Below the pieces are notes generated by a model. The model did not search any database, was not told the origin of the DNA, and worked only from the letters and a program-made list of their open reading frames with translations. DNA of 64,000 bases from Alcanivorax sp. 24 (GTDB lineage: Bacteria > Pseudomonadota > Gammaproteobacteria > Pseudomonadales > Alcanivoracaceae): the NCBI RefSeq assembly GCF_004360225.1, contig NZ_SNUA01000002.1:124001-188000 (forward strand), given 5' to 3'. The stretch's first letter is position 1. The number at the start of each line of letters is the position of its first letter. The position numbers were made by a program, and so were the translations under genes. This document shows positions 1 through 64,000 of the stretch, one piece after another.

Positions 1-942
1 AGCACCATGGGCTACGGACGCGCCGATGCCGCCTATGGTCCGGTGCTGGATAACGTCTTCATGGTACCCACCACCTACTGGTCCAGTACCACCGTGGTGA
101 TGGACTACATCGCCGAGCAGGAAGGCGGCTGGGAAAACCTGAAAGGCAAGGACATCGTCCACGCCTATCACGATTCCGCCTACGGCCGTGAGCCGTTGGG
201 GGTGCTGCGCCATTACGCGGAAAAATACGGTTTCACCCTGCATGAAGTACCGATCTCTCCGCCGGGCGTGGAGCAGCGCACGGTATGGACTCAGGTGCGG
301 CGTATCAAACCGGACTGGATCTCCCTGTTCGGTTGGGGCGTGATGAACCCCACCGCCATCCGTACCGCCTCTTCCATGGGCATCGACGTCAGCCACATGA
401 TCGGTGGTATCTATGCCGCCCAGGACGATGCGGTGAAGCCCGCGGGAGAAGATGCCAAAGGCTACAAAGCGGTCACCTTCCACGGTCCGGGCGCCGATTA
501 CCCGATCTATGACGCGTTGAAGAAACACGTATACGACGCCGGCAAAGCGGCGGGATCCGGCGACGCCAAAGGCACCATCGCCTATAACCGCGGCTTGATT
601 AACGCCGGTTACATCATCGAAGCCTGGCGTCAGGCTCAGGACATGTCCGAGAAAGGCCGGCCTTCCACTCGCGAGGAAACCCTGAAGGCATGGCAGAGTC
701 TGGATATCCCTGAAGCTCGCACCAAGGAGCTGGGTATGGGCGGCCTGATGCCGCCGGTGCACATCACCTGTCTGGACCACGAGGGACCCGGCATGGCGCT
801 GATCCAGCAGTGGAACGGGGAAGCCTGGGAACAGGTCACCGAATTCCGTAAACCGAACAAGGACCTGGTGTTCCCGATGTACAAAGCGTCGGCGGAAGCC
901 TACGCCAAGCAGGAAGGCATCACCCCCAAATCCTGCGACTAA
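1..942 (+). CDS. ABC transporter substrate-binding protein, branched-chain type (5' partial)
   Basis: The reading frame is open from the first base of the window, so the gene is cut at its 5' end; 313 codons remain. The product resembles the C-terminal two thirds of periplasmic type 1 binding proteins of the LivJ/HAAT class, which capture amino acids, amides or aromatic acids for an ABC importer. The signal peptide would lie outside the window. An ATPase of the LivF type starts 75 bp downstream, which supports a transporter operon. The substrate cannot be read from the sequence; the AMP-ligase further downstream makes an organic acid plausible (inference). Confidence 0.85.
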   Translation, partial: STMGYGRADAAYGPVLDNVFMVPTTYWSSTTVVMDYIAEQEGGWENLKGKDIVHAYHDSAYGREPLGVLRHYAEKYGFTLHEVPISPPGVEQRTVWTQVRRIKPDWISLFGWGVMNPTAIRTASSMGIDVSHMIGGIYAAQDDAVKPAGEDAKGYKAVTFHGPGADYPIYDALKKHVYDAGKAAGSGDAKGTIAYNRGLINAGYIIEAWRQAQDMSEKGRPSTREETLKAWQSLDIPEARTKELGMGGLMPPVHITCLDHEGPGMALIQQWNGEAWEQVTEFRKPNKDLVFPMYKASAEAYAKQEGITPKSCD

Positions 943-1017
943 CGGCCCTGTGACCAACGGCGCGGTGCCGGAGTAGCAAGCACTCCGGCACCGCCGGCCG
1001 AACAGAGGAAGAACGAC

Positions 1018-1854
1018 ATGGCGGAACAAGCCACGGCTCGACAGGCCGAACAGACCCTGCTTTCCATCAACAACATCGAAGTCGTGTACAACCATGTGGT
1101 GCTGGTGCTCAAAGGGGTATCCCTGGATGTGGGACCGGGTTCCATTGTCGCCTTGCTGGGCGGCAACGGCGCCGGCAAGAGCACCACCTTGAAAGCCATT
1201 TCCGGTTTGCTGACCGGGGAGCGCGGTGACATCACCCGTGGATCGATCCATTACAACGGCGAGCGCATCGACACCTTGAGCGCCGCCGACCGTGTGCGCC
1301 GAGGTGTACTGCACGTCATGGAAGGGCGCCGGGTATTCGAACACCTGAGCGTGGAAGAAAACCTGCTGGTCGGCGCCTACGGCCGGCGTGACGGCGCCGC
1401 CGCGGTGCAGCGCGACATGGAAATGGTCTACACCTATTTCCCCCGCCTCAAGGAGCGCCGCCGCTCGGTGGCCGGCTACACCTCCGGCGGTGAGCAGCAA
1501 ATGCTGGCCATGGGCCGGGCGATGATGGCGAAGCCGCGCATGATCCTGCTGGACGAACCGTCCATGGGCCTGGCGCCGCAGTTGGTGGAGGAGATCTTCA
1601 ACATCGTCTCCAAGCTGCGCAAGGAGGAGGGCGTGACCTTCCTGGTGGCCGAGCAAAACACCAATGTGGCTCTGCGCCATGCGGATTACGGCTACATCCT
1701 GGAAAACGGCCGTATCGTCATGTACGGCGATGCCGCCCAGTTGCGTGAAAACCCGGACGTCAAGGAGTTCTACCTTGGCGTGGGATCCGGAGAAGGACGC
1801 AAGAGCTTCCGTGATACCAAGCATTATCGTCGCCGCAAGCGTTGGTTGTCCTGA
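1018..1854 (+). CDS. ABC transporter ATP-binding protein, LivF-like
   Basis: The 278-residue ATPase of a branched-chain-type importer hydrolyses ATP at the inner face of the membrane. Walker A is GGNGAGKST (residues 48-56), the signature is SGGEQ (156-160) and Walker B is MILLDE (175-180). It is about 40 residues longer than usual LivF proteins because of a basic C-terminal tail ending in RRRKRWLS. An AGAGGAAG ribosome site precedes the ATG. It sits between the binding-protein gene and a PaaK-like ligase, so the three probably form one transcription unit. Permease and LivG-type genes must lie upstream, outside the window. Confidence 0.9.
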   Translation: MAEQATARQAEQTLLSINNIEVVYNHVVLVLKGVSLDVGPGSIVALLGGNGAGKSTTLKAISGLLTGERGDITRGSIHYNGERIDTLSAADRVRRGVLHVMEGRRVFEHLSVEENLLVGAYGRRDGAAAVQRDMEMVYTYFPRLKERRRSVAGYTSGGEQQMLAMGRAMMAKPRMILLDEPSMGLAPQLVEEIFNIVSKLRKEEGVTFLVAEQNTNVALRHADYGYILENGRIVMYGDAAQLRENPDVKEFYLGVGSGEGRKSFRDTKHYRRRKRWLS

Positions 1855-1922
1855 CGCCGTGAGCGGTGGATTCATCAGTTTGTGACGACCGGTGAGCGCC
1901 GGTCGTGCTCAGGAGAAACAGC

Positions 1923-3167
1923 ATGGGTAGTCATTCCGCGTATCTGGATGATCGTGAAACCCGCTCGCCTGATGAGCGGTCGGCACGACAATGGGAAGCG
2001 CTGCGCGAGGCGTTGGCTCACGCCAAGGCGCAATCCCGTTACTGGGCCGGTGTGTTGGCTGACATTGAACCCGGGCGGATTCAGGGACCGGCGGACCTGG
2101 CCCGGATTCCGCTGACACGCAAGTCCGATATCCCCGCGATTCAGGCCCAGGGCGTATTGGGCGGCATGGAAGCGGCGCCGATGGGCGAGCTGTCGCGGGT
2201 TTTCCTTTCGCCCGGGCCGATTTACGAGGCCAGTGAGTCGATTGCGGATTTCTGGCGTTTCGGCCGTGCCATGTGGGCGTCGGGCATGCGCCCCGGTGCT
2301 CTGGTGCACAATACCTTTTCCTATCACCTCACCCCCGCCGGCATGATGGTGGACAGTGGCGCCCGGGCGATTGGCTGTTCGGTGTTTCCCGCGGGCGTTG
2401 GCAACACCGAGATCCAGCTCGACGCCATCCAGCAACTGCGTCCGAGCTACTATGGTGGCACGCCGTCGTTTCTGAAAATGCTGCTGGACAAGGGGCGTGA
2501 ACTGGGCAAGGACACCAGTTCGCTGGTGGCGGCGTCGGTGGGCGGCGAGCCGCTCAGCAGCGCTCTGCGCCAGGAAGTGGAAGCCCAGGGCGTCAAGGTG
2601 TCGCAGAGCTTCGGAACCGCCGAACTCGGCCTGGTGGCCTATGAATCGGAGGCGCGCGAAGGGCTGATCGCCGACGAGGACGTCCTCATCGAAGTGGTGC
2701 GGCCGGGTAGCGGGGATCCGTTACCGGATGGCGAGGTCGGTGAGATGGTGGTGACCGTGCTGCGCAATGCCAGCTTCCCGATGATCCGAATCGCCACCGG
2801 TGATATGACCGCGATCATGCCCGGTGCCAGCCCGTGCGGACGCACCGCGCCACGTATAAAAGGCTGGATGGGCCGGGCCGATCAGCGTACCAAGATCAAG
2901 GGCATGTTCGTGGCGCCGGAGCAGATCAACCAGCTGATGCAGCGGCACCCGGAAATCCAGCGGGCCCGTCTGGTGGTGACGCGGGAAAACGAGCAGGACC
3001 GCATGGTGCTGTCGGCGGAATGCGACAGCAGCGATAGCGCCTTCGCCGAGAAAGTCACCGAGACTCTGCAAGTGGTGACCAAGCTGCGCGGTGGTGTGGA
3101 ACTGGTGGCACCGGGTTCCCTGCCCAACGACGGCAAGGTGATCGCCGACGAACGGCAGTTCGACTGA
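1923..3167 (+). CDS. AMP-binding enzyme, phenylacetate-CoA ligase (PaaK)-like
   Basis: The 414-residue protein resembles PaaK-type adenylate-forming enzymes, which activate an aryl or related carboxylic acid to its CoA thioester through an acyl-AMP. The family traits visible are YGGTPSF, SFGTAELGLVAYE, the RIATGDMTAI segment and a C-terminal lid with GRADQRTKIKGMFV, where the conserved lysine lies. The start is set at the ATG with AGGAGA seven bases upstream rather than the earlier in-frame codon at 1905. It follows the ABC ATPase by 68 bp, suggesting that the imported acid is the substrate (inference). PaaK itself is usually nearer 430-440 residues. Confidence 0.8.
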   Translation: MGSHSAYLDDRETRSPDERSARQWEALREALAHAKAQSRYWAGVLADIEPGRIQGPADLARIPLTRKSDIPAIQAQGVLGGMEAAPMGELSRVFLSPGPIYEASESIADFWRFGRAMWASGMRPGALVHNTFSYHLTPAGMMVDSGARAIGCSVFPAGVGNTEIQLDAIQQLRPSYYGGTPSFLKMLLDKGRELGKDTSSLVAASVGGEPLSSALRQEVEAQGVKVSQSFGTAELGLVAYESEAREGLIADEDVLIEVVRPGSGDPLPDGEVGEMVVTVLRNASFPMIRIATGDMTAIMPGASPCGRTAPRIKGWMGRADQRTKIKGMFVAPEQINQLMQRHPEIQRARLVVTRENEQDRMVLSAECDSSDSAFAEKVTETLQVVTKLRGGVELVAPGSLPNDGKVIADERQFD

Positions 3168-3189
3168 GAGGCTTTAGTGCTTCGTAGCC

Positions 3190-3304
3190 GGGTCTTGCTT
3201 GTCCCCCGAGGTGTCCATGACCCGCCGTGAATACGTCCCTGTAGGCTTGCGTTCGGCGTCCTGCCTCACACAGTCATGGACACCTCGGGGGACAAGCAAG
3301 ACCC
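3190..3304. repeat. Large hairpin, 32-bp perfect arms (element A)
   Basis: Bases 3190-3221 and 3273-3304 are exact reverse complements (32 bp), enclosing a 51-bp loop. The loop holds TACGTCCCTGTAGGCTTG, which is nearly repeated in the loop of the next hairpin. It lies between two convergent genes, so it can serve as a bidirectional terminator. The shared loop suggests a dispersed element rather than a plain terminator. Confidence 0.9.
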
Positions 3305-3380
3305 TCGGTCACAGCCAGCCGAAAGGTTCGCCTTTCTTTTCACTGTTGTTGATTCGAAGCTGGGTATTTCAGAGCTCGAA

Positions 3381-3492
3381 GAGTGTCGCCGGTCAGAGTC
3401 TTCCAGGACACGCTACAAGTACATCCCTGTAAGCTCGGGTTTGGCCATCCCTGGCCAAACACGGCCCTGGAAGACTCTGACCGGCGACACTC
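3381..3492. repeat. Large hairpin, 27-bp perfect arms (element B)
   Basis: Bases 3381-3407 and 3466-3492 are exact reverse complements. The 58-bp loop carries TACATCCCTGTAAGCTCG, matching element A's loop, and a nested hairpin (3439-3447 with 3452-3460, GTTTGGCCA/TGGCCAAAC). The arm sequence is unrelated to element A, so the loop is the conserved part. Confidence 0.9.
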
Positions 3493-3550
3493 CCCTGTTG
3501 GAAAAACTTCCCACTGAACCCTGATTAACCTGATTTTGGCGACTATCAGG

Positions 3551-5506
3551 CTAACCGTCCCGCTGATTCGGCGGCGTCAGCCCGTGCTTGCGCATACGAC
3601 GGTAGACGGTGGGACGGGATACGCCCAGTTCCCGGGCCACCGCGCTGATCATCCAGTGGTGGCGTTTCAGGATCGACAGCAGGCCGGCGCGTTGCGGGTC
3701 GCCATCGTCGTCATTCTCCGTGGTGGCCGGCGTGGTGCCGGGGCCGATCACCTGGGCCAGACATTCTTCCGGCAGATCGTTCACCGTGATCTGTTCGCCA
3801 TCACAAGTGGCCTCGGCGAAATTCAGGGCGTTCACCAATTGGCGGATATTGCCGGGCCACGGGCAGGCCAGCAACGCGCTCATGGCGTCCGCGCGTAACT
3901 GCAGCCGCGGTTGCCCGACGGCGCGGGCCAGCTCACTCATCACCGACACGATCACATGCTGTTTATCCGCCCGCTCCCTGAGCGCCGGCAGCCTTAGCGT
4001 GGCGCCGTTGAGCCGGTAGTAAAGATCCTCGCGAAAAGAGCCGTCGGCGATCAATCTGGCCGGATCCCGGTGCGTGGCGGCGATCACCCGGCAGTCCACC
4101 GATATCGGCCGTTCCGAGCCCAGCGGCAGCACTTCCCCCTCCGCCAATACCCTTAGCAGCCGGGTCTGTAACGTCAATGGCATGTCGCCAATTTCGTCCA
4201 GAAACAGGGTGCCGCCGTGGGCTTGCTGGATCAGGCCGCGCATGCCCTTGGCCCGGGCGCCAGTGAAGGTGCCGGGACTGTAGCCGAATAATTCGCTTTC
4301 GATCAGGGATTCAGGAATGGCGGCGCAGTTCACCGCCACGAACGGTTTGTGCCGGCGCGGCCCGGCGTCATGAATGGCCCGTGCCAGCACTTCCTTGCCG
4401 GTGCCGGTTTCCCCCAGGATCAACAGGCTCACGTCCCGTTGCCGCAGACGCTTGGCCAGCTTCAGAGTGCGGCGCATGGCGGGATCGTCGGCGGCAAGGC
4501 GGTCCAGTTCCGGCACCGGTTCTTCCGGCATCAGTGGCTGCGGCGCGGCCGGCCGGGTGGGGCGGCGTGGCTCGATCAGGCTGCCGAACAGGGTACTGCC
4601 CAGGGCCTGTACCCGGAAGGCACGAACCTGATCCTCGCAGGCATAGGGAATCGACCAGATATCCCGAGCATCACAGTCAAACAGCTCCGGCAGGGTGACC
4701 TCGCCATCGTCCGTGCGGGTCCGGGCCAGCAACTGCCGACCAACGCCGTTGGCGGCCAGCACCCGGCCATCACCGTCGAGCGCGAACAGATACTGGCCGT
4801 TGACCTGCACCAGCTCCCGCGAGGTGTCGCAGCGGAACACCGTATGGTTGCGGTAATGGCGCAGGAAGTAGGCGTCCTCGATCATGCGCGCGTACAGGCG
4901 GATCAAATGCAAGGCGAAGTTCTGGCTGTCCCGTGTCGGCGCGGAATCCAGAGCGGAGATATCCAGCACCGCCAGCAGACGTCCCTGAGGATCGGTGATC
5001 GGAGCCGAGGTGCAGGTGAGGCCGATGTGGGTGGCATCGAAATGGTCCTGGCGATGGCAGGTGAGCGCCTCGCCTTCGCGGATGCAGGTGCCCACGGCGC
5101 AGGTGCCGGCGTGGTGCTCGTTCCAGTCGGCGCCAAGATAGAGCCCGGCCTGGCGCAGCCTCTGGTCGTGCCGGCGGTCACCAAGGAACTGCACGGTAAT
5201 GCCGCGCTGATCGGTGAGCAGCAGCACATAACCGAGCCGGGCGATCTGGCCGTACAACTGCTCGACCCCGGCCCGTGCCACATTGAGAAACTCGTCGGCG
5301 CTTTCCTGATGTTCCCGCAGGGTTTGATGGGTAACGATGCGGGCCGGCCGGGGCCGCGCCGGGTCCAGGCCGTACTCTTCGATACAGCGTTTCCAGGAGC
5401 GGGCGATCATGACGTCGCCGGGGGACACGGTGGGACGGTAACCGCCTCCCGCGTATCGCAGGATGTCGTCGATGTGGCGACGTTGTTGCGCGTGCAGGCT
5501 GCTCAT
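3551..5506 (-). CDS. Sigma-54-dependent activator, AcoR-like (GAF, AAA+, Fis HTH)
   Basis: This 651-residue enhancer-binding protein remodels sigma-54 RNA polymerase at -24/-12 promoters. A GAF-type sensor region spans roughly residues 75-220. The AAA+ domain has Walker A GETGTGKE (364-371), Walker B TLFLDE (433-438) and the sigma-54 contact loop GTFTGA (412-417), a variant of the usual GAFTGA. A Fis-type helix-turn-helix (AVARELGVSRPTVYRRM) closes the protein. It is divergent from a flavin monooxygenase gene that has an exact sigma-54 promoter, so it is the likely activator of that gene and the SDR behind it. The effector is not known. Confidence 0.93.
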   Translation of the reverse strand: MSSLHAQQRRHIDDILRYAGGGYRPTVSPGDVMIARSWKRCIEEYGLDPARPRPARIVTHQTLREHQESADEFLNVARAGVEQLYGQIARLGYVLLLTDQRGITVQFLGDRRHDQRLRQAGLYLGADWNEHHAGTCAVGTCIREGEALTCHRQDHFDATHIGLTCTSAPITDPQGRLLAVLDISALDSAPTRDSQNFALHLIRLYARMIEDAYFLRHYRNHTVFRCDTSRELVQVNGQYLFALDGDGRVLAANGVGRQLLARTRTDDGEVTLPELFDCDARDIWSIPYACEDQVRAFRVQALGSTLFGSLIEPRRPTRPAAPQPLMPEEPVPELDRLAADDPAMRRTLKLAKRLRQRDVSLLILGETGTGKEVLARAIHDAGPRRHKPFVAVNCAAIPESLIESELFGYSPGTFTGARAKGMRGLIQQAHGGTLFLDEIGDMPLTLQTRLLRVLAEGEVLPLGSERPISVDCRVIAATHRDPARLIADGSFREDLYYRLNGATLRLPALRERADKQHVIVSVMSELARAVGQPRLQLRADAMSALLACPWPGNIRQLVNALNFAEATCDGEQITVNDLPEECLAQVIGPGTTPATTENDDDGDPQRAGLLSILKRHHWMISAVARELGVSRPTVYRRMRKHGLTPPNQRDG

Positions 5507-5624
5507 TCTCGGGCCTCCGCGGTGGATTGTTGTTCTGTTTTTTGCCTGGGATTCAGACTAGCTCCGCGCTCCCGGCGGCTCCATCCGACTTGAGTACTAA
5601 ATACACCCCGGGAGCTTTACACCT

Positions 5625-5651
5625 GTAACGACGGGCGTTGCGCGCCGTTAC
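5625..5651. promoter_or_regulatory. Candidate upstream activator site
   Basis: An imperfect 27-bp palindrome with ends GTAACG and CGTTAC and a GC-rich centre lies about 130-150 bp upstream of the predicted start of the sigma-54 promoter. That is the normal distance for an enhancer bound by an activator such as the neighbouring AcoR-like protein. Binding is inferred from position and symmetry only. Confidence 0.5.
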
Positions 5652-5752
5652 GTTTGTGATGGCGTCAGGCCTCCGTTCAAGGACCGCTACCCGAGGCAAA
5701 ATTCTTATTTAAATCAAGGCCCTGAAACCGATTAACGGCCCATGGGGAAGAT

Positions 5753-5768
5753 TGGCACGGCTCCTGCT
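5753..5768 (+). promoter_or_regulatory. Sigma-54 (-24/-12) promoter
   Basis: TGGCACGGCTCCTGCT carries GG and GC at the exact 12-bp offset of sigma-54 promoters (consensus TGGCACG-N4-TTGCT; one mismatch in the -12 block). Transcription should start near 5779, about 78 bp before the flavin monooxygenase ATG. Confidence 0.8.
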
Positions 5769-5856
5769 CTTGTCCCCGCATCCGTGCCGGCGTTCGCATC
5801 GACCGCGACGCCGGTGATGGAACACAAACAACAACAACGCATGCGAGGAGCACATC

Positions 5857-7656
5857 ATGAGCACGACAAATACGCCGAACCGTCAAGTGGAACACTGGCT
5901 TGGTGAATGGGAGCGGACGCTGAACGGTGATGATCCCGTCGCCGCCGCCGGGCTGTTCGAACAGAACGGTTACTGGCGCGATCTGGTTTCCTTCACCTGG
6001 AATATCAAAACCGTGGAGGGACACGCCGCGCTGCGCGACATGATCGGCGCGACCATCGCCAACACCCGGCCTTCCGACTGGTGCCTGGCCGGCGATGCCC
6101 GCGAGGAGAACGGTGTGGTGGAGGCCTGGATCACATTCCAGACCGCGGTGGGACGAGGCCATGGCCACTTGCGTCTGCGTGACGGCAAGGCCTGGACTCT
6201 GCTGACCACGCTAAAGGAACTGCGGGACTATCCGGAGCAACGTAACGCCCTGCGGCCCAAAGGTGCGCGTCACGGCGTGTTCAAGAACCGTAAAAGCTGG
6301 CTGGAGGAGCGCCGCGAGGAGGAAGCGGAGCTGGGTTACAGCCGTCAGCCTTATTGTGTGATTATCGGCGGCGGCCAGGGCGGTATCGGTCTGGCGGCGC
6401 GCCTGCGGCAATTGAATGTCCCCACCATCGTGGTGGAAAAGAACCCGCGCCCTGGCGATTCCTGGCGCAACCGCTACAAATCCCTGTGTCTGCACGATCC
6501 GGTCTGGTATGACCACATGCCGTACCTGCCGTTTCCCGATCACTGGCCGGTGTTTTCGCCCAAGGACAAAATCGGCGACTGGCTGGAGATGTACACCCGG
6601 ATCATGGAGATCAACTACTGGGGGTCCACTGAATGCACCGGTGCCCGTTATGACGAACAGGCCGGTGAATGGGTGGTGGACGTGAATCGCGATGGTGAGC
6701 GCGTCACCTTGCGGCCACGACAGCTGGTGCTGGCCACCGGTATGTCCGGTATGCCGAACGTGCCGGAAATTCCGGGCATGGAAGACTTCCAGGGTGAGCA
6801 GCATCACTCCAGCAAGCACCCGGGTGGCGAAGCCTATGCCGGCAAGAAATGCGTGGTGCTGGGTGCCAACAACTCGGCCCATGATATCTGCGCGGCACTG
6901 TGGGAGCATGGCGCCGACGTCACCATGGTACAGCGTTCCTCCACCCACGTGATCAAATCGGAAACGTTGATGGATCTGGTATTGGGGCCGCTGTATTCCG
7001 AGGAAGCGGTGAACAACGGTATCACCACGGAAATGGCGGACATGACCTTCGCTTCCATTCCCTACAAGGTGATGCCTCAGTTTCACGTCCCGGTGTATGA
7101 GCAGGTGGCGGAAAAGGACGCGGATTTCTACCGCCGCCTGCGCGAGGCCGGTTTCATGCTGGACTTCGGCGATGACGGTTCCGGCCTGTTCATGAAATAC
7201 CTGCGCCGTGGTTCCGGCTACTACATTGATGTAGGCGCCTGCGAACTGGTGGCCAACGGCGATATCAAGTTGAAAAGCGGCGTTGGCATCGAGCGTATCA
7301 ACGCGCATTCGGTGACGCTTACCGACGGCTCCGAGCTGCCGGCGGATCTGATCGTCTACGCCACCGGCTACGGTTCCATGAACGGCTGGGCGGCGCGCAT
7401 CATTTCCCAGGAAGTAGCGGACAAAGTGGGTAAATGCTGGGGCATGGGCTCGGACACCACCAAGGATCCGGGCCCCTGGGAAGGCGAGTTGCGCAATATG
7501 TGGAAGCCCACCCGGCAGCCGTCGCTCTGGTTCCATGGCGGCAATCTGCACCAGTCCCGATTCTACTCCCAGTTCCTGGCGCTGCAGTTGAAAGCGCGGA
7601 TGGAAGGCCTGGATACGCCGGTGTATGGGCAGCAGGAAGTTCATCACCTGGCTTGA
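5857..7656 (+). CDS. Flavin-containing monooxygenase with N-terminal NTF2-like domain
   Basis: This 599-residue FAD- and NADPH-dependent monooxygenase has three readable parts. Residues 10-125 look like an NTF2/SnoaL-type domain. The FAD site is GGGQGGIG (171-178). The FMO signature reads FQGEQHHSSKHPGG near residue 311, and a second Rossmann motif, GANNSAHD, near 336 binds NADPH. Such enzymes hydroxylate or insert oxygen beside carbonyl, nitrogen or sulfur groups. The sigma-54 promoter, the adjacent activator and the SDR gene 76 bp downstream suggest an inducible pathway, for example alcohol to ketone to ester oxidation. The substrate is inference. Confidence 0.88.
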   Translation: MSTTNTPNRQVEHWLGEWERTLNGDDPVAAAGLFEQNGYWRDLVSFTWNIKTVEGHAALRDMIGATIANTRPSDWCLAGDAREENGVVEAWITFQTAVGRGHGHLRLRDGKAWTLLTTLKELRDYPEQRNALRPKGARHGVFKNRKSWLEERREEEAELGYSRQPYCVIIGGGQGGIGLAARLRQLNVPTIVVEKNPRPGDSWRNRYKSLCLHDPVWYDHMPYLPFPDHWPVFSPKDKIGDWLEMYTRIMEINYWGSTECTGARYDEQAGEWVVDVNRDGERVTLRPRQLVLATGMSGMPNVPEIPGMEDFQGEQHHSSKHPGGEAYAGKKCVVLGANNSAHDICAALWEHGADVTMVQRSSTHVIKSETLMDLVLGPLYSEEAVNNGITTEMADMTFASIPYKVMPQFHVPVYEQVAEKDADFYRRLREAGFMLDFGDDGSGLFMKYLRRGSGYYIDVGACELVANGDIKLKSGVGIERINAHSVTLTDGSELPADLIVYATGYGSMNGWAARIISQEVADKVGKCWGMGSDTTKDPGPWEGELRNMWKPTRQPSLWFHGGNLHQSRFYSQFLALQLKARMEGLDTPVYGQQEVHHLA

Positions 7657-7732
7657 TTGATTTGCGTCAGCAGCGGGCGGGCCGGTCCCGCCTATGCTGA
7701 ATCCCGGGATTCATTGAACAGGAACAGCGATC

Positions 7733-8509
7733 ATGGAACTGAAAGGAAAAGTGGCTCTGGTCACCGGTGGTGGCCGGGGCATCGGACAGGGGATTGCCCT
7801 GGCGTTGGCCGGGGCCGGCGCGGACGTGGCGGTGGCGGATCTGGATCAGGCCATCGCCGAGGAAACCGCCGCCAGGGTCGAGGCTGCCGGCCGGCGCAGC
7901 CTGGCCCTTTCCGTCAACGTGGCGGAAGCGGACTCGGTGCGTGCCATGGTGGAAAAGGTGGAGGCGGAACTGGGCGGTCTGGACATCGCCGTCAATAACG
8001 CCGGCATCATCAGTATTCAATCCATCGAGGAACTCACCGCCGAGGACTTCGACCGCATCATGGCCGTCAACGCCAGGGGCGTTTTTCTCTGCACCCAGGC
8101 AGCGGTGCGGGTAATGCGGCCACGGCGTTGGGGGCGGATCATCAATGTGGCGTCCATCGCCGGCAAGATCGGTTTCCCGGATCTGTCCCATTATTCCGCG
8201 TCCAAATTCGCGGTGATCGGATTCACCAACGCGGTGGCCAAGGAAGTGGCTTTGGACGGCATCACCGTGAATGCGTTGTGCCCGGGTATCGTCGGTACCG
8301 GCATGTGGCGTGGCGAGGACGGCCTGGCCGGGCGCTGGCGTGAAGAAGGGGAAAGCGAAGAGGCATCCTGGGCCCGCCACCAGAAAACGCTGTTGCCCCA
8401 GGGCGTGGCGCAAACCCCGGAAGACATGGGGCAACTGGCGGTGTACCTGGCCTGCGCCGAACACGTCACCGGCCAGGCCATCGCCGTGGATGGGGGCTGC
8501 ACGCTCTAG
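7733..8509 (+). CDS. SDR family NAD(P)-dependent oxidoreductase
   Basis: This 258-residue classical short-chain dehydrogenase has the cofactor motif TGGGRGIG (11-18), NNAG (89-92) and the catalytic Ser142, Tyr155 and Lys159 (YSASK). The C-terminus DGGCTL is typical. Asp36 after the second strand (VAVADLD) favours NAD over NADP. It follows the flavin monooxygenase in the same direction and probably belongs to the same sigma-54 unit, interconverting an alcohol and a ketone in that pathway (inference). Confidence 0.9.
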   Translation: MELKGKVALVTGGGRGIGQGIALALAGAGADVAVADLDQAIAEETAARVEAAGRRSLALSVNVAEADSVRAMVEKVEAELGGLDIAVNNAGIISIQSIEELTAEDFDRIMAVNARGVFLCTQAAVRVMRPRRWGRIINVASIAGKIGFPDLSHYSASKFAVIGFTNAVAKEVALDGITVNALCPGIVGTGMWRGEDGLAGRWREEGESEEASWARHQKTLLPQGVAQTPEDMGQLAVYLACAEHVTGQAIAVDGGCTL

Positions 8510-8594
8510 TTTTTTGTTAGCGGGACATCGCGGTCCATGGGCCGCTGTTGCCCCCATTCGCAGATGCGCCTACACGTAACACGCCGAGGCGCCG

Positions 8595-8665
8595 ATTCGC
8601 GAGCAAGCTCGCTTCCCACAGCGGCTTCGTTGCTTCCACCGTGGGAAGCTGGCTCGCCAGCGAAT
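8595..8665. repeat. REP-like hairpin, copy 1
   Basis: The imperfect inverted repeat has outer arms ATTCGC...CTTCCCAC and GTGGGAAG...GCGAAT. Related copies occur at 38694-38770 and 46733-46808. The form (GTGGGAAGCTGGCTCGCCAGC) resembles Pseudomonas REP elements. It lies between the convergent SDR and carboxylase genes and may end transcription of both. Confidence 0.8.
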
Positions 8666-8717
8666 ACGGTGTGAATTCTTATGCCCAGCGCCAACCGGCT
8701 GGGCACAGTCGATCCGA

Positions 8718-11700
8718 TTAGCCCAGCACCATGATGGCCTGACCGGCATTGATCTGCTGGCCCTCCTGACGGGCGATACGCAGCACCTTGCCGTGCTCCG
8801 GCGCGGTCACCTCGATCTCCATTTTCATCGATTCCAGAATCGCCACCACCTGGCCGGCTTCCACGCTGTCGCCCTCGGCGACGTTGAGCTGCCAGATGTT
8901 GCCGGCGGTGGGGGATTCCACCGGCGTGCCCTCCGGCAGACCGTCGCCGTCGTCGCCATTCAGATCCTGTTGCGACTCGAAATGAATCTGGCCGCTTTCC
9001 ACCCAGCGTTGCAGTTCCTCGTCGAAAGCCTGGTTGCGTTGCTCGGTGAAGGTACCGATGCTGTCTTCATTACGCCGCAGAAAGTCCTGATAAGCGTTGA
9101 GGCTGAAGGTGGTTTCTTCCACCTTGAGCGGGTAGTCGCCTTTGGGAAAGTCCCGGCGGATTTGTTGCAGTTCGTCGGCGCTGACTTCGTAGAAACGAAT
9201 CTGATCGAAGAACCGTAGCAGCCAGGGTTTGGTGAAGGCCTCGGTGGTGCGATAGCGATTCCACATTTGCAGAGTGCGGCCGACGAATTGATAGCCACCC
9301 GGGCCCTCCATGCCGTACACACACAAATAGGAACCGCCGATGCCGACGGAATTTTCCGCGGTCCAGGTGCGTGCCGGATTGTATTTGGTGGTCACCAGCC
9401 GGTGACGGGGATCGTAAGGCGTGGCCACCGGGGCGCCCAGGTACACATCGCCCAACCCCATCACCACATAACTGGCCTCGAACAGAATCCGCTTGACCTC
9501 GTCGATGCTGTCCAGGCCATTGATGCGGCGGATGAATTCGATGTTGCTCGGGCACCAGGGCGCGTCCTTGCGCACCGATTGCATGTATTTCCGGATCGCC
9601 AGCCGGCAGGCCTCGTCGTCCCAGCTCAGTGGCAGGTGAACGATACGTGACGGCACTTGCAAATCATCCTGTTGCTGCAAGGACAGTTCTGCTTCCTTCA
9701 ATAGCGTTAACAGGGTGTTGCGCGGCAGCTGCCGTGGATCGAAATGAATCTGCAGGGAACGAATGCCGGGAGTCAGCTCCAGCACGCCGTCAATCCGCTG
9801 CTGCTCCAGCCACCGCATCAGGGCGTGAGCCCGGAAACGCAGGCGCAAATCCAGTTCCAGTGGACCGTATTCCACCAGCACATAACGGTCACCGGCGGCC
9901 CGGTAGACTACCTCCACACCGGCTTCCTCCTCCGGCAGGCGGTCCAGTACCGGGGTGATCACAGGGGCGGACTTCACCACCAGTTCGGGTGCGTTCAGGT
10001 GTTGCAGACAGCGGTCCTGTTCTTCACACAGACGGTCGGCGTCTTCCAGGGAGACCGGTTGAAAGCGGACTTTATCCCCGGCTTTCAGTTGTCCCAGTTT
10101 CCACAGGTCGGCTTTGATCACCGTGGCGGGACAGACAAAGCCACCGAGCGACGGACCATCCGGGCCCAGAATCACCGGCATATCGCCGGTGAAATCAATG
10201 GTACCCACCGCATAAGCGTTATCGTGGATGTTGGAAGGGTGCATGCCGGCCTCGCCGCCGTCGCTGCGGGCCCATTCCGGTTTCGGCCCCACCAGTCGTA
10301 TGCCGGTGCGGCTGGAGTTGTAATGGACCTGCCAATCGCTGCTGAAGAAGGTGGCGACGTCGTTGTCGGTGAAGAAGTCCGGTGCGCCATGGGGACCGTA
10401 GATGACTCGCAATGCCCAGGTATCGCACAGCGTCGGCTTCAGCGCGGGTGGCACCTCGATGGCTTGCGGGACCGCGCTGTGCGGGCTCAGATGCAACACA
10501 TCGCCGGTGCGCAGAGCACGGCCGCCGTGGCCGCCAAACTGACCCAGCGTAAAAGTGCTGCGTGAGCCCAGGTAGGGTTCGCATTGAATGCCGCCAGCCA
10601 CGGCCAGGTAAGCGCGGGCACCGGTGCCGTTGACCTTGCCCAGCTTCAGCGTCTGGCCGGCGATCACCGTCACCGCCTGGTAGCGGGGCACGGACTCGCC
10701 GTCGAGCGTGGCGCCCATATCCGCGCCGGTCAGCGCGATCCGGGTGTCGCGGTTGAAGCGCAGGGTCGGGCCATTGAGCGTGCATTCCAGGCCGGCCGCA
10801 TTCTCGTCGTTGCCCAGCAACCGGTTACCGAGGCGGAAACTGAGGCTGTCGAACGGGCCGGACGGCGGCACGCCCACCGGCCAGTAGCCGCCGCGCCCGG
10901 GATAATCCTGGACGGTGGTCAGGGTACCGCCGGCAAGGACATCCAGGGTATCGGGTTGGTAGCGGAAGTCGTTCAGATAGCGAGTGGTCATGCGGCCTTG
11001 CCGAAACGCCGGGTCGGCGAGGATCGCCAGCACATACTCGCGGTTGGTTTCGATGCCTTCCACCAGAGTGTCGCCGAGCGCTTGCTCCAGGGCAGCCAGA
11101 GCGCGCTCGCGATCATCCTCGTGAACGATGACCTTGGCCAGCATCGGGTCGTACAGTGGGGATACGGTCAGTCCCGCTTCGATCCAATGGTCCAGCCGCA
11201 GCCGTTGGCCGTCCGCTTCAGGAAAACGCACGGTGGTCAGCAGACCAGCACTGGGCTGGAAATCCTTGTTCGGATCCTCCGCATAGAGACGCACCTGGAT
11301 CGAATGACCGCGCGGCGTGAGATCGCTGGTCAGGTGTTCCAGCGGCGGCAGTTCGCCGGCGGCCAGCCGCACCATCCAGGACACCAGGTCGACACCGTAA
11401 ACCTGCTCGGTGACGCCGTGCTCCACCTGCAGACGGGTATTCACCTCCAGGAAGTAAAAGCGGTTGCTGTCCTGGTCGAGAATGAATTCCACGGTGCCGG
11501 CGTTGCGGTAATGCACCGCCGCCATCAGACGCCGTGCGGTGTCGTGCAAAGTGCGCCGAACCGCTTCGGGAAGATTGGGCGCCGGGGTTTCCTCCACCAC
11601 TTTTTGATGGCGGCGCTGGGCGGAGCAGTCACGCTCGCCGAGCGTCACCGCCTGGCCTTTTCCATCGCCGAACACCTGCACTTCGATGTGGCGGGCACGC

Positions 11701-12308
11701 TCAATGTATTTTTCCAGGAACACGCCATCGTTGGCGAAGTTGTTGGCGCTGAGCCGGCGTACCGTGTCCCAGGCTTTGCGCAGCGATTCGGCATCGTGGC
11801 AAATCTGCATGCCGATACCACCGCCGCCGGCCGTGCTTTTCAACATCACCGGATAGCCGATGCCGGTGGCGGCGGCCAGCGCCTGTTCCGGATCGGTCAG
11901 CAGACCGGTGCCCGGCAGCAGCGGCACCTGATTGTCTTCCGCCAGCTGGCGGGCGGTGTGTTTGAGGCCGAAGTCCCGCATCTGTTCCGGGGTGGGGCCG
12001 ATAAAGGCGATGCCTTGGGCTTCGCAACGCTCGACGAAATCCGGGTTCTCACTGAGAAAACCATAGCCGGGATGCACCGCGTCCACCTGACGCTCGGCCA
12101 TCAATGCCAGTAGTTTGTCCTGGTCCAGATAGGTACTGGCGGCGCTGCCTTCCCCCAGATAATACGCTTCGTCGGCCAGGCTCACGTGGCGGGAATCGGC
12201 GTCCGCGTCGGCGTAGACCGCGACGCTGGTGACGCCCAGGGTTTTCAGGGTACGGATGATTCGGGTGGCGATGGCGCCACGGTTGGCGATCAGTACCTTC
12301 TTGAACAT
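8718..12308 (-). CDS. Biotin-dependent urea/guanidine carboxylase
   Basis: The 1196-residue enzyme carboxylates urea or guanidine using ATP, bicarbonate and biotin. In order it has a biotin carboxylase part (about 1-450, starting [16 protein letters not shown]), KipA/AHS2-like and KipI/AHS1-like carboxyltransferase parts, and a C-terminal biotinyl domain with the ESMKMEIEV lysine site. The start is placed at MFKKV, the universal start of the family; the upstream in-frame codon at 12440 adds 44 arginine-rich residues. The DUF1989 partner genes and a guanidine-I riboswitch at the head of the operon point to guanidine as the physiological substrate. Published work on this gene set assigns the partners as carboxyguanidine deiminase. 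The usual fused or adjacent allophanate hydrolase is absent. Confidence 0.92.
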
Positions 12309-12391
12309 GATGTCGGCTCTGCGGCGATGGCGGGTCGTCCCGCCGTAAGCGTCCGGCTTCCGGGGTCGTCCCCGGCGCCTTATTCCGATAG

Positions 12392-13030
12392 TCAGTGCCA
12401 GATCAGCACTTCGATGGGCGTGGGGTTGTAGCCGTTGCACGGGTTATTGAGCTGAGGGCAGTTGGAAATCAGCACGGTGATGTCCATCAATGCCTTCATT
12501 TCCACGTACTTGCCTGGCGCGGAAATGCCATCGGCGAAGGTCAGCCCGCCGTCGGCGGTTACTGGTACGTTCATGAAAAAATTGATGTTGTGGGTGATGT
12601 CGCGCTTACTCAGTCCGTATTCCTCATTTTCGTTAACGGCCCGCATCCAGCTGTCCCGGCAGGCGTGCATGCAGCGTTTTTCCAGCGCGTAACGCACGGT
12701 GTTGCTTTCCGTGGCGCAGGCGCCGCCGAGGGTATCGTGGCGGCCGCAGGTGTCAGCGGTGATTTCCAGCATCGGCCGGTTGCGGTTGGAACGCAGCACG
12801 GTGCCGGCGGTGAGGAAGACGTTGCCCTGTTCGCGGAGGGTGTCCATGGCGCTGTAGCGCTCGGCGGTGTCCTTGGCATTGAAAAACAGCGTGTCCGCCG
12901 CCTGGTTGCCTTCCAGATCGAGGATGCGCAGGGTCTCGCCTTCCTTCAGCACTTTAAGAAAGTAATCGCCGGCGGGGACGGTGTCGCGGAAATGAGCATC
13001 GGCGGGCTTCAACTGACTTTCCCGAATCAT
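12392..13030 (-). CDS. Urea carboxylase-associated protein 1 (DUF1989), carboxyguanidine deiminase subunit
   Basis: This 212-residue DUF1989 protein is one of the pair long called urea carboxylase-associated proteins. The family is established as the two subunits of carboxyguanidine deiminase, which converts carboxyguanidine to allophanate and ammonia. Visible family features are the [21 protein letters not shown]-like central stretch and the cysteine- and histidine-rich parts [14 protein letters not shown] and [15 protein letters not shown]. It lies between its paralogue and the carboxylase in one operon, 84 bp from the carboxylase start. Confidence 0.88.
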
Positions 13031-13039
13031 GATGGTCTC

Positions 13040-13756
13040 CTAAAGGCCCAGGTGATAGAGGCGGTTGTTTTCGAAAGCGCGGGCGTTTTCCGGACGGAAA
13101 TTAAGGCAGTAGTCGTCCTGTTCCACCGGTGCCGCGCTGAGCATTTCCACTTGCACGGGTTTGCGCGGGTAGTCGCGAGCGGGGTTGAGCGGGTGCGGGC
13201 AGGTGTGCATCACCACCAGCGTGTCCATTTCGAAACGCAGGGTGATTTGCGCGCCGGCGCGGGCGGCGCCGGCGTCGAAACGCAGCTGTCCGTTGTCGTC
13301 GGTCGTGACTTTGCTGAACAGATTGAGATTGGCGGCCAGGTCCCGTTCGCCCAGGCCGTACTTGGCCAGTTCGGTGAGGAAGCTGGCGTGGCCGCTCAGG
13401 GTCCAGTCGTTGCGGTATTGCTGGTAGGAGTGCTCGCCGTACTTTTCCCGCAGACGGGTCTCGTCCAGATTGCCGCACACGGTGTCGTGCCAGCCGAAAC
13501 TGTCCTCGACGATGGAGGCGAACACCCGGCCCATGTCGGAGTAGAGACAATTACCGCGGGTCAGTTTGAAGGTGTGCTGACCCTTGAGGGTGTCCGGAGC
13601 GTTGTAACGCTCCAGTTTTTCTTCCGGGTTGTAGAACAGCATGCCGACGTTGGCGCCGCCTTCCAGGTCGGTGAGACGCAGGGCCGCGCCCCGGCGCAGA
13701 CGAAACGACCAGTGCGCGCCGCCGGGCATGGTGTAGTGGTACAGCGGTTCGGTCAT
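13040..13756 (-). CDS. Urea carboxylase-associated protein 2 (DUF1989), carboxyguanidine deiminase subunit
   Basis: A 238-residue paralogue of the downstream DUF1989 protein; the two form the deiminase. The start is put at MTEPLYHYTMPGG, with AAGGAGAC just upstream; an in-frame extension to 13858 overlaps the ATPase gene and is proline/arginine-rich, so it is rejected. Conserved stretches include FGWHDTVCGNLDE and CPHPLNPARDYPRKP, parallel to those in subunit 1. The tight spacing (9 bp to the next gene) supports co-translation. Confidence 0.88.
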   Translation of the reverse strand: MTEPLYHYTMPGGAHWSFRLRRGAALRLTDLEGGANVGMLFYNPEEKLERYNAPDTLKGQHTFKLTRGNCLYSDMGRVFASIVEDSFGWHDTVCGNLDETRLREKYGEHSYQQYRNDWTLSGHASFLTELAKYGLGERDLAANLNLFSKVTTDDNGQLRFDAGAARAGAQITLRFEMDTLVVMHTCPHPLNPARDYPRKPVQVEMLSAAPVEQDDYCLNFRPENARAFENNRLYHLGL

Positions 13757-13793
13757 GAAAGTCTCCTTGTACGTTTCCAAATCAAAACGGGCG

Positions 13794-14576
13794 CTAGGCC
13801 ATGGTGCGGGCGGTGGCGTCCGCCTGCGCCTGAATGGCGGTGAGCGTGCCCTTGTCACAATCTCCCACCGGCAGGTCGTAGGTGATGCGCGCGCCGTAGG
13901 CGCCAGGGGCTTGCGGGTCCAGGCGGGTCTTGTCGAACACCCACAGCCGGGTACCGAGATAAAAGCCTTCGGCGAGATCGTGGGTGACCATGAAGATGGT
14001 CAGGCCCTGTTGCCGCCACAGATCCAGCACCAAGTGATGCATGTCGCGGCGGATGCCGGGATCGAGCGCGCCGAAGGGTTCGTCCAGCAGCAAAATGCGC
14101 GGCCGTTTCATCAGTGCCTGGGCGATGGCCAGACGCTGTTGCATGCCGCCGGACAACTGGTGGGGATACTTGTCGGCGGCTTGGGCCAGGCCCACCGATT
14201 CCAGCATGGCCATGGCGGCGTCCTTCAAGGCTTTGCGTTTGCCGCCGAAGGCGCGGCCGATGAGTTTGTGGCGGTGCAGCTCGTCGGCCAGCATGACGTT
14301 TTCCAGCGCGCTCAGATGCGGCAGCACCGAATAACGTTGGAACACGATGCCGCGGGTCTCGTCCGGCTGATCCGGGATCGGCGCGCCGTCCAGCAGCAGC
14401 TCCCCCCGGCTGGGCGATTCGGTGCCGAGCAGCATCTTCAGAAAGGTGGTTTTGCCGCAGCCGGAGGCGCCCACAAGAGTGACGAATTCGCCTTCCTGCA
14501 CTTCCGCGTCGAGGCGCTCCAGCACCACTTGGTCGCCGTACTCTTTCCACAGATTGTTCATTTCGATGATAGCCAT
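13794..14576 (-). CDS. ABC transporter ATP-binding protein (guanidine/urea-type importer)
   Basis: The 260-residue ATPase is of the SsuB/TauB class. Walker A is GASGCGKT (36-43), followed by the LSGGMQQRLAIAQAL signature and LLLDEPFGALD. It is encoded 19 bp behind the permease gene and 37 bp before the first DUF1989 gene, in an operon headed by a guanidine-I riboswitch. It therefore probably powers uptake of guanidine or a derivative. Annotation pipelines often call this set a putative urea transporter. Confidence 0.9.
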   Translation of the reverse strand: MAIIEMNNLWKEYGDQVVLERLDAEVQEGEFVTLVGASGCGKTTFLKMLLGTESPSRGELLLDGAPIPDQPDETRGIVFQRYSVLPHLSALENVMLADELHRHKLIGRAFGGKRKALKDAAMAMLESVGLAQAADKYPHQLSGGMQQRLAIAQALMKRPRILLLDEPFGALDPGIRRDMHHLVLDLWRQQGLTIFMVTHDLAEGFYLGTRLWVFDKTRLDPQAPGAYGARITYDLPVGDCDKGTLTAIQAQADATARTMA

Positions 14577-14595
14577 GGGCTTCTCCTCGCTTTGC

Positions 14596-15411
14596 TCAGT
14601 GGCTGCCGTGGAACCAGGGGTAACGCCAGCGGGAATAGCGGGCCAGCAGGAAGTCGATGGCGAACGCCAGCAGGGTGATCCAGAGTACGTAGGGCAGGAT
14701 CACGTCCATGGACAGGTAGCGGCGTACCAGGAAGATGCGATAACCCAGCCCTTCGGTGGCGGCGATGGCTTCGGCGGCGATCAGGAACAGCCACGCCGAG
14801 CCCAATGACAAGCGCACGGCACTGATCAGACGCGGCATGATCTGCGGCCACACCAGGCGCAGGATGATCTGCCAGGTGTTGGCGCCGAGCGTCTGCATCT
14901 TGATCACCTGCTCGGCTGGGATCTCCCGGGCTCTTTGCTGCAAGTCGCGAATCAGAAAAGGCGTAATACCGATGATGATCAGCATCACCTTGGCCAGTTC
15001 GCCGAGCCCGAACAGAATGAACAGGATCGGCAGGATCGCCATCGGCGGCACCAGCGACAGCCCGGTGATCAGCGGAGACAGGCCCGCGCGGGCATAGGGC
15101 AGGGTGCCGGTGACAATGCCGAAGATCAGCCCCATCAAGGCGCTGATGCCGACGCCGATGGCCAGACGGGTGAGACTGGCCAGGGTATCCGCCCACAACA
15201 GGTATTCACCGCTGCGCTTGCTGGGTTCGAATGCCATGCGCTGAATGGCGTCGCCCATGGCGCTGAACGACGGCAGCAGCTTGTCGTTGGGGTTGGCTTC
15301 CAGGCGGGCATCGGAAGCCAGCAGGTACACCACCAGCAGCAGGGCGAAGGGCAGCAGCCCCAGCGCCCAGGTGGCGACCGGTCCGGGGTGCCGGTTGATC
15401 AACTTCTTCAT
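14596..15411 (-). CDS. ABC transporter permease (guanidine/urea-type importer)
   Basis: The 271-residue inner-membrane permease belongs to the BPD_transp_1 class. Hydrophobic segments include WALGLLPFALLLVVYLLA near the N-terminus and PMAILPILFILFGLGELA in the centre. The EAA-type cytoplasmic loop lies around EQVIKMQTLGANTWQ. It sits between the binding-protein and ATPase genes and completes a three-part importer. Confidence 0.9.
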   Translation of the reverse strand: MKKLINRHPGPVATWALGLLPFALLLVVYLLASDARLEANPNDKLLPSFSAMGDAIQRMAFEPSKRSGEYLLWADTLASLTRLAIGVGISALMGLIFGIVTGTLPYARAGLSPLITGLSLVPPMAILPILFILFGLGELAKVMLIIIGITPFLIRDLQQRAREIPAEQVIKMQTLGANTWQIILRLVWPQIMPRLISAVRLSLGSAWLFLIAAEAIAATEGLGYRIFLVRRYLSMDVILPYVLWITLLAFAIDFLLARYSRWRYPWFHGSH

Positions 15412-15450
15412 GGCGACTCCTGTGGGCGGTGACGAAGCGCGGGGGCGCGG

Positions 15451-16491
15451 TTACAGCTCACCCTCGGCGGCCATGGTCATATAGGTCGGGTCGAAGCGCA
15501 GTTTGACGTTGCCGCTGTTGCCGTAGACGCCGGCGGGGGTTTCCACGCCAACGAAACCGGCATCCGGAGCGCCTTCGCCGAGCAGACCGTGGTCAAAGGA
15601 GAATTCCGCCACTTTCTGCATGGTCTCCTTCAACGCCGGGCTGTTGGTGAAGGCCACCGCGTCTTCGGCTTGGTCGAACAGGCGGGTGGCGTCGAGCTGC
15701 GTTTGCAGACCGTCCAGGTCGGTGGCGGCGATATTGGCCAGATGCTGACGGAAGCCGCTGTCATCCAGGTGCCCCATGATTTCGTACCAGGCGCCGGTGA
15801 GTGCCTTGCCCAGGGCGGGGTTGGCTTTGAGGGTCTCGGTGTTCACCACCATCAGATCGATGATCTCGCCGGGAATGCGGGATGAATCGAACACCAGGTT
15901 GGCCTCGGGGGATTCCTTAATGGTGCCCAGCAACGGATTCCAGGTGGCCAGGGCGGTCACGTCGGGGGTATTGAAGGCGGACACCAGATCGGCGTCGGCG
16001 GTATTGACCACGGTGATATCGCGCTCGCTGAGCCCGACGCTGTCCAGTGCCCGGGCCAGTAGATAGTGGGACACGGACAGTTCCACCAGATTGACGCGGC
16101 GGCCGTTGATGGCCTCGAGCGTGTCGGCGTCTTTTAACACGATGCCATCGTTGCCGTTGGAGAAGTCACCAACGATGAGGGCGGTGCTGTCGACACCGCC
16201 GGCGGCGGGAATGGTCAGGGCGTCCATGTTGGTCATGGTGCAGCCGTCGAACTGGCCGGCGGTGTACTGGTTGATGGACTCGACGTAATCGTTGATCTGA
16301 ACCACATCGATATCAATGTCGTACTTGTCCGCCCACTTATCGACGATGCCTTCGGCGGCGCCGTAGTCCCACGGCAACCAGCCCACGTAGATGGACCAGC
16401 AAACCTTGAAGCTGTCCCGGGCCTGGGCCGGTGAAGTCAGTGTCAGCGCGAGCAGGGCGGTGGTGCAGACGGTGGTGAGCAAACGGGTCAT
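15451..16491 (-). CDS. ABC transporter substrate-binding protein, guanidine-operon type
   Basis: The 346-residue protein begins with a Sec signal peptide (TALLALTLTSPAQA, cleavage near residue 24). The mature part is of the NMT1/TauA class; the stretch FKVCWSIYVGWLPWDYG is typical of the putative urea/guanidine binding proteins. It is the first gene of the guanidine operon, directly behind the riboswitch, with CAGGAGG as ribosome site. The ligand is inferred from the riboswitch and the downstream enzymes. Confidence 0.9.
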   Translation of the reverse strand: MTRLLTTVCTTALLALTLTSPAQARDSFKVCWSIYVGWLPWDYGAAEGIVDKWADKYDIDIDVVQINDYVESINQYTAGQFDGCTMTNMDALTIPAAGGVDSTALIVGDFSNGNDGIVLKDADTLEAINGRRVNLVELSVSHYLLARALDSVGLSERDITVVNTADADLVSAFNTPDVTALATWNPLLGTIKESPEANLVFDSSRIPGEIIDLMVVNTETLKANPALGKALTGAWYEIMGHLDDSGFRQHLANIAATDLDGLQTQLDATRLFDQAEDAVAFTNSPALKETMQKVAEFSFDHGLLGEGAPDAGFVGVETPAGVYGNSGNVKLRFDPTYMTMAAEGEL

Positions 16492-16545
16492 GTCGGACCT
16501 CCTGGGTTACGGACGAAGAGGAATCCAATGACAGGTGTCATCGTG

Positions 16546-16640
16546 TCCTCCCGGGCTTTTGTCCCGCCGTGTAACCTTCAGCGAAGGTCGACTGCTCTCG
16601 GACCAGGCATCGGCGGTGCCGATCGGAACCCTAGCGGTCT
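16546..16640 (-). promoter_or_regulatory. Guanidine-I riboswitch (ykkC class)
   Basis: On the minus strand the three blocks of the guanidine-I aptamer occur in order: CTAGGGTTCCG, then CTGGTCCGAGAG, then ACACGGCGGGAC followed by AAAAGCCCGGGAGG. They surround a variable hairpin (GACCTTCGCTGAAGGT). This is the established guanidinium-binding aptamer. It ends 54 bases before the ATG of the transporter gene. A short hairpin (ATGACA/TGTCAT) and the CAGGAGG ribosome site lie between, so control may act on translation or by attenuation. Expression should rise with guanidine. Confidence 0.93.
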
Positions 16641-16841
16641 ATTGGAAGCAAATTGTCGAGTGTGGATGGCCACCGGCCATTCGATTCCTCATGCCGGTAT
16701 ACCAGCAAGAGCGGTGCCAAATCGGTGCAGGCCAGGGATTGCGGGGGATCGTGGGAAAAAAACGGTGCGGAGGGCTTGCGGATGGGCCGGGCATGGCGCT
16801 GGTTTGGTGCGCCATGCCCGAAGGTGGTGCATTCAGGGGCG

Positions 16842-17612
16842 TCATGGAGTGCTATCGAGAAACTCCGTCAGGGCCCGCCAGCTCTCGCGGTCGGCTTCGG
16901 CGTCGTAGGCCAGGGGCATGTCGAAACGCTGACCAAACTGGTCCGCCTCGGGATTGGTGAAGCCGTGTTTGGCGTCGGGGAAGCTGAGCAACTGGTATTC
17001 CGCGCCGGCGTTGTTCAATTCCTCCACCAGTGCCGAGACCTGCTCCGGTGGCACCATGGGGTCGGCTTGCCCGGTGGCCACCAGAATGCGCGCCTTGATG
17101 TCGCCGGGGCCGGCCGGATTCTGTGTCGCCAGGGTGCCATGGAAACTGGCCACGCCGGCCAGATCATTGCCTTTGCGGGCCTGCTCCAGCACCACGCCGC
17201 CGCCGAAACAGTAGCCCACCGCGTAAACCCGCTGATCATCCACGTACTGCATTTTGCGCAGCAGCGTCTTGGCGGCGTTGAAGCGGGCGGTCATCTTTTC
17301 CGGGTCGGCCAGCGCCTGCTCCATGAACGCCTTGGCGTCCTTGGGGTGCTGCGCCACTTTTTCGTTGTACATGTCAACGGCCAGCGCCACATAACCTTCC
17401 GCGGCCAGTTGCCGGCTCCGGTTGCGGATGTAGTTGTTCAGGCCCCACCATTCGTGGACCACGATGACCCCGGCGGTGAGCCGTTCCTGATCCTCGTCCA
17501 TGTACAGCACGCCAGTGCCGACGCCGCCGGGGAGGTTCACTTTCTGTTCAATGATGTCGGCCTGGGCCAGGGAACCGAGCAGCAGCAGGCTCAGTGCGAT
17601 CAGGCGGGTCAT
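16842..17612 (-). CDS. Dienelactone hydrolase family protein, secreted
   Basis: This 256-residue alpha/beta hydrolase has a signal peptide (MTRLIALSLLLLGSLAQA). The dienelactone hydrolase triad is visible: Cys in GYCFGGG, Asp in GQADPMVP and His in DAKHGFTNP; EWWGLN forms the oxyanion part. Cytoplasmic dienelactone hydrolase acts on chloroaromatic breakdown products. The exported form seen here is common and its substrate is unknown. Its start overlaps the stop of the upstream small gene (ATGA), so the two are co-translated. Confidence 0.88.
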   Translation of the reverse strand: MTRLIALSLLLLGSLAQADIIEQKVNLPGGVGTGVLYMDEDQERLTAGVIVVHEWWGLNNYIRNRSRQLAAEGYVALAVDMYNEKVAQHPKDAKAFMEQALADPEKMTARFNAAKTLLRKMQYVDDQRVYAVGYCFGGGVVLEQARKGNDLAGVASFHGTLATQNPAGPGDIKARILVATGQADPMVPPEQVSALVEELNNAGAEYQLLSFPDAKHGFTNPEADQFGQRFDMPLAYDAEADRESWRALTEFLDSTP

Positions 17613-17956
17613 GAGTTCTCCTTGTCCGGGGTGTCGGCGGTGGTGGCGTCTTCCCAGACCCAGCGTAAAGGCTCACCGAAGTCGTCATGGATCAGCCGGC
17701 GGCGCGGCGCGGCGGATCGGGCGCGGCGGACCTTGGGCTTATGCTTGCGGGCGTCGATGGTGGCGGCCAGCCGTGACAAATCGGTGCGTTGAGGCTTGGG
17801 GGTGTGACTGAACGGGGATAACGGCCGGGCACCGTGAGAAGGCTCTCCGCTGGTGCCGGGCGGCACGCGCTGGATACTCCCGCCCCGGGACAGAAAACGC
17901 TCCATATCCCGGCGCAGTCGCTCGCGCTGCTGTTCCTTGGTGGTACGCACTTTCAT
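17609..17956 (-). CDS. Conserved hypothetical basic protein
   Basis: The 115-residue, strongly basic protein begins KVRTTKEQQRERLRRDMERF, followed by GGSIQRVPPG. A proline-rich middle leads to a basic patch (ARKHKPKVRRARSAAPRRR) and an acidic end. The N-terminal part resembles small gammaproteobacterial proteins of unknown role. No signal peptide or membrane segment is seen. It overlaps the hydrolase gene by four bases, which supports it being real. Confidence 0.65.
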   Translation of the reverse strand: MKVRTTKEQQRERLRRDMERFLSRGGSIQRVPPGTSGEPSHGARPLSPFSHTPKPQRTDLSRLAATIDARKHKPKVRRARSAAPRRRLIHDDFGEPLRWVWEDATTADTPDKENS

Positions 17957-18052
17957 GGGGAAGGCGAATCATCGGCGTGGACGACCTTCAAAGATAGCAG
18001 CGCGGCGACGGGAAGGCCACCGGCGAAGATCGCTGGTGGCGCATTTTCCGGG

Positions 18053-18481
18053 TTAAAGCGCGGTTCGTGGGCGTTTGGGAATAGTGGTGCTGTCCTCGGC
18101 GCCACTGTTGCCGGTGCTGCCACCGGCACGTAGGGGGTGACAGTTTTCAATCACCACCTGACCCTCCAGCAGATTGCCACGGGAGTATTCACGGAAAATG
18201 CAGCGGTTGGTTTCCGGGTCGTAATTCTCGATCCACAGGTTATCGCCTTTCCAGGTGGCGGCGATGTGCTGCTGCCCCGCCGGTACGCTCAGTGTCATGG
18301 TGCCGCCCAGCCGCTTGACGAAGATCTGCTCAAGCCAGAAGTAATACAACACGGTGCCCGCCAGCCACACCAGCACCGCCAGAATCACCGCCGGCTTCCA
18401 CTTGCCCATGCGGGCGCCGACCAGGAACAGGCTGAGAAAAATCAGGATCGCAACCAGGACCCAATAGAGGTAAGTAATCAT
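18053..18481 (-). CDS. Hypothetical two-segment membrane protein
   Basis: This 142-residue protein has two N-terminal membrane segments (YLYWVLVAILIFLSLFLVGA and AVILAVLVWLAGTVLYYFWL), then a soluble domain with two cysteines (NRCIFREYSRGN and VIENCHPL). The start at MITYLYW is preceded by GCGGAGA; the longer frame up to 18628 lacks membrane-protein character. I do not recognise the family. It is divergent from the GIY-YIG gene 101 bp away. Confidence 0.7.
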   Translation of the reverse strand: MITYLYWVLVAILIFLSLFLVGARMGKWKPAVILAVLVWLAGTVLYYFWLEQIFVKRLGGTMTLSVPAGQQHIAATWKGDNLWIENYDPETNRCIFREYSRGNLLEGQVVIENCHPLRAGGSTGNSGAEDSTTIPKRPRTAL

Positions 18482-18582
18482 GCGTGTCTCCGCAAATCCT
18501 TGTATTGTAGTGTCGCCGCCTTCGCTGGCGGAGCCGGATATGTTTTGATGATAGCAACTGTCGACGCGGGAGATGTAAAACC

Positions 18583-18900
18583 ATGCAACAGTGGTGGGTT
18601 TATATACTGCGCTGCGTGGACGGTTCACTGTATACCGGTGTCACCACGGATGTGGAGCGCCGTCGCCGGGAACACAATGAAGGCCCCCGTGGTGCCCGTT
18701 ATACCCGGGCACGGCGGCCAGTGACCCTGGTTTGGCGGGCGGCGGTGGCGGATCGCGCCAGCGCCTGCCGGCTCGAAGCCCGCATCAAGGCGCAGCCGCG
18801 CACCGTCAAGGAGCGGTTGCTGGCCATGGGCCAAGGCAATACAAATGACGTTCAGAGCGTTCTGGACGTCCTCGGTTTGGATACGGAGACCCCGCAATGA
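18583..18900 (+). CDS. GIY-YIG nuclease family protein (UPF0213/YhbQ type)
   Basis: This 105-residue single-domain GIY-YIG protein starts WWVYILRCVDGSLYTGVT, the VYIL...YTG form of the catalytic core. The conserved Arg is in RRREHNEG and the Glu in RLEARIKAQ. YhbQ-like members are small nucleases with poorly known cellular roles. Its stop overlaps the start of lemA (ATGA), so it is the first gene of a four- or five-gene unit. Confidence 0.9.
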   Translation: MQQWWVYILRCVDGSLYTGVTTDVERRRREHNEGPRGARYTRARRPVTLVWRAAVADRASACRLEARIKAQPRTVKERLLAMGQGNTNDVQSVLDVLGLDTETPQ

Positions 18901-19487
18901 AGCATTGGCGTTTTGTCCTGTTGCTGTCGATTCTGTTCGGCGTTACCGGCTGTGGCATCAATAACATTCCCACCTATGATGAGCAGGTGAAGGCAGCCTG
19001 GGGACAGGTGGAGAACCAGTATCAGCGGCGCGCGGATCTGGTGCCCAACCTGGTCAGTACGGTACGGGGCTACATGGAACACGAGCGGGATGTGCTGGTG
19101 GAGGTCACCGAAGCCCGCGCCAAGGTCGGTTCCATTCAGGCCGATGAAAGTCTGATCAACGACCCGCAGAAGCTGCAGCAGTTCGAGGCGGCGCAGCAGC
19201 AACTCGGTTCTGCTTTGCAGCGCCTGATGGTGGTGGTGGAGCGCTATCCGGATCTCAAGGCCAACCAGAACTTCCTGGCCTTGCAATCGCAGTTGGAAGG
19301 CACCGAGAACCGTATCGCCGTGGCGCGCCGGGACTACATCACCGCGGTGCAGCAGTACAACACCGAGATACGCACCTTCCCGGGGCGGATCTGGCACGGC
19401 ATCCTTTACAGCGACATGGAAGTGCGTCCTTCCTTCGAAGCCACCACGGAAGGGGCGGAACAAGCGCCCCAGGTTAACTTCAACTGA
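18897..19487 (+). CDS. lemA: LemA family lipoprotein
   Basis: The 196-residue protein has a lipoprotein signal (LLLSILFGVTGCG; lipobox VTGC). The LemA helical domain follows: YDEQVKAAWGQVENQYQRRADLVPNLVSTVRGY is characteristic. LemA proteins are membrane-anchored helical bundles of unclear role. They are regularly encoded with TPM-domain proteins, as here, where the next gene overlaps by one base. Confidence 0.92.
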   Translation: MKHWRFVLLLSILFGVTGCGINNIPTYDEQVKAAWGQVENQYQRRADLVPNLVSTVRGYMEHERDVLVEVTEARAKVGSIQADESLINDPQKLQQFEAAQQQLGSALQRLMVVVERYPDLKANQNFLALQSQLEGTENRIAVARRDYITAVQQYNTEIRTFPGRIWHGILYSDMEVRPSFEATTEGAEQAPQVNFN

Positions 19488-20218
19488 TGCGATTACTGCT
19501 CTGCACTCTGCTGATGCTGGTGCTGCCCACGGCCTGGGCGGCGCCGGAATTCCCCGCTCTGACCGGCCGTGTGGTGGATAATGCCGGCCTGCTTTCTTCG
19601 CAACAGGCACGGGCACTGGAGCAGCGCCTGGCCGAGGCCGAGAGCCGCACCTCCAACCAGGTCGTCGTGGTGACCCTGCCGGATCTGCAGGGCTACACCA
19701 TCGAGGACTACGGCTATCAGTTGGGCCGGGCCTGGGGGCTCGGCCAGGTCGAGCACGATAACGGTGCCTTGCTGATCGTCGCCCCCAATGAACGCAAGGT
19801 GCGCATTGAGGTGGGCTATGGACTTGAGGGTGTGCTCACCGATGCTCTGTCCCACTCCATTATCCAGAACGGGATTCTGCCCGCGTTCCGCCAGGGTGAT
19901 TTCGCCACCGGCATCGAACAGGGCGTGACCGCCATTCTTGCCGCCATCAACGGCGAATACACCGCCCCGGTCAAGAAAACCAATAAAGGCAGCAGTCTCC
20001 AGGCGCTGATCTATCTGATCGTGCTGGTGGTGCTGACCATGCTGCTGACTTTCGGCGGCGGCGGTCGTGGTGGCGGCCGTCGACGGGGACTGTTCGCTCC
20101 GATCATGATCGGCGGAATGGGCGGCTTTGGCGGCGGAGGTGGTGGTGGTTTTGGCGGCGGCGGCTTCGGTGGAGGCGGCGGCGGCTTTGGGGGCGGTGGC
20201 GCCTCGGGAGGCTGGTGA
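19487..20218 (+). CDS. TPM domain protein, YgcG-like
   Basis: The 243-residue protein has a signal peptide (LLCTLLMLVLPTAWA). A TPM domain spans about residues 24-150 (VVDNAGLLSS...SNQVVVVTLPDLQGYTIEDY). One membrane helix (LIYLIVLVVLTMLLTFGG) precedes a glycine-rich tail of GGGGF-type repeats. This matches YgcG/Psb32-type proteins, thought to act in membrane or photosystem quality control. Start and stop overlap both neighbours, which shows a tight operon. Confidence 0.9.
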   Translation: MRLLLCTLLMLVLPTAWAAPEFPALTGRVVDNAGLLSSQQARALEQRLAEAESRTSNQVVVVTLPDLQGYTIEDYGYQLGRAWGLGQVEHDNGALLIVAPNERKVRIEVGYGLEGVLTDALSHSIIQNGILPAFRQGDFATGIEQGVTAILAAINGEYTAPVKKTNKGSSLQALIYLIVLVVLTMLLTFGGGGRGGGRRRGLFAPIMIGGMGGFGGGGGGGFGGGGFGGGGGGFGGGGASGGW

Positions 20219-20829
20219 TGTTATTGAATGAAGAAAACCAAAACCGGGTGTCCCGCGCCATTGCCGCGGTGGAAAAGGACACCGACGCTGAACTGGTGAC
20301 AGTGCTGGCCCGGCAGGCCGACAACTATCGCTATATTCCGATGATGTGGGCGGCGCTGCTGTCCCTGCTGGTGCCACTGATCCTCGCCTTCACGCCGATC
20401 TGGCTGGCTCCGCTGGAAGTGCTGCTGGCACAGTGGACCACCCTGGTGGTGCTGGCACTGGTGTTCCGCTGGCCTCCGCTGATGATGCGGCTGGTACCCG
20501 CCTCGGTGAAACAGCGCCGCGCCGCGGACCTGGCCCGGCGGGTGTTTCTGGATCAGGGGCTGCACCACACCAAGGGCGGTACCGGCGTCTTGATCTTCGT
20601 CTGCGAAGCGGAGCACTACGTGGAAATCCTGGCGGACCAGGGTATTGCCCGCCACGTGCCCAACGAACGCTGGCAGTCCATCGTCGATACCTTCACGGCT
20701 CACGTGAAGGCCAGGGATACCCTGAATGGCTTCCTGGAATGCGTGGCCAGCTGTGGCGATGAGTTGATCACCCACGTGCCGGCCACCGAGCAGAAGAATG
20801 AACTGCCCAATCATTTGATTGTGCTGTAA
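20218..20829 (+). CDS. TPM domain protein, membrane-bound
   Basis: The 203-residue protein begins with a short TPM-like part (NRVSRAIAAVEKDTDAELVTVLARQAD). Two hydrophobic hairpin segments (about 40-60 and 70-90) are followed by a second TPM part (HHTKGGTGVLIFVCEAEHYVEILADQGIARHV). It is the usual partner of LemA and YgcG. The ATG overlaps the previous stop (TGATG); a GTG three bases earlier is possible. Confidence 0.88.
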   Translation: MLLNEENQNRVSRAIAAVEKDTDAELVTVLARQADNYRYIPMMWAALLSLLVPLILAFTPIWLAPLEVLLAQWTTLVVLALVFRWPPLMMRLVPASVKQRRAADLARRVFLDQGLHHTKGGTGVLIFVCEAEHYVEILADQGIARHVPNERWQSIVDTFTAHVKARDTLNGFLECVASCGDELITHVPATEQKNELPNHLIVL

Positions 20830-20868
20830 GAAACGTGTTGTAAGAAAAAGGCGCCGTAGGGAAGGGAC

Positions 20869-21174
20869 ATGGAGAGCGTGGAACTCGTATTCGAAATGAC
20901 CACCTGGGATTACATCACCATGGTGTTCTGGTGGCTGTTTCCGTTGCTGTTCAGCGTGGGCTATACCTTTGCGTTCCGGCGGCGCCTGTATCTCCACCTT
21001 CAGTTTGCCGTACTGGCCACTGTATGCGGGTACACCGGCTATGCGGGTATCCCGTTTGTCTGGGGGCAGTCCGGTCCGGTGGTCAATGCGCTCTCCACCT
21101 GGTGGGTCATCTGCTGCCCCTTCGTGCTACACCTGATCCGGGCCTTCCGGGTCCCGGGCAAGGCGCGCGGTTAG
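20869..21174 (+). CDS. Hypothetical small membrane protein
   Basis: This 101-residue protein has about three hydrophobic segments (VFWWLFPLLFSVGYTFAF, FAVLATVCGYTGYAGIPF, WWVICCPFVLHLIRAF). AAGGGAC precedes the ATG. It lies 39 bp behind the TPM gene and may be the last gene of that unit. I do not recognise a family. Confidence 0.6.
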   Translation: MESVELVFEMTTWDYITMVFWWLFPLLFSVGYTFAFRRRLYLHLQFAVLATVCGYTGYAGIPFVWGQSGPVVNALSTWWVICCPFVLHLIRAFRVPGKARG

Positions 21175-21192
21175 ACGGAACGGGGTTTCTTG

Positions 21193-21249
21193 TACTCATA
21201 TACGAGTAAAAATAGCCTTTAATCTCGTTTCTTACTCATATATGAGTAA
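21193..21249. promoter_or_regulatory. Pair of operator-like palindromes
   Basis: TACTCATATACGAGTA (21193-21208) and the perfect palindrome TTACTCATATATGAGTAA (21232-21249) are centred 40 bp apart, about four helical turns. They look like two binding sites for one dimeric protein. They lie between a plus-strand gene end and the tail of the minus-strand tRNA repeat array, so the regulated gene is not obvious. Confidence 0.5.
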
Positions 21250-21317
21250 AGCTCCCTTCATGGTGCTCCATCTGAGTTCGTGCGCGTTAAGAGACGAGTC
21301 CGGACCGTCAGAAACAA

Positions 21318-21634
21318 AAAAGGCTGCTCGATTGAGCAGCCTTTCCTGGATATTGGTAGCAACGGGCGGACTTGAACGGGCAGGCCGCCTGCGTCGACCC
21401 CAGCCCAGAAAAAGCAGGGTCGGCCCCTGGATCAGAACCTTGGCCCGCCTGAAACAAAAAAGGCTGCTCAACTGAGCAGCCTTTCCTGGATATTTGGTAG
21501 CAAGGGGCGGACTTGAACGGGCAGGCCGCCTGCGTCGACCCCAGCCCAGAAAAAGCAGGGTCGGCCCCTGGATCAGAACCTTGGCCCGCCTGAAACAAAA
21601 AGGCTGCTCAACTGAGCAGCCTTCCCTGGATATA
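21318..21634 (-). repeat. Tandem ~140-bp repeats carrying the tRNA-Met 3' end and a terminator
   Basis: Reading away from tRNA-Met, the 24 bases of the tRNA 3' end (TGGTAGCAAGGGGCGG... on the plus strand) recur at 21495-21518 and, with one change, at 21354-21377. A terminator hairpin (AAGGCTGCTC...GAGCAGCCTT plus T-run) recurs with starts at 21601, 21461 and 21321. The period is 140 bp. The filler between copies is almost identical in both units. The layout parallels the rtT repeats behind E. coli tyrT (established example). Confidence 0.88.
21594..21624 (-). terminator. Rho-independent terminator of tRNA-Met
   Basis: On the minus strand, AAGGCTGCTCAGTTGAGCAGCC followed by a T-run forms a strong stem-loop 10-12 bases after the tRNA CCA end. 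Two further copies follow downstream in the repeat array. Confidence 0.88.
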
Positions 21635-21711
21635 TGGTAGCAAGGGGCGGACTTGAACCGCCGACCCCAGCATTATGAGTGCTGTGCTCTAACCAGCTGA
21701 GCTACCTTGCC
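21635..21711 (-). tRNA. tRNA-Met (CAT anticodon), elongator type
   Basis: The 77-nt cloverleaf reads GGCAAGGTAGCTCAGCTGG at its 5' end. The anticodon loop is CTCATAA with anticodon CAT, the T-arm is GGCGGTTCAAGTCCGCC, and CCA is encoded. The acceptor stem starts with a paired G-C, so it is not the initiator tRNA. Confidence 0.95.
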
Positions 21712-21728
21712 ATGTTTCAAGGCCGCGA

Positions 21729-21757
21729 ATTGTCCGTGAGCTCCGGGGCGCTGTCAA
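21729..21757 (-). promoter_or_regulatory. tRNA-Met promoter
   Basis: On the minus strand TTGACA (21752-21757) and GACAAT (21729-21734) are 17 bp apart and end 18 bp before the tRNA. A GC-rich spacer follows the -10, as in stable RNA promoters. Confidence 0.7.
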
Positions 21758-21853
21758 GAACGAGGGGGTCGATCCGGGCCATTTCGGGAACCAACCGTCT
21801 ATTTCTTGTTCAGACCTTTTTACATGAGAACGGTTATCAATTATTCTCCGATA

Positions 21854-21886
21854 ATACTTGACTGATTTGGTTGGTCTTTATAGTCT
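21854..21886 (+). promoter_or_regulatory. iscR promoter with IscR type 1-like half site
   Basis: TTGACT (from 21858) and TAGTCT or TATAGT 15-17 bp later form a sigma-70 promoter. The left part, ATACTTGACTGATTT, matches the left half of the IscR type 1 box found upstream of sufB in this window (ATACCTGACTAAATT). Autoregulation by Fe-S IscR is the likely meaning. Confidence 0.65.
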
Positions 21887-21917
21887 GACTTCCTATTCAC
21901 GTACCAAAGGTGTGGGT

Positions 21918-22391
21918 ATGCGATTAACCACCAAAGGCCGATACGCGGTGACCGCGATGCTGGATCTGGCTCTTCATGCGGATGAGGGTCCGGTATCCCT
22001 GGCGGATATCTCCGAGCGTCAGGGAATTTCCATTTCCTATCTGGAGCAGCTGTTCGCCAAGTTGCGGCGGCGGCATCTGGTCAGCAGTGTGCGCGGCCCA
22101 GGCGGTGGCTACAGGCTGAGCCGGGACAGCGACGATATTGATGTGGCCTCGGTGATCGCCGCCGTGGACGAGTCCGTGGATGCCACCCGTTGTGGCGGCA
22201 ATGGTGACTGCCAGGATGGCCACATTTGTCTGACGCACCACCTCTGGTGTGATCTGTCGGATCAGATCCAGGATTTCCTGTCGCACATCACCCTGGGCGA
22301 ACTGGTCTCCCGCAATGAAGTACGGCAGGTGGCGGAACGCCAGAAGATCACGCAAAGCCAACTGAACCGGGTGCCGGTCAGCACGCTTTGA
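21918..22391 (+). CDS. iscR: Rrf2 family regulator IscR
   Basis: The 157-residue regulator has an N-terminal winged helix ([20 protein letters not shown]). Its [2Fe-2S] ligands Cys92, Cys98, Cys104 and His107 are in the same positions as in E. coli IscR. It senses Fe-S supply and adjusts isc/suf transcription. The start chosen is the conserved [10 protein letters not shown]; the in-frame codon at 21858 falls in the promoter. An IscS-like gene follows after 32 bp. A type 1 box also precedes sufB, about 8 kb away. Confidence 0.95.
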
Positions 22392-22423
22392 TCCCTCCAT
22401 TATCAACACAGTAATCAACGTCC

Positions 22424-23584
22424 ATGTCGCAAGCGGTTTATCTGGATTACGCCGCCACCACCCCGGTGGACCCCCGGGTGGTGGAGGCGATGGTGCGTTT
22501 TCTCGGGCCGGACGGCACCTTCGGGAATCCGGCATCGCGCAGCCATCTTTACGGCTGGCTGGCGGAGGAGGCGGTGGAAAGTGCCCGGCGGCAGGTGGCG
22601 GACGCCCTCAACGCCGACCCCAGGGAAGTCGTCTGGACCAGCGGCGCCACCGAGGCTAACAACCTGGCCATCAAGGGCGTTCTGGAGCAGCGGGGCGGGG
22701 GGCACGTGATCACCTCCGCCACTGAGCACAAGGCGGTGCTGGACCCCTGCGGCTGGCTGGAAGGGCGTGGCGTCGAGGTCACCTATCTGGCGCCGGAACC
22801 GGATGGCCGGATCACCCCGCGGGCGGTGGAAGAGGCGATGCGCGAGGACACCGTGCTGGTGTCGATCATGCACGCCAACAACGAAACCGGCGTGATCAAC
22901 GACATCGGCGCCATTGGCGCCTTGTGCCGGGAGCGTGGCGTTCTGTTTCACACCGACGCCGCCCAGACCATGGGCAAGTTGCCATTGGATGTTCGGGAAA
23001 CAGCGGTGGACCTGGTCTCCCTGTGTGCCCACAAGATCTACGGCCCGAAAGGCATCGGCGCGCTCTATGTGCGGCGCCATCCGGATGTGCGGGTCGCCGC
23101 TCAGATCCATGGCGGCGGCCATGAGCGCGGCATGCGTTCAGGCACTTTGCCCGCCCATCAGATCGTGGCCATGGGGGAGGCGCTGTCATTGGCCATGGCC
23201 GGCCGGGATGAAGAGAACACGCGAATCGCCGCGTTGCGGGATCGCTTGTGGGATGGCATCCGGACGCTGCCCGGCGTGTCCCTCAACGGTGCCGGCGCGC
23301 CGCGTTTACCCGGCCATATGAACGTGGCGTTCGAAGGGTTGGAAGGGGAGATGCTGCTGACCGCGTTGACCGGCGTGGCGGTGTCCACCGGGTCCGCCTG
23401 CACCTCGGCGTCGCTGGAACCGTCCTATGTGCTCAAGGCGATGGGGGTGTCCGATTCGCTGGCACACGGCTCGCTGCGCTTCTCGGTGGGCCGCTTCACC
23501 GATGAGACTCAAATCGACACGGTAATACAGAATGTGACGCAGGTGGTCACCCGCCTGCGTGACGTTGCTGCTCAAAGGGGATAA
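22424..23584 (+). CDS. iscS: Cysteine desulfurase, IscS/NifS-like
   Basis: This 386-residue PLP enzyme takes sulfur from cysteine for Fe-S clusters and tRNA thiolation. [13 protein letters not shown] starts the protein, the PLP lysine is in [10 protein letters not shown] and the persulfide cysteine is Cys326 in [10 protein letters not shown]. It is about 18 residues shorter than E. coli IscS (404). It sits with iscR but is not followed by iscU, iscA, hscBA or fdx. A separate sufS lies in the facing operon. Confidence 0.9.
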
Positions 23585-23667
23585 GCGGCTCTTTTTGTCT
23601 GACGGAAGGCTCCGTAACCGGCGTGCTGCTTGCTTAGGTGTTGTCACACCAAAGGACGGAGCCAACC

Positions 23668-24210
23668 ATGCACGGAGTGATCCTTGCTCATCTGCGTCAT
23701 TTCGTTACCGACCGCTATGGTCAGTCGGTATGGGATGACGTCAATCACCGAGCAGGTCTGACCGACTGCCTGCACGTGCCGATTCAACTTTACCCGGACA
23801 ATCATCTGGAAGACCTGATGACGGCGCTGCAGTCGGTCACCGGACTGCACCGTGATGATTTGCTGGAGGAATTCGGCGCCTGGGTGATCCCGCCCCTGAT
23901 CAATATGTACCGGGCGATGATTCCACGGGAATGGGACGCGGTGGCGTTCCTGCTCAACGTGGAGGAACGCATCCATCAGCGAGTCATTCGTCTGAAGAAC
24001 CCGGAGGCGACGCCGCCGCGCATTGATGTGCGTGAGTTGGAACCACGCGTGCTGCAGGTGGAATACCGTTCCCACCGGGATCTGAGCTTGCTGGCGCTGG
24101 GCTGCGTCCACGGCGTGGCGGCGTTCTACGGGGAGAAGGTGGAGATACTGGAATCGGAGCAGGTGGACGGTGTGCGGCGCTTCGTGGTGCGCCTGGAACA
24201 CGCCGCCTGA
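23668..24210 (+). CDS. H-NOX haem-NO-binding protein
   Basis: This 180-residue protein is a complete H-NOX domain. The proximal haem ligand is His103 (RIHQRVIRLKNPEATPP), and the YxSxR haem-propionate motif is Tyr133, Ser135, Arg137 (YRSHR). Both are within two residues of the classic positions (His102; Tyr131/Ser133/Arg135). H-NOX proteins bind NO in ferrous haem and usually control a histidine kinase or cyclic-di-GMP enzyme encoded next door. Here the neighbours are iscR-iscS and the suf operon. The start at 23668 has AAGGACGGAG upstream. Confidence 0.88.
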   Translation: MHGVILAHLRHFVTDRYGQSVWDDVNHRAGLTDCLHVPIQLYPDNHLEDLMTALQSVTGLHRDDLLEEFGAWVIPPLINMYRAMIPREWDAVAFLLNVEERIHQRVIRLKNPEATPPRIDVRELEPRVLQVEYRSHRDLSLLALGCVHGVAAFYGEKVEILESEQVDGVRRFVVRLEHAA

Positions 24211-24225
24211 ATTCGGCGATGGCCG

Positions 24226-24678
24226 TCAGGCGGCCATCGCCGCCGCTTCCTGTTTGATACGGGCCACCATGGCGCGCAGGCCGTTGCCACGGGTGGGGCT
24301 GAGATGACCGAACAGGTCGATGTCCTGGAAGAAGGCGTCCATGTCCACCGCCGCGATCTGTTCCGGCGAGCGGCGGTTGAGGGCGGTGAGCACGATCGCC
24401 GCCAGCCCGCGCACGATGATGGCGTCGGAATCCACCGCCAGATACAGGCGACCCTCGCTGTCATCATAGTCGGTGACCAGCCATACCTGGCTCTGGCAGC
24501 CGCGCACGAAGCGGTCTTCGGTGCGCAAGGACTCCGGCAGTTCCGGCAGTTGCTTGCCGAGATCAATGATGTAGCGGTAGCGCTCTTCCCAGTCGTCCAG
24601 GAATTCCAGGTCGTCACGGACATCCTCGGCGGTGACGTTCTTACCTAGCTTGATGTCACGGATATTAAAGTCGGACAC
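24226..24678 (-). CDS. sufE: Cysteine desulfuration protein SufE
   Basis: The 150-residue sulfur acceptor takes persulfide from SufS on Cys61 (FVRGCQSQVWLV) and hands it to SufB. The family's RYRYIIDLGKQLPELP motif is present. It is the last gene of the suf operon, separated from sufT by a 115-bp spacer that holds inverted heptamer-repeat arms and may reduce its transcription. It converges on the H-NOX gene, 15 bp away. Confidence 0.93.
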   Translation of the reverse strand: MSDFNIRDIKLGKNVTAEDVRDDLEFLDDWEERYRYIIDLGKQLPELPESLRTEDRFVRGCQSQVWLVTDYDDSEGRLYLAVDSDAIIVRGLAAIVLTALNRRSPEQIAAVDMDAFFQDIDLFGHLSPTRGNGLRAMVARIKQEAAAMAA

Positions 24679-24695
24679 GTCGTTTTACTCCGTGG

Positions 24696-24795
24696 CCTGA
24701 CGCCGGACGCCTGACGCCGGACGCAAAAAAGCGGGTCGCTCTTTCGAGGCATTTGGCTTTTAGCGTCCGGCGTCTGGCGTCCAGCATCCGGCGTT
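24696..24795. repeat. Heptamer (GGACGCC) repeat arms, inverted, between sufT and sufE
   Basis: GACGCCGGACGCCTGACGCC on the left and GCGTCCGGCGTCTGGCGTCC on the right are inverted degenerate heptamer tracts around a T-rich centre. Similar tracts occur at 35346-35458, 48472-48614 and 59275-59311. Confidence 0.75.
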
Positions 24796-25354
24796 AAAAC
24801 AATCCCAGTTCCAGTTGGGCCTCTTCGGTCATCATATCCCGGCTCCAGGGCGGATCGAACACCAGCGCCACTTCCACTTTGTCCACATTGGGGACCTTGG
24901 CGAGCCGGTCTTCCACATCGCCGACCAGGACAGGCCCCATGCCGCAAGTGGGAGCGGTGAGCGTCATCCGTACCTGCACCACATTCTGGTCGTCCCTGCG
25001 AATCACATCGCAGCCGTAAACCAGGCCCAGGTCGACAACGTTTACCGGAATTTCCGGGTCGTAGATGGTTTTCAGGGTCTTCTGAAGATCCTCGTCCCGT
25101 ACCGTGCCGTCCGCTTCGGGTGCATCGAAGTCCAGTTCCAGAGGCTGCTGGCCGATGGCGTCCGCGTCGGTGCCGTCAATACGCGCCATATTGCCGTTCA
25201 CGGTCACCGTATAAGTGCCGCCCAGCGCCTGACGCAGATTGACGAAGGCGTTCTTCTTGATGGTGATGCGGGTGCCGCTGGGAACCCGCCGGGCGGGCAC
25301 ATCCCGGCTGACCACCACGGTGCGTTGCTCTGAGGTAGAAGGGGCGCTGGTCAA
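24794..25354 (-). CDS. sufT: Fe-S assembly protein SufT
   Basis: The 186-residue protein has a SufT-specific N-terminal part (about 1-80) followed by a MIP18/DUF59 domain (YDPEIPVNVVDLGLVYG). The conserved cysteine is in TAPTCGMGP. SufT helps mature Fe-S proteins under high demand. It lies between sufA and sufE in the suf operon, 5 bp after sufA. Confidence 0.92.
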   Translation of the reverse strand: MTSAPSTSEQRTVVVSRDVPARRVPSGTRITIKKNAFVNLRQALGGTYTVTVNGNMARIDGTDADAIGQQPLELDFDAPEADGTVRDEDLQKTLKTIYDPEIPVNVVDLGLVYGCDVIRRDDQNVVQVRMTLTAPTCGMGPVLVGDVEDRLAKVPNVDKVEVALVFDPPWSRDMMTEEAQLELGLF

Positions 25355-25359
25355 GACCT

Positions 25360-25719
25360 TCAGACCTCGTGCACGGTGAAACTTTCACCGCAGCCGCATT
25401 CGCCGGTGGCGTTGGGGTTGCGGAACTTGAACAGGCTGTTGACGCCCTCGGTGACGTAATCGATTTCAAGGCCGTTGAGCATCACCAGCCATTTTTCCGG
25501 CACGTAGAGCGCAATGCCGTCGATATCGAAGCGCTTGTCGTCCTCGCGCGGTTCGTCGACGAAGTCGAGCACGTACATATAACCGGAGCAACCGGACTCA
25601 TCCAGATTCAAGCGGATACCGGCGGCGCCGGCGCGCTCGATCTCCTTGAGAGCCTGGCGGCGGGCGGATTCGGTCAGGTGAATTTGCGCCTGGCCGGGCA
25701 CGAAAGTCTGTACCGTCAT
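25360..25719 (-). CDS. sufA: A-type Fe-S carrier, SufA/HesB family
   Basis: The 119-residue A-type carrier has the three metal-ligand cysteines Cys44 (ESGCSGYMY), Cys108 and Cys110 (GECGCGESF). It carries Fe-S clusters from SufBCD to target proteins. The start is placed at MTVQTFVPG; the longer frame to 25797 overlaps sufS and is rejected. It is encoded 22 bp after sufS. Confidence 0.92.
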   Translation of the reverse strand: MTVQTFVPGQAQIHLTESARRQALKEIERAGAAGIRLNLDESGCSGYMYVLDFVDEPREDDKRFDIDGIALYVPEKWLVMLNGLEIDYVTEGVNSLFKFRNPNATGECGCGESFTVHEV

Positions 25720-25741
25720 GACATCATCACCTATAGAGCAT

Positions 25742-26956
25742 CTATAGAAAGGAACGTACTTTATGGAGCGCCTGGAACAGGACGTCCACCTCATCAAGGG
25801 TATTGTAGATCGAAAACGAGGCGCGCACGGTACCGGGAATGCCGAGGCTGTCCATCAGCGGCATGCAGCAATGATGCCCGGTGCGCACCGCCACGCCTTG
25901 CTTGTCCAGCAACACGCCGACATCGGCGGGGTGGGCGCCGTCCAACAGGAACGACAATACACTGGCCTTGGTGGCGGCGTTACCGATGATTTTCAACCCC
26001 GGGAACGCCTCCGCCTGTTCATGGGCGGCGCTCAACAGAGCGCTCTCATGGGCCGCCAGCGCGTCCCGGTCCTGTTCCTGGAGCCAGCGGATGGCCGCTC
26101 CCAGGCCCACCGCGCCGGCGATGTTCGGCGTGCCCGGTTCGAATTTATACGGCAACTGATTCCAGGTGCTTTTCTCGAACGTCACCACTTCGATCATCTC
26201 GCCGCCGGTCTGGTAAGGCGGCATGGCCTCCAGCAGCTCACGACGGCCGTACAGCGCGCCGATGCCGGTGGGGCCGAACACCTTATGACCGGAGAAGGCA
26301 TAGAAGTCACAGTCCAGCGCGCGCACGTCCACCGGGAAGTGAGACACCGCCTGGGCGCCGTCCACCAGGGTGATGGCGCCAGCGGTCCGGGCGGCGGCGA
26401 TCAACTCCGCCACCGGCGTTACCGAGCCCAGGCTGTTGGAGACATGGGACAGGGCCACGATGCGGGTGCGCTCATTCAGTAACCGGTGGAACGTCTCGGT
26501 ATCGACACTGCCGTCCTCGCGCAGCGGCACCACTTTGAGACTGGCGCCGGTGGCCAGGCAGGCCTGCTGCCAGGGCACGATGTTGGCGTGGTGCTCCAGG
26601 GTGGTGATCAGCACTTCGTCACCGGCTTTGAGCCGCTCGCGGCCGATGCACTGGGCCACCAGATTGATGCCCTCGGTGGTGCCCTTGGTCCAGATGATCT
26701 CCTCGCGATCGGCGTTGAGGAACGCCGCCACGGTATCCCGCGCCGCCTCGAAGTCCGCGGTGGCGCGGTCACTCAGGTAATGAGCGCCCCGGTGTACGTT
26801 ACTGTTGGTGGTCTGGTAGTAATCCCGTATCGCGTCGATCACCCCCCGCGGTTTTTGCGTGGTGGCGGCGTTATCCAGGTACACCAGCGGTTTGCCGTTG
26901 GCCTCCTGGTGGAGAACCGGGAAGGCGTCGCGCAGCGCGGGAATGTTCAGGGTCAT
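25742..26956 (-). CDS. sufS: Cysteine desulfurase SufS
   Basis: The 404-residue group II desulfurase has the PLP lysine in YAFSGHKVFGPTG and the active cysteine in AVRTGHHCCMPL. It starts at MTLNIPALRDAFP, overlapping the sufD stop (ATGA); the frame upstream is a shadow inside sufD. SufE is its partner and lies at the operon end. The genome therefore has at least two desulfurases within 5 kb. Confidence 0.94.
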   Translation of the reverse strand: MTLNIPALRDAFPVLHQEANGKPLVYLDNAATTQKPRGVIDAIRDYYQTTNSNVHRGAHYLSDRATADFEAARDTVAAFLNADREEIIWTKGTTEGINLVAQCIGRERLKAGDEVLITTLEHHANIVPWQQACLATGASLKVVPLREDGSVDTETFHRLLNERTRIVALSHVSNSLGSVTPVAELIAAARTAGAITLVDGAQAVSHFPVDVRALDCDFYAFSGHKVFGPTGIGALYGRRELLEAMPPYQTGGEMIEVVTFEKSTWNQLPYKFEPGTPNIAGAVGLGAAIRWLQEQDRDALAAHESALLSAAHEQAEAFPGLKIIGNAATKASVLSFLLDGAHPADVGVLLDKQGVAVRTGHHCCMPLMDSLGIPGTVRASFSIYNTLDEVDVLFQALHKVRSFL

Positions 26957-28194
26957 GCCGCTTCCTCGTTGACGCCGGGATATTGGCTCAATTCCCCCGC
27001 CAGCCATGGCTGCACCCACCGCGCCACGCCCTCGTCCGGCAGTGCCAGGATCAGTTCGTTGACGAAGCCCAGGCTCAGCATGCGTTTGGCTTCCGCCAGC
27101 GTGATGCCCCGGGATTGCAGGTAGAACTGCTGGGCAGCGTCGAGTTGGCCGACGGTGGCGCCATGGGCGCACTTCACATCGTCGTTGTAAATTTCCAGTT
27201 CCGGTTTGGTGTAGATCTCCGCGCCGGGGCTCAGCAGCAGGTTCTTGTTGCTCAGTTCCGCCAGGGTGCCCATGGCGCCTTCATGGATGTGAATGCGGCC
27301 ATTGAGGATCGCCTTGCCCTTTTCACCGGCCAGACCCTTGAACACCTGATTGGAGGTGCAGTGCGGCACGCGATGTTCTACACACAGCTGATTGTCGATA
27401 TGGCTTTGGCCGCGGGCCACGAACACGCCCTGCATGTTCAGTTCGGCGCCGCTTTTTTCCAGCAGGGCACGCACGTCGTTACGGCGCAGCCGGTTGCCGC
27501 CCATCAGCTGGTAGCTGTCGATGCGGCTGACACCGGTCTGCCGGAACAGCAAGGTGCTGATGTGCAGAGTGTCTTCCCGTTCGCTTTGCAGCCGGTAGTG
27601 GGTGAGATGGGCGTTGTCGCGGGCTTCGATCACTGTCACCGCATTGTTCAGCACCGGGCCCTGGCCAATGTAATGCTCGATCAGGGTCAGCTTGCTGCCC
27701 GGGTTCAACAGCACTTCCACCCGGGTCTGGCAATGGGCGGGCGCATCGCTGGCGGCATGCAGCAGCAGGTGCAGCGGTGCGCTGATTTCGGTGTTGGCGG
27801 CCACTTCCAGAGTGATGGCGTCGGTCAGCGCCGCGCCGTTGTAGAGAGCGAACGGTGTTAGCAACTCGTCACGCTGTCTGGCCCGGCGATGCAGCGTCAC
27901 GCCTTCCGGCAGCTGGCTCAAGGCCTCCTGCAAGCGGCCATTGCTCATCACCAGACGATGATCCGCCAGGGTCGGCAAGGCATCGGGCAGGGCGCCGTTG
28001 GCCTGGGTTTTCAGATGGCCATCGGTGAGCGGGTGCAGGGAGGTGTACTTCCACTGCTCGGTTTTACGGTCGGGGAAAGCGGCGGCCTCCAGGGCGCTCA
28101 AGCTGTCACCGCGCAGCGGCGCCAGCGCGTCTCCGGCTTCGGACCGGCGCGCGTTGTCCACCGCCAGGGTCTTCAGTTCCAGGGGCAGGCTCAT
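26953..28194 (-). CDS. sufD: Fe-S scaffold subunit SufD
   Basis: The 413-residue beta-helix protein pairs with SufB to form the SufBC2D scaffold. The C-terminal DDVKCAHGATVGQLD stretch, with the conserved histidine, is characteristic. Four-base overlaps with both sufC and sufS show translational coupling. Confidence 0.94.
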   Translation of the reverse strand: MSLPLELKTLAVDNARRSEAGDALAPLRGDSLSALEAAAFPDRKTEQWKYTSLHPLTDGHLKTQANGALPDALPTLADHRLVMSNGRLQEALSQLPEGVTLHRRARQRDELLTPFALYNGAALTDAITLEVAANTEISAPLHLLLHAASDAPAHCQTRVEVLLNPGSKLTLIEHYIGQGPVLNNAVTVIEARDNAHLTHYRLQSEREDTLHISTLLFRQTGVSRIDSYQLMGGNRLRRNDVRALLEKSGAELNMQGVFVARGQSHIDNQLCVEHRVPHCTSNQVFKGLAGEKGKAILNGRIHIHEGAMGTLAELSNKNLLLSPGAEIYTKPELEIYNDDVKCAHGATVGQLDAAQQFYLQSRGITLAEAKRMLSLGFVNELILALPDEGVARWVQPWLAGELSQYPGVNEEAA

Positions 28195-28946
28195 GCGGAC
28201 TCTTCCTCGCCGGTCAGCCAGCCGTAGCCTTTCTGTTCCAGTTCCAGGGCCAGTTCCTTGCCGCCGGATTTGATGATGCGGCCATCGGAAAGGACATGGA
28301 CGTGGTCCGGCACGATGTAATCCAGCAGGCGTTGATAGTGCGTCACCAGTACGATGCCGCGTTCCGGGCTGCGCAGGGAGTTGACGCCACGGGCCACGGT
28401 TTGCAGGGCGTCGATATCGAGACCGGAGTCGGTTTCATCGAGCAGGGCCAGACGCGGCTCCATCAGCAGCATCTGCATGATCTCGTTGCGTTTTTTCTCA
28501 CCGCCGGAGAAGCCTTCGTTAACGCCGCGCTTGAGGAACTGAGCGTCCAGATTGACCTGCTTGCAGGCTTCGCGGGCCTTGCGCAGCAGCGTCACCGAGT
28601 CCCACTCTTCCTTGCCCTGGGCCTTGCGTACCGCTTCCAGAGCCGCTTTGAGGAACTCCATGTTGGACACGCCGGGGATTTCCACCGGGTACTGGAACGC
28701 CAGGAACAGGCCGGCCTGGGCGCGTTCCTCCGGCTCCAACTCCGCCAGGTCGTGACCGTCCAGAATGGCCTGGCCCCCGGTGATCTCGTAATTGTCACGG
28801 CCGGCCAGAACATTGGCCAGGGTGGACTTGCCCGAGCCGTTGGGTCCCATGATGGCGTGTACTTCGCCCGGGTTCACGGTCAGATCCAGACCCTTGAGAA
28901 TGGCTTTGCCGTTGACGGCGGCGTGCAGATCACGAATTTCCAGCAT
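28191..28946 (-). CDS. sufC: Fe-S assembly ATPase SufC
   Basis: The 251-residue ABC-type ATPase of the SufBCD scaffold has Walker A GPNGSGKST, signature GFSGGEKKRNEI and Walker B ALLDETDSGLD. It is cytoplasmic and not part of a transporter. It overlaps sufD by four bases and lies 110 bp behind sufB. Confidence 0.95.
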   Translation of the reverse strand: MLEIRDLHAAVNGKAILKGLDLTVNPGEVHAIMGPNGSGKSTLANVLAGRDNYEITGGQAILDGHDLAELEPEERAQAGLFLAFQYPVEIPGVSNMEFLKAALEAVRKAQGKEEWDSVTLLRKAREACKQVNLDAQFLKRGVNEGFSGGEKKRNEIMQMLLMEPRLALLDETDSGLDIDALQTVARGVNSLRSPERGIVLVTHYQRLLDYIVPDHVHVLSDGRIIKSGGKELALELEQKGYGWLTGEEESA

Positions 28947-29056
28947 GTAAATAACGCCTATGTATTAACTGTCTAAGACTTTTCCACAACGCTTCGCTGC
29001 GGAGGACGAGGCCTGGGGCCGGTTTTCGCTATTAACTGTTAACTATCAACTGTTAA

Positions 29057-30499
<1,443 letters not shown>

Positions 30500-30508
30500 A
30501 ATCTCAGA

Positions 30509-30537
30509 ATACCAGAGTAATTTAGTCAGGTATTATA
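30509..30537 (-). promoter_or_regulatory. IscR box and -10 of the suf operon
   Basis: On the minus strand a 25-bp palindrome (30509-30533) runs ATACCTGACTAAATT then ACTCTGGTAT, a near-consensus IscR type 1 site. TATAAT (30532-30537) overlaps its upstream edge, so bound IscR would block transcription of sufB. Confidence 0.8.
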
Positions 30538-30597
30538 CGGGATCCGACGGCGGGGTGGAATCCAGAGTGGCGATGGGATTGATAGGCGGTGACCCCG

Positions 30598-30670
30598 GGG
30601 GGCCTGAAACCGGCGCCAACGGTATCATATTTAACCCCGGATGCGTATAATCCGCCGGTTTCAGGCCCCC
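30598..30670. repeat. 18-bp inverted repeat enclosing a candidate ndk promoter
   Basis: GGGGGCCTGAAACCGGCG (30598-30615) is exactly complementary to 30653-30670. The 37-bp AT-rich loop contains TATAAT (30646-30651), a likely -10 reading toward ndk. The sufB-ndk spacer otherwise shows only the IscR box and a GC-rich leader. Confidence 0.75.
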
Positions 30671-30784
30671 GGATCGCGGCGAGGACCGCCCAGGCCGAGT
30701 CCACGGGCGCGGCCGGCCGAACGGCGCGGGCGCCCATTCAATGAAAGTAATGCAAATTCATGCAATTCTGGAGAAGACACAGCG

Positions 30785-31216
30785 ATGTCAGTAGAGCGTA
30801 CTCTCTCGATCATCAAGCCCGATGCCGTGGCCAAAAACGTCACCGGTGAGATTGTCGGCCGTTTCGAAAAAGCGGGCCTGAAGGTCGTGGCCATGAAAAT
30901 GCTGCACCTGAGCCGTGAGCAGGCCGAGGGCTTCTACGCCGAGCACAAGGAGCGTCCTTTCTTCGGTGATCTGGTGGCCTTCATGACCAGCGGTCCGGTT
31001 ATCGTGCAGGTGCTGGAAGGCGAAGGCGCGGTACTCAAGAACCGTGACCTGATGGGCGCCACCAACCCGAAAGAAGCGGAAGCCGGCACCATTCGCGCCG
31101 ACTTCGCCGAAACCATTGATGAAAACGCGGTACACGGTTCCGACTCCACCGAGTCCGCCGCCCGTGAAGTGAGCTATTTCTTCTCCGACGAAGAAATCTG
31201 CCCGCGCACCCGCTAA
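30785..31216 (+). CDS. ndk: Nucleoside diphosphate kinase
   Basis: The 143-residue enzyme transfers phosphate from ATP to nucleoside diphosphates through the phospho-histidine His117 ([12 protein letters not shown]). [14 protein letters not shown] starts the protein. The ATG follows CTGGAGAAG; the longer frame to 30641 runs through the promoter hairpin. It heads a conserved run ndk-rlmN-pilW-rodZ-ispG-hisS. Confidence 0.96.
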
Positions 31217-31274
31217 GGTGGTGGGTGGACGCCTCGCCGCAGGGCGGGGCGTGACGCCGCCGCAGGAGGAAGCC

Positions 31275-32417
31275 ATGAGTGTCCCGCAAAAGGTCAATCT
31301 GCTCGGTTTCAGCCGTGAGCACATGGAAGCGTTCTTCCTCGACATGGGGGAGAAAAAATTCCGTGCCCAGCAGGTGATGAAGTGGATCCATCACCATCAG
31401 GCGGACCATTTTGACCAGATGACCGACGTCGGCAAGGCGTTGCGCCAGAAGCTGACCGAGGTGGCGGAAATTCGTGGCCCCAAGGTGCTGCATGAAGGTA
31501 TTTCCCGGGACGGCACCCGCAAGTGGGTGTTCGAGGCTGACGGCGGCGGCGCGGTGGAAACCGTGTTCATCCCCGATGGCCGCCGCGGCACCCTGTGTGT
31601 GTCCTCCCAGGTGGGCTGCGCCGTGGATTGCGGCTTCTGCTCCACCGGTAAACAGGGTTTTCAGCGCGATCTGACCAGTGCGGAGATCATCGGCCAGGTG
31701 TGGCAAGCGGGCCGTGCCTTTGGTCCACGCCGTAATCTGGGCGAGCATCCGATCACCAATGTGGTGATGATGGGCATGGGCGAGCCGTTGTTGAATTACG
31801 GCGAAGTGCTCACCGCCATGCGCATCATGAAGGACGACCTGGGTTATGGCATCGGCAAGAAGCGCATTACCCTGTCCACTTCCGGCGTGGTGCCGAAGAT
31901 CGACCAGCTCAGCCAGGATCTGGATGTGGCGCTGGCGGTCAGTCTGCACGCGCCCAATGATGAGCTGCGCAACGAACTGGTGCCGCTCAATCGCAAATAC
32001 CCGCTGGCGGAACTGATGGCCGCCTGCAAACGCTACAGCGACAATATTACTCACCGTCACAACACCATCACCATGGAATACGTGATGCTGCGTGACGTGA
32101 ACGACAAACCGGAGCACGCCCGGCAACTGGTCAAGCTGCTCAACGGCATTCCGGTGAAGGTCAACCTGATCCCCTTCAATCCCTTCCCCCACGCTGGCTA
32201 TGAGCGCTCCCGGAAAAAAGACATCCTGGAGTTTCATAAATTCCTTAATGACCATGGCCTGCTGACCACGGTACGCACCACCCGGGGCGACGACATCGAC
32301 GCCGCCTGCGGGCAACTGGTGGGCACGGTGCAGGACCGCACCCGTCGTGCCGAACGTTGGAAAAAATCGGTGTTTCACCGCACCGAACAGGCCGATGGCA
32401 ATGCGGCGTCCGTATGA
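31275..32417 (+). CDS. rlmN: 23S rRNA/tRNA adenine-C2 methyltransferase RlmN
   Basis: This 380-residue radical SAM enzyme methylates A2503 of 23S rRNA and A37 of some tRNAs. The radical SAM motif is CAVDCGFC. The ribosome site GCAGGAGGAAG marks the start. Its stop overlaps the pilW start (ATGA). Confidence 0.95.
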
Positions 32418-33190
32418 TAAAACGACATTTTTCTTTGGTTGTGGTACTGGCCGGAGGCCTTTGGCTGTCCGGTTGCGCGGTGGAGAGCAGTCGTAACAAC
32501 GTCAAGGTGGACGAGGCGGTCACCAGCCGCGTCGCCGCTGGCCTTCAATATCTTCAGCAGGGCAATCCCAGCGAGGCCCGCCGGCATTTTTCCCGGGCTC
32601 TGTCACTCAATGACAACAGTGCCAAGGCACACAATGCCATGGCCTTGTTGTATAACTACGAGCGCGATCCGGAGAATGAGGAGCGTCACTACAAGCGCGC
32701 CCTGCGGATCGACGGTGATTACGCGCCGGCGTTGAACAACTACGGAACCCTGCTGTACAGCCAGGGTCGGTACCAGGAAGCGCTCAAACTGTTCGGCCGG
32801 GTCGCCAACGACCCCGGTTACGAAGGGCGGGGCAGTGCCTATAGCAATATCGGCCTGTGCCATTTGCGCCTGGACCAGCCAGAGCAGGCCAAGGAAGCCT
32901 TTATCAAGGCGCTTCGTCTGCAACCGCGATCGGTGACACCGAATCTGGAGCTGGCGCGGCTGTATTATCAGGGGCAGCGCTACGATCTGGGCTGGGACTA
33001 CTACCAACAATACACTCAGCGGGTGGGTCGACAGGACCCCGCCGGGTTGTGGCTGGGGGTGCGGCTGGCCCACGAGTTGGGCCGTAAAGACCAACAATCC
33101 AGTTATGAGCTTGCGTTGCAGAATCTCCACCGGGGCTCCCGTGAATACCGGCTCTGGCAGGAGTGGCGCGACGCTCAGGAGGCACCTTAA
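32414..33190 (+). CDS. pilW: Type IV pilus biogenesis protein PilW/PilF
   Basis: This 258-residue outer-membrane lipoprotein has lipobox LSGC and about six TPR motifs ([20 protein letters not shown] onward). In type IV pili PilF/PilW helps assemble the secretin. Its place between rlmN and rodZ is conserved in gammaproteobacteria. Stop and start overlap both neighbours. Confidence 0.92.
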
Positions 33191-34104
33191 TGAGCGAGTC
33201 AGGGACGGAACTGCCCGGCGCCCAGTTGCGTCGAGTGCGTGAAGAGCGGGGCATGACCCGCGAGGAAGTGTCCGAGCACCTGCACCTTTCGATGAGCTAC
33301 CTTCAGGCTCTCGAGGAAGACGATTACGGGCGTTTGCCCGAGCCGCCCTTTATCAAAGGGTATTTGCGCAATTACGCCCGCTTGCTTGGTTTGCCTGGAG
33401 AGGAAGTGGCGTCCCGCTTTCAGCAGCATGTGAACCAGAACCATCGGGAGCCAGTGCCCACCGAATCCCTGCATGAGCCGCTGAGCGGTGGCCGCGACTG
33501 GCGTTGGCCGCTGCTGCTGGTACTGCTGGTATTGTTGCTGCTGGTCCTGGCATGGTGGTTATGGCCTTCCGCCGGCGAGCCCGAGGCGCCCGGTGAGTCT
33601 CCGGACACGGTGGAAGAGAGTGTGGTACCGGAGGCGTCTCCGACGCCGCCGGACGCCGGGGTCGGGATGGCGCAGCCGCCCACATCGCCGGCGGAGCCCG
33701 CTCAGGCCCCCGAGAGCACCACTCCGGAACCTGTCATGGAGCCGTCTTCCAATACGGTGGATAATGGCGAGGACAGTGGGACCGAAGCCGTGGAGCCCCG
33801 GGCAGGTGCCCCGGAGCAGACCGGGGAGGACAGCGAAACCGCAGCCGGGCAGGCCGAGACCGGCGGTGACCGGCTGGAGATGGCTTTTTCCCGCGATTGC
33901 TGGGTCCGCATCGTGGACGCCACCGGAAAGCGCCTGGTGGAAGGTGTGCAGAACGCTGGCGACCGAGTGTCCCTCAATGGCGAGGCGCCTTATCGGCTGA
34001 CCGTCGGCGATGCCGCCGCGGTGAGCGAGATGACGCTCAACGGCAAGGTGGAAACCCTTCCCGGCAGCGGGTCCGGCCAGGTGCTGCGTTTCTCTATGCC
34101 GTAG
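33190..34104 (+). CDS. rodZ: Cell-shape protein RodZ-like
   Basis: The 304-residue protein has an N-terminal Xre-type HTH (LRRVREERGMTREEVSEHLHLS, residues 13-34), a membrane segment at 107-125, a proline/glutamate-rich periplasmic linker (130-220) and a C-terminal DUF4115 domain (SRDCWVRIVDATGKRL). RodZ links MreB to the cell-wall machinery. It lies in the conserved slot before ispG. Confidence 0.9.
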   Translation: MSESGTELPGAQLRRVREERGMTREEVSEHLHLSMSYLQALEEDDYGRLPEPPFIKGYLRNYARLLGLPGEEVASRFQQHVNQNHREPVPTESLHEPLSGGRDWRWPLLLVLLVLLLLVLAWWLWPSAGEPEAPGESPDTVEESVVPEASPTPPDAGVGMAQPPTSPAEPAQAPESTTPEPVMEPSSNTVDNGEDSGTEAVEPRAGAPEQTGEDSETAAGQAETGGDRLEMAFSRDCWVRIVDATGKRLVEGVQNAGDRVSLNGEAPYRLTVGDAAAVSEMTLNGKVETLPGSGSGQVLRFSMP

Positions 34105-34223
34105 CCCCGTTACCGTAGTCCCGTATTAGCATGGCCCCGACAGCCGCCCAAAGCTGTTGAATGCCCGGCCCGCCGCCGGGCCGCGATGAGTCGATCAGAC
34201 GTTTCAGCTCTTCAGGAGTCAGT

Positions 34224-35342
34224 ATGGAACCGGAAATTTCCATTCAACGCCGCAAATCCCGGCAGATTCATGTGGGATCCGTGCCCGTTGGCGGTGACGC
34301 TCCGATCTCCGTGCAGAGCATGACCAACACCGATACCTGCGACGTGGACGCCACGGTGGCGCAGATTCGCCGCCTGGAAGAGGTGGGGGCCGATATCGTG
34401 CGGGTTTCGGTGCCGACCATGGACGCCGCCGAGGCTTTCGGCAAGATCCGCAAACAGGTACAGGTGCCGCTGGTGGCGGACATCCATTACGATTACAAGA
34501 TCGCCCTGAAAGTAGCGGACGAAGGCGCCGACTGCCTGCGTATCAACCCCGGCAACATCGGGCGCGAGGACCGGGTGCGGGCGGTGATCCAGTCCGCCCG
34601 CGATCACGGGGTCCCGATCCGCATCGGCGTCAACGCCGGCTCGCTGGAGAAGGAACTGCAGCGCAAATACGGCGAACCCACCAGCGATGCTCTGGTGGAA
34701 TCGGCGTTGCGGCATGTGGAGATTCTCGACCGCCACGATTTCCAGGAATTCAAAATCAGCGTCAAGGCCTCCAACGTGTTCATGACGTTGCAGGCCTACC
34801 GCAAACTCGCCACCCAGGTGGAGCAACCCCTGCACCTGGGCGTCACCGAGGCCGGCACGTTCCGCTCGGGCACGGTGAAATCCGCGGTGGCGCTGGGCGG
34901 TCTGCTGCTGGAAGGCATTGGTGACACCATCCGTATCTCCCTGGCCACCGATCCGGTGGAGGAGATTCGTGTCGGTTTCGATATTCTCAAAAGCCTCAAT
35001 TTGCGCAAGAAAGGCGTCAACATCATTGCCTGCCCGAGCTGTTCGCGGCAGAACTTCGATGTGATCCAGACCGTCAACGAATTGGAAGCGCGTCTGGAAG
35101 ACATCAATGAATCCGTGGACCTGGCGGTGATCGGCTGTCTGGTCAATGGCCCGGGCGAGGCTCGCGAAGCGGACGTCGGCCTCACCGGCGGCACGCCGAA
35201 CAATCTGTCCTATGAAGATGGCCAGAAAAGCCACCATGTGAAACAGGAAGACCTGGTGAGCGAACTGGAGCGGATGGTGCGCGCCAAGGTGCAAAAAATG
35301 CGTGACGACGAAGCCAAGGGTATTATCGCGCGTAGTGAATAA
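34224..35342 (+). CDS. ispG: 4-hydroxy-3-methylbut-2-enyl diphosphate synthase
   Basis: The 372-residue Fe-S enzyme carries out the penultimate MEP-pathway step. The [4Fe-4S] cysteines are in CPSCSRQ and GCLVNGPGE. The length equals E. coli IspG. The start at [18 protein letters not shown] follows TCAGGAGTC; the codon at 34161 gives an unlikely proline-rich extension. Confidence 0.95.
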
Positions 35343-35345
35343 ACA

Positions 35346-35458
35346 GCGCCGGAAGCCGGACGCCGGATGCTTGACGCCGAAAAGCGGCAAGTCTCCGGCG
35401 TTTGTTGTTTCCGGTCGGGTTTCAAGCGTCGGGCGTGCAGCGCCGGGCGTCGAGCGTT
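35346..35458. repeat. Heptamer-repeat spacer between ispG and hisS
   Basis: Degenerate GCCGGACGCCGGATGC-type tracts on the left and CAAGCGTCGGGCGTGCAGCG-type tracts on the right flank CGCCGAAAAGCGGC. The inverted layout is like the copies at 24.7 and 48.5 kb. Confidence 0.65.
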
Positions 35459-35472
35459 AACAAGGAGAACCG

Positions 35473-36753
35473 GTGGGCAAGAAGATCACCTCGATTCGCG
35501 GCATGAACGACATCCTGCCCCAGCAAACGCCGTTATGGCAGTGGCTGGAGGACAGGGTGCGCGGCGTGCTGGCGGCCTATGGCTACCAGGAGATACGCAC
35601 GCCGATTCTGGAACAGACTGATCTGTTCAAGCGTGGTATCGGTGAAGTCACCGACATCGTCGAAAAGGAAATGTATACCTTCGAGGATCGCAACGGCGAC
35701 AGCCTGACCCTGCGTCCGGAAGGCACCGCCAGCTGCGTGCGCGCCGCCGAGGAGCACGGTCTGCTCTACAACCAGACCCAGCGACTCTGGTATACCGGGC
35801 CCATGTTCCGCCATGAGCGTCCCCAGGCCGGCCGTTACCGCCAGTTCCACCAGATTGGCGTGGAAACCTTCGGCATGGACGGACCGGACATCGACGCCGA
35901 GGTGATTCTGCTTTCCGCGCGTTTGTGGAAGGCCCTGGGGCTGTCCGATCAGGTCACCCTGGAGCTGAACTCCCTGGGCGACGCCGAGGACCGCGCCCGT
36001 TACCGTGACGCCCTGGTGGCCTACCTGCGCGAACACAGTGAGCGGCTGGACGACGATTCCCGGCGCCGGCTGGAACGCAACCCGCTGCGCGTGCTCGACA
36101 GTAAGGACGCCGGCACCCGCGAAGTGCTGGAGCAGGCGCCGCGTCTGGAAGACTTCCTCAACGACGATGCCCGCGAGCATTTCAGCAAGCTGTGCGCGTT
36201 ATTGGAGGCCGCCGGCATCGAGTACCGCCTCAACCCTTATTTGGTGCGCGGACTGGACTATTACGGCAAAACCGTATTCGAATGGACCACCCAGGCGCTG
36301 GGCGCCCAGGGCACGGTCTGTGCCGGCGGCCGTTACGATGGCCTGGTGGCGCAGCTGGGCGGCAAGCCGACCCCGGCGGTGGGCTTCGCCATGGGCCTGG
36401 AGCGGCTGATTCTGCTGCTGGAACAACAAAATCCGGAACTGCCGGCGCCGGTGGCACTCTATATTGCTGCCATGGGCGAAGTGCAGTCCCAGGCTCTGGC
36501 TCTGGCCGAGCGTCTACGGGACCGGCTCCCCGGCATCGGTATCGTCACCCATTGTGGTGGCGGCGGTTTCAAGAGCCAGATGAAAAAAGCCGACCGCAGC
36601 GGCGCCCGCTACGCGCTGATCCTCGGCGAGGACGAAGTGGCGCGCGGGGAAGTGGCGGTGAAGCCGCTGCGTGAAGACGCGGAACAACAGCAATTGCCCG
36701 AGACCGGGTTGGCCGACTGGCTGGCCGAACATCTCGCAAGATCACAAGCGTAA
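35473..36753 (+). CDS. hisS: Histidyl-tRNA synthetase
   Basis: The 426-residue class II synthetase has motif 2 ([20 protein letters not shown]) and the histidine-specific motifs [15 protein letters not shown] and [13 protein letters not shown]. It uses a GTG start with AAGGAGAAC upstream. yfgM follows after 12 bp. Confidence 0.96.
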
Positions 36754-36765
36754 GGAGAAACAGGG

Positions 36766-37413
36766 GTGGCCGATTACATCCGTGACGAAGAAGAACAAGC
36801 CGAGCGTCTGCGCAACTGGTGGCAGAAAAACGGCGTGGCCACGGTGGTGGTGATCGTACTGGCGGTGGGTTCGATGATCGGCTGGCGGCAATGGCAGCAG
36901 CATCAAAGCGTCGAAGCCGGCAAGGCCTCCGGCCTGTACGAGAAAATGATTAGCGCGATGCCGACTGGTGCCGGCGACGGCGATGCCGGCGTGGTGAAAA
37001 CCAATGCCGAAGCCTTGATCGACCAATTCGCCGGCAGCAGCTACGCCGGTTACGCTCATCTGGCACTGGCCAAGCTGGCGGTACAGAACGGTGATCTGGG
37101 CGAGGCCGCCAGCCAACTGCGCCTGGTGGTGGACAAACCCGCCACCAAGGAACTGGAACACGTGGCCCGGCTGCGCCTGGTGCGAGTCCTGATCGCCCAG
37201 AACGAGCTGGACGCCGCCGGCAAGGAGTTGGGCCGTACCTGGCCCGAGGCCATGCAGGGGCAGGCCCTGGAACTCAAAGGCGACGTCGCCAAGGCCAGGC
37301 AGCAATGGGACGAAGCACGGGACGCTTATGCTTCCGCACTGGAAGCCATGGGCGGCCAGGGGGGAAGTGACCGCGTGCAAATGAAACTGGATGACCTGAA
37401 CCGTCAATCGTGA
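36766..37413 (+). CDS. yfgM: YfgM-like tetratricopeptide protein (ancillary SecYEG translocon subunit)
   Basis: The 215-residue protein has a short cytoplasmic start (DEEEQAERLRNWWQKNG), one membrane segment (VATVVVIVLAVGSMIGW) and a periplasmic TPR-like part. This is the form of YfgM, a periplasmic chaperone linked to SecYEG. The start is GTG after AAGGAGAAACAGG. The order hisS-yfgM-bamB-der is conserved. Confidence 0.92.
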   Translation: MADYIRDEEEQAERLRNWWQKNGVATVVVIVLAVGSMIGWRQWQQHQSVEAGKASGLYEKMISAMPTGAGDGDAGVVKTNAEALIDQFAGSSYAGYAHLALAKLAVQNGDLGEAASQLRLVVDKPATKELEHVARLRLVRVLIAQNELDAAGKELGRTWPEAMQGQALELKGDVAKARQQWDEARDAYASALEAMGGQGGSDRVQMKLDDLNRQS

Positions 37414-37418
37414 GATTT

Positions 37419-38615
37419 ATGCAGCCTCTTAAAGCCTCCCAAGCTTCCGGCGGTCTGCGCCGCTCCCTCACCACGCGCGGCCTGGTGGCCCTGGTGGCGG
37501 GCGCGCTGGTACTGACCGGATGCAGCAGTAACCCCAACGCCATCGAGCCCAATGATCTGCCGGACTTCGACAGTGCCTACAAGGTCAAACGGCTGTGGAA
37601 AGCCAATGCCGGCGACGGTATGGACGAGACCTCGATGAAACTGAGCCCGGCGGTGACCAGCCAGCAGGTGTTCGCCGCCGACGTACACGGCCAGGTCTAC
37701 GCCTTCAACCGTGAAGACGGCGATCGCCAGTGGCGCAACAAAACCAAGGATCGCATTTCTGGCGGCCTCTTCGCCGGTTACGGCAAGGTCTACTACGGCA
37801 CCCGGGAAGGCGAAGCGGTGGCGCTGTCCGCCGAGGACGGCAGCGAATTGTGGCGCCGCCAGTTGAGCAGTGAGATCCTCTCCGCGCCTACCGCCACCGG
37901 TTCCCTGGCGCTGTACCAGACCATCGACGGCCGTATCCAGGCACTGGACAGCGAAACCGGCGAGCCGCGCTGGGAGTACGAGACCGCCATCCCCAACCTG
38001 ATTCTGCTCGGTGGCACGCAGCCGGTGGTGACCGCCGGGCGCGTCTACGCCGCCTTTTCCGGCGGCAAGGTGGTGTGCCTGGATGAACAGACCGGTTCGC
38101 CGATCTGGGAGCGCCGGGTGGCCGAACCCACCGGCCGTTCCGAGCTGGATCGTCTGGTGGACATCAACACCAGCCTGATCGTGGAGAACGGCGGCGTGTT
38201 CACCGCCACGTTCCAGGGCAAGGTGGCGGTGTTGGACTGGGAAAACGGCCGCCCTTACTGGGCCAAGGACATTTCCAGCCATCAGCGCCTCAGTTCCGAT
38301 CTGGGCACGCTGTTCGTCAGCGACGATCAGGGCCTGGTGCGCGGCGTCGATCAGCGCAGCGGTACCTTCCTGTGGCAGCAGGACAAGCTGTACGGCCGCC
38401 GCCTCACCGGCACCACGGTGCAGGACGACCTGGTGGTGGTCGGTGACTACGAAGGCTATCTGCACTGGATGGACCAGAGTGACGGCAAACTGGTGGCCCG
38501 CTATCGCCATCGCGGCAAACCCATTGTTTCCGCGCCGATCCGCCACGACGACGTCATCTACGTGCTCGGCAGCGAGGGCCGTCTGGCCGCTTACCGCCTG
38601 GAAGCCCGGGACTGA
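37419..38615 (+). CDS. bamB: Outer membrane assembly lipoprotein BamB
   Basis: The 398-residue beta-propeller lipoprotein of the BAM complex has lipobox LTGC (LVLTGCSS) after a long basic N-terminus. PQQ-like blade repeats are visible (VYAFNREDGDRQW, VVCLDEQTGSPIWERRV). The start is given as ATG 37419; a GTG at 37410 overlapping the yfgM stop is an equal alternative. Confidence 0.93.
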   Translation: MQPLKASQASGGLRRSLTTRGLVALVAGALVLTGCSSNPNAIEPNDLPDFDSAYKVKRLWKANAGDGMDETSMKLSPAVTSQQVFAADVHGQVYAFNREDGDRQWRNKTKDRISGGLFAGYGKVYYGTREGEAVALSAEDGSELWRRQLSSEILSAPTATGSLALYQTIDGRIQALDSETGEPRWEYETAIPNLILLGGTQPVVTAGRVYAAFSGGKVVCLDEQTGSPIWERRVAEPTGRSELDRLVDINTSLIVENGGVFTATFQGKVAVLDWENGRPYWAKDISSHQRLSSDLGTLFVSDDQGLVRGVDQRSGTFLWQQDKLYGRRLTGTTVQDDLVVVGDYEGYLHWMDQSDGKLVARYRHRGKPIVSAPIRHDDVIYVLGSEGRLAAYRLEARD

Positions 38616-38693
38616 TCCGAACCGGTCAGTCCTGAAAAGGCACCGCGGTCTATGGATCGCTAGTGTCCACAAATTTGGACGGCTCCGCACGAG

Positions 38694-38770
38694 CGCCGAT
38701 TCGCTGCCAAGGCAGCTTCCCACACAGGTCCGATCCCTCTGTGGGAAGCTGCCTTGGCAGCGAATCGGCG
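38694..38770. repeat. REP-like hairpin, copy 2 (30-bp perfect arms)
   Basis: Bases 38694-38723 and 38741-38770 are exact complements (CGCCGATTCGCTGCC... and ...GGCAGCGAATCGGCG) around a 17-bp loop. It lies 79 bp after bamB and can end its transcript before der. Confidence 0.9.
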
Positions 38771-38913
38771 TGTAAGCGAACCATTTCACAACCGTGGGGC
38801 AGCAGTGGCCCACGGATTGCGATACCGTTTGCCGCCCCGCCAGCACCGATTAATTTGGCAACTTCCCCGCTAAGTTAATACCATAGCGCCCCAATATACC
38901 GTCAGAGTGCCGC

Positions 38914-40311
38914 ATGAAACCGGTTATCGCCCTGGTGGGCCGCCCCAATGTGGGCAAGTCCACCCTGTTCAATCGCCTCACCCGTACCCGGGACGCCCTG
39001 GTGGCGGACTTCCCCGGGCTCACCCGTGACCGCAAATACGGGGACGGCCGCATGGGCGATCGGCCCTATATCGTGGTCGATACCGGCGGTATCGGCGAAA
39101 GCGAGGAGGGTATAGACCGGCCAATGACCGATCAGGCCCTGCTCGCGGTGGGTGAAGCGGACGCGGTACTGTTCCTGGTGGACGGCCGCGCCGGCCTGAC
39201 CGCCGCCGACCAGCAGGTGGCCTCGGAGTTGCGCAAGTTGCCCAAGCCGGTGTTCCTGGTGGTGAACAAGACCGATGGCCTGGACCCGGATTCCGCCATG
39301 GCGGATTTCTACGCTCTGGGACTGACTCAGGTGCTGCCCATCGCCGCTGCCCACGGGCGTGGCGTACGCGCGCTGATGGACGAAGTACTGGCGATCTTCC
39401 CCGAGCCGGAGGAAGCCGGTGAAGAGGAAGAACCGGAAGATCCGGACACCGTGCGGGTGGCGGTGCTGGGGCGCCCCAATGTGGGCAAATCCACGCTGAT
39501 CAACCGTATACTCGGCGAAGAGCGGGTGGTGGTGTTCGACCAGGCCGGTACCACCCGGGATTCCATCGAAGTGCCGTTCGAGCGCAATGGCCGGCCTTAT
39601 GTGCTGATCGACACCGCCGGAGTGCGCCGCCGGGGCAAAGTCCACGAGACCATCGAAAAATTCTCGGTGATCAAGGCGTTGCAGGCGGTGGATGCGGCCC
39701 AGGTGGTATTGCTGGTGGTGGATGCCCGGGACGGCATCAGTGACCAGGATCTGCACCTGTTGGGCTATGTGCTGGAAGCCGGCCGCGCCCTGGTGATCGC
39801 CATGAACAAGTGGGATGGCCTGGAAAGCGATCACAAGGACTGGGTCAAGCAGCAACTGGATCGCCGCTTGCAATTCGTGCCCTGGGCTAAAATAAAATTC
39901 ATCTCCGCCCTGCATGGCACCGGCGTTGGCGACCTGTTCGGGCTGGTGGAGCGGGCTTGGGATTCCGCTTTCATCAAGATCGGCAGCAATGCCCTGACGC
40001 GCATGCTGGAAGACATCACTCATTCCCATCCGCCGCCGCGCAGCGGCCGTTTTCGTGCCAAGCTGCGATACGCGCACCTGGGTGGCTCGAATCCGCCGGT
40101 GGTGGTGATCCACGGTAACCGCACCGATTCCTTGCCGGTGAGTTACCGGCGTTATCTGGAGAACCGGTTCCGGGAATTGTTGAAGATCGAAGGCTCGCCG
40201 ATCCGGCTGGAGCTGAAATCCGGTGACAACCCCTACGAGGGGCGCAAGAATCCGCTGACCGATCGGCAGATCCGCCGCCGGCGGCGCATGATGAAACACA
40301 TCAAGAAATAA
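38914..40311 (+). CDS. der: Ribosome-associated GTPase Der (EngA)
   Basis: This 465-residue double GTPase is needed for 50S ribosome assembly. Both G1 motifs are visible ([12 protein letters not shown] near residue 8 and [12 protein letters not shown] near 187), with NKTDG and NKWDG as G4 motifs. A C-terminal KH-like domain ends in [11 protein letters not shown]. Confidence 0.96.
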
Positions 40312-40393
40312 CTCGAACTCCGATAGAAAAAACGGAGAACGGTTGCCGTCGTGGGGACGGCGCCGCTCGGGATCAAGCGGGGGGAAGCACGGG

Positions 40394-42514
40394 GTGCGAT
40401 ACCACTGTGGAGTGTGGCTCTGGTCCGCCGCCGTACTGGCAAGTACGGTGGGGCTGAGCCACGCCCAGGAGATGGCCGGGCCGGACATTCCACGGGTCCT
40501 GACCCCGGCCCGTCTCGACCAGCCCCTCTCCGAAGCTCCCGCCAGTGTCACCATCATTACCCAGGATATGATCCGCGCCAGCGGCGCCAGGGAGCTGTAT
40601 CAGGTCATGCGGCTGGTGCCCGGCATGAGCGTGGCCAAGGCCGACGGCAATGTGCCGTCGGTGTCCTATCACGGCACGCAGGCCCGTGATCACCGCCGCA
40701 TGCTGGTGCTGCTCGATGGTCGCAGCGTTTACCGGCCGGGGTTGGCCCGGGTCAACTGGAATGACCTGGCCATCGCTCTGGAGGACGTGGAGCGCGTCGA
40801 GGTGACGCGCGGCCCGGCTGCCGCGGCCTATGGCGCCAACGCCTTCTCCGGGGTGATCAACATCATCAGCCGCGACCCACGCGACAGCGAAGGCCAGGCA
40901 GTCCGTCTGCGCGCTGGCAACAACGGTATCCGCGACGCCTACGTTAGTGGTGGCTGGCACCGTGGCAACGGGGCTTTCCGGGTGTCCGTGGAAAGCCGCG
41001 CCGACCACGGCTACGACGCTGGCTTGCCACCGATGGAGGGCGGCGATGCCAAGCGCACCCACAACGTTAATGGCCGTGGGGTCTGGGAACTGGACAACGG
41101 CGACGTGCTCAGCTTCTACCTGGGGGGCAGCCGTTCAAAACTGGAGCGGGCACCGGAAAGCAGCCTGCGCGGCCTGGGTGACTACCAGGGACTGGCGATA
41201 CAGCGCGATGACAGCGCGTTCGCCGGCATGGTGTGGGAACGTCAACTCTCCGACTGGCATCAACTGAAAGTATCCGGTTACGCCCAGTATTCCGACGAAG
41301 AGCTGCCGCTGACCATGTGCTATTTCGATCCGCTCACCGGACAACACGGCGCTGGCGGCGGCCTGTTTTTCTCGAAGGAAATGCGCGACCTGTATCTGGC
41401 CCACGGCGGCGACCTCGACGCCACGCTGGCCGCCGCGCCCACCGACCCGGCGGTGAGGCAGCGTTATGCCACGTTGCTCGGTAGCGGCGCCGACCGCTTT
41501 TGTGGCACCAGCTATCTGGACGTGCGCGAGCACCGTTACGATCTGGAAATCCAGGACACCGTTCAAATCAACCGGTGGGCCCGGCTGGTGGCGGGGCTCA
41601 ACCTGCGTTACGACCGGGGCAGCTCGCAAACCTACCTGAGCGGCACCGCCGACAACGTCAGCCGCCGTGCTTTCGCCAACCTGGCCTTGAAACCGTTGCC
41701 CCGGCTCACCGCCAACCTGGGGGGCTACTGGGAATACGATGACCTCAACGGCGAGCACTTCTCCCCGCGGGTCGGTTTGTCCTGGCGATTGATGCCCGGA
41801 CACCATTTGCGCTGGGTATACGCCCGTGGCCTGCGCGCGCCGGACATCTACGAGGACCAGGCCCATTCCAACGCGCCGATCAGCCGGCTCAACGGGCCCT
41901 TCGGTGACCGCACCGCGGACTGGCTGGGTTGGGACCCGGCCTACTTCTTCGTCAGCGAACAGGCCGATGGTAATCTGAAGCCGGAACGCATCCGCTCCCG
42001 GGAATGGGGCTACTACGGCCACTTCGGTGACGTGGAACTGGATGTGCGTTATTTCCAGGAGGAACTCTGGGACCTGATCAGCGGCCCCATCAGTCCGGTG
42101 AATTTCGACGCCGACAACAGTGGCGAGGTCACCCATCGTGGCGCCGAAGCGCAGCTCAGCTGGCGGGCCGGGGCCCGGCACTGGCTGCGTCTCAGCGGCG
42201 CTCATATCCACACCCGCGGCAACCGCGCCACGGAATTACGCTTCGCCGCCCGCGACAGCGGTAGTGCCCTGTGGGAATGGCACGCGCTGCGCAACTGGTG
42301 GCTTTCCGGTGGCTATTACCTGGCCCGGGACTACAACCATCATCCCTACGAACGAGTGGATCTGCGGCTGGCTTATCGCCGTGCTCTGGGGCCCACCTAC
42401 CTGGAGACCAGCTTGCTGGTGCAACACTACCTGGAAAACGAACCGGTGGTGTTCGCCGAAAACCAGTACCGGGACGATGAACGGTTCTGGGTGACCCTGG
42501 CCTTGCGGTTCTGA
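40394..42514 (+). CDS. TonB-dependent outer-membrane receptor
   Basis: The roughly 706-residue protein has a signal peptide (LWSAAVLASTVGLSHA) and a plug domain (SVTIITQDMIRASGARELYQ...PAAAAYGANAFSGVINI). The beta-barrel ends in the aromatic WVTLALRF. GTG at 40394 is preferred because it gives a normal signal peptide with GGGGGAAG upstream; a TTG at 40343 with GGAGA is possible. It probably imports a siderophore, cofactor or other scarce ligand. The next genes are a periplasmic-binding-like protein and a hybrid kinase, which suggests ligand sensing. Confidence 0.88.
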   Translation: MRYHCGVWLWSAAVLASTVGLSHAQEMAGPDIPRVLTPARLDQPLSEAPASVTIITQDMIRASGARELYQVMRLVPGMSVAKADGNVPSVSYHGTQARDHRRMLVLLDGRSVYRPGLARVNWNDLAIALEDVERVEVTRGPAAAAYGANAFSGVINIISRDPRDSEGQAVRLRAGNNGIRDAYVSGGWHRGNGAFRVSVESRADHGYDAGLPPMEGGDAKRTHNVNGRGVWELDNGDVLSFYLGGSRSKLERAPESSLRGLGDYQGLAIQRDDSAFAGMVWERQLSDWHQLKVSGYAQYSDEELPLTMCYFDPLTGQHGAGGGLFFSKEMRDLYLAHGGDLDATLAAAPTDPAVRQRYATLLGSGADRFCGTSYLDVREHRYDLEIQDTVQINRWARLVAGLNLRYDRGSSQTYLSGTADNVSRRAFANLALKPLPRLTANLGGYWEYDDLNGEHFSPRVGLSWRLMPGHHLRWVYARGLRAPDIYEDQAHSNAPISRLNGPFGDRTADWLGWDPAYFFVSEQADGNLKPERIRSREWGYYGHFGDVELDVRYFQEELWDLISGPISPVNFDADNSGEVTHRGAEAQLSWRAGARHWLRLSGAHIHTRGNRATELRFAARDSGSALWEWHALRNWWLSGGYYLARDYNHHPYERVDLRLAYRRALGPTYLETSLLVQHYLENEPVVFAENQYRDDERFWVTLALRF

Positions 42515-42608
42515 CCATGACGGAGCGACGCCTTTTCCATCATATCCGCCTCTTCGCCGTCACCGGCGGGGAGCGGATTGATGTCGCACCGTGGGGAGGT
42601 CGCTGAGC

Positions 42609-43463
42609 GTGCGCTGGTCAAGGAAGGCCCGGATTTTGCTCGCTACCCTTGCGTTGTACTCCCTGTCGGCGGCCGCCGACGACCCGCTGCGGCTGCGCGT
42701 GATCAGCGACCAGCCGCAGCAACGCGGCGACTTTCTATTGGCCCTGGAACAGGTGTCGACGCCGCTGTCCTGGAATCTGGTGGACAGCGGCGCCGACGTT
42801 ACCCTGGCTTTGGCGGCCGCTCCGTTTCGGCGCGCGGTGGAAGAGGGCGGGCCGGTGCTCGGCATTTCGGTGCCACCAGCGGTGGTTGACGAGGCCAGAC
42901 GCCGGGATTGCCAGTGTAGCGCGATCTGGAGTGGCGTGTCGCTGGAACAACAGTTGCGCCTGATCGAAATCCTGTTTCCCGGAGTCAACCGCGTTGGTGT
43001 CTTGTACGGCCCCGACAGTGCCTGGCAGCCTCTGCCTTCGGCGGCCACCGCTTCCCTGCAACTGGATTGGGTATCGGTTTCCTCCGCCGCCGGCATCGGA
43101 CCGCTGCTGAGAAGGCACTTGCCACAGTGGGATTTGCTGTTACTGCCGGAAGACGAGACGCTGTTCAACGCCGGCACCGCCAAACTCATTTTACTCTCCG
43201 GCTACCGCCAACGGGTGCCCGTGGTCGGACCAGGCCGGGGTTTTGTCAACGCCGGCAGTGTCGCCAGTGTCCATTCGTCTTTGCCGGCGCAGGCTCGGCA
43301 AGCATTGCGCTGGCTCGACCAATGGCGGCAACAAGGGCACTGGCCGTCACCGGATTTTGTCGAAGACAGCAGTATCAGCGTCAATGAGCATGTGGCGCGC
43401 GCCTATAACCTGCCGTTTTGGGAGCCCCGGGCGTTACAGCAAAGATGGGAGGAGCAACCGTGA
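42609..43463 (+). CDS. Periplasmic ABC-type substrate-binding-like protein
   Basis: The 284-residue protein has a signal peptide (RILLATLALYSLSAAA). The mature part resembles type 1 periplasmic binding proteins (GVNRVGVLYGPDS; YRQRVPVVGPGRGFVNAGSV). No permease or ATPase lies near. Instead it overlaps the start of the hybrid kinase and follows a TonB receptor, so it may present a ligand to the kinase (inference). The start is GTG 42609 with GAGGT upstream; GTG 42591 is also possible. Confidence 0.72.
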   Translation: MRWSRKARILLATLALYSLSAAADDPLRLRVISDQPQQRGDFLLALEQVSTPLSWNLVDSGADVTLALAAAPFRRAVEEGGPVLGISVPPAVVDEARRRDCQCSAIWSGVSLEQQLRLIEILFPGVNRVGVLYGPDSAWQPLPSAATASLQLDWVSVSSAAGIGPLLRRHLPQWDLLLLPEDETLFNAGTAKLILLSGYRQRVPVVGPGRGFVNAGSVASVHSSLPAQARQALRWLDQWRQQGHWPSPDFVEDSSISVNEHVARAYNLPFWEPRALQQRWEEQP

Positions 43464-45346
43464 TGGCCCAGGGGGGGATTCGCCGGCAACTGCGCTGGCT
43501 CGGTGTGATACCGGCGCTGATCATGCTGGTTCTGGTGCTGGTGACGCTCACCTGGCAGCGCTTGCAGGACGCCGACAACGAAGTGCGCGAGCTGGGCGGT
43601 TTCCTGGCCCGCCAACTGGCCGCCACGGCTGAGTACGGTGTGCTCTCCGGCAACACCTCGGAGTTGCGTCGGCACGCCAACATGGCGCTGCAGCGCCCGG
43701 ACGTTTACTACGTGGCGTTCCGTGACGAGAGCGGCCAGGTGCTGTTGAGCGAAGGCCGGGCCACCAGCGACGGGCGCGGCGAGCTGCTGGAATTCCGTGC
43801 CGGCATCTACCGGCAGCCGCTGTCCGCTTCCGAAGCCGACCGCTATGTGGACCCCGGGGACCGGGTCGGCGAAGTGGTACTGGGGCTGGCTCCGGAACTG
43901 CTGGCGGTGCGACAGAAAGAAATCCTCACCGCCAGTCTGGTGCCGGCCCTGCTGGCGATGATGGTGGGCCTGGTGTGCGCCGGTTATCTGGCCCGCCGCA
44001 TCGCCGAGCCGCTGTCCTATTTGTCCGGCCTGGTGCGGGTGATTCGCGGCGGTGATTACCGCGCGCGTGGCGATCATCATCTGCAGGGAGAGCTGTCGGA
44101 CCTGCAACGGGACATCAACGAACTGGCCTCCGGACTGGAGCGTGCCCGCGCCGATCAGCAACGGGCCATGGGCGAGTTGCGCCAGGCCCATCGCAGCGCG
44201 CAGCAGGCCAGCCAGGCGAAAACCGATTTCCTGGCGATGATGAGCCATGAACTGCGCACCCCCATGAACGGTGTGCTCGGCATGCTGCAACTGCTGGAAA
44301 CCACCCGGCAGAACGACGAACAGCGCGAATACACCCAGGCGGCGCTGGAGTCCACCGGCCACCTGCTGGAAGTGATCAACGACATTCTCGATTTCTCGCG
44401 CATCGAAGCCGGGCGCATGGACATCGACCAGACCTTCTTCGCCCCCGGCCCGCTGCTGGAAAACTGCATCGGCACGTTCCGCTACGTTGCCCGCCACAAG
44501 GGCCTGTACCTGGAACTGGAAGGGCTGGAGCAACTGGAAGGCTATGACCTGTATTCCGACCCCACCCGGCTACGCCAGATTCTCAGCAACCTGATTTCCA
44601 ACGCGGTGAAGTTCACCGAGCAGGGCGGGGTGCGGGTGACGATCCAGGCCGCCGCCGACGAGCACGGCCTGATGAATCTGTCGCTGTCGGTCACCGACAC
44701 CGGCATCGGCATCTCGGACGCCCAGCGGGATCGCCTGTTCGTGGCGTTCTCGCAGCTGGACGCGTCACCGTCACGCCGTTATGGAGGCACCGGCCTGGGG
44801 CTGGCCATCGCCCGCCGGCTGGCGGAGATGCTCGGCGGCGATCTGACGGTCAAAAGCCGGGCCGGGGAGGGCAGCTGCTTCACTCTGCGGCTGCGCGTGC
44901 GCGCCCGGGTCGCCGGAGAGCAGGCCAGCGACGGCCCGAGCATCGACGATGGTCATCTGCGCGGCCGCGCCTTGCTGGTGGAGGACAACCTGGTCAACCG
45001 CATGGTGGCGGCCCGGATGCTGGAAAACCTGGGGCTGGACGTGGTCAGCTGCGGCGACGGCGAAACCGCGCTCAACACCATCCAGGGGGAAAACTTCGAC
45101 GTGGTGCTGATGGACGTGCAAATGCCGGTGATGGACGGCCTGGAAGCGACCCGGGCGATTCGCCGCTGGGAACGGGCGGCGGGTCGCTCGCCGGTGCCGA
45201 TCATCGCCCTCACCGCCAATGCGCTGGGCGGGGAGCGGGAACGCTGCCTCGCCTCCGGCATGGACGATCACCTGGCCAAACCTTACCGCCGGCAACTGCT
45301 GGCGAAGCTGCTCAGTCGTTATCTGAAGACGGTAGAAGTCGAGTGA
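43463..45346 (+). CDS. Hybrid sensor histidine kinase/response regulator
   Basis: In this 627-residue kinase TM1 spans about 12-32, a periplasmic sensor 33-152 and TM2 154-175. HAMP follows, then HisKA with the phospho-histidine His262 (MMSHELRTPMNG). HATPase motifs include GGTGLGLAIARRL, and the receiver has Asp551 (DVVLMDVQMPVMDG). There is no HPt domain, so a separate phosphotransfer protein is expected. GGGAGGAG precedes the start, which overlaps the previous gene's stop. Its 3' end overlaps convergent xseA by 35 bp. Confidence 0.92.
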   Translation: MAQGGIRRQLRWLGVIPALIMLVLVLVTLTWQRLQDADNEVRELGGFLARQLAATAEYGVLSGNTSELRRHANMALQRPDVYYVAFRDESGQVLLSEGRATSDGRGELLEFRAGIYRQPLSASEADRYVDPGDRVGEVVLGLAPELLAVRQKEILTASLVPALLAMMVGLVCAGYLARRIAEPLSYLSGLVRVIRGGDYRARGDHHLQGELSDLQRDINELASGLERARADQQRAMGELRQAHRSAQQASQAKTDFLAMMSHELRTPMNGVLGMLQLLETTRQNDEQREYTQAALESTGHLLEVINDILDFSRIEAGRMDIDQTFFAPGPLLENCIGTFRYVARHKGLYLELEGLEQLEGYDLYSDPTRLRQILSNLISNAVKFTEQGGVRVTIQAAADEHGLMNLSLSVTDTGIGISDAQRDRLFVAFSQLDASPSRRYGGTGLGLAIARRLAEMLGGDLTVKSRAGEGSCFTLRLRVRARVAGEQASDGPSIDDGHLRGRALLVEDNLVNRMVAARMLENLGLDVVSCGDGETALNTIQGENFDVVLMDVQMPVMDGLEATRAIRRWERAAGRSPVPIIALTANALGGERERCLASGMDDHLAKPYRRQLLAKLLSRYLKTVEVE

Positions 45347-46664
45347 CAGTGGATTCGAAGCGGCCGTCCGCCAGCCGCGTTTCCACGGTCTGGCCTTCCT
45401 CGAGCGCTTTCACCGAGCGCAGCGGCTGGCCTTCGGCCAGCGTCAGCGAATAACCCCGGTCCAGCGTCGCCAGAGGACTGGCGGTGTGCAGCCGCCGGCC
45501 CAGGCTGGTGAGCCGCTGCTGCAACTGGCCGCGCTGGTGCCGCAGCGGTACCGGCAGCCGCCGTTGCAGGCCCAGCAGGCGTTGCCGCTGCAGCGCCAGC
45601 CGCTGGCGCGGAGACTGCTGCATCACCCGGCCTTTCAGGCGATCCAGGCGCGCCTGCAGCAGTGTCTGTTGGTGCCGCAGCGCCCGTTGCAGACGGGCCT
45701 GATATTCATCCACCTGCTGCCGCCGCTGCTCCAGCTCCCGTTGCGGGTGGCGCAGCTGCAGCCGGTGGGCCAACTGGCTCAGCCGCTGACGGCGGTATTG
45801 CAACGTGCCGGCCACGGCCCGGTGCTGGCGGCGCTGTAGCTGATCCAGCCGCGCCAGAATGGCGTCGCCGTCCGGGCTCACCAGCTCCGCCGCCGCCGAG
45901 GGTGTCGGCGCGCGCAGATCGGCGGCGAAGTCGGTCAGCGCCACATCCACCTCGTGCCCCACCGCCGAGACGATGGGGATCGGACAGGCCGCCACCGCCC
46001 GCACCAGGGCTTCGTCGTTGAACGCCCACAGATCCTCCAGGGAGCCGCCGCCCCGGCCGATCACCAGCACGTCGCACTCCGCCCGGCGCACCGCCAGATC
46101 CAAGGCCCGGCGCAGCTGCATCGGTGCTTCGTCGCCCTGTACCGCCGCCGGATAGACCAGCACCGGAATGCCGGGGCAGCGGCGCTTCAGCACCTGCACC
46201 ACATCGCGTACCGCCGCGCCGCTGGGGCTGGTGATCACGCCAATGCGGCGCGGCCAGCGGGGCAGGGGGCGCTTGCGCTCGCTGGCGAACAGCCCTTCCG
46301 CCTCCAGTTTCGCCTTGAGCGCCTCGAACTGGGCGCGCAGCGCCCCTTCGCCGGCCTCTTCCATGTGCTCCACCACCAGCTGGAAACCGCCACGCGGCAC
46401 GTACAGCGTGACACGGGCGCGCACCAGCACCTGCTGGCCGTCGCGGGGCTGGAAGCGCAGCAACTGATTGCGATTGCGGAACATGGCGCCGTTGACCTGG
46501 GCGCGGTCGTCCTTGAGGCTGAAATACCAGTGGCCGGAACGGGGACGGGACAAATTGGACAGCTCCCCCTGCAACCAGATCAGTGGGAAACTGCCTTCCA
46601 GCAGTCCCTGGGCTTCCAGATTGAGACGGCTGATGGAATAGGGTTCGGTGCGTGATGAAGTCAT
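45312..46664 (-). CDS. xseA: Exodeoxyribonuclease VII large subunit
   Basis: The 450-residue nuclease degrades single-stranded DNA together with XseB. An OB-fold N-terminus (IWLQGELSNLSRPRSGHWYF), the catalytic region (IGRGGGSLEDLWAFNDE) and an arginine/glutamine-rich coiled-coil part (about 270-400) are visible. The start MTSSRTEPYS is preferred; the frame to 46793 enters the REP hairpin. Confidence 0.93.
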   Translation of the reverse strand: MTSSRTEPYSISRLNLEAQGLLEGSFPLIWLQGELSNLSRPRSGHWYFSLKDDRAQVNGAMFRNRNQLLRFQPRDGQQVLVRARVTLYVPRGGFQLVVEHMEEAGEGALRAQFEALKAKLEAEGLFASERKRPLPRWPRRIGVITSPSGAAVRDVVQVLKRRCPGIPVLVYPAAVQGDEAPMQLRRALDLAVRRAECDVLVIGRGGGSLEDLWAFNDEALVRAVAACPIPIVSAVGHEVDVALTDFAADLRAPTPSAAAELVSPDGDAILARLDQLQRRQHRAVAGTLQYRRQRLSQLAHRLQLRHPQRELEQRRQQVDEYQARLQRALRHQQTLLQARLDRLKGRVMQQSPRQRLALQRQRLLGLQRRLPVPLRHQRGQLQQRLTSLGRRLHTASPLATLDRGYSLTLAEGQPLRSVKALEEGQTVETRLADGRFESTVTRLLPSSDND

Positions 46665-46732
46665 GCCGCGCAATGTAAGCGCCCCCCGCCGCCGCCGCAA
46701 GCGTTGCTCTCCACCAGCCGATTTCAACACCG

Positions 46733-46808
46733 CTGTGGGAAGCTGGCTCGCCAGCGAATTCATCCGGCTCTCCATGGCCCCATTCGCTGGCAAGCCAGCT
46801 TCCCACAG
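46733..46808. repeat. REP-like hairpin, copy 3
   Basis: Arms 46733-46759 (CTGTGGGAAGCTGGCTCGCC...) and 46782-46808 match at 26 of 27 positions. It sits between the divergent genes xseA and guaB. The rest of this 322-bp spacer holds the guaB promoter. Confidence 0.88.
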
Positions 46809-46838
46809 TTGAGAGCGATTTCCCGCCGTGATCCCCGA

Positions 46839-46868
46839 TTGCCGCCAAGCACCGCCTTACCGTATAAT
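46839..46868 (+). promoter_or_regulatory. guaB promoter
   Basis: TTGCCG (46839-46844) and a perfect TATAAT (46863-46868) are 18 bp apart, giving a start near 46875 and a leader of about 110 bases. Confidence 0.75.
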
Positions 46869-46884
46869 GCCCCGCTTAATTTAA

Positions 46885-48456
<1,572 letters not shown>

Positions 48457-48471
48457 GCCCACGGGAGCCGG

Positions 48472-48614
48472 ACGCTGGACGCCGGACGCCGGACGCTAAA
48501 AATCGGACGAGCCAAGGCTCGCCCGATTTTTGTTTTTAAAGCGTCCAGCCTCCAGCGTCTGGCGTCCAGTGTTTACTCAACCGGCGTCCGGCGTCCAGCG
48601 TCCGGCGTCCAGCG
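48472..48614. repeat. Heptamer-repeat arms around a terminator, guaB-guaA spacer
   Basis: Tracts such as CGGACGCCGGACGCCGGACG lie on the left and GGCGTCCGGCGTCCAGCGTC on the right, in opposite orientation, around the terminator at 48497-48537. It is the longest copy of this repeat in the window. Confidence 0.8.
48497..48537. terminator. Bidirectional hairpin terminator after guaB
   Basis: AAAAATCGGACGAGCC and GGCTCGCCCGATTTTT form a strong stem with A and T runs on either side. It probably reduces read-through from guaB into guaA. Confidence 0.85.
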
Positions 48615-48625
48615 GAATTTAAACC

Positions 48626-50197
48626 ATGCAAGACATCCACGCCCAGCGCATCCTGATCCTCGACTTCGGCTCCCAGTACACCCAGCTGATCGCCCGCCGC
48701 GTGCGCGAAATCGGCGTCTACTGTGAAATCCGTGCCTTCGACATCAGCGCCGAAGAGATCGCCGAATTCGACCCCAAAGGCATCATCCTCTCCGGCGGCC
48801 CGGAATCCGTCACCGCCGCCGAGACCCCCCGCGCCCCGCAAGCGGTGTTCGAACAGGGCGTGCCGGTGCTGGGCATCTGCTACGGCATGCAAACCATGGC
48901 CGAGCAACTGGGCGGCGCCGTCATCGCCGGTGAAAAACACGAATTCGGCTACGCCCGCGTCACCAAAGCCGACGGCAACGACCTGCTCGACGGCATTGTC
49001 GACCACGAAGAAGCCGGCCATGAATACCTGGACGTCTGGATGAGTCACGGCGACCGCGTTGGCACCATCCCTGACGGCTTCGTCGTCACCGCCACCACCG
49101 ACAGCTGCCCCATCGCCGGCATGGCCAACGACGACAGACGCTTCTACGGCATCCAGTTCCACCCGGAAGTCACCCACACCCTCCAGGGCGGCCGCCTGTT
49201 GGAACGCTTTATCCGCGAAATCTGCGCCTGCGACGCCCTCTGGACCCCGGCCAAGATCATCGACGATGCCATCGCCACCATCCAGGAACAGGTCGGCACC
49301 GACGACGTCATCCTTGCCCTCTCCGGGGGCGTCGACTCCTCCGTGGTCGCCGCGCTGCTGCACAAAGCCATCGGCGACCAGCTCACCTGCGTCTTCGTCG
49401 ACAACGGCCTGCTGCGCCACCAGGAAGGCGACCAGGTGATGGAAATGTTCGCCGACCACATGGGCGTCCGCGTCATCCGCGTCGACGCCGAAGACTACTT
49501 CCTCTCCCGCCTGGCCGGCGAAGCCGATCCGGAGAAGAAGCGTAAAATCATCGGCAATACCTTCATCGACATCTTCGACGCCGAAGCCGCCAAACTGAAA
49601 AACGCCAACTGGCTCGCCCAAGGCACCATCTACCCCGACGTGATCGAATCCGCCGCCTCCAAAACCGGCGGCGCCCACGTGATCAAATCCCACCACAACG
49701 TGGGCGGCCTCCCCGAGCACATGAAGCTCAAACTCGTCGAACCCCTGCGCGAGCTGTTCAAAGACGAAGTCCGCAAAATCGGCCTCGAACTCGGCCTCCC
49801 CTACGACATGGTCTACCGCCACCCCTTCCCCGGCCCCGGCCTGGGCGTGCGCATCCTCGGCGAAGTGAAAAAGGACTACGCCGACACCCTCCGCCTCGCC
49901 GACCACATCTTCATCGAAGAACTCAAAGCCGACGGCCTCTACCACAAAACCAGCCAGGCCTTCGCCGTCTTCCTGCCGGTCAAATCCGTCGGCGTGGTCG
50001 GCGACGCCCGCCGCTACGAATACGTGGTGGCGCTGCGCGCCGTCGAAACCATCGACTTCATGACCGCCCGCTGGGCGCATTTGCCCTACGAGTTCCTGGA
50101 GAAGGTCTCCAACCGGATCATTAACGAGATCCCGGGGATCAGTCGGGTGACCTATGACATCTCGTCCAAGCCGCCGGCCACGATTGAGTGGGAATGA
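48626..50197 (+). CDS. guaA: GMP synthase (glutamine-hydrolysing)
   Basis: The 523-residue enzyme aminates XMP to GMP. The glutaminase part has Cys85 (GICYGMQ), the ATP pyrophosphatase loop is SGGVDSS near residue 235, and the C-terminus ends in the normal PPATIEWE, so the gene is intact. Codon use is strongly C-ending. The accessory region begins directly behind it. Confidence 0.97.
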
Positions 50198-50213
50198 TCT
50201 GATCTAGTCTGGT

Positions 50214-50227
50214 AGTAAGGGCTTACT
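50214..50227. promoter_or_regulatory. Palindrome AGTAAGGGCTTACT, copy 1
   Basis: AGTAAG-GG-CTTACT is a dyad typical of a TetR-type operator. The identical 14-mer recurs at 61349-61362 just after a TetR gene. This copy lies 17 bp behind guaA. Confidence 0.6.
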
Positions 50228-50230
50228 TGG

Positions 50231-50265
50231 AAGGCCGCCGGCGCGGGAGCGTCGGCGGCCTTTTT
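50231..50265 (+). terminator. guaA terminator
   Basis: GGCCGCCGGCG and CGTCGGCGGCC pair with one mismatch and are followed by TTTTT. Confidence 0.88.
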
Positions 50266-50319
50266 GTGTTTTGGGCGGGAGTGTTGGTGAAGATATCAGG
50301 AGGCAGCCTGCGGTGGGAT

Positions 50320-50348
50320 TTGTAAGCGGCTGATTTTTCTGCTTTTAT
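50320..50348 (+). promoter_or_regulatory. Candidate outward promoter, junction 1
   Basis: TTGTAA (50320-50325), a 17-bp spacer and TTTTAT (50343-50348) read toward the accessory genes. The equivalent TTGTCA-N17-TCTTAT occurs at the second junction with identical distance (79 bp) to the GTT point, like an integron Pc promoter. Confidence 0.5.
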
Positions 50349-50360
50349 TTCAAATCGTAT

Positions 50361-50433
50361 GAAATCAAGAAAAGGGATATGGCGCTGGCGCGGTCATTGG
50401 GTATTCGAGATGGCGTCCTAATTCCTGTTGGGC
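50361..50433 (+). other. attI-like recombination junction 1
   Basis: The 69-bp block 50361-50429 matches 61477-61545 at 57 positions by hand count and ends CCTAATTCCTGTT. The next bases complete GTTGGGC (50427-50433), which fits the integron core site GTTRRRY. From that point on the two loci differ completely. The complement GCCCAAC starts the attC-like site behind the TIR gene, as expected for one cassette. No intI gene is present in the window. Confidence 0.55.
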
Positions 50434-50525
50434 GTCAAAGGAAGCTCAGGTTGCAGAATGACGCCGAAATCGAAACAAAGAAGAATGAACGACATTAACG
50501 TGGGCGTCGAGTGTCTTTTGAATAT

Positions 50526-50553
50526 AGGCTGGTGAGCCTCTGGCTCACTGCCT
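50526..50553 (+). promoter_or_regulatory. Stem-loop just upstream of the TIR gene
   Basis: AGGCTGGTGAGCC, a three-base loop TCT and GGCTCACTGCCT form a nearly perfect hairpin ending 17 bases before the ATG. It could affect translation initiation. Upstream of it, 50434-50525 shows no other feature. Confidence 0.55.
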
Positions 50554-50570
50554 AAACTGGGAATGAATGT

Positions 50571-51485
50571 ATGAGTGCCGATCTATTTATCTCTTACGCG
50601 TGGACATCAACGGCCCATCGGGATTGGGTTCGCTTGCTTGCTAGCCAACTCCATCTAATCGGCTACGCCGTAAAAATTGATGAGGCGGTTGACTATGGAT
50701 CAAGTCTGCACGGGTTTATGCGAGAGGTTACCGAAGCTGCTCATGTTCTTTTGATTGTCGACGAGAATTATGTAGACCGAGCTAATAAAAAACCAGAGTC
50801 GGGGGTTGGTATTGAGACAAAATGGATAAGCAGGGCTTTTATGGAAAAGCCGGGTACATGGTTGTCAGTTGTCTTCATTCGAAACCCTGATCGCAAGTTG
50901 CCTAACTGGCTTAATGATCACAATCCAAAGGGTTTTGACTTTAACTCTAGCCCTGAAAGTAACGAGTTTCCCGGGGCGGTCCAGATCGACGAAATCTGGC
51001 GATGGATTGAGGGACTGCCGGCTGATAAGGCTCATGCGGTGCCATTGTCGTTGGTTCGTAAACGTGCCGCACGTCTTGAACGTATTGATGCTCGTCGCGA
51101 CCCTGCTCTTTACGCTAATCCTGCCCTCAAAGATCGTGTAACATTTCGATATAAAGACCATGCTCACTATACGGTTGGGTACGGGGAGTACGAATTCAAA
51201 ATAAATTTCAGTGGATGTTCGTACGACAGCGTTTACGTCTATAAAGATAGCGGCCTCAAGGCTGTCGGGCTAATCACCAGTCCAAATTTTGACCCACTCA
51301 GTGTCGAGTCTTTTCTAACTCCTGGGCGAGCTGTTGCACCAAGTGTGGCGCAGAAAGTAGTCCTCCTAAATCCTCAAGGATCACTATGTGTCATTACCAT
51401 TGATGAGGTACAGCGCGAGGTCAACGCTGCAGAGTACGTTCCAGAGCATGTGACATTCACCTACGAAGTATTGGTGAACCACTAA
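50571..51485 (+). CDS. TIR/SEFIR-like domain protein with unknown C-terminal domain
   Basis: The 304-residue protein begins DLFISYAWTSTAHRDWVRLLA, followed by HVLLIVDENYVDRANKKPESGVG. This is the form of bacterial TIR/SEFIR-like domains (about residues 1-150), many of which cleave NAD+ or act in phage defence. The C-terminal half (about 165-304) has charged beta-type segments and no family I recognise. GC content is far below that of guaA. It lies between an attI-like junction and an attC-like site, so it looks like a single-gene cassette. No partner gene of Thoeris type (thsA) is seen. Confidence 0.78.
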   Translation: MSADLFISYAWTSTAHRDWVRLLASQLHLIGYAVKIDEAVDYGSSLHGFMREVTEAAHVLLIVDENYVDRANKKPESGVGIETKWISRAFMEKPGTWLSVVFIRNPDRKLPNWLNDHNPKGFDFNSSPESNEFPGAVQIDEIWRWIEGLPADKAHAVPLSLVRKRAARLERIDARRDPALYANPALKDRVTFRYKDHAHYTVGYGEYEFKINFSGCSYDSVYVYKDSGLKAVGLITSPNFDPLSVESFLTPGRAVAPSVAQKVVLLNPQGSLCVITIDEVQREVNAAEYVPEHVTFTYEVLVNH

Positions 51486-51558
51486 TGCTCTTTTCCATAC
51501 CGAATGCGACGGCAATCCTCGAGTGTCTTGGTTGCCGCTCTGCGTCGCGCATGTTGCC

Positions 51559-51630
51559 GCCCAACAAGTGGCTGTTGGCGGACGCACCTTCGCTGGCCCT
51601 CCGATGCGCCGCAAAGCCATGGCGTTATGT
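51559..51630 (+). other. attC-like integron cassette site
   Basis: The 72-bp imperfect palindrome has R'' GCCCAAC (51559-51565), L'' TGGCT, L' AGCCA and ends at GTTATGT (51624-51630). An inner stem (GCGGACGCA with TGCGCCGC) has an unpaired base, as attC sites do. R'' is the exact complement of GTTGGGC at the start of the preceding cassette. The spacer between the TIR and nuclease genes holds nothing else. Confidence 0.6.
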
Positions 51631-51651
51631 ACAACCCACACCAGAGGTAAC

Positions 51652-52305
51652 ATGAAGAAAGAATTATCTATTGATCAGCTTGGCAAAGAGGCTGCGAAAT
51701 TCGCGGAAATTGAGACTAAGTATGACGAGCCTACGCTATATGGCGTTACTGACGGAAAGGCGGTCGGAACATACCTGGAGCACAAATTTACAGCCTACCT
51801 TGCTGAGAACTACTCTTATCAAGAAGGCAACTCTGCATCGGGCATTGACTTGCCAGGTCTGGGCGTGGATATAAAGGTTACAAGCATTAAACAGCCTCAA
51901 TCGTCGTGCCCTTTCAAGTCGGCCACTCAAAAGGTTTATGGGCTTGGATACAGTCTGCTTGTATTTGTCTACGAGAAGTATGACGATCACGAGAATCGCA
52001 CTGGCAGGTTGGATATGAAGCACACGATTTTTGTTGAGAAAGAAGCAACCGCTGATTACCAGACCACAAAAGGACTTGTAGAGATTCTCAATAGAGACGG
52101 AAATATTGATGATGTCAGCGCATTTTTAGTCGAAAGAAATCTTCCGCTCGACGAAATTAGTGCAAATGAACTGGCAGAGAGAATCCTTAAACATCCGCCC
52201 AGGATTGGGTATTTAACTATATCTAATGCTTTGCAGTGGAGGCTTCAATATCGAAGGGTTATCGACAAGGCTGGTGATGTCGATGGCGTTCTAAGGATTA
52301 GATGA
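51652..52305 (+). CDS. Type II-like restriction endonuclease, PD-(D/E)XK fold
   Basis: The 217-residue protein has GIDLPGLGVDIKVTS (residues 64-78), with D66, D73 and K75 as likely PD-(D/E)XK residues, and a preceding acidic helix (VGTYLEHKF). It lies one base before a DNA methyltransferase gene, the usual restriction-modification pairing. The ATG at 51652 has AGAGGT upstream; the frame from 51523 runs through the attC-like site and is rejected. The recognition site is unknown. Base composition is AT-rich, a sign of transfer. Confidence 0.75.
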   Translation: MKKELSIDQLGKEAAKFAEIETKYDEPTLYGVTDGKAVGTYLEHKFTAYLAENYSYQEGNSASGIDLPGLGVDIKVTSIKQPQSSCPFKSATQKVYGLGYSLLVFVYEKYDDHENRTGRLDMKHTIFVEKEATADYQTTKGLVEILNRDGNIDDVSAFLVERNLPLDEISANELAERILKHPPRIGYLTISNALQWRLQYRRVIDKAGDVDGVLRIR

Positions 52306-52306
52306 T

Positions 52307-53854
52307 ATGGCAAAGACATTAGACAAATGGCAGTTTGGTGATTTTCAAACTCCAAGCGACCTAGCTACGCGTGTCGTTGACGTTCTAAAAAGGAATCATC
52401 ACATTTCGCCTGATTTGATAATTGAGCCAACTTGCGGAAAAGGCGCATTTGTGAGAGCTGCTTTAAGTAGTTTCACTGAATCGAAAGTCGTAGCGTATGA
52501 AGTAAATCCAGAGTACGTTTCGGATGCTAGAGCTTCAATTGAGCCAAATCACGCCGAACGGGTTTCTATTCAGCAAGGTGACTTCTTTCTACTGGATTGG
52601 GAAGAAGTGCTAAATCAAAATACAGGGAGTCTGTTGATTCTCGGTAATCCGCCATGGGTAACTAGCAGTGAATTAGGCGTTATCAATAGCAAAAATCTGC
52701 CCGAAAAGGCTAACTTTCAGGGGCGGCGTGGGATTGAGGCTATAACAGGTTCAGGTAATTTTGATATATCTGAGTGGATGCTGCTTCGTCATGTTGACTG
52801 GCTGGAAAAGCATGATGGCGCGTTGGCAATGCTATGTAAGTATTCTGTCGCGCGTAAGATTATGCGCAAGTTACGCCAGAACAAGGAGCATCGTCTCTTT
52901 GGGCATATCTATTCAATTGATGCGATGAAATACTTCTCGGCTGCCGTTGACGCATGTTTGTTTGTCCTTACAACCGATATAGGCAATGCGGATTGCGAGG
53001 TTTTTGACAGTCTCGAGGCAACTGACCCAGCCTATATCATTGGGGAAAGGGATGGTTTTGTTGTTAGAGATATTGAGACCTATGAAAAATACAGAATTCT
53101 CCGGGGGCAAGATTCAGTCTATATTTGGCGCTCAGGACTAAAACATGATTGCTCGAAAGTTATGGAGCTGGCCAAGCAGAATGACGCTTATGAGAATGGC
53201 TTCAAAACTAAAGTAGATATTGAGCCGACGTTCGTTTATCCGCTTCTGAAGAGTTCTGATATTGGTAACTCAAGAACAGATATTTGCAGACGCTGGGTAG
53301 TGGTTACCCAAAGATCTGTAGGTGAAAATACAGATAGAATAAAATCTGAGGCGCCTAAAACATACAAATATCTCGAGAGCCATGCTGATCGATTAGATTC
53401 TAGAAAAAGCTCGATATACCGTGGAAAACCGAAGTTTTCCATCTTTGGTGTTGGGGAATACACTTTCCTTCCTTGGAAAGTGGCAATATCAGGGCTATAC
53501 AAAAAACTGAATTTCTGTCTGGTTGGTCCAATTGATGGAAAGCCCGTCATCTTCGATGACACCGTCAATTTTCTCTCATTTAAGACAGAGAGTGAAGCGA
53601 AATTTGTACACTCCCTCCTTATGTCTGAGCCAGCCAGAAATTTTTACGATGCGAGCATTTTTTGGGAAGAGAAAAGACCAATTACTGCTGAAATATTAAG
53701 GCGCCTTTCCTTAAAAGAAGTGGCCAGATGTTTAGGGTTGCTGGATGAATATATAAAGTATGTAGAAGCTAGGGAGGCGGGAAACTCTAATGGTCAACTT
53801 AGTCTCGGAATTGCCGAGAAGGCTACGAAATACAAGCGTGCAAGCAGTACATAG
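52307..53854 (+). CDS. DNA adenine methyltransferase, NPPW type
   Basis: This 515-residue SAM-dependent methyltransferase has motif I IEPTCGKGAF (39-48) and catalytic motif IV NPPW (114-117). That order is typical of gamma-class N6-adenine enzymes such as M.TaqI. A long C-terminal part would recognise the target. It partners the nuclease gene one base upstream. Its TAG stop forms the first bases of the IS inverted repeat, so the IS landed exactly at the gene end. Confidence 0.82.
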   Translation: MAKTLDKWQFGDFQTPSDLATRVVDVLKRNHHISPDLIIEPTCGKGAFVRAALSSFTESKVVAYEVNPEYVSDARASIEPNHAERVSIQQGDFFLLDWEEVLNQNTGSLLILGNPPWVTSSELGVINSKNLPEKANFQGRRGIEAITGSGNFDISEWMLLRHVDWLEKHDGALAMLCKYSVARKIMRKLRQNKEHRLFGHIYSIDAMKYFSAAVDACLFVLTTDIGNADCEVFDSLEATDPAYIIGERDGFVVRDIETYEKYRILRGQDSVYIWRSGLKHDCSKVMELAKQNDAYENGFKTKVDIEPTFVYPLLKSSDIGNSRTDICRRWVVVTQRSVGENTDRIKSEAPKTYKYLESHADRLDSRKSSIYRGKPKFSIFGVGEYTFLPWKVAISGLYKKLNFCLVGPIDGKPVIFDDTVNFLSFKTESEAKFVHSLLMSEPARNFYDASIFWEEKRPITAEILRRLSLKEVARCLGLLDEYIKYVEAREAGNSNGQLSLGIAEKATKYKRASST

Positions 53855-55399
53855 TCGCCCCTGAACAATTCCCAAGATGCTGATTTGATGGGTGAACCAG
53901 CCCTGATAGGCTATCCGGAATCGCCAGAAACCGTATTTTAATGGTTCGTTTTCTTGCAATACCGAAGAGAGTTTTCGATGGCACATCGACGCTCGCCCGC
54001 CGAGGGCACCGAGAATCAGGAGCGAGATCTGTTCCGTGCCCGCCTGGATGAAATGATCGATATGAGCCACCCGCTGGTACGCGTCAGTCAGGCGATGCCC
54101 TGGGAGACGTTGATTGACTCGGTGGGCGAGTCGTTGCCGTTGGTGCCGGCGGGCCCGGGTCGTCGTCCGCTCCCCGCGCGGTTGGTGCTGGGGCTGCTGT
54201 ATTTGAAGCATGCCTACGATCTGTCCGACGAGGCGGTGTGCGCCCGCTGGCTGGAGAACCCCTATTACCAGTACTTCTGCGGGGAGGTGTTCTTCCAGAC
54301 TCGGTTGCCGTGCGACCCGTCGTCGTTGACCCGTTACCGCCAACGATTGGGCGAGGCCGGTGTGGAAGAGCTGCTGGCGCAGACCATTGAAGCGGCGAAG
54401 CGGCTCAAGGCGGTACGCCGTTCGGATTTAAAACGAGTGGTGGTAGACAGCACCGTTCAAGAAAAGGACTTGGCGTATCCCACCGACAGTCTGGTGTTGG
54501 AAGTGGCTCGCCAGAAGGTGGTGGAAGCGGCGAAGCACGAAGCCATTCCTCTGCGGCAAAGCTACGCCCGGGTGGGCCCGAAACTGGCGATCCAGGCCGG
54601 GCGTTACGCGCACGCGAAGCAGTTCAAACGAATGCGCGGGGTGCTGCGCAAGCAACGCACAATCCTGGGCCGGTTGCGGCGTTACATCGGCCGCAAAGCG
54701 AGTCCGGAAGCCTTGGAAAGGCTGGCCCCGACCCTGGAGAAAGCCGAGCGCCTGCACTGTCAGACGCCGAAAGACAAGAACAAGCTCTACGCCTGGCACG
54801 CCCCGGAAGTGGAGTGCATCGGCAAAGGCAAAGCCCGGCAGCCCTACGAGTTCGGCGTGAAGGTCGGCATTGCGATCACCGCGAAGAGTGGGCTGATTGT
54901 GGGCGCACTCAGCTTCCCGGGGAATCCGTACGATGGCGATACCCTGGCGGAACACTGGGAACAAACCGGCATTCTCACCGGCGTGGAAGCGGAGACGCTG
55001 ATCGTGGACCTGGGTTACCGGGGCCGGGAACTGGACGGTGCCCGTGTGCTGCACAAGGGCAAACGAAAAACACTGACGCCGAGCGACTGGCGCTGGCTGA
55101 AATGACGACAAGCGGTGGAACCGACCATCGGCCATCTGAAAGCGGAACACCGGATGCAGCGTTGCCATCTGAAAGGCCAGCTCGGAGACGCGTTGAACGC
55201 GGTGCTCGCGGCTGCCGGCTACAACCTGCGTTGGCTGATGCGGTGGTTGATGCTTTTTTGCGCCTGGATACTGGCGTCTGTCATGAGCTGGAACGATGGG
55301 CAGGACGGCGAAACCCCGCTACTGCCAGCCTAAACAGGCACCGCCGTCGCCTCGCATCGACGAAACGAATGGTGGGACCGTTTTGTTCAGGATCGACTA
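53852..55399. mobile_element. IS5-type insertion sequence
   Basis: Terminal inverted repeats are TAGTCGCCCCTGAACAA (53852-53868) and the complement of TTGTTCAGGATCGACTA (55383-55399), matching at 15 of 17. They enclose one transposase gene. A TAG-containing target is usual for the IS5 family; the exact duplication (ATAG/CTAG) cannot be settled. The high GC contrasts with the AT-rich methylase beside it. Confidence 0.82.
53954..55333 (+). pseudogene. IS5 family transposase, interrupted by an in-frame stop
   Basis: The frame would encode 459 residues. The DDE domain shows VVVDSTVQEK, PGNPYDGDTL, VDLGYRGRE and AVEPTIGHLKAEHRM. A TGA at 55103-55105 splits the frame before the catalytic glutamate (DWRWLK-stop-RQAVEPTIG). 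A single CGA to TGA change explains it, because the frame continues without shift to 55333. Without readthrough the enzyme lacks its last acidic residue and is inactive. Confidence 0.88.
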
Positions 55400-55439
55400 G
55401 ATAGGCCGTAATGTAAAGACATGACGTGGACCTCAGCCC

Positions 55440-56081
55440 ATGAAACGACGATGCTTTTTGCCTCCTATCCCCGAGTTCTCCATCGCTGCGGACCTCCTGT
55501 CGCTAGCGGCGGACCACTTGCTCTCCGGGGATCTGGAATCGTGCCAGAAATGTCTGATCCAGGCTGATCTGCGACCACTAAGGGAGTTTGCATACCTCCT
55601 TGCCGGCCCCATTAACCCGGTAATACACCGCCAAAAGAGTAACCCGTCATTTACTCCCGTACCCAAGAAAGATCGGCCGCGCATGCCAAATGCGGCTCAG
55701 AGTAGAGCCATTTTCTCAAGAGATGGTTACCGCTGCAGGTTTTGTGGATCGCGTGTGATTGTAAAGGGCGCACACCGAATATTCGCCAAGTTTTGTCCGC
55801 AAGAGGCCCGCGATGGCACCACGAACGAGGACAAGCATTTCGGACTTACAACATTGGCGGCCTCAATCGACCATCTATTGCCTTATAGTCGGGGCGGCAC
55901 GAATGACGATCGCAACTTGGTAACGGCATGTGGGCCTTGTCAGTTTGGCCGAAATCAATGGACGCTTGAAGAAGTGGAGATAGAAGACCCCTGGAAGTAT
56001 CCAGCTGTCATTGATGAATGGGACGGACTGACGCGATTAATGGTGATGAAGGGTAAGGCGCCTGTTGACCCCAACGTGTAA
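55440..56081 (+). CDS. HNH endonuclease
   Basis: This 213-residue protein has a C-terminal HNH fold: first zinc pair CRFC, then SIDHLLPYSRGGTNDDRNLV with the catalytic histidine, then the second pair CGPC. The N-terminal 90 residues have no recognised motif. It may be a defence or mobile-element nuclease. It starts 40 bp after the IS end, so its own promoter or upstream genes may have been displaced. Confidence 0.8.
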   Translation: MKRRCFLPPIPEFSIAADLLSLAADHLLSGDLESCQKCLIQADLRPLREFAYLLAGPINPVIHRQKSNPSFTPVPKKDRPRMPNAAQSRAIFSRDGYRCRFCGSRVIVKGAHRIFAKFCPQEARDGTTNEDKHFGLTTLAASIDHLLPYSRGGTNDDRNLVTACGPCQFGRNQWTLEEVEIEDPWKYPAVIDEWDGLTRLMVMKGKAPVDPNV

Positions 56082-56155
56082 GCAATGAGGGTCGAGTCTT
56101 GCCTTTTCATACCCCGCTGGCGCGAGAAGACTCGGCGCAAAGCCGGGCCAGACGC

Positions 56156-56266
56156 TCACTGAAGGCGCTCCGGAACAATCGATAGCCACCCGTCCTCCAC
56201 CGTTACGGACACCGGGGCATCAATGGCGAACCCGGCCTGTTGTACCTTCGTGTAGCGCACTGTCAA
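56156..56266 (-). pseudogene. SymE-like toxin remnant
   Basis: A 36-codon minus-strand frame reads LTVRYTKVQ, then QAGFAIDAPVSVTVEDGWL and SIVPERLQ-stop. The two parts resemble the start and end of SymE-type toxins, with the middle (the PAIRLKGQWL-like segment) missing. It is probably a decayed toxin gene with an internal deletion. The frame is too short to be sure. Confidence 0.45.
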
Positions 56267-56302
56267 TATGGTCAGTGCCGATGATTACGGGAAGGAGGTT
56301 GT

Positions 56303-57295
56303 GTGAGCGACATCGTTATTTTTGAGGAGGGCGCCGGGCCGGTGGAGGTTCGCCTGGAGGGTGAGACGGTCTGGCTCAGCCAGAAGCAGATGGCGGAGCT
56401 GTTTGATAAGAACGTTCGGACTATTAACGAGCATGTGAAGAACGTTTTCAAAGAGGGTGAGCTGGTCGAGGATTCAGTTATCCGGAAATTCCGGATAACT
56501 GCCGCCGATGGGAAATCCTACAACACGGCTCACTACCACCTCGATGTCATCATTTCCGTGGGCTACCGCGTTAAATCCCAGCGGGGCGTGCGCTTCCGCC
56601 AATGGGCCACCCGCGTCCTCCGCGAACATCTGACCCAGGGCTACAGCCTCAACAAGCACCGCTTGGCCCGGCAGGGGCTCGCCGAGCTGGAGCAGGCCGT
56701 GGAACTGCTCGGCCAGACCCTGACCCGACAAGAGCTGGTCTCCGACATCGGTCAGGAAGTGGTCGGGCTGATCCTCGGCTATGCGCGCACCTGGCGTTTG
56801 CTCCAGGACTACGATGAAGGCGCGCTGGGCGTGCCTCCCGGGGCCCGCCCGGCCCGCGGTGTGCTGGGCGTGGATGAAGCCCGCCGTGCCCTGGATGCCC
56901 TGGTCGGCGAATTGCACGATAGGGGAGAAGCGAGCGACCTTTTTGCCCGGGATCGGGATGATGGCCTGGCCTCTATCCTCGGAAACCTGGAACAAAGCAT
57001 GTTCGGCGAGCCCCTCTACGGCACCCGCGAGGAACGCGCCGCGCACCTGTTGTATTTCGTGATCAAGAACCACCCCTTCTCGGACGGCAACAAGCGCTCC
57101 GGCGCCTTCCTGTTCCTGCTCTACCTGCGCCAGGAAGGCATGCGCCTGACGCTCAACGAGCAGGGCTTGACCGCGCTTACGCTGCTGATCGCCGAAAGCG
57201 ACCCGAAGGCCAAGGATCTGATGGCCCGGCTCGTTATGAATCTGATTGCGGATGAGATCAGTGTGGCCAATGAGGGTGAGGTGAGTACCGAATAG
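56303..57295 (+). CDS. RhuM-Fic/Doc fusion protein
   Basis: The 330-residue protein has an N-terminal RhuM (virulence protein) domain (VWLSQKQMAELFDKNVRTINEHVKNVF) and a C-terminal Fic/Doc domain with HPFSDGNKRSG, the nucleotidyl- or phosphotransferase motif. It uses GTG with AAGGAGGTTGT upstream. Such fusions occur in genomic islands; the Fic part may modify a host protein. No separate antitoxin gene is seen beside it. The 139-bp spacer to vapB ends in the vapBC promoter. Confidence 0.85.
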   Translation: MSDIVIFEEGAGPVEVRLEGETVWLSQKQMAELFDKNVRTINEHVKNVFKEGELVEDSVIRKFRITAADGKSYNTAHYHLDVIISVGYRVKSQRGVRFRQWATRVLREHLTQGYSLNKHRLARQGLAELEQAVELLGQTLTRQELVSDIGQEVVGLILGYARTWRLLQDYDEGALGVPPGARPARGVLGVDEARRALDALVGELHDRGEASDLFARDRDDGLASILGNLEQSMFGEPLYGTREERAAHLLYFVIKNHPFSDGNKRSGAFLFLLYLRQEGMRLTLNEQGLTALTLLIAESDPKAKDLMARLVMNLIADEISVANEGEVSTE

Positions 57296-57387
57296 ACGTC
57301 GCCCCTCCTCGGCCAGAAACCAGACAGGCAGCTCCGGTTTGCCGATACCCACGGCCCAGGCTCGCAGCACGGCCTACCGCCTGCACC

Positions 57388-57438
57388 TTGATTGCGCTTA
57401 TCGATAGGGGTATCGTAATACAAAACCTTTATCGATGG
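57388..57438 (+). promoter_or_regulatory. vapBC promoter and operators
   Basis: TTGATT (57388-57393) and TATCGT (57411-57416) are 17 bp apart. TTATCGATA (57398-57406) and TTTATCGATGG (57428-57438) repeat the same ATCGAT core on either side of the -10, as expected for autoregulation by an AbrB-type antitoxin. Confidence 0.55.
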
Positions 57439-57446
57439 GTGCTACC

Positions 57447-57653
57447 ATGACCGCCGTGACCGTTTCCCCCAAGTACCAGATCGTCATCCCCAAGGAAATT
57501 CGCGAATCCATGGGCATCGTGTCCGGGCAGAAAGTTCAGATCATGTCTTATCAGGGGCGGATTGAGTTGATTCCCCTAAAGCCCATGAAGGAAATGAGAG
57601 GGTTTCTGAAAGGCATTGATACCAGTGTCGACAGGGAAGAAGATCGGGTATGA
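57447..57653 (+). CDS. VapB/MazE-type antitoxin (AbrB fold)
   Basis: The 68-residue protein begins TAVTVSPKYQIVIPKEIRESMGI, the swapped-hairpin AbrB DNA-binding fold. The C-terminal part would bind the toxin. The start is put at ATG 57447; ATG 57435 is in frame and possible. The stop overlaps the PIN toxin start (ATGA). Confidence 0.85.
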   Translation: MTAVTVSPKYQIVIPKEIRESMGIVSGQKVQIMSYQGRIELIPLKPMKEMRGFLKGIDTSVDREEDRV

Positions 57654-58030
57654 ACGTCGTTGATTCGTCCGCCTGGTTGTCGTATTTCGCCAGCGATAAG
57701 AACTCAATGGTGTTCGCCGAGCCCATCGAAGATCTTCCCGCGCTGCTGGTACCGAGCATCACGATCACGGAAGTGTTCAAGAACGTGCTCCGCCAGCGTG
57801 GCGAAGAGGCGGCGCTGATCGTTACGGCCCACATGAAACAGGGCAAGGTGATCCCGCTGGATTCAGAGCTGGCGATGGATGCCGCTAAATTTGGCGTCCT
57901 TCATAAGCTGCCCTTGGCGGATAGCATTATCTTCGCCACGTCTCAAAAGCATTCCGCCGTACTATGGACCCAGGATAGTGACTTCAAGGGCCTGCCGAAT
58001 GTCAGGTATCTCGCCAGGAAAAAAACATAG
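57650..58030 (+). CDS. VapC-type PIN domain toxin
   Basis: This 126-residue PIN ribonuclease has acidic residues in VVDSSAWLSYF (first Asp), TITEVFKN (Glu), LPLADSIIFA (Asp) and LWTQDSDF (Asp). VapC toxins cut tRNA or rRNA and are held by VapB. Four-base overlap with the antitoxin gene is typical. Confidence 0.88.
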   Translation: MNVVDSSAWLSYFASDKNSMVFAEPIEDLPALLVPSITITEVFKNVLRQRGEEAALIVTAHMKQGKVIPLDSELAMDAAKFGVLHKLPLADSIIFATSQKHSAVLWTQDSDFKGLPNVRYLARKKT

Positions 58031-58103
58031 AACCGGCCGCATAGCAGCGATCAAGTCGCCCCCTCGCCGTGGCTTTCCCTCCATGACTTTTCCCCATGAA
58101 GAG

Positions 58104-59126
58104 CTACCCCGAAACCTGGAACCGCAAGGCGTCGCCCAGCAGAGGCAGGGCTTTGACCCGATACTCGTTACACAAAATATCATCGGAGGCCTTCTTCACC
58201 TCGACCAGCCCGAAAAAGCCCGCGAAATCCAACAGCGTGCGCCAGGTATAGGCGCGGCGTAGCGTTTCCTCGGGGGTAGAGAACGAGTTTGGCGGCACAT
58301 CATTCAGCACCATGGGAAAGGCCCGCAAAAACGCGTCTTCATAAAAGGTTTGCGGCCGTGAGGTATCGCCGTGGCGCCAGAGCAAATACAGGGTGAACAA
58401 AAAAGCCTGCTGGATAAAAGGCACCTCCACATGCCCATCCCGGTAGGCCCAATTGAACTGCTCTGCATAGGCCCTGAACAGCTTGGGATACACCGCCGCC
58501 AGGCCGCCCTCGGCCAGCAGGCGGCGACAGTCGCGGCTGAGGATAAACTTGCCCTTGTAGGTGCGGACCAGCCCCGCTAGCTCCGCCACGACCCGGGTGA
58601 CATGCAGATCGGAAAAGTCCACTTCCCGGTTGATGCCGCCAAAGCGGGTCTCCTCCTGGTACTTTTGCTCGCCCCAGTAGGCCAGGGCGGCGTCGCGGCA
58701 GAAATGGCGGGGCAGGTTGCCCTTGGCAGTGGGCTTCAGGCCCTGCTCGCCGATGGCCTCCACCAACAGACTGAAAAGCCGCGTGATCGGCGCGCTCGGC
58801 GGTGAGTCGAGGACCTCTGGAAAGACAACCAGACGCGGAGAGCTGAACGGCCGGTCCAGCATCCCGGCCATTTGCTCCGGAGACAGGCCGTCGAAGTCAT
58901 CCAGCGGGTGCTGGTTATGGCGGCGCATATGTTCGTTGGCGAAGGACTGGGCTTCTTCCAGTGAATGGAACTCTTGCCCTTGGAGCGCCTCACGCAATGC
59001 CTGGGCCGGGCCTGGCGCACCGGGGCTGGAAGTCGTGGCATCCTCGCGGCCCAGGCAGCAGTGTTTGAATTTTTTGCCGCTGCCGCAAGGGCAGGGGGTG
59101 TTGCGGCCAGTGGATGAATTGCTCAT
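58104..59126 (-). CDS. SEC-C motif protein of unknown function
   Basis: The 340-residue protein has an N-terminal zinc-binding SEC-C motif (NTPCPCGSGKKFKHCC). The rest is mostly alpha-helical in appearance and I recognise no catalytic motif. SEC-C proteins of this size are scattered in accessory regions. The start is placed right before SEC-C (MSNSSTGRN, upstream GGCGCC); the longer frame to 59249 is rejected. Confidence 0.7.
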   Translation of the reverse strand: MSNSSTGRNTPCPCGSGKKFKHCCLGREDATTSSPGAPGPAQALREALQGQEFHSLEEAQSFANEHMRRHNQHPLDDFDGLSPEQMAGMLDRPFSSPRLVVFPEVLDSPPSAPITRLFSLLVEAIGEQGLKPTAKGNLPRHFCRDAALAYWGEQKYQEETRFGGINREVDFSDLHVTRVVAELAGLVRTYKGKFILSRDCRRLLAEGGLAAVYPKLFRAYAEQFNWAYRDGHVEVPFIQQAFLFTLYLLWRHGDTSRPQTFYEDAFLRAFPMVLNDVPPNSFSTPEETLRRAYTWRTLLDFAGFFGLVEVKKASDDILCNEYRVKALPLLGDALRFQVSG

Positions 59127-59235
59127 GGCGCCTCCGCGCGCGAAATGCGGGTGTCGATGATACTTGGGGGCTGGCCGACTAAACAGCCTGCCAGATGGAA
59201 GATTCCGAAGGCTTTCACGCCTATGCGCAGCCATC

Positions 59236-59269
59236 AAGTCTATGCGCAATTAAGGTTGCGCATAGACTT
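59236..59269. repeat. 14-bp perfect inverted repeat upstream of the SEC-C gene
   Basis: AAGTCTATGCGCAA, loop TTAAGG and TTGCGCATAGACTT form a perfect stem; a third half copy (CTATGCGCA) lies at 59221. It may be an operator or a structured leader. The spacer 59127-59558 otherwise holds the heptamer tract and an AT-rich stretch before the HTH gene. Confidence 0.7.
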
Positions 59270-59274
59270 GGATC

Positions 59275-59311
59275 GCCGCCGGACGCCGGACGCCGGACGC
59301 CGGACGCCGGA
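59275..59311. repeat. (GGACGCC)n heptamer tract
   Basis: About five tandem GGACGCC units occur without an opposing arm. This is the purest copy of the heptamer repeat also seen in native spacers at 24.7, 35.4 and 48.5 kb. Confidence 0.85.
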
Positions 59312-59558
59312 CTGGCGTATTGGCGGAAGGCTTGGCGCACATAACGGCGAGGCAGCAAAGACGGAGAAGCTCTCGGTTGTTCGCCGAGGGGCGAAAACGC
59401 CAAATTCCTGGGAATTAGCGATCATATATGATTAATAACAAAGATTAAGTAGTTATATTTGGCGTGTTGTATGCTTTTGGGGAAGTGGCTTTTTACCGCT
59501 AGAGTGCTCAAATAGGATTTCTTGATAGCATTTAGCGCTCTTACATGAAGGCTTAGTG

Positions 59559-59978
59559 ATGACGCCCTCAGCCCCCAAAGGCTCCAACAACTCGACCGCG
59601 ATGCCTCACCCCGTGACGCGGGCACTGCGCCAGCTCGGCCATGACCTGTCGGTGGCCCGCCGTACGCGCCGCTGGACGCAGCAGAACCTGGCCCAGCGGA
59701 TGGACACCTCGGTGAGCACGGTCCGGCGCATGGAAGACGGCAATCCCGGCACGGCCCTGCACACCTTCCTGCGCGCCCTGCACGTGCTTGGCCGCCTTGA
59801 GGACATGGTCAGGATCATGGCGCTGGACCAGGACACCCTGGGCCTGGAATTGACGCAGCAGCAGTTGCCTCAACGGGTGCGGTCACCCGGCGGCAAGAAA
59901 ACAAAGGCGAGACCATCCGGAGCACCGGCGGAAGACGGTCAGACCACCACTGATGAGGACGAGCTCAAAGGCTTTTGA
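59559..59978 (+). CDS. Xre/HipB-like HTH regulator, orphan
   Basis: The 139-residue protein has an HTH at about residues 25-75 (LGHDLSVARRTRRWTQQNLAQRM...VSTVRRMEDG), followed by a helical part (FLRALHVLGRLEDMVRIM) and a disordered tail. HipB-like antitoxins have this form and are normally followed by hipA. Here a ParD gene follows instead, so the kinase toxin is missing. GTG 59556 is an alternative start. Confidence 0.78.
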   Translation: MTPSAPKGSNNSTAMPHPVTRALRQLGHDLSVARRTRRWTQQNLAQRMDTSVSTVRRMEDGNPGTALHTFLRALHVLGRLEDMVRIMALDQDTLGLELTQQQLPQRVRSPGGKKTKARPSGAPAEDGQTTTDEDELKGF

Positions 59979-60048
59979 AGGTGTCGGAACAAACACCCTG
60001 CCTGCCGCCACCGGTTGGAAGACGGCATTGATCCGACGCAAAGGCTTG

Positions 60049-60065
60049 GTATGACATTGTCATAC
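60049..60065. promoter_or_regulatory. parDE operator
   Basis: GTATGACATTGTCATAC is a perfect 17-bp palindrome 24 bp before the parD ATG, a likely autoregulatory site for ParD. Confidence 0.7.
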
Positions 60066-60089
60066 TGTTTGGGCCCAGGAGTACCCACT

Positions 60090-60344
60090 ATGAGCCTGCA
60101 CCGGAAAACCATCACCCTCACCGAACAACAGAACGGCTGGGTAAAGAGCCGGATCGAAAGCGGCCAGTTCGGCAATGACAGTGAGTACATTCGCCATCTC
60201 ATGCGGCAGGACCAGCAAGCCCAGGAACGGCTTGCCACGCTCAGGCAGGCCCTGGTTGACGGCGAAGCAAGCGGCGAGCCCAAGCCCGTCGGTAGGGCGG
60301 CGATCAAGGCGGCTGGCCGTAAGCGGGTGAAGGCGCCGGAGTAG
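60090..60344 (+). CDS. ParD-type antitoxin
   Basis: The 84-residue protein has a ribbon-helix-helix start (HRKTITLTEQQNGWVKSRIESGQFGNDSEYIRHLMRQD). The C-terminus is basic and flexible and would wrap the toxin. Start at 60090 with CCAGGAGT upstream. Its stop overlaps the parE start by one base. Confidence 0.9.
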   Translation: MSLHRKTITLTEQQNGWVKSRIESGQFGNDSEYIRHLMRQDQQAQERLATLRQALVDGEASGEPKPVGRAAIKAAGRKRVKAPE

Positions 60345-60640
60345 TGCGCACGCCGAGCCTTACGCCAAAGGCGGAATCCGGCCTTATCGACATCTGGGTG
60401 TATACCTGCGGAGAGTGGGGCGCGGATCAGGCCGATGACGACCTTGATCAGCTGGAGGCGGGCATGATGCCGCTGATTCAGCCCCCCTTGCTCGGGACCG
60501 ACTGCGCCCATGTTCTTCCCGGGTATCGCCGATTGCAGGTTGAGCATCACGCTGTGTTCTATCGAGTGCTGGAAGAGAAGGTGCTAGTGGTTCGTGTGCT
60601 GCATGAGTACATGGATGCACCGGAAAGGCTTTTGGATTAA
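60344..60640 (+). CDS. ParE-type toxin
   Basis: This 98-residue RelE/ParE-fold protein has LTPKAESGLIDIWVYTCGEWG at the start and RRLQVEHHAVFYRVLEEKVLVVRVLHEYMD at the end, both typical. ParE toxins inhibit gyrase. GTG start directly at the parD stop. Confidence 0.88.
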   Translation: MRTPSLTPKAESGLIDIWVYTCGEWGADQADDDLDQLEAGMMPLIQPPLLGTDCAHVLPGYRRLQVEHHAVFYRVLEEKVLVVRVLHEYMDAPERLLD

Positions 60641-60648
60641 GCGAGTAC

Positions 60649-61293
60649 GTGCTCCCCGGTGCCGCTCCGAGTGGCTCTCGGTCCCACGCGTGGACGTCTC
60701 TGCGGGCCGTACAGCCGACACAACGGCTGGACATCGCCCTGCGCATCCACGCCCGCGCCGGCCTCGGCGACCTGGCCCTCAACACCCTCGCCGACGAAGC
60801 CGGCGTCTCCAACGGCACCGTCTACAACTACTTCCGCTCCCGCGAACAAGTCCTCGAAGCCGTGGGCCTGGAACTCGCCGTCCAACTCTCCGAACAGATC
60901 CTCACCGTCAGCGAAGCCGTCGACAGCGGCGCCGAACGCCTCAGCATCGCCGTGCGCACCTTCATGAACAAAGCCCGCACCGACCCGGACTGGACCCGCG
61001 CCCTGATCACCGTGGTCCGCTACGCCGAAGGCATGCGCTCCGCCCTCGCCAGCTACCTCCGCGCCGACCTCCAAGCCGGCCGCCGCCAAGGCGACTTCCA
61101 CTACGCCCACGAAGAAATGGCCATGAGCATGGTCATCTCCGCCACCCTGGGCGCCATGAACCTTCTCGTGGAAGACGGGGAGGTGGAACACGCCGACCGG
61201 ATTGCCGCGGAGATGGTGTTGCAGGCGTTGGGGGTGCCGGCGGGGGAGGCTGGGCGGATTGCCAAGCTGTCATTGCCGGGGGAGGGTGGTTAG
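60649..61293 (+). CDS. TetR/AcrR family regulator, N-terminus possibly replaced
   Basis: The 214-residue frame contains a TetR DNA-binding domain (LDIALRIHARAGLGDLALNTLADEAGVSNGTVYNYFRSREQVLEAVG) and an all-helical ligand domain. The first 25 or so residues are atypical and no ribosome site precedes the GTG, so the true 5' end may have been lost at the accessory-region border. Codon use is C-rich like guaA, so the gene looks native. The palindrome AGTAAGGGCTTACT lies 55 bp behind it. Confidence 0.75.
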   Translation: MLPGAAPSGSRSHAWTSLRAVQPTQRLDIALRIHARAGLGDLALNTLADEAGVSNGTVYNYFRSREQVLEAVGLELAVQLSEQILTVSEAVDSGAERLSIAVRTFMNKARTDPDWTRALITVVRYAEGMRSALASYLRADLQAGRRQGDFHYAHEEMAMSMVISATLGAMNLLVEDGEVEHADRIAAEMVLQALGVPAGEAGRIAKLSLPGEGG

Positions 61294-61348
61294 CCAGCTT
61301 TGCCGGAGCAAGGGTGGCTGACCTGCGAATTATCTGGTTTGGCTAATT

Positions 61349-61362
61349 AGTAAGGGCTTACT
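61349..61362. promoter_or_regulatory. Palindrome AGTAAGGGCTTACT, copy 2
   Basis: It is identical to the copy behind guaA. The wider context TTAGTAAGGGCTTACTTA is more symmetrical here. It may be the operator of the adjacent TetR protein. Confidence 0.6.
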
Positions 61363-61435
61363 TAAAAAGCCGTTGGCGCTTGGGTGTTGCGGATTTGTTT
61401 GGCTAAGATGCCAGGATAAGGGTGGTTTGAAGTGT

Positions 61436-61464
61436 TTGTCAGTGGGGATGTTTTCTGGTCTTAT
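61436..61464 (+). promoter_or_regulatory. Candidate outward promoter, junction 2
   Basis: TTGTCA-N17-TCTTAT reads toward the DUF6575-like pair, at the same position relative to the junction as in copy 1. Confidence 0.5.
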
Positions 61465-61476
61465 TCTGTACTAGGG

Positions 61477-61549
61477 GAAATCAAGAAAAAGGATACGGCA
61501 CCGGAGCGTTCGTTGGGTATTCGTGTCGGCGCCCTAATACCTGTTAGCT
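61477..61549 (+). other. attI-like recombination junction 2
   Basis: The block is the partner of 50361-50433, ending GCCCTAATACCTGTT and then AGCT. GTCGGCGCCCTAATACC recalls the CGCCCTAAAACAAAG that precedes GTT in class 1 attI. Sequence beyond GTT is unrelated to junction 1 and AT-richer. Confidence 0.55.
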
Positions 61550-61590
61550 GGTTTGGCGGCTCCGCTATGTCGTATAGGAACTAATTTGAT

Positions 61591-62007
61591 ATGGAAGAAA
61601 AAGTCTCAATGTGGCCAGATCATTATCCTGAAAAGTGTCCGCCGGATGATGCGAAAAAAACATCCGGTGTGGTATATAGATTCACCAATAGAACAAACCC
61701 TAAGCAAAAGGACTTTCTGTCTTACTATGACCTAAAGCCAGGAGAGAATTGGGGTAAGAAGGCCTGTCAGGCTAGGGGGTTGTCAGTCTATACGTCGGAG
61801 GAAGATTGTAAAACGGCTATATCATTGGTTCCTGCGCTGAAGAAAAAGAAGCTTTGCATCGCCGAATTGGGTTCGGAGTCTGGTGTGATTGCGCCCACTC
61901 CATCGAAAAACAATTATAACCACAAGACATTGTGGCCACTTATTAGCGCCCAGGACTTGGCTGAAATATTTATGCCAATGGATAACTTGAGGGTGGCTCA
62001 TGCTTAA
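61591..62007 (+). CDS. Hypothetical protein, first of a two-gene accessory unit
   Basis: The 138-residue protein has several cysteines (EKCPPDD, KKACQARG, EEDCKTA, KKLCIAELG) and a SGVVYRFTNRTNPKQKDFLSYY stretch. I do not recognise a family. It overlaps the next gene by eight bases, so the products probably act together. Low GC and its place at the attI-like junction indicate transfer. Confidence 0.6.
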   Translation: MEEKVSMWPDHYPEKCPPDDAKKTSGVVYRFTNRTNPKQKDFLSYYDLKPGENWGKKACQARGLSVYTSEEDCKTAISLVPALKKKKLCIAELGSESGVIAPTPSKNNYNHKTLWPLISAQDLAEIFMPMDNLRVAHA

Positions 62008-63193
62008 TCTTCCTAAGAAAACAATACTAGGAAATCTGCGTGTCGAGACTGTCTTCCAGTTTTATGATATTCCGCGAATTTTCTCATGTATAAATAAGTC
62101 TGGCGCAAGATTTCTAGTATTATCTGTGTTCGATGATTACGAGAGTTTTAAGTGGTTGTACCTGCCTGTATCAGAAGATAGATTCTCCACCATCGTAAAT
62201 AAAGGGGTTGTGCTTAGAGAAGCTCTCCTTTCTCCGGAAGATGGGTACCTTTTTGAAGTGGAATCGAATTTTGCTGGTGAGTCCACTGTGCACCATATAT
62301 TCCCAGAGCAAATTCATTTAGAAGACTTGCCAGATGAAGGTGTCTATCTGGAATCAAATGAAAGCGTCCATCTCGGATTGGGTTTTGTTGATGCTGATCT
62401 TGCGGCAAGCGGATCAAGAAGAGAAACATATAACCTACACTTTTATCCTTGGGATACCAAGCTTCCTGAGATTGACGCAAGAAATTTGGGCGGCATACTT
62501 ACTTCGTTTCAAGAGCTAGCCAATGCGCTTGGTCAATATTGCAAGGGCGACATCACTCTAAAGGGCGCGATTCCTGCTGATGTCCTAGAAGCAACAAAGT
62601 TTAGAGCCACTCAAATTTTCGAGGGTTCGTTTGGGCTACAGCTAAAATCAAAATCGACGTCTGATTTGTTTCATAGCTCATTGGCATCTGATGTTCTTCT
62701 GGAATTAACAAACCTGATTGAGTCTAGGGACAATGAAGATAATATAAGCAACAAACTTCATAATTTAAAGGGCAGGGTTGCATCTAAATATCGTTCTTTC
62801 CTAAGGGAAGTTTCGAAACTTGATTCTCCTATGAAGCTGCATTGGGGTTCACCTAATAGCGAACGTGGTCGTGTTCTGTTGCTATCGAAAAAGGAGATAA
62901 AAAAGGCGTTTGATCTGGTTAGCAAGATAGATATTGATATGTCTGAATCAATAACCTTTAGGGCTGAGTTGTTAGGCTTGGACGTCAAGACTAAACGATA
63001 TCGAGTGCGTCATTTAAGCGATAACGAGGATTATAGCGGAAAGATTCTGGATGAGTCGTTAGAAGCGGCAAGACATTCAGAAATCAATGGAATATATAGC
63101 GTAACTCTAAAAAAGATTGTCGAAACAAATTTTTCATCTGGCGCCGAATATACAAAGTGGGCGCTTGTTGCGTTGGAACCAGCTGACAAGTAG
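62000..63193 (+). CDS. DUF6575-like protein of unknown function
   Basis: The 397-residue protein has an N-terminal part (LGNLRVETVFQFYDIPRIFSC...FKWLYLPVSEDRFSTIV) that recalls DUF6575. The C-terminal half contains SPMKLHWGSPNSERGRVLLL. No membrane segment or known enzyme motif is seen. It is coupled to the preceding gene; such pairs turn up in islands with defence genes (inference). The family name is from memory and unverified. Confidence 0.6.
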   Translation: MLNLPKKTILGNLRVETVFQFYDIPRIFSCINKSGARFLVLSVFDDYESFKWLYLPVSEDRFSTIVNKGVVLREALLSPEDGYLFEVESNFAGESTVHHIFPEQIHLEDLPDEGVYLESNESVHLGLGFVDADLAASGSRRETYNLHFYPWDTKLPEIDARNLGGILTSFQELANALGQYCKGDITLKGAIPADVLEATKFRATQIFEGSFGLQLKSKSTSDLFHSSLASDVLLELTNLIESRDNEDNISNKLHNLKGRVASKYRSFLREVSKLDSPMKLHWGSPNSERGRVLLLSKKEIKKAFDLVSKIDIDMSESITFRAELLGLDVKTKRYRVRHLSDNEDYSGKILDESLEAARHSEINGIYSVTLKKIVETNFSSGAEYTKWALVALEPADK

Positions 63194-63482
63194 CTGTACG
63201 CGGACCCAGTTACGCTCCACTAGATTGGAGTTTGTTTTACACGCTTTACCAACTAAGCTAGCTCAACTCGTCCGGGCCAGTAAGATGGGCGTTAGCGAAA
63301 CTGGGGCCGGTTCAAAAGCTGGCGATGATTGAGCGAAAAATGCTCAGCTTACTGAGCTGTGGCTTTAAATGTTGTAAATGTGGGGATGCGTGAAGTTTTA
63401 ATTTTAGAAGATTTCTGGAGATGGCAAGCATTTAAGCGCTGGTGTTGGGAGGGGGATTATAGTGCTCGTGTCGATTGCTGCG
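63194..63482. other. Intergenic region between convergent accessory genes
   Basis: No gene is seen in these 289 bp. A small hairpin, GCTCAG-CTTA-CTGAGC near 63340, may terminate transcription. GGCGTTAGC near 63288 resembles a cassette core site but lacks a convincing attC palindrome. Confidence 0.5.
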
Positions 63483-64000
63483 CTAATTTATGACAATGCC
63501 TTCTAGTCTTGCCTTTTCGACGATTTCAAGTAAAATCATGCATTGTTTTTCGGTTGGGATTTTTTTGGGAATCTGCGCTGCGACGTTTAGAATATCGGCC
63601 TCCTTCTTTGTGAGAACGTCTTTTTCGATAAGAGCTTGGCGAAGGTAAGACCATCTTTTTGGGGTGATGCTAATTACCTGCCGTTGGGCCTCGATTCCAT
63701 CGTCAATCCTTTGAATCTGTTTGGCCTCTCGGGCCTCTGAGGAATGGTCGTCGGAAGCAATTAGGTGGGAATAAAAATCGGCGTGAAGGCCTGCCTCAAT
63801 TTCATCTATCCGAAGTTTTATTCGGTCCCAGCAACCCTCCTTCTTGCACCACTCGGAAACGTTTGAAATGCCACTTGGGGGGTTAGTGATGTCTTCTTTG
63901 ATCGCATAAGCTATAATCGAAATTGCTTCTTTTAGGATGGGGCTGATATCCTGTTTTTTCCATATACTAAGAAAGTCAAAATATAATTTCCTGCGCTTTG
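63483..64000 (-). CDS. Unknown protein, 3' part (5' end beyond the window)
   Basis: An open minus-strand frame of 171 codons runs from the right edge to a TAG at 63483-63485. It contains ISNVSEWCKKEGCWDRIKLR and ends TEKQCMILLEIVEKARLEGIVIN. The SEWCKKEGCW stretch recalls the C-terminal part of AIPR (abortive infection phage resistance) proteins, but this is a weak impression. AT-rich, convergent with the DUF6575-like gene. Confidence 0.6.
   Translation of the reverse strand, partial: KRRKLYFDFLSIWKKQDISPILKEAISIIAYAIKEDITNPPSGISNVSEWCKKEGCWDRIKLRIDEIEAGLHADFYSHLIASDDHSSEAREAKQIQRIDDGIEAQRQVISITPKRWSYLRQALIEKDVLTKKEADILNVAAQIPKKIPTEKQCMILLEIVEKARLEGIVIN

Follow-up and report, generated by a model that had tools for sequence, protein, structure and literature searches.

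In a textbook integron, a single attI site adjoins a single intI gene. The stretch of Alcanivorax sp. 24 DNA analysed here, 64,000 nucleotides in all (the window), holds two linked blocks that stop at the same GTT and are followed by different genes. A sequence-only reading had likened them to two attI sites with different cassettes and no integrase. The question is whether these blocks are attI sites and how cassettes could have reached them.

Two attI platforms in the window

Platform 1 lies behind guaA (GMP synthase; 48626..50197; Pfam GATase 2.9e-45, GMP_synt_C 1.4e-43), and platform 2 is abutted on its 5' side by a TetR-family gene (60649..61293; Pfam TetR_N 2.7e-10, TetR_C_40 7.7e-14); the features of both platforms and their genes lie on the + strand. 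A tblastn search placed TetR homologues 5' of the TetR-type block copies in relatives as well. As had been claimed, both platforms carry the identical palindrome AGTAAGGGCTTACT (50214..50227 and 61349..61362), which is the 5' limit of the block in platform 1 and is kept in most aligned guaA- and TetR-type copies. In platform 1, an intrinsic terminator (50229..50270) called by the terminator scan separates guaA from the attI module and folds at -32.5 kcal/mol (z -5.35). Its homologue in platform 2 (61364..61405) is decayed, with a fold z of +0.36 and no call by the scan. Locus L034 has a hairpin homologous to the platform 1 terminator (-23.7 kcal/mol, z -4.57). The promoter-like pairs TTGTAA-N17-TTTTAT (50320..50348), a candidate cassette promoter Pc, and TTGTCA-N17-TCTTAT (61436..61464) occupy conserved alignment columns. 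Their equal 79-bp distance was reproduced, with 78 bases between the second hexamer and GTT in both copies. The label promoter-like held in part: the hexamers are conserved, and a sigma-70 scan called neither pair, for platform 2 with reference to the + strand.

The two 69-bp attI segments (50361..50429 and 61477..61545) end in the crossover G|TT at 50427-50429 and 61543-61545. They agree at 57/69 positions (83% identity; E=2.9e-13 within the genome) and matched the attI model with E=2.3e-27 and E=1.9e-23, respectively. Under relaxed scoring, the local alignment of the copies reached 66% across 220 columns and halted at GTT, where the similarity had been said to end. In their 3' part, both blocks show homology to the spacer between intI and attI in other Alcanivoracaceae (for platform 1, L054, L043, L079, and L065). 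These results support the reading of two attI sites, which are present by homology to intI-linked attI and by model matches.

Behind platform 1, the attI-type junction GTTGGGC is complementary at 7/7 positions to R'' (GCCCAAC) of an attC at 51559..51630, whose R' is GTTATGT. A gene cassette of ~1.2 kb (50428..51624) is thereby delimited. With the AAC/GTT core forced, the attC fold had 18 pairs and -14.2 kcal/mol; the unforced bottom-strand fold reached -15.6 kcal/mol with a different pairing pattern. The cassette ORF (50571..51485, 304 aa) encodes a putative bSEFIR/TIR-like defence protein (PADLOC bSEFIR 1.1e-42; Pfam TIR_2 9.1e-9, SEFIR 4e-5), and type II restriction endonuclease and methyltransferase genes lie 3' of the attC (51652..53854; PADLOC REase_II 2.9e-96, MTase_II 7.8e-172). 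Platform 2 is followed by a two-gene unit (61591..63193; A, 61591-62007; B, 62000-63193, DUF6575) that is weakly PD-T4-10-like (PADLOC PD-T4-10_A 1.7e-5, PD-T4-10_B 1.7e-4, PDC-M63B 6.1e-15; Pfam DUF6575 4.1e-25). Judging from these profile matches, the genes behind both window attI sites are likely anti-phage defence genes. The core-only attC finder and the junction-match test found no matching attC downstream of platform 2, which is a putative attI by homology alone. AGCTGAC at 63181 was rejected as its R'', as it matched at 6/7 positions only and 0.55 of 300 shuffles folded equally well. An IS-type transposase lies between the two platforms at 53954-55105.

No intI was found within 1.7 kb 5' of either window attI, and neither site forms a complete integron, in which intI adjoins attI. 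The reported absence of an integrase extends to the assembly, in which no integron-integrase match reached E<=1e-30. The best integrase-profile match in the genome scored 82.7 bits, where the cut-off is 265, and is at the level of other tyrosine recombinases. The best match to the LexA box of the intI promoter had 3/8 mismatches at both window sites; a box with 0 mismatches was found at G001_C56, G004_C34, and G021_C14. On the + strand of 50200-64000, one clear attC was counted with a purpose-made finder rather than IntegronFinder, and a CALIN is defined by at least two attC without intI. The finder version requiring R''-R' pairing missed the 51559 site, and the core-only version recovered it. 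The attI core was also considered as a selected peptide, MTPARSLDIRAGVLIPV. The signal was weak (synonymous share 89/276 in that frame versus 42/268 and 70/257) and the start codon was not universal, and this candidate was rejected.

Distribution of attI and intI in the Alcanivoracaceae

The block recurs beyond chance, with a match at E<=0.01 in 21/57 related genomes (own included), and most full-length matches in these 57 genomes stop at query position 215-220. The attI model matched 31/46 family genomes and 13/13 genomes of the same genus, in which 2 to 9 matches per genome were found. At a threshold of at least 20 bits, 118 attI sites, not all independent, were scored within the fetched family loci (some weak model matches lie outside them), falling into 18 groups with common upstream DNA and 26 singletons. 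Two linked platforms without intI had been considered unusual. Two are indeed present here, and the arrangement is broader than supposed, with several per genome in three genera of the family.

The core was kept up to GTT in 34 aligned copies (34/41 anchored copies were used; 7/31 copies had been dropped before the block model was built). In-genus distances were 0.16-0.23 for the core and 0.26-0.34 for the spacer, a moderate difference that falls short of proving continuing selection on the attI core. Decayed attI copies were found at G000_C6, G010_C1_656354, and G008_C6. The breakpoints of attI copies vary from group to group. The guaA 3' DNA was matched in 45/46 family genomes. Among the 3' flanks of other genera, where several loci were in the wrong orientation, no clean empty guaA site was found, and the plasmids searched for the attI module gave no match.

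The 3' part of the block lies beside a full-length divergent intI in three genomes and beside intI remnants in others. At L054, a full-length divergent IntI is followed by the block, and at L043, L065, and L079 the block lies beside intI fragments; G014 and G042 hold two further full-length intI cases beside attI. Only one of the 13 same-genus genomes has intI above the curated cut-off, and an intact intI with its own promoter was seen in none of them: the G011 intI has an IS-like 5' end and the G004 intI is a fragment. In genus g8, five genomes (G024, G058, G059, G061, and G064) have intI and zero matches to this attI model. The IntI of G024, the sole g8 genome compared, is 47% identical to that of G011. 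At the pdxH-chaC locus, intI remnants were found beside attI in 4/10 genomes of the same genus. Both pdxH and chaC are present at these 10 same-genus group members only, G014, G042, and G044 with their full-length intI copies having been grouped via intI homology, which makes the source of a trans-acting integrase less certain. G044 holds attI sites remote from its intI as well.

Cassette junctions and turnover behind GTT

We took as the hallmark of a cassette junction a downstream attC whose R'' is perfectly complementary to the attI junction (7/7), and the 96 of the 118 sites with a GTT junction were entered. The hallmark was found at 28/96 junctions, compared with a mean of 2.88 and a maximum of 11 in 20,000 permutations and with 0/96 in the upstream control. 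The 28 cassettes measured 329-1276 bp, and 23 of their junctions had no intI trace within 1.7 kb. The remaining 68/96 junctions lacked the 7/7 match, which could be caused by cassette decay, IS insertion or the strictness of the finder. When attC were counted by strand, there was no excess on the same strand (40, versus 51 on the opposite one). We attribute this to palindromic hairpins, and the junction-match test was used instead.

The DNA after GTT was then compared in between-genome pairs with homologous upstream DNA, excluding the 250 bp nearest to GTT. Only 2/265 pairs shared downstream DNA; relatives mostly carry other genes after the same GTT. Homology running smoothly past GTT had been named beforehand as evidence against two attI sites, and the opposite was obtained. 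The 265 pairs had 300 bp of homology in one search direction; summing 300 bp over both directions gave 271 pairs, also with 2 shared. The sharing pairs were G000_C6/G008_C4, a decayed site, and G003_C30/G004_C49, which are offset by one cassette. The result was similar for pairs with no intI trace at either site (2/227) and after exclusion of the mixed TetR group (2/176). In the full-flank subset, downstream homology was seen in 1/207 pairs versus 130/207 further upstream.

At the guaA site, G003 and G004 differ by one extra cassette of 1233 bp, exactly at G|TT. Identity in the flanks is 94.3% over 1304 bp on one side and 98.5% over 1366 bp on the other, and R' of the G004 attC has the same sequence as the G003 junction, GTTATAT. 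Both sites have the complete terminator-attI block and no intI trace. The case for integrase action in trans rests on this guaA site.

Origin of the solitary platforms and their meaning

The window segments are most probably inherited solitary attI platforms on which an integrase encoded at another locus, since lost from this genome, formerly acted in trans. Each platform consists of a conserved promoter-like region and attI directly behind a host gene (guaA or a tetR-like gene), without intI; the terminator in between is strong in the first copy and has decayed in the second. The platforms form part of an attI set of three Alcanivoracaceae genera, with many positions common to several species. 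We infer that an integron integrase acting in trans inserted or excised attC cassettes at G|TT; its source was perhaps the former pdxH-chaC integron of the genus, or a horizontally acquired one. The platform promoter, if active, then probably drove the first cassette, and the cassettes would have served defence. With the integrase lost, the present cassettes would be frozen unless an integrase re-enters.

Alternatively, the platforms may be fossil integrons: each would once have possessed an intI and taken up its cassettes in cis, intI would then have disappeared independently in each species, and integrase action in trans would never have occurred. The intI traces within 400 bp at 13/118 sites, the LexA-box-like motif kept at several sites without an intI trace, and the broken or missing intI in most of the genus are in keeping with this. 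However, the complete palindrome-terminator-attI block is present in 11/13 same-genus genomes, and none of the 24 guaA- and TetR-group sites has an intI trace within 1.7 kb upstream. Their downstream DNA nevertheless varies from species to species (shared in 1/116 pairs), and G003 and G004 are set apart by the precise gain or loss of a single cassette. Capture in cis would require repeated intI losses with an identical outcome each time, and we consider it unlikely.

Far less probable is a duplicated guaA 3' region (terminator and spacer) whose downstream differences come from IS insertions, islands and deletions alone. Partial guaA copies near some blocks (L036, L047), unrelated DNA between guaA and the block in some genomes, and the transposase in the window could be read this way. 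This reading is contradicted by the 3' part of the block, which in relatives is the spacer adjoining intI and not an ordinary duplicated gene fragment, by its recurrence at many non-guaA loci, by divergence beginning at GTT, and by the attI-attC hallmark. The use of the block as an att site by another tyrosine recombinase of the Xer or phage type is the least credible, as the weak TIGR02249 matches reveal such enzymes in the genome but the units at the junctions are of cassette size and end in folded attC, and attI is linked to intI in relatives.

As described in PMC12444791, the sedentary chromosomal integron of Xanthomonas has its intI consistently at ilvD. It is similar in its intI-attI-cassette layout at an inherited locus and in progressive integrase loss, here at pdxH-chaC; unlike in that description, many attI lie here at separate loci common to several species, most without an intI trace. 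A functional IntI acting in trans can mobilise CALIN arrays (PMC12444791), and attI outside class 1 is described in PMC9024848 as poorly characterised and undetected by the program of that study. CALINs, as presented in both papers, likewise have cassettes at chromosomal positions that recur and lack an integrase nearby, but they are defined by attC clusters, whereas the conserved element here is attI itself. In delta-attI cassettes of class 1/2 integrons, IntI1 recombines a displaced attI; the remnants are mostly 14-18 nt, with 244 nt and one full attI1 also given, and lie inside mobile arrays (PMC12901181). These too place attI sequence away from intI, whereas whole attI modules with a promoter-like region occur here at chromosomal loci. 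The TetR-attI unit was rejected as such a cassette, as its 5' breakpoints are scattered between about -596 and -755 relative to the palindrome, with no single crossover. Cassettes also insert outside integrons at attG secondary sites, which diverge from classical att sites according to PMC12901181 and PMC12444791; the sites found here are homologous copies of intI-linked attI. A literature search covering part of the literature found no prior report of such scattered attI docks.

In the genomes of this genus, attI is a repeated chromosomal feature, mostly without intI, unlike in the textbook integron, and programs based on intI or attC clusters are expected to overlook many such sites. A broader and still tentative possibility, to which we give somewhat less than even weight, is a distributed integron, in which one trans-acting integrase serves numerous inherited attI docks across the chromosome, many of which follow a host gene and have a promoter of their own. 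If so, many cassettes would occupy the first, expressed position simultaneously, and cassette capture would be uncoupled from the intI locus and outlive intI loss. Testable questions are whether IntI acts on distant attI, why first-position capture was multiplied, and whether the docks collect anti-phage genes, as both window docks seem to.

The attI blocks and their distribution

Both segments were as the sequence-only reading had described them: a palindrome, a promoter-like pair with a 17-base spacer and a 69-bp block running to GTT were found at matching positions (50214-50433 and 61349-61549). guaA lies directly 5' of segment 1 and a TetR-family gene directly 5' of segment 2. Folding placed a strong intrinsic terminator between palindrome and promoter in segment 1 (-32.5 kcal/mol, z -5.35). 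Its homologue in segment 2 is decayed (z +0.36), and the hairpin is retained in L034, a TetR-type copy from another genome (-23.7 kcal/mol, z -4.57). An open frame (50379-50429 and homologues, about MTPARSLDIRAGVLIPV) crosses attI and runs on into some cassettes, with weak codon-phase support.

Further copies of the block were present in relatives. The 220-bp segment matched 21 of 57 genomes and 12 of 13 in the genus (own included in both counts), often several times per genome, a few kb apart and in the same orientation. At least one nearly complete copy was found in 11/13 same-genus genomes, and most such matches ended on the GTT or slightly beyond it (query position 215-220). The 31 aligned copies, some partial, had sequence in common through CCTGTT, and beyond the junction bases no column was shared. 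The 5' half, with palindrome and terminator, occurred in guaA-type and TetR-type copies, and a few further ones such as L046 and L037 had part of it; the 3' half was much more widely distributed. The exact degenerate core pattern occurred in 24 stretches of the named genome collection, in Alcanivorax, Alloalcanivorax and one Pseudomonadales MAG. At four loci (L033:12116, L039:2203, L040:15949, L049:8339), the last 15-18 guaA bases are repeated just 5' of the block, with unrelated DNA in front of them, a pattern that island integration at the guaA 3' end, parting guaA from its attI platform, would produce.

In the standard integron layout, intI is divergent from the adjoining attI. Locus L054 encodes a divergent full-length IntI (74% identity with the IntI of the same-genus genome G011), and the 3' half of the block comes next to it. 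The 3' half also adjoins intI fragments in L043, L065 and L079, and two further block sites lie beside full-length IntI (G014, G042). A LexA-box-like CTGT-N8-ACAG is kept upstream in several intI-linked copies. The proposal that the segments are attI sites was thus borne out, and we have little doubt that both are orphan attI platforms.

A sequence model of 120 module positions (R1, E<=0.01) matched 31/46 family genomes and all 13 of the genus, each of the latter having between 2 and 9 hits. R1 had no hit in nine genomes of genera g2, g4, g5, g6 and g7, several of them intI-bearing, or in five g8 genomes that have intI; therefore, this attI belongs with only part of the family's integrons. Six single-contig genomes gave 8 (G006), 7 (G038), 6 (G010), 3 (G047), 2 (G057) and 0 (G064) hits, so assembly does not account for the multiple sites. 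No report of Alcanivorax attI or of dispersed full attI sites was found in the literature searched, which included few subscription papers, and novelty is unproved; Alcanivorax, integron and attI co-occurred in one paper found, solely within its reference list. The closest systems in that literature are the conserved-locus CALIN of Xanthomonas (PMC12444791) and delta-attI cassettes (PMC12901181).

Cassette junctions and turnover

In a cassette inserted at attI, the R'' box of its own attC is the reverse complement of the bases that follow GTT at the junction. At platform 1, GCCCAAC opens a folded attC at 51559-51630 and is a 7/7 match to junction GTTGGGC (50427). Perfect matches were found at 14/47 junctions in a first set (permutation mean 0.96, maximum 6) and at 28/96 in the full set (mean 2.88, maximum 11 in 20,000 permutations), including 10/45 in the genus. 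The same search across 3.2 kb upstream gave 0/96. The 28 cassettes span 329 to 1276 bp, and 23 of these junctions have no intI trace. The other 68 junctions, platform 2 included, failed to match; no hairpin-bearing R'' equal to AGCTAAC was found at platform 2, where the sole near-match candidate lacked folding support.

Clustering of sites by upstream DNA gave 18 groups and 26 singletons. Besides guaA and the TetR-family gene, the upstream neighbours (Pfam names) included pdxH with chaC in 10 same-genus genomes (intI remnants in four of them), ubiD in 8 genomes, a GNAT/CN-hydrolase gene in 8 g8 genomes, a second TetR gene in 5 and an M3 peptidase gene in 4. Different genes had been expected after the same GTT in relatives, and this was the case: among pairs of sites from different genomes whose upstream DNA is homologous over 300 bp or more, only 2/265 shared downstream DNA (at least 150 bp within 1.5 kb). 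The count was 2/227 where neither site had an intI trace and 2/176 excluding group 1. Among 207 control pairs with 1.5 kb on both sides, 130 kept homology farther upstream, between -3.2 and -1.7 kb, and 1 did so downstream. Group 1, which mixes TetR-type copies with two copies having a guaA-like end, was the upstream exception; only 11/67 of its pairs were homologous farther upstream, which suggests that these copies moved or were duplicated with short flanks. In-genus distances in five groups were 0.16-0.23 for the core, 0.26-0.34 for the spacer and 0.07-0.27 for the promoter region, suggesting no more than moderate constraint. Groups 10, 11, 16 and 17 (sites of G021, G043 and G045) have an extra upstream motif, GATGCTCGCCGC...GTCGGGTAGGGCGGTAGCGTG, common to several non-orthologous sites, which points to duplication of a larger unit within the genus of these genomes.

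Cargo

At platform 1, a bSEFIR-like protein (PADLOC 1.1e-42) is followed by a type II restriction-modification pair (2.9e-96; 7.8e-172). An IS-type transposase (DUF772/DDE, 53954-55105) between this pair and the later genes may have destroyed cassette ends. A single ORF (56303-57295) joins a RhuM-like N-terminus to a Fic/DOC domain. Platform 2 holds a two-gene unit weakly similar to PD-T4-10 (PADLOC 1.7e-5; 1.7e-4), with PDC-M63B similarity (6.1e-15). Outside the window, 27 cassette ORFs were collected. Pfam matches (E<=0.01) were obtained for 10 of the 20 scanned, including HNH (two), TIR/CAP12 and DUF4062, and none for the other 10; one of the 20 had a sub-cut-off HEPN match. PADLOC on five ORFs gave two clear matches (PDC-S60; PtuB-like HNH), one marginal and two none.

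Integrase genes and probable recombination in trans

Integron integrases (E<=1e-30) were found in 23/46 family genomes and in 2/13 of the genus, 1/13 above the curated cut-off of 265 bits. The absence of an integrase extended from the window to its genome assembly, where the best of the weak matches scored 82.7 bits. The sole full-length same-genus IntI (G011, L068:9100-10400) is abutted at its 5' end by IS-like sequence, of a type recognised by eye, and the gene may therefore lack its start and promoter. In the fetched loci, 118 attI sites were scored. For 13 of these, an intI trace lay no more than 400 bp upstream, and 3 of the traces were full length. The window's own genome has a decayed attI relic at the pdxH-chaC locus (G000:C6:206371, L151), its crossover GTT gone, perhaps what is left of the genus's own integron. 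At the ubiD-side sites L052, L053:12170 and L066, the attI module lies 5' of a divergent ubiD, roughly at the expected place of intI; a LexA-box-like motif with one mismatch is retained in L053 and L066 and not in L052.

At the guaA site, genomes G003 and G004 differ by precisely one cassette. The G003 junction reads ...CCTAATTCCTGTTATATTC..., and G004 has ...CCTGATTCCTGTTAGCACT, a cassette (ORF of 366 aa, attC starting TGCTAAC), then GTTATATTC.... The insert is 1233 bp, and the flanks are 94.3% (upstream, 1304 bp) and 98.5% (downstream, 1366 bp) identical. Both sites keep the complete palindrome-terminator-attI block, and the 1.7 kb upstream of each showed no intI trace. Unless intI was lost twice here with the same result, the difference, gain or loss alike, most likely arose by attI-attC recombination at an intI-less attI after the two genomes split. 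The case for an integrase acting in trans rests mainly on such recombination at an intI-less site. Some non-orthologous sites also have cassette-like DNA in common (e.g. G001_C12_80299 and G004_C34_42384, 83% over 345 bp), which fits a common cassette pool.

In the proposed mechanism, IntI from another locus or replicon would have acted on these attI sites, the conserved promoter-like pair, which a sigma-70 scan did not call, may have driven cassette expression, and the terminator would insulate the host gene. We consider past recombination in trans by a distant integrase probable. An actively maintained distributed integron is a tentative reading, somewhat short of an even chance.
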